A stretch of 24,409 nucleotides of DNA. Origin: a virus. Positions 1 through 24,409 of the stretch are shown piece after piece. How positions within the stretch are numbered: the first letter of the stretch is position 1; each line of letters begins with the position of its first letter. The position numbers were made by a program, and so were the translations under genes. A model generated the notes under the pieces. That model was not told the DNA's origin. It ran no database searches and worked only from the letters and a program-made list of their open reading frames with translations. Where the stretch lies: positions 1 through 24,409 of IMG/VR virus record IMGVR_UViG_3300027965_000181; one strand, written 5' to 3'.

Positions 1-42
1 CGTTGCTGGCCTCAGCGCCTGGGAAAAATGGCGTTCCCGCTC

Positions 43-123
43 TTATATTCCAAGACGATGATCGGGGGCGGGAGATGGCGTGATCCAGTCGTCGGGGCCG
101 CCGTCTTGCGGATCGATAGGCAT
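43..123 (-). CDS. Short ORF with PDDWI motif, possible start of a truncated ejection protein
   Basis: A 26-codon reading frame starts at the ATG at 123 and overlaps the stop of the upstream gene as TGATG, which suggests translational coupling. It encodes an N-terminus containing GGPDDWITPSPAP. The same PDDWI motif occurs near the N-termini of both toxin-cassette genes at the other end of the window (from 22936 and from 20074). It ends at a TAA at 43. If one base is added in the C-run near positions 61-70, the frame instead continues as WNIRAGTPFFPGAEASN to the window edge. That resembles the WAPP.FPNA segment of the cassette genes, so this may be the frameshifted start of a larger virion protein. 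It is too short to assign a function. Confidence 0.45.
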   Translation of the reverse strand: MPIDPQDGGPDDWITPSPAPDHRLGI

Positions 124-1025
124 CACTGCAACGCCCTGCCCGTCGCGTCGAAGCGATTTCCAATCGAGTCGCGCCACACCTTCCGCGTTGGGCTATAGAG
201 AGCATCGTTTGGGACGTTTGGCGGCCGCGCGGGAGCGCGCCCGAGGGCCGGCGTGCTCGACGCAGCGCGCAGGTCCATCGCCTGAGAGCCTGTGGGAGTC
301 GCCGCCGCACCCGGACCGGGAAGCGCCACGCCGGTCCCGGGCGTTGAGGGAGCATTGGATGCCGCAGAGCTGTTCACTGCTGTTGCGGTGGGATTAGCTG
401 CGGCAGACGCATTCCTTGGCGCCGGGCCACCAGCAGCGGCGCGAGGCCCCAAATACCTCACCGCCAGCGCATGCATCAGGCTCGGGTTCATCACCGCGGC
501 CAGTGCTTCGTCGGGTGGGACGCCGGCGCCGGTCAATGCATTATATGTCTGCCGGTAGTTGACCTGCTGGGCCATCAGGTTCCGCTCGGCCTGGGCGGCG
601 GCCTGCGCGAGCTCGAGCCCCCTGCCCACCCCGCCTTGCGCAATGCCGGCGCCGAGCGCCATCAGGGTGAGCGGGTGAGCGCTCATCGCATTGGCCATGG
701 GGCTCGCGATGTCGTTCGCGAGACCGCCGAGGCTGCCGAAGGGCGTGCCAGGACTGGGTGCGGGCGCCGGCGCCGAAGCCATCGAGGCAGGATTGGGCGG
801 AGCGAACGGCGGACGCGGAAACGGCAACGGCACGGGCAGCGGGCGCGGTGCCGTCACGGAGGCGTACGGTGAGGGCGCAGGCGGGGCGCCGCGTGCATTT
901 GTTGATGCCGGCGGAAATATTGCGGAGGGCGGCGGATAGGTTCCGCTTGACGAGGGATAATTGAACGGGGTCGCGAGCGGAGTGGGCGGCACGTTCATGT
1001 CGTCGCCGAAAATGTTGAAGGGCAT
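123..1025 (-). CDS. Pro/Ala-rich phage protein, probable ejected or internal virion protein
   Basis: This encodes 300 residues. Residues 1-95 are very rich in proline and alanine and look disordered. A hydrophobic, glycine-rich stretch follows (about 100-135, including LTLMALGAGIAQGGVGRG), then an alanine-rich helix (LELAQAAAQAERNLMAQQ) and a low-complexity Ala/Pro/Thr tail ending in ALYSPTRKVWRDSIGNRF. The start at 1025 is supported by an AGGAG about 7 bases upstream. The disordered N-terminus plus membrane-active-looking glycine segment resembles small proteins found near the end of structural operons of rhizobial podophages, which are probably ejected with DNA. That role is inferred from position and composition only. 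The downstream 26-codon PDDWI ORF overlaps its stop. Confidence 0.7.
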   Translation of the reverse strand: MPFNIFGDDMNVPPTPLATPFNYPSSSGTYPPPSAIFPPASTNARGAPPAPSPYASVTAPRPLPVPLPFPRPPFAPPNPASMASAPAPAPSPGTPFGSLGGLANDIASPMANAMSAHPLTLMALGAGIAQGGVGRGLELAQAAAQAERNLMAQQVNYRQTYNALTGAGVPPDEALAAVMNPSLMHALAVRYLGPRAAAGGPAPRNASAAANPTATAVNSSAASNAPSTPGTGVALPGPGAAATPTGSQAMDLRAASSTPALGRAPARPPNVPNDALYSPTRKVWRDSIGNRFDATGRALQ

Positions 1026-1598
1026 GCGGGAGCTCCTGGGTTTGAAGGGCCCATTGATGTGGGTGGTGCAGTCGTTTGGGCGCGAAATTCAGTTCACACG
1101 CGCTCATGCACGTGTGGTGACTGGGCTGTCCTGTTGCTTGTTTGATGGATGAGCCGGGCGATCGGGCTCTGCCCGAAGACCCTCACCCCAACCCTCTCCC
1201 TTTCAGGGAGAGGGGGCGCGCCTGAGCGATTGTTTGATTCCGAACGTCATCATTGCCGACCTGACGAAGCGCGCCACCCTCACCCTGCCTCCACCCTAAC
1301 CCTCCCCTGCATCAGCGCGTTTACGCGCGTCTTCGACGCGCTATGCGGGGGAGGGAAGAAGAAAGGCGACGGCAGGAGGGAGCGCGGATCACCGTGTCCC
1401 CGCTTTCAGCAGGAACCCATTCACTGGCGTGTCGTCCCGGGCGAGCGCAGCGAGACCCGGGAGCCATTGCCCGCGGCGGACATGATAGCGCGCAGCAGTA
1501 TGGGCTCCTGCTTTCGCAGGAGCGACCGAGCTTCTACACGGCCTGGTTCGCGGGGACGACCGGAAAGCCAATCTCACAGGCTCTCACGATGAGGCCCC
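1026..1598. other. Gene-free gap filled with host-type palindromic repeats
   Basis: No convincing gene lies here; open frames on either strand are arginine-rich artefacts. The gap holds three kinds of inverted repeat. A perfect hairpin lies at 1192-1214 (CCCTCTCCCT...AGGGAGAGGG). A second element at about 1285-1354 starts with accctaaccctcccc and ends in gcgggggaggga. A composite array follows at 1394-1563. It separates the interrupted gene 1599-2510 from the gene starting at 1025. Confidence 0.7.
1394..1563. repeat. Composite palindromic repeat (gcgaaagc / gctttcgc family)
   Basis: The stretch contains several half-elements of one family: gtcgtcccgggcgagcgcag, gggctcctgctttcgcagga and cgcggggacgacc. 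Similar units with the core 'GTC(g/a)TCCCcGCgAAaGCgGGgaCCCa' and its complement occur at 2934, 3381, 5973, 8761 and 9856. They are interspersed repeats in non-coding gaps and fold as long imperfect hairpins. Confidence 0.75.
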
Positions 1599-2510
1599 TC
1601 ACGGCAGGCCGGCGAGGCTGCCCAGAATGCCGCCGGTGCCGAAGCCCACGGGCAGTCCCAAGCTGTTGGCGAGGCCGAGGCCGCCGATCGCGCCGCCGAC
1701 GATCTGCTGCGCCAGCGGCACGCTTTGCGTGGTGGTGCCCTGGCTCGTGCCCGAGGTCTGGCTGCCGAGCTGTGCGAGCGGCGTGAGCAGTTGTTCGTAA
1801 GGCGCGAGATTGGCAAGCGGCAGGCTGTGCGCGGTGTTTGCGGCCGACAAGGCTGCCTGCTCGGGCGCCGTCAACAGGCCGGGTATTTGCCCGGCGAGGT
1901 TGGCGCCCGAGAGCTGGTTGCTCAGACCCGTCTGCTGCAGATTGGTCAAGCCGCTCGCGGTGGTGTTGCCGGCGCCGAACAAAGCATTGGCGGCGGAGAT
2001 CTGATTATTGACGTTGCTGTTGTACTGGGCGGCGAGCGCAGGGGCTTCGCCCTGCACGAGGCCGTAGGCGAGCGCCTGGGTGTTGCCGGGCGAAAGGTCC
2101 CGCCCGGCGGCCGCGAACTGATCGTTGATCTGGTTGGTGATGTTCTGGCCAAGCGTGCCCATTGCCTGGGAGAAGCCGGGCGTCGTATAGGGATTGAGAC
2201 TGGCCGGATTGGACAAAGGCGACAGCGTGCTCTGCAGATTGTGTTAGGCGCCGGAGAGAACGTTGCCGTAATTTGCGCCCCCGCCCGAAAGCAGCGTATT
2301 CGCGGTGTTGGCGATCTGGCCGCCGAAGCCAGGCAGGTTTGCGGCCGTGCTCTGCAGCGCCGAGGCGGCGGCGGATTGCTGCGGCGTCACGGCAGTGTTG
2401 TAGTTGTTGAGATTTCCCAACAGGCTCTTGAGCTGCGGCTGCGTGGCCGCCCAGGGAGCCGTCTGCGATTGCTGGCTTGTGCTTTGCGTGGTCGTGGTTT
2501 GACCGCCCAT
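1599..2510 (-). pseudogene. Conserved phage tail/virion protein split by an in-frame TAA
   Basis: Two fragments, 2510-2244 (88 residues) and 2216-1599 (205 residues), lie in the same frame, separated only by a TAA at 2246-2244 and a few codons. Reading through the stop gives LLSGGGANYGNVLSGA, stop, HNLQSTLSPLSNPASLNPY, which is a natural continuation. The protein starts MGGQTTTTQSTSQQSQTAPW and is low in charge and rich in Asn, Gln, Gly and Ala, with PGFSQAMGTLGQNITNQIND and an 'AAGRDLSPGNTQALAYGLVQG' helix. I recall this pattern from conserved proteins near the tail end of rhizobial podophage operons. The start at 2510 has an excellent Shine-Dalgarno (AAAGGTG). The stop could come from a Tyr codon (TAC to TAA). 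A downstream restart at the Met at 2216 is possible but would lose about 100 residues. Confidence 0.75.
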
Positions 2511-2526
2511 ATTTCACCTTTCGCTT

Positions 2527-2964
2527 TTAAAGTGACTTCTCAAGAAGGACCCGGGTGAGTCGGTAATCGGGTAAAGCGCGCACCCAGCCGCGGCGCCCGT
2601 GGATACGCATTGCGGCGCAGCCTTCGGCCTTGGCGTAGGCTTCGAGCGCGGATTTGAGATCGAGCCAGCGGGTGCGCTCGCGCCCGCCGCAGGCCACGAT
2701 GGTGCAGAATTTCTCGCCCGCCACATAAGCGATCTGCGTCACCGCTGCGGCCCAGATCGTGCCGGGATCAGCGACGACCCAGAGCAGCGCTTGCCCGTCC
2801 AAAACCGCGCGCTCCACATCGGCGAATTCCGAGATGCGGCCCTTCACCATCGCGGCGCGGATGAGATGCGCGACGAGCGGCCAGACGCGGTCGACAAAAC
2901 GCGGGTCGATGCAGATGCAGATTGGACTTTCCCCACGGTCATCCTCGCGAAAGCGGGGAGCCAT
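2527..2964 (-). CDS. GNAT-acetyltransferase-like phage protein
   Basis: The conserved part runs from about 2922 (ICICIDPRFVDRVWPLVAHL) through AVLDGQALLWVVADPGTIWA, AAVTQIAYV and FCTIVACGGRERTRWLDL to AEGCAAMRIHGRRGW. It resembles the small GNAT-fold proteins found beside the nozzle and adaptor genes of rhizobial podophages. Catalysis is not demonstrable by eye. The only in-frame ATG nearby is at 2964, inside a palindromic repeat, giving the non-native-looking leader MAPRFREDDRGESP. The repeat has evidently replaced the original start region. The Shine-Dalgarno-like AGGGA there is only about 3 bases from the ATG, so expression may be impaired. It sits 16 bases before the split gene starting at 2510. 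Confidence 0.65.
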   Translation of the reverse strand: MAPRFREDDRGESPICICIDPRFVDRVWPLVAHLIRAAMVKGRISEFADVERAVLDGQALLWVVADPGTIWAAAVTQIAYVAGEKFCTIVACGGRERTRWLDLKSALEAYAKAEGCAAMRIHGRRGWVRALPDYRLTRVLLEKSL

Positions 2965-3032
2965 AGTCCCTGCCCTATAGAGAGAACATGGCGTATGGGT
3001 CCCGGCTCTCTCTTCGTTCGGCCGGGACGACT
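2934..3032. repeat. Palindromic repeat overlapping the start of the GNAT-like gene
   Basis: Units ggtcatcctcgcgaaagcgg and atgggtcccggctctc...cgggacgac form the two halves of a host-type interspersed palindrome. The same family occurs in at least five other gaps of the window. Its right arm supplies the only usable start codon of the neighbouring gene. Confidence 0.75.
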
Positions 3033-3046
3033 CTGAGCGGTTTGCT

Positions 3047-3361
3047 TCATCCCAAGCAAACATAGGCGAAGGTCCGGTCGGTTTGCGTGTTGTTGGCATG
3101 CGCCACCGTGAAGGAGCCCGCCGCGACCGTGCTCACATAACAAGTGCCGGCGGCGAGCTCGGCCGCCGCATGGGCGGTACGCGGAAACAGGAACACTTGC
3201 GAGAGCGCCGCGCAGTTGGGCGCCGTGACCACGGTCGCGGAGGCGCCGGAGCTGAGCGTCAGGCTGCCAGCCGCATTGCTGCGGCCCTGCATCAGCTGGC
3301 GCACCGCGTTGACGATCACATAGAGCGAGGTCTCGGCGGGAGAGAGATGCGGGGCACTCAT
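3047..3361 (-). CDS. Small phage structural protein, tail-associated by position
   Basis: This encodes 104 residues starting MSAPHLSPAETSLYVIVNAV at the ATG at 3361. The N-terminal helix (RQLMQGRSNA) is followed by a beta-rich, Ala/Thr/Ser-rich domain (SLTLSSGASATVVTAPNC, CYVSTVAAGSFTVAHAN, TDRTFAYVCLG). The longer in-frame extension to 3994 only overlaps the nozzle gene and is rejected. This kind of short beta protein next to a nozzle gene is common in SU10-like phages and is probably a virion component. Its exact role is unknown. It lies 180 bases after the nozzle gene, with a palindromic repeat between them. Confidence 0.7.
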   Translation of the reverse strand: MSAPHLSPAETSLYVIVNAVRQLMQGRSNAAGSLTLSSGASATVVTAPNCAALSQVFLFPRTAHAAAELAAGTCYVSTVAAGSFTVAHANNTQTDRTFAYVCLG

Positions 3362-3380
3362 TTCGAAATGCTCACAGTTC

Positions 3381-3469
3381 CGGTCACCCCCGCGAAAGCG
3401 GGGGTCCATACACCTCGATCCATCGAGAGGACGTTGACTATGGGTCCCCGCTTTCGCGGGGACGACCTG
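3381..3469. repeat. Palindromic interspersed repeat
   Basis: Two inverted arms, ggtcacccccgcgaaagcgg and gggtccccgctttcgcgggg, flank a short spacer in the gap between the nozzle gene and the 104-residue gene. This is the cleanest copy of the family in this window. A stray half-unit (gcggggatgaccg) follows near 3490-3501. Confidence 0.85.
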
Positions 3470-3542
3470 GATGGGTAAGTGCTCATCGCGGGGATGACCG
3501 GGCTGCGCGCGCTGTTCTTCCCAAATGCTATCGCCGAAGTCC

Positions 3543-5258
3543 TCACTGCACTCCCTCCAAGGTGAACTGCGGGTCGATGCCGGTGGCGAAGGTCCAGGCC
3601 GCCCCGTAAGGAATGATGAGCTGGCCGCGCGCGTAACGGGTGGAGACGTTCTGCACGCAGAGGCCGCGCGCATCGATCGTGCTCGCGGCGCCGAGCGCGG
3701 GAGCGCTCTGCAGGTTCTCCCGATAGACGACCGCGCCAAGACCTGCGGCCGCGTCCGTGACGGGCCGCAGCGCCTGCACGCGCATGCGGCGGACGCCATC
3801 GCCCTGCTCGGCGGTCTGCAGCGTGGCCGCAAGATTGCTGCCGGCATAGAAGCCGACCGCATGCGCGCTCGACACGCCCGAGAGCTGCGCCAGCGCACCG
3901 GTCGAGATCGAATCGAGCGAGAACGACAACTGATCAAGCGCACCGCCGATCGCGCCGCCGCCCGCATAGGCGTGCGTGAAGCTCGAGCCGACAAGATCGA
4001 TGTGGGTCGAGTCGATGATGGTGAAGGGCCAGTTGCCGTTGGCTTCGGTGGTGCCGGTGACGCCGTAGACCTCGACCGAATTCGCGACTGTGAGATCGGA
4101 GTTTTCCGGCGGCGTGCCGGCGGAAAGACCGCTCAGCGTCAGGCGGATCGCGCCTGAGCCGTTATTTGCCGCATTGCTGATGGTGATGATGCCGGGCGCA
4201 ACCGCATCGAGGCTCTCCAGCGTCAGCCCGGGCTTGGCGAGCGTCGCCAGATATTCTCCGCTCATCAGGACGAGGGTCGCGCGCGCCAGCATGAAATCGT
4301 AGATGATGATCTTGTCGAACAGGCCGGCCTGTCCCGACTGCGACTTGTAGGCCCAATAGATGCGCGGCGATTTCGGGTCGGCCGCCCCGATTATGAGCTG
4401 CGGATTGGCCTGATCGACATCGGCGAAGAACGCGCGATCAAACTTCTCCTTGCCGATCGGGGTCGGCGCGCCGCCGGGAGCGATCGCCTTGAAGCCTTGC
4501 GTCGAGCAGAAATAGGTCTGCCCGCCGGCATTGACCGCCGAATAAGGCGCGAACATCCCGTCGCTCGAGGAAATCTTCAGTATGTCGAAAACCGTCGGCG
4601 AGCCCGGATTGAAGGTCATGCTGCGCACGGCGGAATCCTGGAACACGATCCCGTACTGATCGCCGCCCGCGACGCCGCGCGTGAGCCCGCCATCGGCGAG
4701 ATCCTGATAATTCGATTGGGCGGTGACATTGTCCCAGGTGGTCACCTGATTGAGGCCCGACCACTGCACCCGATAAGGAAACGACAGCAGGCCGGAGAGC
4801 ACGACGAACCGGCTGATCACCGCGACGTAGGAGGCCTGCGGCGGCGAGCCGCCGAGATTGGCAAACGCCGTGGAGCTGGTGAGATCGAAGACCTGCGGCG
4901 GCACATTCTGCTGGACCGCGATGACGAAGTTGTTGAACTGCACGAATTGCCAGTTGAAGGTCGAGGACAGCGCCGAATAGGCGACCCCGCCCTGGCTCAC
5001 GTCAGTCCAGGCGAAGCTCGTATTGTTGAGCTTGTAAAGACGCGTCGCCGTGCCCGCGAAGGTCGCGATCGAACCGTCGGCATTGCGGGCGAAGAAATAA
5101 CCGCGGCAGGCGGCGGGCAGCGGCTGCGACAGCGCCTGGAAATCCTGGAACGGCCCGTAGCCGTCTCCGCGCGGCAGCACGTTCTCTATAATGAGCGAGC
5201 TTGCGCCCTGGAAGTCGGACACGTCCGGCTTCCATTCGGGGAATGGGAGGAAAGGCAT
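3543..5258 (-). CDS. Tail nozzle / beta-propeller hub protein, P22 gp10-like role
   Basis: This encodes 571 residues starting MPFLPFPEWKPDVSDFQGAS. The N-terminal half has repeated beta-blades: YFFARNADGSIATFAGTATR, LYKLNNTSFAWTDVSQGG, FVQFNNFVIAVQQNVPPQVF, RFVVLSGLLSFPYRVQWSGL, GIVFQDSAVRSMTF and YFCSTQGFKAIAPGG. This 'N...P......F..........P' series is characteristic of the propeller nozzle or stopper proteins closing the portal channel in P22/SU10-type short-tailed phages. An Ig-like or beta insertion (about 345-440: AAPGIITISNAANNGSGAIR) is followed by a C-terminal beta domain with MRVQALRPVTDAA. It lies directly downstream of the adaptor gene, the expected position for the next ring of the tail machine. 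Assigned from architecture and order. Confidence 0.8.
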   Translation of the reverse strand: MPFLPFPEWKPDVSDFQGASSLIIENVLPRGDGYGPFQDFQALSQPLPAACRGYFFARNADGSIATFAGTATRLYKLNNTSFAWTDVSQGGVAYSALSSTFNWQFVQFNNFVIAVQQNVPPQVFDLTSSTAFANLGGSPPQASYVAVISRFVVLSGLLSFPYRVQWSGLNQVTTWDNVTAQSNYQDLADGGLTRGVAGGDQYGIVFQDSAVRSMTFNPGSPTVFDILKISSSDGMFAPYSAVNAGGQTYFCSTQGFKAIAPGGAPTPIGKEKFDRAFFADVDQANPQLIIGAADPKSPRIYWAYKSQSGQAGLFDKIIIYDFMLARATLVLMSGEYLATLAKPGLTLESLDAVAPGIITISNAANNGSGAIRLTLSGLSAGTPPENSDLTVANSVEVYGVTGTTEANGNWPFTIIDSTHIDLVGSSFTHAYAGGGAIGGALDQLSFSLDSISTGALAQLSGVSSAHAVGFYAGSNLAATLQTAEQGDGVRRMRVQALRPVTDAAAGLGAVVYRENLQSAPALGAASTIDARGLCVQNVSTRYARGQLIIPYGAAWTFATGIDPQFTLEGVQ

Positions 5259-5271
5259 GGAGTTTCTCTTG

Positions 5272-5345
5272 TAGGCCGCATGGAGCGAAGCGGAATGCGG
5301 GTGGGGCGGACCCCGGATTACGCTTACGCTCCATCCGGGCTACGT
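5272..5345. repeat. Interspersed repeat (atggagcgaagcgg...cgctccatccgggctacg)
   Basis: Arms tggagcgaagcggaatgcgg and ttacgctccatccgggct form an imperfect hairpin. It fills nearly the whole gap between the adaptor gene (ending at 5350) and the nozzle gene (starting at 5258). The sequence is of a kind seen dispersed in Bradyrhizobium/Rhodopseudomonas chromosomes (recollection), distinct from the gcgaaagc family. Confidence 0.75.
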
Positions 5346-5349
5346 CAGC

Positions 5350-5958
5350 TCAAGGCGTCGGGCCCATGATGCGAACCGCGCCGGCCCCGCGGCTCTTGTT
5401 GGAGAGGCGCTCGATCTCATCGAACAATTCGTCGCGGCGAGACTTCCACAGCGCAGCTGCATCGGGGTTGACCGTGTAGGCCTCCGCCTCCGCGAGCGAG
5501 CCAAACAGATAAAGATCGGGATGCTGGCTCATCAGCCAATTGGTCGAGTTGGCGGCGAGCGAAGGAATTTGCTGGAAGTAAACGAGCTCGAGCGCGGTAT
5601 CAGTGGGATCAAGCGGCATTGTCAGGATATTGCCGCCCTCGATGGTGAAGACGCGCGGAGTGTCGGTCGGCAGATCAGGATACGCGGCCTGCAGCCAGGA
5701 GGGCTCGACGAAGGCGAGCTCCTGGCGCGGATTGCCGGTCCAGGTGAGCCGCCGCCAAGCGAGATAGTCCGCCGGCAGCACCACCACGCCGTTTGCGGGC
5801 GTGAGCTCCACGGTCGCCTCCTGCTGCCGCACCCGCAGGCGCCGGTTCGCGCACGCCTCGAACAGCTGCACGAAGCTCGGGGTGACGGCGGCAAGGTCCT
5901 GGCGCTGCAGCCAGTTGCCGATCGCGGTGGTGAGGTCGGTGTAGGTTGCGAGAGTCAT
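5350..5958 (-). CDS. Head-to-tail adaptor protein, SU10 adaptor-like
   Basis: This encodes 202 residues starting MTLATYTDLTTAIGNWLQR. The N-terminal helical part contains FVQLFEACANRRLRVRQQEA. It is followed by a beta region (VVVLPADYLAWRRLTWTG, FTIEGGNILTMPL, LELVYFQQIPSL) and C-terminal helices (DLYLFGSLAEAEAYTVNPDA, RRDELFDEIERLS). This order, including the 'LP.DYL..R.......PR..L' beta segment and the 'P.LYLFGSL.EA' helix, is typical of adaptor proteins that bind the portal and dock the nozzle in SU10-like podophages. It precedes the nozzle gene. Confidence 0.85.
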   Translation of the reverse strand: MTLATYTDLTTAIGNWLQRQDLAAVTPSFVQLFEACANRRLRVRQQEATVELTPANGVVVLPADYLAWRRLTWTGNPRQELAFVEPSWLQAAYPDLPTDTPRVFTIEGGNILTMPLDPTDTALELVYFQQIPSLAANSTNWLMSQHPDLYLFGSLAEAEAYTVNPDAAALWKSRRDELFDEIERLSNKSRGAGAVRIMGPTP

Positions 5959-5972
5959 GATTGCTCCTATCC

Positions 5973-6059
5973 GTCGTCCCTGCGAAAGCAGGGACCCATA
6001 CGCCTCGCCCTCTCGGTCGCGCGTAGCGGTATGGATCCCGGGTCAAGCCCGGGACGACG
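5973..6059. repeat. Palindromic interspersed repeat
   Basis: Arms gtcgtccctgcgaaagcagg and atggatcccgggtcaagccc...gggacgac occupy the gap between two phage genes (upstream stop at 6078, downstream start at 5958). Confidence 0.8.
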
Positions 6060-6077
6060 TCGCGATTGGAGAGCGCT

Positions 6078-6356
6078 TCACGCGGTCCGCAATTCCTTCC
6101 AATCCGGATCACTGAGCTTCTTGCGCAGGAACTTGTCCCATTCAGCGGCAGGCATGCCGAACACCGGAACGCCCTCCTCCAGCATCCATTTGAGCAGGAT
6201 GTTGTTGGGGATCGAGGCGATGTGGCGGCCCCAGTCGCTACGCTGCGGCAGCGTGCGCAGGCGCTTGTTGTTCTCGATGATGTCCTCGCAGTCCTGATAA
6301 TGGGCGACGGTGAGATCGCCGTCCTTCCAGGTGAGCGTGAGCTCGACTTCGCTCAT
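6078..6356 (-). CDS. Small conserved phage protein of unknown function
   Basis: This encodes 92 residues, starting MSEVELTLTWKDGDLTVAHY. The start overlaps the stop of the preceding gene by one base (TGATG), indicating translational coupling. The protein is charged, with a beta N-terminus (ELTLTWKDGDL) and helices (EDIIENNKRLRTLPQ, LLKWMLEEGVPVF, AEWDKFLRKKLSDPDWKELR). Similar 90-residue proteins accompany capsid and adaptor genes in other rhizobial podophages (recollection). It is not a recognised enzyme. It may be a chaperone or minor virion factor, but nothing in the sequence decides this. Confidence 0.75.
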   Translation of the reverse strand: MSEVELTLTWKDGDLTVAHYQDCEDIIENNKRLRTLPQRSDWGRHIASIPNNILLKWMLEEGVPVFGMPAAEWDKFLRKKLSDPDWKELRTA

Positions 6357-6853
6357 CAGAAATCATCCACCGTCTCGAGCGTGAGCGTGAAAGTCTCGCC
6401 CGCCGCCGGCGTGTAGGCGGCGCGCGCTTCGAGGAGCGAATAGATGGTTTTGCCGGCGGGCAGGCGGAGCAGGAGCTCCGACCCCGCCGCAGCCGCTCCG
6501 ACATCGCAGCAGCCATCGGTGAACGCCTTCATGGAAGCAACGTCGATCGAGCCCAGATAGCTCGCGGAAGAATCCGTCGACCAGGTGCCGCCGTCGCCGT
6601 TGGCCGGCGTCGGGCTCGTTGCATAAAGATGCACGCGAAAGGCCGCATTGGTGGCGCTCGTGCCGGTCTTGGCAAGCCGCACGCGGGTGATGCGGGTCGC
6701 GCCCGGCATGGAATTGCCCCCAATGGCGAACGTCATCGGGAGAACCGACGCGGCCGCAACCGAATTGGCGACCAGCTGGCCGACCGCATAGGCGGTGGTG
6801 TTGCCCGGCCGCGTGAAGCTCGCCTGCGGGTTCCAGATCTGCAGCTGCCCCAT
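6356..6853 (-). CDS. Virion structural protein, beta-rich
   Basis: This encodes 165 residues starting MGQLQIWNPQASFTRPGNTT. The sequence has alternating beta strands: AYAVGQLVANS, TRITRVRLAKTG, AAFRVHLYATSP, SYLGSIDVASMKAFTDGC, ELLLRLPAGKTIYSLLEAR and TFTLTLETVDDF. This is the 'YA.GDLVANS...A.......I.R..L.K......AAFRVHLF' pattern I associate with conserved small structural proteins of Rhizobiales phages. A role as a head-decoration or tail-surface protein is inferred. It starts 3 bases after the stop of the small basic gene upstream and is coupled by TGATG to the 92-residue gene downstream. Confidence 0.75.
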   Translation of the reverse strand: MGQLQIWNPQASFTRPGNTTAYAVGQLVANSVAAASVLPMTFAIGGNSMPGATRITRVRLAKTGTSATNAAFRVHLYATSPTPANGDGGTWSTDSSASYLGSIDVASMKAFTDGCCDVGAAAAGSELLLRLPAGKTIYSLLEARAAYTPAAGETFTLTLETVDDF

Positions 6854-6856
6854 TGC

Positions 6857-7093
6857 TCAGCCTTTCCTGGAATCGCGCTTCAAGAAATCGCCGCTGCGAT
6901 CGCTCTTCATGGGGTCGCGCCCGAGATCGCGGCGGGAATCGGCCGCGTGCGGGCGGCCGCCGAGCTTGTGGCCATCGCCACCGCGCAGGCGCTCACCGCG
7001 CATGCGATCGCCGCTGACGCGGTCCGGTTTCGCCACCACCACGACCAGGCCGCGCGGCTTGCCGAAGCTCTTCGGGAGTGGTTTGCGTGCCAT
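6857..7093 (-). CDS. Small basic Arg/Gly-rich phage protein
   Basis: This encodes 78 residues starting MARKPLPKSFGKPRGLVVVV. After a short hydrophobic stretch (GLVVVVAKP) it is dominated by Arg, Gly, Asp and Lys (RMRGERLRGGDGHKLGGRPH) and ends KRDSRKG. It is strongly basic. It is packed between two structural genes with 3-base gaps on either side, which supports a real gene despite its low complexity. A nucleic-acid-binding role or a disordered linker is possible. I do not recognise a family. Confidence 0.6.
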   Translation of the reverse strand: MARKPLPKSFGKPRGLVVVVAKPDRVSGDRMRGERLRGGDGHKLGGRPHAADSRRDLGRDPMKSDRSGDFLKRDSRKG

Positions 7094-7096
7094 GGC

Positions 7097-7468
7097 TCAG
7101 CCCTCGCGAATGACGACAGTGAATTGCGCCGGGACCGACGCGCCGCTCGCGCCCGACGGCGTGAAGGTGATGACGTCGCCTTCGTTGAGCTGCGCGCTGC
7201 CGCCCGAATTGGTTGGCAGATCGCTGGCCGCGATGCCGCCGGAGCCGGCGGAAATCGCCAGCGCGCCGGTGCCGATATCGGCGCCGCCGTTGATGCCGAC
7301 GGCGATCGCCATCGTCCCGGTGGTGGCGCCGTTGGCGACCGCATAGGTGCGCACGACACGGCCTTTCACCGGCGCAACACAATTGGCGGCGGCCGGCGCA
7401 GTGCCGGCGCTCGGCGTATACGCATCGACCGTCCATTCATTGACCGGCCGGACATTGGGGAGAGTCAT
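7097..7468 (-). CDS. Small virion structural protein, possible head decoration
   Basis: This encodes 123 residues. The start chosen is the ATG at 7468 (MTLPNVRPVNEWTVDAY), with AAGGA about 9 bases upstream. The longer frame to 7600 is a repeat translation. The protein is an all-beta, Ala/Gly-rich sequence: VKGRVVRTYAVANGATTGTM, AIAVGINGGADIGTGALAIS, LNEGDVITFTPSGASGASVP and AQFTVVIREG. It looks like a compact beta-sandwich similar to decoration proteins placed downstream of capsid genes. It is the first of four tightly packed small structural genes. Confidence 0.7.
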   Translation of the reverse strand: MTLPNVRPVNEWTVDAYTPSAGTAPAAANCVAPVKGRVVRTYAVANGATTGTMAIAVGINGGADIGTGALAISAGSGGIAASDLPTNSGGSAQLNEGDVITFTPSGASGASVPAQFTVVIREG

Positions 7469-7527
7469 GTTTGGGGATCCTTGTGAAAAGGAGATTGGTG
7501 GAAGTGGGCGCGGCAGACGTGGTGCGC

Positions 7528-7627
7528 TCCCTACCCCCTTGTGGGGGAGGGTTGGGAGGGGGGTTGTTGTTTGACGGACCCAAGCCCGTACCACCCCCAC
7601 CCCCCGACTTCGGATTGGGGAGGGGAG
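7528..7627. repeat. C/G-tract inverted repeat element
   Basis: The hairpin ctacccccttgtgggggagg is followed by gttgggaggggggttg and, after a spacer, by cacccccacccccc...ggattggggagggga. It belongs to a different family from the gcgaaagc repeats but likewise lies in a gap between phage genes (7469-7671). Confidence 0.7.
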
Positions 7628-7671
7628 CAGGCCGAAGTCTGCCGCCCGTTCACGCGATTCAAATGCGTGGA

Positions 7672-8706
7672 TCAGAAATCGGCGCTGGCGATGACGTAGC
7701 CCGAGCCGCCGCCGCCCTGCAGCGTCGCGGCAAGGCCGACCGTCTCGGTCAAGGTCGAGACCAGGCTGATGGCATTGGGCGTGTGCGTGGAGCCGGCGGC
7801 AAGACCGGTCGCCGCGGCAGCGGCAGCGGCCGCCGCCACCTTGAAGCTGCCGGCGCTGACCGACACGCTCGGCGCCTTGTAGAGCTGCACCGGTGTCGCA
7901 AGATAGAATACCTGATTATTGGCGGAGGCGACCGCTCCGCCGACGCCGACGATGACGCCGGCTCCCGGCTCGGGTATCACCCAGGCATAGCGCTGGCAGA
8001 TCTCGAGCTCGACCTGCACGTCGCGATGCTCGTAGGGCGAGGCGAGATTGCCGATCTCGAGCTGGAAGCCGTTGAGAATGATGCCGTCGGCGGCGCCGGC
8101 GGTTCCGCTCGGCGTCCACGACAACAGCACGCCGAGCTGCGTCGCAGTCGAAGGCACCAGCCCGCTGAACTGGTAGCGCGTCATCGTGCCGGTCAATGTC
8201 TGCGTTGTGTTGATGATGTTCGCCTGGCCGGTCCACGTGCCCGCCACCAGGCTCGCGGCAGATTGATTCAAGCCGGTGCCGGCGACGAGCTGCACGGTGA
8301 GCGGCCCCCCCGAATAATTCGCCGCCGCGCGCGCCCAGAACGAGAAGGTGAGCTCCTGCCCCTGACAGCGGACGCAATCGGCCGATTCCAGCACCTGCCC
8401 GAGGCTCAGCGCGGCGGTGTTGGCGTTGCCGCTCGAACGCGTCATCTGCAGCGACTGATTGAAGCCGGCAATCGAAGCATCGGCGATGACCGACGCCAGG
8501 ATAGAGGAGGACGCGCCGCCGACCATGAACCAGCGATCGGCGAAATAGGTGGGCGTGCTGGTGATGGGAGTTGTGATGGTCCCGGCGCTGGCAAGCCCCG
8601 GGATGTTGCGCTGAAACGGATTGGTGGTCATGTCGCCACCATCCAGGAGATTGATGAAATTGTGGGGCGTGTTGATGAGCTGCCCCTCGATGGTGTAGTG
8701 GCCCAT
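7672..8706 (-). CDS. Tail fibre / virion appendage protein with C-terminal CQRY motif
   Basis: This encodes 344 residues from the ATG at 8706 (MGHYTIEGQLINTPHNFINL), chosen because AAAGGA lies about 9 bases upstream. Residues 50-215 form a jelly-roll-like carbohydrate-binding-type domain: DRWFMVGGASSSILASVIA, LTFSFWARAAANYSGGPLTV and LGVLLSWTPSGTAGAADGII. It is followed by FQLEIGNLASPYEHRD.....ELEICQRY, the signature seen in many phage tail-fibre and adsorption proteins (family usually 'LE.G..ATPFE.R....ELALCQRYY'). An Ala-run (KVAAAAAAAAATGLAAG) and a beta tail follow. It lies between the capsid gene and the small structural genes, and is probably involved in host-surface contact. Confidence 0.75.
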   Translation of the reverse strand: MGHYTIEGQLINTPHNFINLLDGGDMTTNPFQRNIPGLASAGTITTPITSTPTYFADRWFMVGGASSSILASVIADASIAGFNQSLQMTRSSGNANTAALSLGQVLESADCVRCQGQELTFSFWARAAANYSGGPLTVQLVAGTGLNQSAASLVAGTWTGQANIINTTQTLTGTMTRYQFSGLVPSTATQLGVLLSWTPSGTAGAADGIILNGFQLEIGNLASPYEHRDVQVELEICQRYAWVIPEPGAGVIVGVGGAVASANNQVFYLATPVQLYKAPSVSVSAGSFKVAAAAAAAAATGLAAGSTHTPNAISLVSTLTETVGLAATLQGGGGSGYVIASADF

Positions 8707-8760
8707 ATGGAGTTCCTTTGTCAAAGGGTTTGGGTGCGTTGGCGGCGAGCGGCATCCTCT

Positions 8761-8838
8761 CCGGTCGTCCCCGCGAAAGCGGGGACCCAGATCGCGAGGG
8801 CGTAGCCGTATGGGCCCCTGCTTTCGCAGGGGCGACGG
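8761..8838. repeat. Palindromic interspersed repeat
   Basis: Arms ggtcgtccccgcgaaagcgg and gggcccctgctttcgcaggg lie in the gap between the capsid gene stop (8851) and the tail-fibre-like gene start (8706). Confidence 0.85.
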
Positions 8839-8850
8839 GAAGAGCCGGGC

Positions 8851-9807
8851 TTACGCCGTGGTGTTGTCGAACACGCCGCCTGATGCCTTCTCGTTGCGGG
8901 CGACCAGCGCATACTCGGAGAGGATTTCCTTCCAATCGGAATCGCCGGTCTTGGCGAGCGGGAAGGAGACGAAGCGGCGACCGTTGAGATAGGCGACCGC
9001 CCACATGTCCATCTGCAGCGCCAGCACGTCGCGCGGGCGCATGAAGCGGTTGGGCGCAAGGCGCAGCGTGCCGAAGTCTGATTCGTACGCGTCGACCGCG
9101 GCGGTGATCTTCTTCGCCTTGGTGTCTTCGGTCGGCGTGGCGCGACCCGTGAAAGTCGAGAACACCTGCTTGTTGAAGCCGCCGGTCATGATGATGTCGG
9201 GCTTGCCGCCGGAGTTCCAGATCGACTGCAGGACGCTCTTGAGGTTTGCTTCCGTGAACAGGCGCTGGGTGCCGTCGGTGCGGGTATTGGTGCCGAGCGC
9301 GGCGGCCGGGTCGGCGCCGCCCGCGCCTTTCGAGGTATTGGTCTTGATCCAGGACAGCACGGAAGCGGTGGTGCGGGCAGTCGAATCATTGCCGGCGGTC
9401 TTGGCCTGGTTGGTGCCAACCAGGATCGCCTCCATGTCGCGCTTGAGCTCCAGGCCCTTGAGCATTTCCTGATACGCCATCTCGTCATCGCGCCCGGCGT
9501 GCTCGACCGCGCGCTGGGTGCCGGTGACCTGGGGCACCTTGCGGGAGATCTGGCAGATATTGCCGAGCCGCACCGTGGCGGTGGTCTGATCGGCGATCGC
9601 CGCATCGCCTTCGAGCTGAGCGTTGGCGGTGTTTACCGCGGCGAGCGCCTGCGTCTGCCACTCATGCAGCACGGCGGTCGCCTTCTCCTTCTCGATGCCG
9701 CTCATGAACGGCGTCTCGGTCGGATCGATGCGATAGATCACGTCGGACAGATCCTCGCGATTGCCGACGGCTTCGTAGGTCGCGAAGGTGTTGGTGGGGA
9801 GTGCCAT
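8851..9807 (-). CDS. Major capsid protein, SU10-type (DUF5309 family)
   Basis: This encodes 318 residues starting MALPTNTFATYEAVGNREDL. Characteristic blocks of the HK97-fold capsid family formerly called DUF5309 are visible in order: DVIYRIDPTETPFMSGIEKE (N-arm), HEWQTQALAAVNTANAQLEG, RLGNICQISRKVPQVTGTQ, GLELKRDMEAILVGTNQAKT, SVLQSIWNSGGKPDIIMTGG, FNKQVFSTFTGRAT, VDAYESDFGTLRLAPNRFM and SEYALVARNEKASGGVFD. Full length for the family, with no visible lesion. It follows the scaffold gene as expected. This is the best identified phage gene in the window and places the prophage with SU10-like podoviruses. Confidence 0.95.
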   Translation of the reverse strand: MALPTNTFATYEAVGNREDLSDVIYRIDPTETPFMSGIEKEKATAVLHEWQTQALAAVNTANAQLEGDAAIADQTTATVRLGNICQISRKVPQVTGTQRAVEHAGRDDEMAYQEMLKGLELKRDMEAILVGTNQAKTAGNDSTARTTASVLSWIKTNTSKGAGGADPAAALGTNTRTDGTQRLFTEANLKSVLQSIWNSGGKPDIIMTGGFNKQVFSTFTGRATPTEDTKAKKITAAVDAYESDFGTLRLAPNRFMRPRDVLALQMDMWAVAYLNGRRFVSFPLAKTGDSDWKEILSEYALVARNEKASGGVFDNTTA

Positions 9808-9855
9808 GGGTAAGGGCCTTTCTTCGATGTTGGTTTGAATTCAAGAAAACACTCA

Positions 9856-10088
9856 CCGGTCACCCCCGCGAAAGCGGAAGTCCAGTCCACTTCGAAAAAA
9901 GCATTCTTGCGAAGGAACTGGCTCCCCGCTTTCGAGCGTGTGAAGGAATCGCCTCTCCGGTCGTCCCGGCAGGAGCGAAGCGGAGAGCCGGGACCTTCGG
10001 GCAACATGAGAGGGCGCAGCGGTATGGGTCCCTGCTTTCGCAAGGACGACCGGGAATTTCTTCACACGCTCTTTCGCGAGGACGACGG
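9856..10088. repeat. Tandem array of palindromic interspersed repeats
   Basis: About 230 bases between scaffold and capsid genes hold at least three related elements: ggtcacccccgcgaaagcgg, ggtcgtcccggcaggagcga and gggtccctgctttcgcaagg, plus a terminal tttcgcgaggacgac unit. The scaffold-capsid gap in most phages is only tens of bases, so this is an inserted array. Confidence 0.8.
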
Positions 10089-10095
10089 GAGGGGG

Positions 10096-11199
10096 CTACC
10101 GCGCAGCCTTCCGCCGCTCGGCCAACAGGCGCGCGGCATCCTTGATGTTGCCGCTCGCTTCCAGACGCCGCGTAAGGTTCTGCACGACCGCCTCGTGCGC
10201 GGCGCCGCGCGGCTGCGCCGCGCCCGGCCGCTGCACCGGCGGCACCGGCTTGGCGCTCGCCTGCCTGGCGGCTCTCTGGGCGTCGCGAAAGCGTACGCCG
10301 TCGCGGATCAGCATCTGCACGCGGTGATCGTGCAGATTGAGCTCGCGGCGGCCGTGAAAGAAATCACCGAGCTCGGCATCGGAGAAACCGAGCTCGCGCA
10401 GCATGTGCCCCGCCGCCTCCGTGAGCTTGGCGCGCTTGACCGGATCGGCGAGGTCGGGATTCTTCTCGATCAAGCGTGCCTGCTCGCGCTGGACCAGATC
10501 CTGGAAACGCAGGTGGCGCTCCTGGCTTTGCCGCACCGAAGAGTCCTGCAGTTGCTGCTGCAGCTGGCCGATCCGCTTCTGCTGCGCATCCCACGCTACA
10601 TAACGCGGCCAGTCCTCGCGCGCGAGCCGCTCGACATCGGTCACCGTCTTGACATCGGCGAAATCGGCGGCGTGCTGCTGCTGCAGGGTGGCGAGCAGCG
10701 TCGGCAAAGCGTTCTCGTAGGTGACCCGGGCCTGCTCCGCTTTCGTCCGCTCGGCTTCGAGCGCCTGGCGTTGCTGGGCCGCTTCGCTTTCGCTGCGGTG
10801 CAGCTCGGCCTCGCGTTCCGCTTCCCGCGCGGCGAAAAAGCTCTGCGTCTCGCGCGGCAGAGATTTGAAGCGCTCGCGCGCGGCCTCGTCCCAGGATTTC
10901 GGCGGCTCGATCGGCGTCTCCGCGACCGGCGTCTCGGCTTGCTCGGTTGGGGCGGCCTGTGGGTCGTCCGATGCCGGTGCAGGCTCCGCCTCTGCGGCTG
11001 CGGTTTGATCCACCGGCTTTGCGGCCGCCTCCGCGGTTGCTTCGGCCTTTGCGTCTGCGCTTTCACGCGCCTTCACGCGAAAGCTCGCGACCGAACGCGC
11101 TGCATCGCGCGCCGAGATATCGTCGCCGCTGGGCGCAGGAATTTGCACAATGTCGAGAGTTGCGCCGCTTTCAACAGCGGCGTCCGTAGAGATGTCCAT
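10096..11199 (-). CDS. Capsid scaffolding protein
   Basis: This encodes 367 residues, with the start at 11199 supported by AAAGGA about 8 bases upstream. Residues 1-110 are acidic and Ala/Pro/Glu-rich (ESADAKAEATAEAAAKPVDQ). Residues 120-240 form a long charged, Gln-rich helix or coiled coil (FFAAREAEREAELHRSESEA, IGQLQQQLQDSSVRQSQERH). The C-terminal third is basic (ALIEKNPDLADP-like region, LGFSDAELGDFFHGRRELNL, MLIRDGVRFRDAQRAAR). An acidic disordered N-terminus, coiled-coil middle and basic helical C-terminus immediately upstream of the major capsid gene is the standard scaffold arrangement. Confidence 0.85.
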   Translation of the reverse strand: MDISTDAAVESGATLDIVQIPAPSGDDISARDAARSVASFRVKARESADAKAEATAEAAAKPVDQTAAAEAEPAPASDDPQAAPTEQAETPVAETPIEPPKSWDEAARERFKSLPRETQSFFAAREAEREAELHRSESEAAQQRQALEAERTKAEQARVTYENALPTLLATLQQQHAADFADVKTVTDVERLAREDWPRYVAWDAQQKRIGQLQQQLQDSSVRQSQERHLRFQDLVQREQARLIEKNPDLADPVKRAKLTEAAGHMLRELGFSDAELGDFFHGRRELNLHDHRVQMLIRDGVRFRDAQRAARQASAKPVPPVQRPGAAQPRGAAHEAVVQNLTRRLEASGNIKDAARLLAERRKAAR

Positions 11200-11240
11200 G
11201 CTTTGGTCCTTTGGTGGTTACTGCTGGTTTCAGCACATGC

Positions 11241-11284
11241 CTCATGGTGAGGAGCCGTGCCCAGCACGGCGTCTCGAACCATGG
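11241..11284. repeat. Interspersed palindrome (ctcatggtgaggagc...gtctcgaaccatgg)
   Basis: Inverted arms ctcatggtgaggagccgtgc and gcacggcgtctcgaaccatg surround a short loop. The sequence is a type widely dispersed in Bradyrhizobium-like genomes (recollection). It lies in the gap between the 104-residue small gene (11394-11708) and the scaffold. Confidence 0.75.
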
Positions 11285-11326
11285 CCACAAACTTGGCACT
11301 CGCCTCGCGGCCAGTTGCAGTCAGCG

Positions 11327-11374
11327 GCCATCCTTCGAGACGGCCGGCACGAGTGCCGGCCTCCTCAGGATGAG
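11327..11374. repeat. Interspersed palindrome (ccatccttcgagac...ctcctcaggatgag)
   Basis: Arms ccatccttcgagacggccgg and ccggcctcctcaggatgag form a strong hairpin. A second copy lies at 23299-23349, beside the host-type hydrolase gene. The repeat is therefore shared between the prophage interior and flanking chromosome. Confidence 0.8.
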
Positions 11375-11393
11375 GTCAAAGAGAGGTGATCAA

Positions 11394-11708
11394 TCAAACA
11401 AGTCCAAATCGCTTGCGCCTTTGGGCAAGCTCGTCGATCTCTCGCTGCGCGAGCTTGCCGTCGCCGACGATGCGGGCGAGATGATCCTTGACCTTGCGCA
11501 CAACATTGACGGCCTGCCACAGCCGCTCGCGCGCATCGGTGTCGCGGAACTGGGTGATGCGCCATTCCTCGATGTAACGCTCCTCGAGCCGCGCGAAGGC
11601 TTGTTGCAGGAGCTCATCGGCAATCAACGCCTCCGCGCGGGCACGCCGTGCGAGATCGGCATTGAGCTTGAAATCGTCCGCAGGCGCGGCGCCGCGCAGC
11701 TTGCTCAT
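11394..11708 (-). CDS. Small helical phage protein of unknown function
   Basis: This encodes 104 residues from the ATG at 11708 (MSKLRGAAPADDFKLNADLA), which overlaps the stop of the upstream peptidase-like gene by 4 bases (ATGA). The protein is nearly all helix and highly charged: RARAEALIADELLQQAFARL, EERYIEEWRITQFRDTDARE, RLWQAVNVVRKVKDHLARIV and GKLAQREIDELAQRRKRFGL. This 'ARERLWQA..V..KV..HL' pattern is common to short proteins just upstream of phage scaffold or capsid genes and often encoded next to packaging components. The function is not established. Confidence 0.75.
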   Translation of the reverse strand: MSKLRGAAPADDFKLNADLARRARAEALIADELLQQAFARLEERYIEEWRITQFRDTDARERLWQAVNVVRKVKDHLARIVGDGKLAQREIDELAQRRKRFGLV

Positions 11709-12064
11709 GACAGCGCCCTTTTCAGCCATTCGGTGAGCCACGGATTGTCGCGGAATACCTGCGTCCAGCCGGTCGCAAATGCGCCGACGATGCGCTCCTC
11801 CTTGTCGTCGTCGGCAAGCGCATAGGTCGCATAGATCGCATGTCCGGCCTCGTGCAGGAGAGTGTCGGCGGCCTTGACGGCGGATGGCATGTCGAGCTGC
11901 AGCGCTACGTGTCCCTCGCTCGGTGAGAACTCGCCGAAGCAGTCCTTGCCCATGGCGCGCTGTGCGGACAATTTGTCGATGCGGAAGTCGTACGGTCCGA
12001 CTCGCAGCGAGGCCGGCAGCGCCTCGATCGCCTGCCGACCGGTCTTGAAGATGGGCTTGTTCAT
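11705..12064 (-). CDS. HEAGH zinc-metallopeptidase-like phage protein
   Basis: This encodes 119 residues. Residues 66-78 read ADTLLHEAGHAIY, a canonical HExxH zinc-binding motif (H71, E72, H75) within a helix. The likely third ligand could be Asp or Glu near residues 84-90 (ADDDKEERIVGAF). The N-terminus (FKTGRQAIEALPASLRVGPY, DFRIDKLSAQRAMGKDCFGE, FSPSEGHVALQLDM) resembles short phage and prophage peptidases of the ImmA/SprT-like type. It may process a virion or host protein. No substrate can be inferred. It is translationally coupled to the next gene and lies inside the structural operon. Confidence 0.75.
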   Translation of the reverse strand: MNKPIFKTGRQAIEALPASLRVGPYDFRIDKLSAQRAMGKDCFGEFSPSEGHVALQLDMPSAVKAADTLLHEAGHAIYATYALADDDKEERIVGAFATGWTQVFRDNPWLTEWLKRALS

Positions 12065-12104
12065 GGGGCGAGCCTTTTCTGATGTTGACTTGTGCCGGGC
12101 ACTC

Positions 12105-12993
12105 TCACGCGGCCAGCAGCAGCGCGAGCGCGTCTTCCTCGTCCTTTGCTTCGATCTGTGCCTGCGCGGCGGCGGCGGCGAGCCGCGATGCGTGACTCAT
12201 CGCATGTTGCAGGCGCATTCCATGCGCGGCCGCCGCCAACGCGGATTCGAGCGTACGCTCGCCGGCAGTCGTCGCGCTCACTGCATCAAGGCGCGCGCGC
12301 TCGGCCGACCGGGCGGGCCTCCTCGGCGGATGCAGCCGCCTGCAGGCGTTCGCGCGCAAGCCGTCTCGCCTCCTGCCGGCGGCGCCGAGCCGTCTCCCGC
12401 TCGGCGGCAAGCTCGTCCTGCAGCTCCCGCCAGCGGCCACGGCTGAACGTGCCGGCGACGATCGTGCCGCCGCCGCCGGCGATGTCGTAGCTGAGATAAG
12501 CGCCAGATCCTGTCAGCGAGAAGCTGCCGGTCTCAAGCGGCTCGTCCGTCGTGGGGCTCGCGATCGGCTCGCCGGTCAGCGTGTAGGCGCCGAATGGGGC
12601 GGCGAAAAAGCCTTCGAACTTGGCGGCTTCGCCCGTCTCCGCAAACGATCCGAATGCGCCGGCGAGCTGCTGCTGCAGTCCTGCGGTTTCGCCCGTCAGC
12701 GTGAACGATCCGAACGCCGAAACCAAGAAGCCTTCGAATGCCGCCGCGAATCCGGTCTCCGCAAATGCGCCGAAGGCGGCGACCTGCTGCGTCTGGAAAA
12801 GAGCAGCCTCGCCGGTCAGTGCAAACGAGCCGAAGGCGGCGACCTCTTGCGTCTGGAAGAGAGCCGCTTCGCCCGTGAGCGCGAACGATCCGGATGATGC
12901 GATCAGCGTAATCGTGGTCGTCGACGGCTGCGAGAGCGCGCGCGGACGCAGCCGCGGCCGCCCATAGCCGCCGACCTTGAGGATCTTGACCAT
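12105..12993 (-). pseudogene. 20-residue-repeat phage protein with a frameshift in a GC-dinucleotide tract
   Basis: From the ATG at 12993, residues 35-154 are six tandem 20-residue repeats of the form GSFALTGEAALFQTQEVAAF, followed by a degenerate seventh (GSFSLTGSGA). A charged helix follows (WRELQDELAAERETARRRRQ) up to AAASAEEARP. This frame stops at 12286. A neighbouring frame continues the same coiled-coil character down to 12105 (AERARLDAVSATTAGERT, ESALAAAAHGMRLQHAMSH, AQIEAKDEEDALALLLAA). Total length is 889 bases, one more than a multiple of three. Adding one CG unit to the GCGCGCGC tract near 12293-12300 joins the frames perfectly. The repeat resembles 'GAFALTGQ' repeats of phage surface proteins. 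It could be two ORFs, a variable site or decay. Confidence 0.75.
12532..12891 (-). repeat. Six tandem 60-bp coding repeats
   Basis: The protein has Gly at residues 35, 55, 75, 95, 115 and 135, an exact 20-residue period. Each unit starts GSF(A/T)(L/E)TGE. The first two units are nearly identical at DNA level (cgaaggcggcgacctcttgc / cgaaggcggcgacctgctgc), implying recent duplication or gene conversion. The later units are more diverged. Confidence 0.85.
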
Positions 12994-12997
12994 GGAT

Positions 12998-13471
12998 TTA
13001 GAAAACCTCGCGGAAGATCGCGCAGCCGCTCACGGTCTGACTCGACGGCGTCGAGTCGAGGCTCACCACCAGGCAGGCCGAGATCGGCACCAGGATGCGG
13101 TGGTCGGGATCAAGCGGTTGCCAGGCCCAGCCGTTGGCGAGATTCCATTGGCCAGCGTCGAGCACCGTCTTGGTGCCGCTCCCCACCGCGGTTTGCGTCG
13201 TGTTCTGCGTCTTGCATGTGACCGTCGCCGCCGCATCGCCCGGGATGGTCTTGGCGGGCGTGAGCGCAGCACCGCCTGATCCTGCGGTGTAGGAGCCGGT
13301 GAACAGCGACAGCGAAAGCGAGAATTCGCTGATCGAGGTCGCGCACGGATCAAGCCGCACCTCCTCGAGGAATCCCATCGACGCCGACGTCGTGGTGATC
13401 GCCCACAAGTCCTGCTTGCTCGTGCTCAAGCTCTGGGCGTTGAACGGAAGGCGGTAGACGCGACCAGCCAT
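12998..13471 (-). CDS. Phage virion protein, beta-rich
   Basis: This encodes 157 residues starting MAGRVYRLPFNAQSLSTSKQ, with DLWAITTTSASMGFLEEVRL, a middle beta region (EFSLSLSLFTGSYTAGSGGA) and a C-terminal part (WNLANGWAWQPLDPDHRIL, LVVSLDSTPSSQTVSGCAIF). The N-terminal 'AQ....DLW.I........L..V.L......S' pattern is that of a widespread small phage structural protein. The stop lies 4 bases before the start of the repeat protein, indicating co-transcription. The likely location is the capsid or tail surface; the exact role is unknown. Confidence 0.75.
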   Translation of the reverse strand: MAGRVYRLPFNAQSLSTSKQDLWAITTTSASMGFLEEVRLDPCATSISEFSLSLSLFTGSYTAGSGGAALTPAKTIPGDAAATVTCKTQNTTQTAVGSGTKTVLDAGQWNLANGWAWQPLDPDHRILVPISACLVVSLDSTPSSQTVSGCAIFREVF

Positions 13472-13474
13472 GCT

Positions 13475-14479
13475 CTATCTCCTGTAAACGATTGCGCGGC
13501 GCCGAAGGCCGAGAACGGCGACCACCCAGGTCAGCGCGATGATGCCTTGCGCTCCATTGCCGCCGTCTTGTACGGAGATGCCGGAGCCAAAGGCCCCGCT
13601 TCCGCCCCCGCCGTAATTCCCGCCGGCTTTGCCGCCGCCGGTATTGACCGAGCCGGCGCCAGACCCGCATCCGTGCGAGCTGTCGAATTCCGTGCCGCTG
13701 TTGCCGTTGCTGCCGATTGAGCCGCCGGCGACCGTGCCGCCATCCGCTGCGCCCCCTGCGCCGCCGACAGCTCCCGCGCTGCCGTTGCCGCTTGGGCCTC
13801 CTGCGCCGCCGCCAGAGCCGGTGCTTGAAGCGGTGCCGTTGCCCCCGGCACCGCCGCTGTGCTTGGTTGTTCCAGTCGCGCCGGTTGTCGAGCCGCCAGC
13901 GCCACCTACGCCATCGAAAGCGCCCGCATCTCCCCCCGCGCCCCCATTAGCTCCAACTGACGAGCCTGCTAGCGTCGTGCCGTTGAACCAAGTGCTTCCC
14001 CCGGCTCCTGCTCCTCTCGTGTCGTTTACATCGCCGACCCCGAAGGCACCGCATTGCCACGTTGCCGTGGTAACCCCGGGGGCCGCGAAGACGAAATTCG
14101 TGTTCCTGGAATGGCCTCCTCCGCCACCCCCTCCACCGTTCACCGAATCGGAGTTGAAGGCTGCTCCGCCGCCCCCGCCGCCACCGATGCAATCGACGGT
14201 GTTGTTGCTGTTATTCCACGTCGGGTCTGACGTGTAGGTCTGATTGCTGCCGGTGGGCGAGACCAGGAAGGCAACTGTCGCGAGGTAGATGAAGTCCTCG
14301 CGGTGCAAGAGCTCGTTGAGCTGCGAATTGGAGACGATTGCGCTCGGAACAACGAATAGATCGCGCTCGATCGGATGCGCGCGCACCGGCCAGCCGAGCG
14401 CCAGCATCGCACCGACGAGCGCGGGCGAGGCCCGAAACGCGATGCATTTGACGGTACCGTGCGGCCGCGCGACGCGCAT
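13475..14479 (-). CDS. Glycine-rich phage surface / tail-fibre-tip-like protein
   Basis: This encodes 334 residues. Residues 1-90 are mixed (ERDLFVVPSAIVSNSQLNEL, FIYLATVAFLVSPTGSNQTY). From about 95 to 310 the protein is dominated by Gly, Ser, Ala and Thr (IGGGGGGGAAFNSDSV, NGGGGGGGGHSRN, GAGGSTTGATGTTKHSGG). Such glycine-rich domains, where poly-Gly segments pack as sheets of polyGly-II helices, are found in tips of phage adhesins and fibres. The protein ends with VVAVLGLRRRAIVYRR. The start at 14479 lies 6 bases after the upstream stop. The start may be further downstream, as the first 30 residues are basic and unlike the rest. A receptor-binding or surface role is inferred. Confidence 0.65.
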   Translation of the reverse strand: MRVARPHGTVKCIAFRASPALVGAMLALGWPVRAHPIERDLFVVPSAIVSNSQLNELLHREDFIYLATVAFLVSPTGSNQTYTSDPTWNNSNNTVDCIGGGGGGGAAFNSDSVNGGGGGGGGHSRNTNFVFAAPGVTTATWQCGAFGVGDVNDTRGAGAGGSTWFNGTTLAGSSVGANGGAGGDAGAFDGVGGAGGSTTGATGTTKHSGGAGGNGTASSTGSGGGAGGPSGNGSAGAVGGAGGAADGGTVAGGSIGSNGNSGTEFDSSHGCGSGAGSVNTGGGKAGGNYGGGGSGAFGSGISVQDGGNGAQGIIALTWVVAVLGLRRRAIVYRR

Positions 14480-14485
14480 TTTGGC

Positions 14486-14905
14486 TTACTGCAGCTCGAG
14501 GATGCCGTTGACGGCGTCGGGCTGGACCTGGAACGAGTTGCCCGAGGTCACATTGACCTCGGCTCCGTAATCCCACCAGCCGATCAGGTTGCCGCTCGCC
14601 GCCGTCGAGTTGTAGATGACCGCATAGCGGAACTGCGCAATCGACCCGCCCGAGGCCGTGAAGGTCACGTTGTTGCCCATGAGCTTGTAGAGACCGCTCG
14701 TCTGGCTCGAGCTCGTGATCGTGACTGCCGTGCCGCCGGCCGTATAGCCGTTGCCCGCGGCGATCTCGGTGATATTCGCCTTGACGGTGTTGCTCGCGCT
14801 CGGCGCCGTGTCGGTCAGCATGATCTTGAGCGTGTCGGAGCCCAGATTGTGCACCTTGTTGGCGATGTCGGCGACGAACTGATTGAACTTATTGAACGAG
14901 GCCAT
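14486..14905 (-). CDS. Small conserved phage virion protein
   Basis: This encodes 139 residues from the ATG at 14905 (MASFNKFNQFVADIANKVHN). A second ATG sits directly upstream at 14908, but GGAG is better spaced for 14905. The gene overlaps the 3' end of the portal gene by 17 bases. The protein contains a helical start with NLGSDTLKIMLTDTAPSASN, then a beta domain (NITEIAAGNGYTAGGTAVT, YKLMGNNVTFTASGGSIAQF, RYAVIYNSTAASGNLIGWWD) ending SFQVQPDAVNGILEL. This 'F..DLA...H.L.SDTLK..LT' protein is common beside portal or capsid genes of many phages and appears to be a virion component, perhaps surface-exposed. Confidence 0.8.
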   Translation of the reverse strand: MASFNKFNQFVADIANKVHNLGSDTLKIMLTDTAPSASNTVKANITEIAAGNGYTAGGTAVTITSSSQTSGLYKLMGNNVTFTASGGSIAQFRYAVIYNSTAASGNLIGWWDYGAEVNVTSGNSFQVQPDAVNGILELQ

Positions 14906-17306
14906 CATTGACTCCGTTTGGTGCTGAGAACGGCGCTGGCGACGGCGGCACCGGCATGGGCGACACCGGCGCAAGCGGGATCGGCTCGACATGGCTAACG
15001 CGGCCTTGCGCATCGCGGACCACGCGCTTGGGCGCATTCATCTGCCGCAGCATGTCCATCAGCGTGGCGACGAGAGCCGCGGCACCGGGATTGCCGGGCG
15101 TGGGTCCATCCTGGCCCGCACCGCCGGCCGTGGCTCCCACTGCGGCCTGCAGATGGCGGAACTGTTGATCGCGCAGCGCGAGCTCGTGCTGCAGCAACGC
15201 CATCTGCCGGTCGAGCTCGAAGCGCTGCTGCGCCAGCGCGGCATCGCGCTGCGCCTTGCGCTCCTGCAAAGCGAGCTGCCCCTGCGCCTGCTGGGCGTCG
15301 AGCTGCGCTTGCGTCTGGATTTGCATGAGCTTCGGATCGGGCTGAGGTTGCGGCGGGGCTTGCGTCTTCGGATCGGTGAAGAATTGATCGACCGTCTTGA
15401 GATCAACGAGCTTCACCACCTCGGCGGCGGAATTGTAGAGATTCTGCACGCTGACCAGATTGGTGAGCCCGCCGGCCAGAGCTTCCTTCTGCAGGTTGAT
15501 CACCGCCATCACATGGGCGAGCCGCTCCGACTTGCCGCCGGTGCCCAAGCCCACATTGATGGTGAGATCATTGCGCTGCTTCCAGTCGCGCGGATCGACC
15601 GTGACCCATTGATTGCGCAGCCGCACCGTCGCTGCTTCCGCTCCGTGCTTGCGGATCGTGGCGTGCAGAAGCGAGAACAGGTCGCGGATGCCGGTTTCGG
15701 CAAAGATGCGCGCGATCAGCTTCATGCGCGCTTGCGCGGCGTTGTAGACCTGCACGGCGGCGGTCGCTGACGTATTCTGCAGCGCATTGGCATCGAGCCC
15801 CTGCGCCTGCCGGTTGACGCCGGTGCGCCACTCGCGGGTCGCATCCGCGTATTCGAGCACCGGGAAAATCTCGCCGGCTATCGCCGGCACCGTCTGCCAG
15901 TTCACGCCGCCCGGCATCTTGGTGCGGACGATGCCGCCCGGCCGCGAGACCAACAGATCATCGAGCGTGGTCTCGGTCGCGTGCGCTTCCGACACTTCGA
16001 CCCGCGGATTGACCGCCAGATAGGCGTTGTCGAGGATCGAGCGGATGAGCGCCGTCTTGATGCGCTGAATGTCCATCACCAAGTCGGCAATGGAGCGGCC
16101 GAAAAAGCGGTGACTTACGATCACCGGCGTCATGGCGGCGAATGGCACCATGTCGACCTGCACGATCTCGAGCTCGCCGTCGCGCTTGAGCACCTCGCCC
16201 TGGTCGCCGCCGGTGGTCACCCGGTAGAGCGCGGGCTTGTTGTTGCCCTCGTAATCCATGCGCACATAGTGCTCGGTGATCTTGATCTGGCGATTGACCT
16301 CGTTGAGGCCCTCATCGCCGCCGGCGACGAGATGTTCATCCACCGTGTCGCGCGCCAATTCCTCCGGATTGGTGAGCATCGCGTAGGTCGGGATTGCTTT
16401 GACCTGCGTGCGGTCGTAGCCGGCCGCGATCAAGTCCTCCTCGCGTTTGATCACCTCGTGGAAGCAATAGCCGCAGTCCTTGAGGCTTCTGGCAAATCGC
16501 GAAATGCCGAACTCCTCGGGCGGCACGCCCTCGACGCGCGCCTGCGCGACGGTCTTGCGGGTAATGACGGTGACGTCGTGCAGCATGGGCACGCGTGAAA
16601 CCTCATCATCCTCAGCATCGTTGCCTGCCGCTACGGCCGGTGCAGCCGCCGGATTTGTTGTGGGTGCGGCCGGCGCGGTTGGCGCACCAACCCCGGCATT
16701 GAACGTTGTTGCGCCGTCGCTCGGCGGCACCGCAGCACCGGCTAGCAGCCCGACGGTTGCTTGAGTGGCCTGATAGGCCGGGTCGGGATGCTGGCTGTGC
16801 CCGACGATCTCGATATTCGGATTGGCGGCAAGGATAGCAAACGCGTCGTCGCTCTGGTCGAGATAGGTCTCGCGGGTCTCCTCCTCGCGCTCCTCCCACC
16901 ATACCTTGACGATGCCGACTTTCGAAAGCAGCGCGTCCTTGATGAAGGAATAGAGAATGAGGAAGCCGGGATTCTGCTGCATGAACACATGGTTCACGTA
17001 GTCGGTTTCCTGCTCGGCAGCCGCCACATCCTCCGGCCCGAACGGCTCGAAGCGCACGACCTCGTCGGAGCCCGCAAAGATCTCCATGAGCGAGGGCATC
17101 AGCCCTTCGATCGTGTCGGCGACATCGGAAGAGACCGCCTGCGAGCGCCCATCCTGCGCCGGCATGTCGGCTGCCATGTCGCCGTTGTAGTAGTCCATGG
17201 CGCGGGTGCGCTCGGCCGAGAGCTTGGACGCGCGCACGGCGGCGAGCGCATCCATCTTCTCCGCCGCAAGCATGGCCTGCAGCTCGGACGGCGACATTTT
17301 TGGCAT
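14889..17306 (-). CDS. Portal protein (head-to-tail connector)
   Basis: This encodes about 805 residues starting MPKMSPSELQAMLAAEKMDA. Recognisable blocks are AMDYYNGDMAADMPAQDGRS, ADTIEGLMPSLMEIFAGSDE, TDYVNHVFMQQNPGFLILYS, FIKDALLSKVGIVKVWWEER, SRFARSLKDCGYCFHEVIKR, FFGRSIADLVMDIQRIKTAL, LDNAYLAVNPRVEVSEAH, LVSRPGGIVRTKMPGGVNW, and in the C-terminal barrel RQAQGLDANALQNTSATAAV. The last 200 residues are a Gln-rich coiled coil (QLDAQQAQGQLALQERKAQR). Length and blocks match portals of SU10/P22-like podophages. The longer start at 17357 is possible but lacks conserved content. Two terminators lie 55-150 bases upstream. No terminase precedes it, which is unusual. Confidence 0.9.
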   Translation of the reverse strand: MPKMSPSELQAMLAAEKMDALAAVRASKLSAERTRAMDYYNGDMAADMPAQDGRSQAVSSDVADTIEGLMPSLMEIFAGSDEVVRFEPFGPEDVAAAEQETDYVNHVFMQQNPGFLILYSFIKDALLSKVGIVKVWWEEREEETRETYLDQSDDAFAILAANPNIEIVGHSQHPDPAYQATQATVGLLAGAAVPPSDGATTFNAGVGAPTAPAAPTTNPAAAPAVAAGNDAEDDEVSRVPMLHDVTVITRKTVAQARVEGVPPEEFGISRFARSLKDCGYCFHEVIKREEDLIAAGYDRTQVKAIPTYAMLTNPEELARDTVDEHLVAGGDEGLNEVNRQIKITEHYVRMDYEGNNKPALYRVTTGGDQGEVLKRDGELEIVQVDMVPFAAMTPVIVSHRFFGRSIADLVMDIQRIKTALIRSILDNAYLAVNPRVEVSEAHATETTLDDLLVSRPGGIVRTKMPGGVNWQTVPAIAGEIFPVLEYADATREWRTGVNRQAQGLDANALQNTSATAAVQVYNAAQARMKLIARIFAETGIRDLFSLLHATIRKHGAEAATVRLRNQWVTVDPRDWKQRNDLTINVGLGTGGKSERLAHVMAVINLQKEALAGGLTNLVSVQNLYNSAAEVVKLVDLKTVDQFFTDPKTQAPPQPQPDPKLMQIQTQAQLDAQQAQGQLALQERKAQRDAALAQQRFELDRQMALLQHELALRDQQFRHLQAAVGATAGGAGQDGPTPGNPGAAALVATLMDMLRQMNAPKRVVRDAQGRVSHVEPIPLAPVSPMPVPPSPAPFSAPNGVNDGLVQ

Positions 17307-17359
17307 GTGGGATGAGCCTTGCGGGCAGGTTTCTTCGGCCGGCGCGCTTCGCGCCAAAC

Positions 17360-17398
17360 AAAAAGCCCGGCGCGGTTTCTCGTCCGCAATCCGGGCTT
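17360..17398 (-). terminator. Rho-independent terminator
   Basis: Read on the minus strand, an AAGCCCGG...CCGGGCTT stem with an inner GCGG/CCGC extension is followed by TTTTTG. It is the second of two tandem terminators in this copy of the boundary repeat. Confidence 0.8.
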
Positions 17399-17424
17399 CA
17401 AACAGGCTTCAGCAAACAGGCAAC

Positions 17425-17457
17425 AAAAAACCGACCTCGAGGCACTCCCGAGATCGG
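17425..17457 (-). terminator. Rho-independent terminator
   Basis: On the minus strand, CCGATCTCGGGAG...CTCGAGGTCGG forms a stem with one G-T pair, followed by TTTTTTG. It is the first terminator encountered by transcripts leaving cassette 2. Confidence 0.8.
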
Positions 17458-17538
17458 CTCACACTTCTCAAGTTTCAATTTCGTGAATAGTCTGATTTGC
17501 GGAACTGTGTCAAGCGCGATGTATCGAATTCGCGAAGA

Positions 17539-17845
17539 TCAGTGCACTTCGAATTCCAGCGCGCCCTTCGGCCAAAGCACGGTATACTTGTCCCCATCCA
17601 TTTTGCGGTACGCCATCCGACATCCTGGGAAACCTGCTGGCGACATCAAAGATTTGACTTCTTCACACAATCTCTCCGGATCATCCGTAGCGATGAAAAT
17701 GTTCGCCTCGTCAGACCCAATATAGTGGCCGTCAACTTTGTGCAACTTGGACAGGGGTGGAGGTGAGCGTGCGCTCCATCTCGATCATGGAATCGTAATC
17801 GCGAATCGAAGAGCCTGGCCATTGCAGGACGAACATGTACTTCAT
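17539..17845 (-). pseudogene. Frameshifted copy of a small immunity-like gene (MKYMF family)
   Basis: The ATG at 17845 begins MKYMFVLQWPGSSIRDYDSM, as in the copy starting at 20815. A GGGG run (GGG in the sister copy) near 17751-17754 shifts the frame. The C-terminal part then continues as VDGHYIGSDEANIFIATDDP ... MAYRKMDGDKYTVLWPKGAL to a stop at 17539. Total length is 307 bases, one more than 306, so the intact gene would encode about 101 residues. An internal Met near 17745 could give a 68-residue product. It resembles short standalone proteins with 'VDGHD.GSGE.NIFI.T.DP' often found near toxin loci. An immunity role is inferred from context only. Confidence 0.75.
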
Positions 17846-17896
17846 CGCGGTGGTCCCTAATAGTGGCGGCCTGCTACTGCACGATAATGATGTATC

Positions 17897-18179
17897 TCAT
17901 CGACCGAGGAACCTGCTTGCGTCCGACTGCGCACGGCGGGGCAGCGCAGTCAGGCCTTCCGTCTCGCCGATAGTTCCAGTTGCGATTGCATGGAGCTGCT
18001 TCAGGTTAGTCTGCTGTCTGGTCCACTCACGAAGGGATGCGAGCGAATCCTCTCCTCTTCCTTTCGATCAAAGCGAGCGTTGGGATTCTGCGCGCTGACA
18101 AATTCATGAAGAGCATCGTTCGCATGCCTCGCCGCCCGGTACCAACCACGTCCACGACCTGAAGATTATCCAAGCTCAT
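17897..18179 (-). pseudogene. Chimeric immunity remnant: DUF6572 start joined to DUF416 end
   Basis: The ATG at 18179 encodes MSLDNLQVVDVVG, matching the first residues of the DUF6572-like gene at 18967. The sequence then switches, at about 18137-18144, to DNA nearly identical to the 3' half of the DUF416-like gene (20867-21110), ending at the equivalent TGA at 17897. The DUF416 part is out of frame and carries a further 7-base deletion near 18029. No functional product is expected. It is a recombination scar showing that parts of cassette 1-type immunity DNA were once linked here. Confidence 0.8.
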
Positions 18180-18534
18180 GATCCTGGCTTCCTGAGACTC
18201 CTTTCTGCGCGTTCCCGAGCCGAAAGCGCAGCGAGAAGCCGGCATCTTGAATTGTCTTCCGCGCCAAACCAAAAAAACTTTCTGCCTCGCCGCTCAGCGG
18301 ATATTTTTCAACCAGGTTTATGACTACCGGCCGTCCTCTGGCTTCCGGTATATCGCGATACATCTGCCCGCCCTCGATAAAGGCCAAGTAAGTGTTCATT
18401 TTGGCCTGAAGCAGGAGTAAGTGGGCACCCTCGTCCTCGTCCCAGCTGAGGTGATCGCTGATCGTAAGCAGCACGTCTCCGGTTGCATATTCGATGTGCA
18501 CGAAATCGATCTTGTCTGTCTGATCAATCGACAT
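18166..18534 (-). CDS. Second DUF6572-like putative immunity protein
   Basis: This encodes 122 residues starting MSIDQTDKIDFVHIEYATGD. It has VLLTISDHLSWDEDEGAHLL, LLQAKMNTYLAFIEGGQMYR, DIPEARGRPVVINLVEKYPL and a C-terminal helix (SGEAESFFGLARKTIQDAGF). The overall plan (beta hairpin, 'W....EH...LQ.K.N.YL.FIE.GQ.Y', 'R.V.I......') matches the 106-residue gene upstream, with low identity, so it is a diverged paralogue. Its stop overlaps the start of the chimeric remnant by 14 bases. It lies in the trailing array after the cognate immunity gene and is probably an orphan immunity gene. Confidence 0.75.
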   Translation of the reverse strand: MSIDQTDKIDFVHIEYATGDVLLTISDHLSWDEDEGAHLLLLQAKMNTYLAFIEGGQMYRDIPEARGRPVVINLVEKYPLSGEAESFFGLARKTIQDAGFSLRFRLGNAQKGVSGSQDHELG

Positions 18535-18646
18535 CAGAACTCTTCCCCGGTCGGAGGATTTCGACCTGCTTGGGAGGAATTTTCATACCACCTCCGAACC
18601 CTGGCTTGCCAGCGCCGACTACGGTTGCGCGCCACTTCCACTTTAC

Positions 18647-18967
18647 TCAAATTACCTTTTGCGTCAGGGCAATATTGAACTTTGCGACAATAGCGGCTGC
18701 TTCCTTGAGGAACGCGAGTCCCTCCTTCGGCATCGGAAACCGGCTCAGGATATCGATCCGCAATATTCTTCCGCTGGCGTTCGGATAGTCTTCATAGATT
18801 TGGCCAGATCCAACAAACTCCAGATAGGCATTGATCTTCTCCTGGAGAGCGTACAGGTGCTCGTGCGGATCGTGCCAATCCCACGAGTCGAGAATGTTAA
18901 GAACAACGGTCGTCCCGTCCTTTGTCGTACTCGCGGCATCTATGACTCGAATATTGTCCAAGCTCAT
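18647..18967 (-). CDS. DUF6572-like putative immunity protein, partner of the nuclease toxin
   Basis: This encodes 106 residues starting MSLDNIRVIDAASTTKDGTT. It contains VVLNILDSWDWHDPHEHLYA, LQEKINAYLEFVGSGQIYED, YPNASGRILRIDILSRFPMP and AAAIVAKFNIALTQKV. This is the typical sequence of the DUF6572 family, small proteins frequently coded right after toxin C-terminal domains. The start overlaps the stop of the nuclease toxin domain by four bases (ATGA), the usual toxin-immunity coupling. It looks intact. Binding and inhibition of the toxin are inferred, not shown. Confidence 0.85.
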   Translation of the reverse strand: MSLDNIRVIDAASTTKDGTTVVLNILDSWDWHDPHEHLYALQEKINAYLEFVGSGQIYEDYPNASGRILRIDILSRFPMPKEGLAFLKEAAAIVAKFNIALTQKVI

Positions 18968-19266
18968 GGCCCTGATTTCCTGATTATCCTAACAGGCCGC
19001 GGTGGCAACTCTATGCCACCGACGTATGGAGGTTTGCCCTTTCCGACAATCACGCCACCGTACTGTCCGACCTCTGGATAGCCAACAGTTTGATTTGGAC
19101 TAAACGGGGCCGTGTCCGAGGCCTTCATATCGATCACCGTCATGTCCCCGGTGAGCTTGTCCTTTCCTACCGCGTCTGCGCGAACTTTCACACCCGAAGG
19201 CCCGTACGACCTAATCGTAATCTGCGGCTGAGTTTCGTCGAATGTTTTAGGGAGCACGTTTGCCAT
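18964..19266 (-). CDS. C-terminal nuclease-type toxin domain (PD-(D/E)XK-like)
   Basis: This 100-residue frame starts MANVLPKTFDETQPQITIRS and is the open 3' part of the cassette 2 gene. The same frame is open upstream to at least 19500, so this ATG may not be a natural start. Key residues are D31 in VKVRADAVG and D46-x-K48 in MTVIDMKAS, the spacing expected of a restriction-endonuclease-like site. TAPFSPNQTVGYPE, GGVIVGKGKPP and a PP-R-V-I tail follow. This order is typical of polymorphic toxin C-termini in RHS, filamentous haemagglutinin and prophage proteins. Probable substrate is DNA or RNA (inferred). It is followed by its immunity gene with an ATGA overlap. Confidence 0.7.
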   Translation of the reverse strand: MANVLPKTFDETQPQITIRSYGPSGVKVRADAVGKDKLTGDMTVIDMKASDTAPFSPNQTVGYPEVGQYGGVIVGKGKPPYVGGIELPPRPVRIIRKSGP

Positions 19267-19442
19267 TGCTTCAGTTTCCCAAGCGTTGCCGGCCGCGTTG
19301 TTTGCTTTGAGTTGTTCCCTTCGGCGCGCCGCGAGCTGTTCGGCGGGCGTCAGTGCGGTCTCTGCGGCCGGCGGAGCAACGGGCTCCGGACGAGATGTCG
19401 CTTGCTCTTGAGGGAAGTCGCGCCATGCGCTCAGTCCCCCAC

Positions 19443-19823
19443 CTAGAATAGCCCCGCCAAGGCGCGCCCAGGACTCGGCAGCGGTTCGGCGGTCGATGTG
19501 TTGGTTGATGCTTGGGGCGCGAAGGATGATGGGCGCCCGCTGTAGTCCGGAGTTTCCAACAATCCGGGCACGGCCAGGGCGCTCGGAAATCCACCTGTCG
19601 GCGCCGCAGTGGTCTGGCTGGGTGGCGGGCCGAGGTCTCTGAGCCCCTCGAGAATTCCTGCGTAAGGTGTCTGGCCTGGCTGCGTCCCGAGGTACCTCAG
19701 CGACTCAAGAATCCCGCCACGCGGAATATCTGGCCCAGGCAACTGAGGCGGCGGCCGCCCTCCATACGGATCGCCGAACTTGAAGCCCGGCGCATTCGGA
19801 AAGATGGGCGGAGCCCAAGCCAA
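19443..19823 (-). CDS. Fragment of cassette 2 delivery region (WAPP-FPNAP segment)
   Basis: This open frame from a TTG at 19823 reads AWAPPIFPNAPGFKFGDPYG, then GRPPPQLPGPDIPRGGILES, LRYLGTQPGQTPYAGILEGL and RDLGPPPS, ending RALAGLF. It is nearly identical to the corresponding piece of cassette 1. The frame is closed upstream by the one-base deletion and downstream by a frame change, so it is a middle fragment of the broken cassette 2 gene rather than an independent protein. No good ribosome binding site precedes the TTG. Confidence 0.5.
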   Translation of the reverse strand: MAWAPPIFPNAPGFKFGDPYGGRPPPQLPGPDIPRGGILESLRYLGTQPGQTPYAGILEGLRDLGPPPSQTTAAPTGGFPSALAVPGLLETPDYSGRPSSFAPQASTNTSTAEPLPSPGRALAGLF

Positions 19824-20097
19824 GGGGCCGACCGCGCTCGCCGGGATTTGGGACCAATAAGCAGTGAACGGTCGGGCGGCGGTGGGCCAACAGGTGCGGC
19901 GGCGCTCGCGTTAGTTTGTCCGCCGAGTGATACGCTTCCTGGATTCGGATTTGTCTGCGGGGCTCCGGCGATCCAATCGTCGGGAAGGCTATCGTCGCTT
20001 CCCAGATCGATCCAATCATCCGGATCATCGGTGCCGTCCGCGAGCTTGCCGAGCACGGTCCATTGATTGACCATTGCTGCACCGCTGAGGCTGAAAT

Positions 20098-20130
20098 GAA
20101 AAAGGGCCCCGTTGGGGGCCCTTGGTTTTT
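20098..20130 (-). terminator. Rho-independent terminator just upstream of the cassette 2 start codon
   Basis: GGGCCCC-CAAC-GGGGCCC followed by TTTTTC on the minus strand; the other strand also ends in a T-run (ggtttttttt-like), so it may act both ways. It lies about 25 bases before the ATG at 20074. Identical placement occurs in cassette 1 at 22961. Confidence 0.85.
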
Positions 20131-20253
20131 TTCGCTCGCATGAATACGCGCCGGAATTGCCGGCAGAACCGGCTGACTGCTGTCAGGCGCGTTTCATGGC
20201 GGATTGGCGATTAGGCAATGGAAGGCATGGCGCTGGCCGTAGCCTCCACGCAC

Positions 20254-20410
20254 GCAAAGGCCCAGCGCGGTTTTCATTCCGCAGACCGGGCTCGGGCAGG
20301 TTTCAACGATCAAGCAACAAAACCGACCTCAAGGTGCTCCCGAGATCGGCTCACACTTCGCGAGTTTCAATTTCGTCAATAGTCTGATTTGTGGAATCGT
20401 GTCAAGCGCA
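20254..20410 (-). repeat. Cassette-boundary repeat, copy 2
   Basis: This is similar to 17359-17518 and 23119-23274, ending in the same gtgtcaagcgc. Here the distal hairpin is degraded (20257-20292: GCCCGG facing CTGGGC with only three T). The proximal hairpin is intact. Confidence 0.85.
20316..20349 (-). terminator. Rho-independent terminator
   Basis: Minus-strand stem CCGATCTCGGGAG...CTTGAGGTCGG followed by TTTTG. It ends transcription leaving cassette 1. Confidence 0.7.
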
Positions 20411-20424
20411 ATGCCGCGACCAAC

Positions 20425-20565
20425 TCAAATTACCTTTTGCGTTGCCGCAACATTAAGTTGCGCCATAATCGCTGCCGCCTCCTTGGGGAATGCAATCCCC
20501 TCTGTCGGCATCGGAAACCGGCTCAGGATATCGATCCGCAATTCTTCCACTGGGGTTCGGGTAAT
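20425..20565 (-). pseudogene. Remnant of a DUF6572-like immunity gene (3' end only)
   Basis: In frame it reads ELRIDILSRFPMPTEGIAFP, KEAAAIMAQLNVAATQKVI and a TGA at 20425, matching the last 45 residues of the gene at 18647-18967. The 5' part is missing. The remnant is joined at about 20565-20575 to the 5' part of the MKYMF gene. A clear recombination scar. Confidence 0.85.
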
Positions 20566-20815
20566 CACCCATTTTGCGGTACGCCATCCGACATCCTGAC
20601 AATCCTGCGGGCGACATCAAAGATTTGACCTCTTCACACAATCTCTCCGGATCACCCGTAGCGATGAAAATGTTCGCCTCATCAGACCCAATATCGTGGC
20701 CGTCAACTTTGTGCCGCTTGGACAGGGTGGAGGTGAGCGTGCGCTCCTTCTCGATCATGGAATCGTAATCGCGAATCGAAGAGCCCGGCCATTGCAGGAC
20801 GAACATGTACTTCAT
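20453..20815 (-). CDS. Hybrid ORF: MKYMF-family immunity-like protein with a replaced C-terminus
   Basis: This encodes 120 residues from the ATG at 20815. Residues 1-80 are an intact version of the family also present at 17539-17845: MKYMFVLQWPGSSIRDYDSM, VDGHDIGSDEANIFIATGDP, CEEVKSLMSPAGLSGCRMAY. After AYRKMG the sequence enters the DUF6572 remnant in the wrong frame (NPSGRIADRYPEPV...), so the natural ending (GDKYTVLWPKGALEFEV in the sister copy) is lost. It could still be expressed as a fusion. It lies 52 bases after the DUF416-like gene and appears to be an orphan immunity gene. Confidence 0.65.
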   Translation of the reverse strand: MKYMFVLQWPGSSIRDYDSMIEKERTLTSTLSKRHKVDGHDIGSDEANIFIATGDPERLCEEVKSLMSPAGLSGCRMAYRKMGDYPNPSGRIADRYPEPVSDADRGDCIPQGGGSDYGAT

Positions 20816-20866
20816 TGCGTTCGTACCTAATAGTGGCGGCCTGCCACTGCACGATAATGATGCATC

Positions 20867-21481
20867 TCATCGACCGAGGAACTTGCTTGCGTCCGACTGA
20901 GCACGGCGGCGCAGTGCAGCCAAGCCTTCGGCCTCGCCGATAGTTCCGGTCGCGATTTCATGAAGTTGCCTCAGGTCAACCTGCTGCCTGATCCACTCCG
21001 CTTTTACAAGGGGATGCGAGCGAATCCTCTCCTCTTCCTTTCGATCAAAGCGAGCGTCGGGCTTCTGCGCGCTCACAAATTCATGAAGAGCATCGTTCGC
21101 ATGCCTCGCCGCCCAGATCGCGGACTGAATATCGGATTTCAGTAATGTTTCGATCGCATAGACGGCCGAGCTCACAGCATCTTCCGCGTAATACGCGAGT
21201 CCGTCGAAGTAGTCATCCTCTTCGGGTAGCAAGCTCATGCAGGCGTCGAGCCGCTCCCGCAGTTCACCAACCGCCGCGCGGCGCGACTCGAGACCGGCCC
21301 AAAGGCAACTCAGCGCGCGAACAAGGATTTGCGAATTGCCTTTGTGAGCTACCTTTGAGTAAGGAGCATAGTTTTCAACTTGCCTTTGCGCACATGCGGC
21401 CGCGAAAGCCGTTCGTAGTCGATTGGGCAGTGGCTGGAGTTGCCGCAGCAACTCCTTCTCGTCGTAGTGCGGGGTCGGCAT
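20867..21481 (-). CDS. DUF416/YjaG-like putative immunity protein, partner of the deaminase-like toxin
   Basis: This encodes 204 residues from the ATG at 21481 (MPTPHYDEKELLRQLQPLPN), preferred because GAGGTG stands 5 bases upstream. It is almost entirely helical: RLRTAFAAACAQRQVENYAP, LVRALSCLWAGLESRRAAVG, EDAVSSAVYAIETLLKSDIQ, AIWAARHANDALHEFVSAQK and HPLVKAEWIRQQVDLRQL. This follows the plan of the DUF416/YjaG family ('FA.AC.ER..PNY..F......G......L...W', acidic 'PEEDD' block here MSLLPEEDDYFDG, 'A..A..A....L'), a family often found after toxin domains. It begins 3 bases after the toxin stop at 21484. It appears intact while the toxin gene is broken. Confidence 0.8.
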   Translation of the reverse strand: MPTPHYDEKELLRQLQPLPNRLRTAFAAACAQRQVENYAPYSKVAHKGNSQILVRALSCLWAGLESRRAAVGELRERLDACMSLLPEEDDYFDGLAYYAEDAVSSAVYAIETLLKSDIQSAIWAARHANDALHEFVSAQKPDARFDRKEEERIRSHPLVKAEWIRQQVDLRQLHEIATGTIGEAEGLAALRRRAQSDASKFLGR

Positions 21482-21483
21482 GC

Positions 21484-21849
21484 TCACCTCAGAGGAGGAA
21501 ATATGGCGGTGGTCTTGCTGGTCAGGACTCCATTTCGAGATTCTATAGCATCTCGGCAACTCCGGCAGATCGGCCGTGTCGTTGCGAGCGCTCTAGGCGT
21601 CAGACCGGCGTTATCCGCTTCGTTGAGAGCCGTGATTTCTCCGTGCGCGCCCGGCAGTTTACCTGCTTGCTCGTCGGATCGTAAGATCGATATCTGCTCG
21701 GGAGTTAAGTCCCGCTTGCCCCCAGCTATGATCGTAGGCCCGTCAGTGCTGAGCGCCACGGTCGTCCGCAGTTTTTTTGGAATCCAGCTTAGCGCGCCAT
21801 GAATTTGATTCGCCCTCTCCGACAAGGCGGCCAATTCCCCTTGGACCAA
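21484..21849 (-). CDS. C-terminal toxin domain, zinc-dependent deaminase-like
   Basis: The open frame encodes 121 residues from a TTG at 21849, which is probably not a natural start but the toxin part of the longer broken gene. It contains IHGALSWIPKKLRTTVALST, GPTIIAGGKRDLTPEQ, then GAHGEITALNEADNAGLTPR and ALATTRPICRSCRDAIES. H69-x-E71 and C95-x-x-C98 match the H(A/C)E...CxxC zinc site of the cytidine-deaminase fold, here with Gly in the middle (HGE). The 'GAH.E..AL..A...GLTPRALATTRPIC..C..AIE' block is familiar from polymorphic toxins. Substrate (nucleic acid or nucleotide) is unknown. The DUF416-like gene follows after 3 bases. Confidence 0.7.
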   Translation of the reverse strand: MVQGELAALSERANQIHGALSWIPKKLRTTVALSTDGPTIIAGGKRDLTPEQISILRSDEQAGKLPGAHGEITALNEADNAGLTPRALATTRPICRSCRDAIESRNGVLTSKTTAIFPPLR

Positions 21850-22729
21850 GAAATTTTAATGCGTTCGCGGGAGGAGCCAGGAACGCAGCGACCGTACGCG
21901 CCCAGGGCTCTGCCGCCGTGCCCTTGGTGAGCTGGCCTGCTGTTTCAGCAGACAACGCGGGTACAAGCCCGTGGCGCAGTGCCCTCGCCGCGAATGATCC
22001 TTCTGGTACGAGCATCGCACCCGGCAGAAATTCGCCGACGGTCTGGGCGTAATCTCCGGGAACTGTCTTGGGTTGGTAGAACGGACCGGTGAACGACTCG
22101 ACTGCGTCCTGGATCTGCGCAGAGGTCGGTCCGGCGAGAAGTGGATTCCAGGCTAGGGCCAGTTGGTTTGTAGCCAAAAAGTCGGAGGCCTTGGCCCCGA
22201 TATTCGGAGCCAAGCCGGGAGCCAGATAATCCGCCGCCTTCTGCACTTCGGTGCCGATGGCTTCGCGTAAGTCGCCCCCCAACCCGAGGAGATGGATCAC
22301 GCCACGGCCGGTCCCGATGCCGAAGGACTTGGCCACGTCGCCGGCGATCTCACCTGTCGAGTAATCCGCCAGCGGCCTGCGCGCATCTGAGGCCGCGGTC
22401 GGCGTGCTTGTTGATGCTTGAGGACCGAAGAATGCTTGGGGCCAGACGTAGTCGAAAGTCTCCGACAATCCGGGCACGGCCGACGCGCTCGGGATTCCAC
22501 CATTCGGCGCGGCGAAAGCTTCGGCGGGTGGCCGGCCGAGGTCTCTCAGTCCCTCGAGTATTCCGGCGTACGGCGTCTGCCCCGGTTGCCTGCCCAGATA
22601 TCTGAGCGACTCGAGGATCCCGCCGCGCGGAATGTTTGGCCCGGGCAGCTGAGGCGGCGGCCGCCCTCCATAGGGATCGCCGAACTTGAAGCCCGGCGCG
22701 TTCGGAAAGACGGGCGGGGCCCAAGCCAA
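21743..22729 (-). CDS. Delivery region of cassette 1 toxin protein
   Basis: This is 328 residues if begun at the TTG at 22729, though the frame is really a continuation of the leader interrupted by the TGA at 22760. Residues 1-115 are Pro/Gly-rich (FPNAPGFKFGDPYGGRPPP, then GILESLRYLGRQPGQTPYAG repeated as GILEGLRDLGRPP). Residues 125-290 form the conserved block: SFGIGTGRGVIHLLGLGGDL, QIQDAVESFTGPFYQPKTVP, GDYAQTVGEFLPGAMLVPEG, ALSAETAGQLTKGTAAEPWA. I recall similar 'TGP.Y.P.T..G.YA.T.GEF.P.A' blocks in Rhizobiales prophage virion proteins. The last 30 residues are frameshifted nonsense (DSKKTADDRGAQH). Confidence 0.7.
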   Translation of the reverse strand: MAWAPPVFPNAPGFKFGDPYGGRPPPQLPGPNIPRGGILESLRYLGRQPGQTPYAGILEGLRDLGRPPAEAFAAPNGGIPSASAVPGLSETFDYVWPQAFFGPQASTSTPTAASDARRPLADYSTGEIAGDVAKSFGIGTGRGVIHLLGLGGDLREAIGTEVQKAADYLAPGLAPNIGAKASDFLATNQLALAWNPLLAGPTSAQIQDAVESFTGPFYQPKTVPGDYAQTVGEFLPGAMLVPEGSFAARALRHGLVPALSAETAGQLTKGTAAEPWARTVAAFLAPPANALKFLGPRGIGRLVGEGESNSWRAKLDSKKTADDRGAQH

Positions 22730-22759
22730 GGCACCGACCGCGCTCGCCGGGATGCGCGA

Positions 22760-22936
22760 TCAATAGGCGGCGAATGGATCAGGCGGCGGTGCGCCAACAG
22801 GCGCAGCCGCGCTCGCGTTTGTTTGCACGCCGATCCAAGCATCTCCCGGATCATCTGGATTCGCCGCCGGCGCAGCCGAAATCCAATCATCGGGAAGGCC
22901 GTCGTCGATTCCCGGCTCGGTCCCATAATCGGCCAT
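22760..22936 (-). CDS. Leader peptide of cassette 1 toxin gene, ended by a Trp-to-stop change
   Basis: A 58-residue open frame reads MADYGTEPGIDDGLPDDWIS, then AAPAANPDDPGDAWIGVQTN and ASAAAPVGAPPPDPFAAY. It has strongly acidic, low-complexity sequence with the PDDWI and DPFAAY motifs. Short 'DPF.AY'-like repeats at the N-terminus are common in large internal proteins of rhizobial phages (recollection). The ATG is 25 bases downstream of a terminator and has only a weak ribosome site (AGCGGTG). Confidence 0.6.
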   Translation of the reverse strand: MADYGTEPGIDDGLPDDWISAAPAANPDDPGDAWIGVQTNASAAAPVGAPPPDPFAAY

Positions 22937-22960
22937 CGGTGCACCGCTGAGGCTAAAATG

Positions 22961-22985
22961 AAAAAGGGCCCCGTTGGGGGCCCTT
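22961..22985 (-). terminator. Rho-independent terminator just upstream of the cassette 1 start codon
   Basis: Minus strand GGGCCCC-CAAC-GGGGCCC plus TTTTTC. It sits 25 bases before the ATG at 22936, in the same place as the cassette 2 copy at 20098. Confidence 0.85.
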
Positions 22986-23119
22986 GGTTTGCTTGCTCGG
23001 ATGATGACGGCCCGGCATTCGCCGGCGGAAATCAGCTATGGGGTGTCAGATCGGTTTCATGGCTTTGTGTTGGTTGACGAATGCAAGAGGCCGGCACGAC
23101 TTTACGTTTGCGTCCATGC

Positions 23120-23155
23120 AAAAAGCCCGGCGCGGTTTCTCCGCAATCCGGGCTT
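23120..23155 (-). terminator. Rho-independent terminator
   Basis: AAGCCCGGATTGCGG...CCGCGCCGGGCTT followed by TTTTTG on the minus strand. Confidence 0.85.
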
Positions 23156-23181
23156 CAGACAGGCTTCACCAAACAAGCAAC

Positions 23182-23216
23182 AAAAAGCCGACCTCAGGGC
23201 GCTCCCGAGATCGGCT
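23182..23216 (-). terminator. Rho-independent terminator
   Basis: AGCCGATCTCGGG...CCCTGAGGTCGGCT followed by TTTTTG on the minus strand. It is the stronger of the tandem pair. Confidence 0.85.
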
Positions 23217-23298
23217 CACACTTCGCGAGTTTCAATTTCGTCAATAGTCTGATTTGCGGAATCGTGTCAAGCGCGGCGCCTCATTGAAGATAGCTCGC

Positions 23299-23349
23299 GG
23301 CCATCCTTCGAGACGCATCGCGCAAATTGCGCGATGCTCCTCAGGATGG
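23299..23349. repeat. Interspersed palindrome (ccatccttcgagacgc...gctcctcaggatgg)
   Basis: Inverted arms ccatccttcgagacgcatcg and cgatgctcctcaggatgg enclose cgcaaattgcg. It is a second copy of the type at 11327-11374 and lies just downstream of the hydrolase gene. Confidence 0.8.
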
Positions 23350-23404
23350 AGGACTCCGCTTGCTGCTGATCACAGGTGTCCGTGGCTCGGGATGATGCCC
23401 TCAC

Positions 23405-24409
23405 TTAAAACTGCATCAGATCCTTCGCGACCAGCACCTCGCCCGAAAACTGCTTCTTCACCGCATCGGCATAACGCGCGTAGTCGTCATTGGGGTCGGG
23501 CGTCGCCGACAGATGCGTGAGCACCACAGTCTTGACGCCGGCACGGCGCGCGATCTCGCCGACCTGCTCAGGCGTGATATGCTCTTCGCGCATGTGGCGG
23601 AGGAAGCCTTCCTGCTCGGCCTGAGTGAGCGTGTCCCACTGCCCCGCCTTGATCCTTTGCGCCTTCACATCGTCGAGGGAGGTGACCTCCGATACGAGCG
23701 TATCGGCGCCCGTGGCAAGATCGACCACGGCATCGCTCGGTCCGGTATCGCCGGTGAACACGATCACCCGGTCGGGCGTCTCGAAGCGGTAGGAATAGGA
23801 TTTGTATTTGCCGAAGGCCGGGCTGCCGGGCGGGAAATGGAAATGCGTGTTTTCCGCCGCCGTCACCTTGATGTTGTGGTCCTGGAAGACGACGCCGGTG
23901 CCGACCTCGTGCGCAAAGAAGAGTTGCGCGGCCGGGATGGTGTTGTTGCCGTCGCTGATGCGAATGTCGGAATTGACGGTGAGGTAGGCGAGAATTCCGC
24001 GGAAGATCGCCTCGGTGCCGGGCGGCCCATAAATGTTCACCGGCTTGGTGCGGCTGAGGTCATACTGCGCGCTCAGGAGCGACGCCAGCCCGCTGGTGTG
24101 GTCGCTGTGCGGATGGGTGATGAAAATGGCGTCGATATTGCGAATGGCAATTCCCGCCCGATTGAGGCGCCGCGTCACGCCGTCGCCCGCATCAATGACG
24201 TAGAGCGCACCATTGACGGTGAGCAGGTTGGAGCTCTGCGCCCTGCCGAGGCCAGGCCGCGGCCCGGCGCGCGTCCCCAGTGTGATGAAATGCGTGCCGG
24301 TTTTTGCAGGCACCGCCGGCGCGCTCTGTTGCGCCAATCCGGCTCCGGTCGCGATCGCCGCCCAAAGCCCAATCGTGCAAGCAAGCAGTGACATTGAACG
24401 GCTACGCAT
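23405..24409 (-). CDS. Exported metallo-beta-lactamase-fold hydrolase, probable host gene
   Basis: This encodes 334 residues if started at the ATG at the window edge; an ATG five codons later (MSLLACTIGLWAAIATGAGL) is equally likely, and the true start could lie outside the window. Residues 6-27 look like a signal peptide, so the enzyme is probably periplasmic. The metal-binding motif HPHSDH (H99, H101, D103, H104), a second-site D221 in VIVFTGDTGPSD and H299 in VVLTHLSA follow the order of RNase Z/arylsulfatase-like members of the MBL superfamily. The substrate cannot be told. It has no phage character and marks the chromosome side of the region. Confidence 0.85.
   Translation of the reverse strand: MRSRSMSLLACTIGLWAAIATGAGLAQQSAPAVPAKTGTHFITLGTRAGPRPGLGRAQSSNLLTVNGALYVIDAGDGVTRRLNRAGIAIRNIDAIFITHPHSDHTSGLASLLSAQYDLSRTKPVNIYGPPGTEAIFRGILAYLTVNSDIRISDGNNTIPAAQLFFAHEVGTGVVFQDHNIKVTAAENTHFHFPPGSPAFGKYKSYSYRFETPDRVIVFTGDTGPSDAVVDLATGADTLVSEVTSLDDVKAQRIKAGQWDTLTQAEQEGFLRHMREEHITPEQVGEIARRAGVKTVVLTHLSATPDPNDDYARYADAVKKQFSGEVLVAKDLMQF

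Follow-up and report, generated by a model that had tools for sequence, protein, structure and literature searches.

Comparison with relatives points to a broken reading frame in a repeat-protein gene of an SU10-like podovirus record

The repeat protein and its gene block

In the IMG/VR record analysed here (the window, i.e., the whole stretch of 24,409 bp), a gene for a protein with 20-residue repeats runs into an early stop, another frame downstream encodes what could be the rest of its tail, and a run of GC dinucleotides adjoins the junction. The locus thus raises the questions of whether one ancestral gene has been broken here, where the responsible base lies, and whether the break is a mutation, a sequence error, or a way of varying the protein. 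The morphogenesis genes of the window are of the SU10-like podovirus type, with an SU10-type portal, MCP, and adaptor within one gene block (Table 1), and the repeat-protein gene is placed between portal and scaffold. Its position in this block suggests that the product is a virion or morphogenesis protein of an SU10-like podovirus, presumably with a structural role.

Table 1. Positions of the features discussed (window coordinates unless a locus is named)
Feature	Position	Strand	Remarks
Ejection-protein-like gene	1599..2510	minus	phrog_4287; lesion distinct from the frame break (in-frame TAA, 2244-2246)
Adaptor	5350-5958	minus	SU10_adaptor match (PF24175)
MCP	8851-9807	minus	SU10_MCP match (PF17236)
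Scaffold	10096-11199	minus	SU10-like morphogenesis block
Rest of helical tail, +1 frame	12105..12302	minus	Homologous to relatives' C-termini; ends ...DEEDALALLLAA + stop
Repeat protein as read, 235 aa	12286..12993	minus	Seven 20-residue repeats, FSRGRW motif, first half of helical tail; early TGA at 12286-12288
GC run blamed in the earlier note	12291..12300	minus	Gap-free in alignment with L082, so not the indel site by that comparison
Stretch holding the frame crossing	12303..12321	minus	19 nt in window vs 18 nt in L082 between shared anchors
Portal	14889-17357	minus	SU10_portal match (PF23899); fused form
Family member in L082	L082:4089-4961
Split portal loci	L120:4371-6583, L119:2284-4667		And 18 further loci

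The repeats of the window protein (for example GSFALTGEAALFQTQEVAAF) correspond to period-60 DNA repeats at 12760-12892, and the protein had no match in Pfam or PHROGs at E ≤ 0.01. From the sequences of its relatives, an intact family can be defined by the 20-residue repeats, an FSRxRW motif, a helix of ~100 residues, and an acidic-hydrophobic C-terminal peptide. In the proposed architecture, the repeat array is N-terminal and each repeat forms two strands. An AlphaFold2 model of the intact protein of the closest relative (L082), built from an alignment of 18 rows to which the truncated protein of the window contributed one, has low confidence as a whole (mean pLDDT 66.5, pTM 0.35); it has strands at residues 22-155, paired in repeats with low to moderate confidence, a long helix spanning residues 179-277, with a block pLDDT of 91-97 across 181-270, and a second, short one at 281-290. 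Foldseek searches with this model found nothing at E ≤ 0.001 among solved structures (best 0.59) and nothing significant in BFVD, where the best rows were uncharacterised or unnamed phage proteins (best 0.012, an uncharacterised phage protein).

Upstream of the portal, the window region 17383-23275 contains direct repeats of 76-300 nt, mostly spaced near 2.9 kb. It also has two DUF6572 genes, a DUF416 gene, and a gene present in two copies that begin MAWAPPxFPNAPGFKFGDPYGG, with an ORF in another frame overlapping the longer copy. We regard it as a candidate modular effector-immunity region. In the L082 contig (also fetched as L121), at L121:6123-6563 and 7234-8043, a similar repeat stands beside the portal, and the ORF after it resembles, by eye, a periplasmic binding protein, as if phage DNA meets host DNA there.

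Relatives and the reading frame

As queries, the window protein had zero matches in viral_contigs and in phage records, and the intact L082 protein had zero in phage records. Relatives were fetched via the MCP, via a neighbouring gene, and then via an alignment of the first intact homologues. In genome_contigs, the scan with the homologue alignment confirmed nothing, and that with the MCP yielded one Bradyrhizobium frederickii locus. L082, at 51% protein identity to the window protein, is the closest relative and the one close relative found. A scan of the fetched loci for FSRxRW, an expression that could miss divergent relatives, gave 27 distinct motif-bearing reading frames, after merging of loci with identical first 60 residues from the motif on the same or different contigs. 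Stop-terminated frames numbered 22, with L087, L096, L100, L101, and L109 left out as running off their contigs; repeat proteins whose C-terminus differs (L044, L046, L064, L067, and L068) and L031, cut by its contig, were not counted. Eight of the 22 had been fetched without use of the repeat protein, either by the MCP (L011, L012, L015, L030, L052, L059, and L066) or by the neighbouring gene (L082).

All 22 stop-terminated relatives cross the place in one frame. After the motif they run on for 116-143 residues, compared with 56 residues in the window, and none ends at the window's stop. Because the relatives run on in this way and the window's +1 frame, down to the stop at 12105, encodes a matching tail, one ancestral frame is, on this comparison of sequences, broken in the window gene: the net indel is not a multiple of three and the homologous remainder lies in another frame. 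The earlier note had proposed both that the repeat protein is split by a frame break and that the helical tail downstream belongs to the same protein, and both proposals agree with the relatives; the pattern that would have spoken against them, orthologues with the same stop followed by a separate downstream gene, was not found among the 22.

An acidic-hydrophobic C-terminus like DEDEAIALLL was recognised by eye in 21 of the 22 relatives, with L117 doubtful, and a loose pattern matches all of them. This conservation bears on whether the short form might be functional, with the tail half lost and the repeat domain kept for the phage's use. The repeat domain and FSRxRW motif are indeed intact in the window, but at least 21 of the 22 have the C-terminal peptide and the lost tail has no sign of old neglect, so that this reading is very improbable. 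L100 was considered as a second broken copy and rejected, as no forward frame there carries the tail by eye; it seems to enter unrelated sequence at the contig end.

Position of the extra base and the GC run

In a MAFFT alignment with L082, the GC run is gapless and in register with the downstream frame, and a 1-nt gap lies just upstream of it on the coding strand; the other gaps are one of 6 nt near the C-terminus and edge gaps at the ends of the L082 fragment. Blastn likewise places one extra window base within 12303-12321, splitting the C-terminal 6-nt difference into 3, 4, and 1 at 12168-12180 and adding gaps in the intergenic 12064-12087 and two of 3 nt upstream at 12493-12506. Scores against L082 for a crossing from frame 0 to +1 reach 316 inside 12303-12321, compared with 285-290 for a two-base and at most 295 for a one-base reading inside the GC run. 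Since a profile of 21 tails, L082 included, discriminates poorly (69-76 bits across the positions listed, with the highest values upstream of 12321), the placement is taken from L082 alone, and that alignment puts the frame change down to a single additional base in the window, somewhere in 12303-12321.

The earlier note had attributed the break exactly to the loss of one CG unit, and the comparison does not confirm this. Arithmetically, changing two bases of the GC run would repair the frame, but L082 has the run in register and the extra base lies at 12303-12321. The tract itself is present where it had been seen, with ten bases (five GC units) and not the 8 quoted. The note had also pointed to dinucleotide tracts as slippage sites and to the protein as a plausible phase-variable target; in such a reading slippage would toggle the full-length tail. 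In line with this, a five-unit GC run adjoins the break, and one unit gained or lost changes the frame. Against it, the indel lies outside the tandem repeat tract in the L082 alignment, and the tract, which is short, is neither longer nor commoner than composition predicts: one GC run of at least five units was seen in the window against 2.2 +/- 1.3 in 200 first-order Markov simulations, and ten of at least four units against 13.5 +/- 3.6. Moreover, pattern scans of viral_contigs, which may omit very near records, found no variant copy of the locus: the exact DNA pattern across the break site had no copy, and two looser patterns led to four loci (L121-L124), with the gene at the match only on the L082 contig. 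Phase variation is thus hardly credible here, and this part of the earlier proposal is not upheld.

Phages use recoding in some tail genes, and the two frames overlap in the window, as programmed ribosomal frameshifting that joins both frames in translation would need. However, with 22 of 22 relatives using one frame, no conserved recoding is needed; neither the frame overlap nor a signal is conserved in the homologues, and the local RNA fold is no better than shuffles (z = +1.13). We regard this as the least probable of the readings considered. The broader idea that truncated and full-length forms coexist, via indels in the G+C-rich 12291-12321 or via recoding, and thereby vary the C-terminal half of a soil podovirus virion protein, also appears improbable.

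Mutation or sequence error

The comparison with relatives shows that a lesion is present, approximately where it lies, and what it is predicted to remove. A net insertion of one base in the stretch 12303-12321 would shift the frame mid-helix, the crossing mapping to about residues 219-225 of L082, in the middle of the long helix of the model. Translation would then stop about five to eleven codons downstream of the shift, and the product would be without the distal half of the helix and without the conserved C-terminus. On balance we favour, with moderate confidence, a real and recent loss-of-function mutation in a decaying prophage copy, in which the loss of function and the date are presumed and the prophage status of the record is one that we infer from its flanking genes only.

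The favoured reading draws on a second lesion in the same block. The in-frame TAA of the ejection-protein-like gene stands where 29 of 29 relatives' matches across the position have a sense codon (tyrosine in 17); these matches include near-copies, and two carry a stop elsewhere. A decaying copy is favoured because there are two lesions in one block, and the intact genes of the window speak against it: those of the portal, MCP, scaffold, adaptor, and a 571-aa protein are all open and full-length. As to age, no other stop interrupts the +1-frame tail, and its dN/dS against L082 is about 0.48, the value for the 45 codons that precede the break being 0.32; both come from small samples (about 65 codons for the tail). 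This suggests from these sequences that the frame break is young. The search for a terL homologue in the window was negative. The loss of terL was set aside as an argument for prophage decay, given that among portal loci with at least 2.5 kb upstream a terL homologue is present in 8 and absent in 7 besides the window.

The main rival, possible but in our judgement the less probable, is a sequencing or assembly error, in which the metagenome contig carries a spurious additional base and the gene of the phage itself is unbroken. A conserved tail with no other stop and a dN/dS below 1 fits such an error, and contigs of this kind do carry breaks, as in the frame change in the otherwise conserved portal region of L035 or at the contig end of L100. 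On the other hand, an error in this gene leaves the second, substitution-type lesion in another gene of the same record, and a control for breaks, with near-copies included, flagged 0 of 79 MCP, 0 of 56 scaffold, 0 of 69 adaptor, and 0 of 41 571-aa loci. The control also flagged 4 of 17 loci for the gene at 14486-15037, in each case close to the uncertain start of that gene, and 19 of 39 portals, almost always at a single recurring split point. By coordinates and MCP, L067 and L119 represent one stretch, and both enter the counts for the ejection protein, the break control, and the portal classification. The earlier note had allowed for either decay or sequencing error, and both stand as live explanations.

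Split portal genes

The recurrent portal split merits more attention than the break in the repeat protein. In a second classification under other rules, the portal lies in two separate reading frames in 20 of 39 classified relatives and is fused in 19; in the window it is fused, with an Ala/Pro-rich linker at the split point. The N-terminal part has about 190 residues and the C-terminal part about 550, and the first stop overlaps the next ATG as TGATG or TAATG in 13 of the 20 split loci, a layout typical of coupled translation. Inspection by eye covered 17 flagged portal loci, L035 among them, and some but not all of the 20 splits. Flags off this pattern were found in L053, with in-frame stops near the split point, and in L035, where the frame change (L035:2272-3039) is inside a conserved portal region away from the split point and is probably a contig error or a lesion.

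The two-part arrangement was tested in two loci. In Bradyrhizobium phage ppBeUSDA76-2, the parts match SU10_portal positions 2-163 and 172-593, the first annotated as a hypothetical protein and the second under no listed feature, and the B. frederickii locus gives the same two-part SU10_portal picture. Split loci cluster on an MCP tree (40 rows), with eight as the fewest changes and at least three forced by well-supported branches. Within the portions of the open-licence literature returned by our search, there was no report of a split SU10-type portal, the topics being a split DNA polymerase, an SPP1 gene, and a tail spike (PMC10580990, PMC9607348, PMC6027278).

Comparison with known systems

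The window case is an ordinary frameshift lesion or sequence error, and its kind is already known; a literature search on prophage frameshifts and sequencing errors returned nothing. It carries little weight in itself, and its use lies in annotation: the repeat protein is to be read as truncated, and the GC run is not to be listed as a phase-variation candidate. With SU10-like podovirus morphogenesis modules the window shares a portal, MCP, and adaptor matching PF23899, PF17236, and PF24175, and it differs in the repeat protein that lacks a Pfam or PHROGs match. Phase-variable contingency loci are similar in that a gene with repeats has a dinucleotide run close to where its frame is broken, whereas here the run is short, occurs at chance frequency, is in register in L082, and has the indel outside it. 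Frameshift pseudogenes in decaying prophages share the one-base indel in one structural gene and the nonsense codon in another, next to several intact neighbours, and the difference is that prophage status here is one that we infer.

What the first reader, a model, noticed from the sequence alone, without database searches (positions are those of the whole stretch)
20098..20130. Terminators sit 25 bases upstream of both toxin start codons
In both cassettes a strong GGGCCCC hairpin with a T-run ends about 25 bases before the ATG, behind two further terminators. Little room remains for a promoter. Expression would need antitermination (as for phage late genes), an attenuation switch, or a promoter inside the hairpin region. 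The portal gene also follows two terminators closely.
Basis: partly seen in the sequence, partly recalled or inferred. Interest (0 to 1): 0.6.

Follow-up and report, generated by a model that had tools for sequence, protein, structure and literature searches.

The report
Late promoters blocked by immediate terminators
Three phage gene blocks here, two toxin cassettes and the portal gene, each begin with a promoter running straight into transcription stop signals, a layout shared with many related soil-bacterium phages, suggesting these genes stay silent until a phage or host protein lets RNA polymerase read through.

Summary
The hairpins are real. On the minus strand a GGGCCCC hairpin with a T-run ends 24-27 nt before each toxin ATG, behind one or two more terminators. 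So the order is promoter, terminator(s), gene.

The layout is widespread. In Bradyrhizobium phage-like clusters, 109 of 130 related promoters run into a terminator, and 129 of 130 point along the phage genes (portal, capsid, terminase). In other phages with the same portal family the promoter class overlaps or follows the end of an uncharacterised gene sitting where lambda keeps Q. That protein family matches DUF6456, the family of GafZ, the Caulobacter GTA antiterminator (profile match 96.8%). All nine Bradyrhizobium genomes tested carry one DUF6456 gene.

Best reading: late-gene control by Q/GafZ-type antitermination, each toxin cassette carrying its own copy of the leader. Shown: architecture, conservation, homology. 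Inferred: that the promoter fires, and that the protein acts here, through CAAATCA. The window encodes no such protein, and both toxin reading frames are broken.

The parts
23242..23270 (-). Promoter of cassette 2 leader: -35 TTGACA 23270-23265, spacer motif CAAATCAG 23256-23249, -10 CTATTG 23247-23242 (17 nt spacer)
   Evidence: joint best of 6.15 kb; same class in viral contigs
23181..23217 (-). T1 of cassette 2 leader (stem 23217-23185 and T-run)
   Evidence: -24.9 kcal/mol; d +37
23120..23153 (-). T2 of cassette 2 leader
   Evidence: -24.0 kcal/mol; d +13
22961..22985 (-). T3, the GGGCCCC hairpin of cassette 2
   Evidence: d +45
22760..22936 (-). First open stretch of the cassette 2 toxin-like gene, ATG 22936 to an in-frame TGA after 58 codons
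21484..22729 (-). Rest of the cassette 2 toxin-like gene in two frames (21743-22729 and 21484-21849); weak deaminase match at its end
   Evidence: PF00383 E 0.017, below cut-off; L008 relative E 0.0019
20867..21559 (-). DUF416 protein, presumed immunity partner
   Evidence: E 1.4e-15; role inferred from position
20377..20405 (-). Promoter of cassette 1 leader: -35 20405-20400, CAAATCAG 20391-20384, -10 20382-20377
20316..20352 (-). T1 of cassette 1 leader
   Evidence: -19.7 kcal/mol; d +10
20253..20291 (-). Decayed T2 of cassette 1 leader: hairpin kept, U-tract lost
   Evidence: d -34.9
20098..20123 (-). T3, the GGGCCCC hairpin of the finding
   Evidence: d +42
19697..20074 (-). Start of the cassette 1 toxin-like gene, ATG 20074; leaves the homologous frame (continued at 19443-19823)
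18647..18967 (-). DUF6572 protein of cassette 1
   Evidence: E 1.8e-30
18166..18534 (-). Second DUF6572 protein of cassette 1
   Evidence: E 4.1e-32
17485..17513 (-). Promoter of portal leader: -35 17513-17508, CAAATCAG 17499-17492, -10 CTATTC 17490-17485
17425..17460 (-). T1 of portal leader
   Evidence: -21.7 kcal/mol; d +33
17360..17396 (-). T2 of portal leader
   Evidence: -22.8 kcal/mol; d +22
14889..17306 (-). SU10-type portal protein, ATG 17306
   Evidence: PF23899 E 2.6e-194; start by alignment with L006

Best explanation
Each leader is a late promoter followed at once by intrinsic terminators, a switch of the lambda pR'-tR' type. A host sigma70-type RNA polymerase starts at the promoter and is stopped about 50 nt later at T1; T2 and T3 are back-ups. 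Late genes are expressed only when a processive antiterminator loads on polymerase at the promoter, probably through the CAAATCA motif between -35 and -10, and carries it through all the hairpins. The likely antiterminator is a DUF6456/GafZ-family protein encoded outside this 24 kb fragment. The toxin-immunity cassettes sit between repeats of the leader, so each came under late control. Shown here: anatomy, conservation, strand and gene context, homology of the Q-position protein to DUF6456. Inferred: that the promoter is active, that termination happens, and that the DUF6456 protein antiterminates at this motif.
For: Three leaders with the joint best promoters of 6.15 kb directly before terminators. 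In related promoters a terminator follows in 109/130 copies near phage genes against 21/78 elsewhere (Fisher 2e-16), and 129/130 point along the phage genes, ahead of capsid, terminase, portal. Hairpin pairs covary: 92% paired, 19 double changes, 0/500 shuffles. In L008 the first 55-58 nt (promoter and first transcribed bases) are kept while the hairpin sequence differs but is still a terminator. A gene family found by protein homology is followed by a hairpin-T-run in 16/19 loci (control 6%); a DNA-only search with the shared promoter pattern returned to genes of that family in 15/26 hits and to terminators in 17/26. That family matches DUF6456, 96.8%, E 2.8e-10; GafA is DUF6456 and GafZ is reported as antiterminator with a site between -35 and -10.
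Against: No expression data. No DUF6456 or known Q gene in the window. The CAAATCA-containing spacer also occurs in Bradyrhizobium promoters of ordinary genes without terminators and resembles a host repeat, so it may not be antiterminator-specific. In most Q-position loci the motif overlaps the regulator's coding end, so part of its conservation could be protein-level. GafZ's reported site is a palindrome; this motif is not. The -10 is weak. Both toxin frames are broken.
Confidence: 0.6

Rival explanations
1. Leaky attenuators without a dedicated protein: the promoters are constitutive and a fixed small fraction of polymerases passes T1-T3, setting a low dose of toxin and structural proteins.
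For: The promoter class is shared with ordinary host genes; one of the three cassette 1 terminators has decayed; no regulator in the window.
Against: Two or three strong terminators in series would leave almost nothing, yet capsid and portal proteins are needed in bulk; the Q-position gene family is tied to the same promoters.
Confidence: 0.15
2. Small-RNA genes: promoter plus T1 makes a short RNA of about 50 nt with its own function, and the downstream genes are read from elsewhere or silent.
For: A promoter and a terminator 50 nt apart look like a small RNA gene; the elements are multi-copy.
Against: The element stands before late genes in a fixed orientation; no other good promoter precedes the portal gene here; the transcribed part differs between groups and no Rfam family matches.
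Confidence: 0.08
3. Insulators: the hairpins, T3 above all, end transcription coming from upstream genes on both strands, as in classical phage morons, and have no switch role.
For: T3 scores as a terminator on both strands and is found only at the cassette starts of the window.
Against: It does not explain T1 lying about 18 nt downstream of a conserved promoter in more than a hundred copies. It may well be true of T3 alone.
Confidence: 0.12
4. A decayed relic: the toxin frames are broken and the cluster is a remnant, so the leaders no longer regulate anything in this genome.
For: Both toxin frames interrupted, T2 of cassette 1 decayed, no terminase recognised here.
Against: Leaders are more alike (90.6% between portal and cassette 2) than the toxin-side duplicate as a whole (74.8% over 939 nt); portal, scaffold and capsid genes are intact. 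The lesions could be sequencing errors in a metagenome contig.
Confidence: 0.05

Closest known systems
Lambdoid late module pR'-tR' with Q (PMC6606751)
   Same: Strong promoter before late genes, terminator soon after, regulator gene just upstream in relatives, candidate binding site between -35 and -10.
   Different: Q families not found; one copy per phage in lambda, up to five per contig here; T1 sits about 18 nt from the predicted start.
Caulobacter GTA control by GafY/GafZ (PMC11150451)
   Same: DUF6456-family protein, alphaproteobacterial phage-like cluster, site between -35 and -10, sigma-like helix-turn-helix.
   Different: There the terminator lies after the first gene and GafZ has one target promoter; its site is a palindrome (GCGCCCG-CTGGCGC); here terminators are immediate and the promoters many.
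Pseudomonas aeruginosa AlpA at alpB and PA0807 (PMC7969949)
   Same: Terminators 26 and 247 bp after the PA0807 start, both before the first gene; binding element between -35 and -10; more than one target locus for one regulator.
   Different: The AlpA motif GGGACGN5GGTA is absent from the spacers here; AlpA homology was not tested.
Phage morons
   Same: Extra genes inserted between phage genes with their own promoter and terminators.
   Different: Here the terminators lie between promoter and gene, and the promoter copies the late promoter of the portal gene.

Membership tests
Q-type late antitermination module (works like) | Promoter directly upstream of late genes | tested here: met
Q-type late antitermination module (works like) | Intrinsic terminator between promoter and first gene | tested here: met
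Q-type late antitermination module (works like) | Recognition site embedded between -35 and -10 | tested here: inconclusive
   CAAATCA at a fixed place in coding and non-coding settings, but also in host promoters without terminator
Q-type late antitermination module (works like) | -10-like pause element in the first transcribed bases | not tested
   GAAAT is conserved about 9 nt after CAAATCAG; no pause test possible
Q-type late antitermination module (works like) | Antiterminator gene next to the promoter | tested here: inconclusive
   Met in relatives (16/19); absent from the window
Known Q protein families (PF06530, PF03589) | Family member in the phage | tested here: not met
   (window, six viral records, five hosts); PF06323 control silent, so inconclusive
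DUF6456 / GafZ superfamily (the Q-position protein of relatives) | Profile homology over the domain | tested here: met
   96.8%, E 2.8e-10, 119 columns
[quoted passage not shown]
   First five structural rows are sigma domain 4, but Z only 4.7-5.5
DUF6456 / GafZ superfamily (the Q-position protein of relatives) | Antitermination activity | not testable with these tools
   Needs transcription assays
AlpA regulon | AlpA binding motif GGGACGN5GGTA in the spacer | tested here: not met
   Spacer read directly: CGATTCCGCAAATCAGA
Leader attenuator / riboswitch | Known RNA family in the leader | tested here: not met
   No Rfam match at gathering threshold

The most novel reading that the evidence does not exclude
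DUF6456/GafZ-like proteins are the late antiterminators of a large group of alphaproteobacterial phages, a Q-equivalent with its own promoter code (TTGACA-N8-CAAATCAG plus immediate terminator). The GTA regulator GafZ descends from them, and copies of the promoter-terminator leader were multiplied so that separate late units and captured toxin-immunity cassettes all answer to one antiterminator.
Probability: 0.42. Interest if true: 0.8.

Novelty: new variant of a known kind. Interest (0 to 1): 0.62.

Why it matters
If true, it names the missing late-gene regulator for many uncultured soil phages and Bradyrhizobium phage-like clusters, links the GTA regulator GafZ to a phage relative in lambda Q's gene position, and gives a short DNA signature that predicts late promoters. 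It would also explain how phage-borne toxin cassettes stay silent in lysogens: each carries its own blocked late promoter. All steps can be tested with reporters in laboratory strains.

Tried and rejected
A promoter between T3 and the ATG or between T2 and T3: none conserved. Translation through T3: the frame is open in both copies but has no start codon upstream. Known structured RNA: none; tRNA: none. Known Q families: none; PF06323 gave no answer, since its control was silent. My first strict hairpin finder missed bulged stems (12 of 89) and was replaced by folding. Exact T3 and exact window promoter in viral contigs: no hits. Close relatives of the window portal among 391 genomes of the host family: none above 64% identity. 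Q-position protein by tblastn in GenBank phages: no match; in solved structures by sequence: nothing usable; Foldseek against PDB: nothing significant, and no known Q or AlpA structure appeared in the second look. The Q-position family itself was not found in the Bradyrhizobium genomes (no positive control); DUF6456 was.

Full report
What was checked. All features are on the minus strand. A GGGCCCC hairpin (T3) with a T-run ends 24-27 nt before ATG 20074 and before ATG 22936. ranks the leader hairpins above every other terminator-like site in 19.4 kb. Terminator d-scores are positive for all except T2 of cassette 1, whose U-tract is gone.

Each leader opens with TTGACA-N17-CTATT(G/C) at 23270, 20405 and 17513; these tie for the best promoter score among 6.15 kb of minus strand. 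T1 begins about 18 nt after the predicted start and would give an RNA of about 50 nt. T2 follows about 60 nt later, and T3, only in the toxin cassettes, some 250 nt after the start. The leader is a repeat: 160 nt at 90.6% identity between the portal and cassette 2 copies and 82% between portal and cassette 1. The order is promoter, terminators, gene.

Cassettes. The unit between leaders holds a toxin-like gene with a weak deaminase match at its end and DUF416 or DUF6572 proteins, which I take as immunity partners by their place (inference). Among relatives with 82-88% identical portals, L006 has two leaders in tandem and no cassette, L008 one cassette between two leaders, and the window two cassettes between three leaders. 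This suggests gain and loss by recombination between leaders (inference). Both toxin frames in the window are interrupted, so their expression may be moot here.

Is the architecture general? The related promoter TTGACACGTCGGGCAAATCA was found in 59 viral stretches and 98 genome stretches, mostly Bradyrhizobium. Of 208 distinct copies collected with a looser form of the motif, 130 have a hairpin directly before a T-run, control 6%. With phage structural genes on the same locus it is 109 of 130, otherwise 21 of 78. All but one of the 130 point along the phage genes. Downstream genes are capsid, small terminase, large terminase, portal and a small membrane gene. Copies outside phage context include ones before host genes such as a nitroreductase, without terminator. 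The hairpin's inner stem changes on both sides while staying paired, and 56 of 57 non-redundant copies fold at -10 kcal/mol or lower.

A candidate antiterminator. In L009, L014, L015 and L026, phages with the same portal family, the gene just before the promoter-terminator and the packaging genes encodes related 180-206 aa proteins (in L014 one small gene lies between). A search by protein alignment added relatives. In 16 of 19 distinct loci a hairpin-T-run follows, control 6.4%. In 13 of 19 a TTGA(C/T) box followed 6-10 nt later by an AAT(C/A)A motif lies there, control 1.4%. These sequences are related and the motif overlaps the end of the coding frame, so the counts are not independent. The reverse test used DNA only: TTGAC-N8/9-CAAATCAG-N8/9-GAAAT over all viral contigs gave 26 copies, 15 of them at a gene of this family and 17 with a terminator; about five look like chance hits. 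The pattern was drawn from these phages and the window, so copies already in hand are among the 26. In L335 and L332 the promoter is separated from the regulator-like gene, and in the window, L006 and L008 no such gene is present, so the motif is also kept in non-coding DNA.

Identity of that protein. PHROGs calls it unknown (14 of 19 members match phrog_15385). A profile comparison with a diverse DUF6456 set gives 96.8% probability, E 2.8e-10 over 119 columns; with Bradyrhizobium DUF6456 alone it was only 60.9%. The predicted structure (pLDDT 79.9) has weak matches, the first five all sigma-factor domain 4, and a viral DUF6456 protein among the predicted-structure matches. GafA homologues are annotated DUF6456 (PMC9638019; PMC9765227). 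GafZ shows sequence similarity to GafA's C-terminal domain, has a sigma-like helix-turn-helix, and is reported as an antiterminator (PMC11150451). L014 also has a DnaA-type DNA-binding protein (PF08299), like the small gene described before gafA in Hyphomicrobiales. All nine Bradyrhizobium genomes tested carry one DUF6456 gene; in four it lies 12-16 kb upstream of the promoter cluster on the same strand, with ordinary genes in between and, in the one I tested (L288), a GcrA-family gene next to it. Whether that gene controls the cluster is not shown.

Weighing. The architecture, its orientation and its terminators are solid. The reading as antitermination rests on comparison with Q, AlpA and GafZ and on gene position, not on any measurement. 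The spacer motif as loading site is plausible but weakened by host promoters that share it. For the window itself the regulator is unseen.

Novelty. I found no paper describing multi-copy promoter-terminator leaders in these phages or a phage DUF6456 protein in the Q position; the library holds only open papers, so this is not proof of novelty.

Noticed in passing
window 22760-22936 and 19443-20074: Both toxin-like genes are broken: cassette 2 has an in-frame TGA after 58 codons and a later frameshift, cassette 1 changes frame. Sequencing error cannot be excluded.
   Followed up: partly
L006 1490-1905: Two leaders in tandem directly before the portal gene with no cassette between them, as expected if a cassette was lost by recombination between leader repeats.
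   Followed up: partly
L288-L291 (Bradyrhizobium): The phage-like cluster lies 12-16 kb downstream of a DUF6456 gene, the latter beside a GcrA-family gene in L288, on the same strand in four genomes; possibly a domesticated, GTA-like element.
   Followed up: partly
L146, L157, L188, L195, L205 and others: The same promoter sequence, without terminator, stands before a nitroreductase-like gene in eight Bradyrhizobium loci; a host promoter subtype or repeat with a conserved spacer.
   Followed up: partly
L014 3322-3801: A small DnaA-type DNA-binding protein (PF08299) lies about 1.6 kb upstream of the Q-position gene, recalling the GafY-GafZ pair.
   Followed up: partly
window 2935-2963, 3380-3408, 5970-5998, 8761-8789, 9856-9884: Copies of a REP-like palindrome (GGTC.CCCCGCGAAAGCGGGG.CCA) sit between the late genes, in both orientations.
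   Followed up: no
window 20175-20200 and 23040-23065, minus strand: Between T2 and T3 both toxin leaders keep GCCATGAAAC......CTGACA, a possible four-codon open frame (MKPI, MKRA).
   Followed up: no
window 23405-24409: A metallo-beta-lactamase-fold gene with an apparent signal peptide at the contig edge looks like host sequence; no terminase gene was recognised in the window.
   Followed up: no
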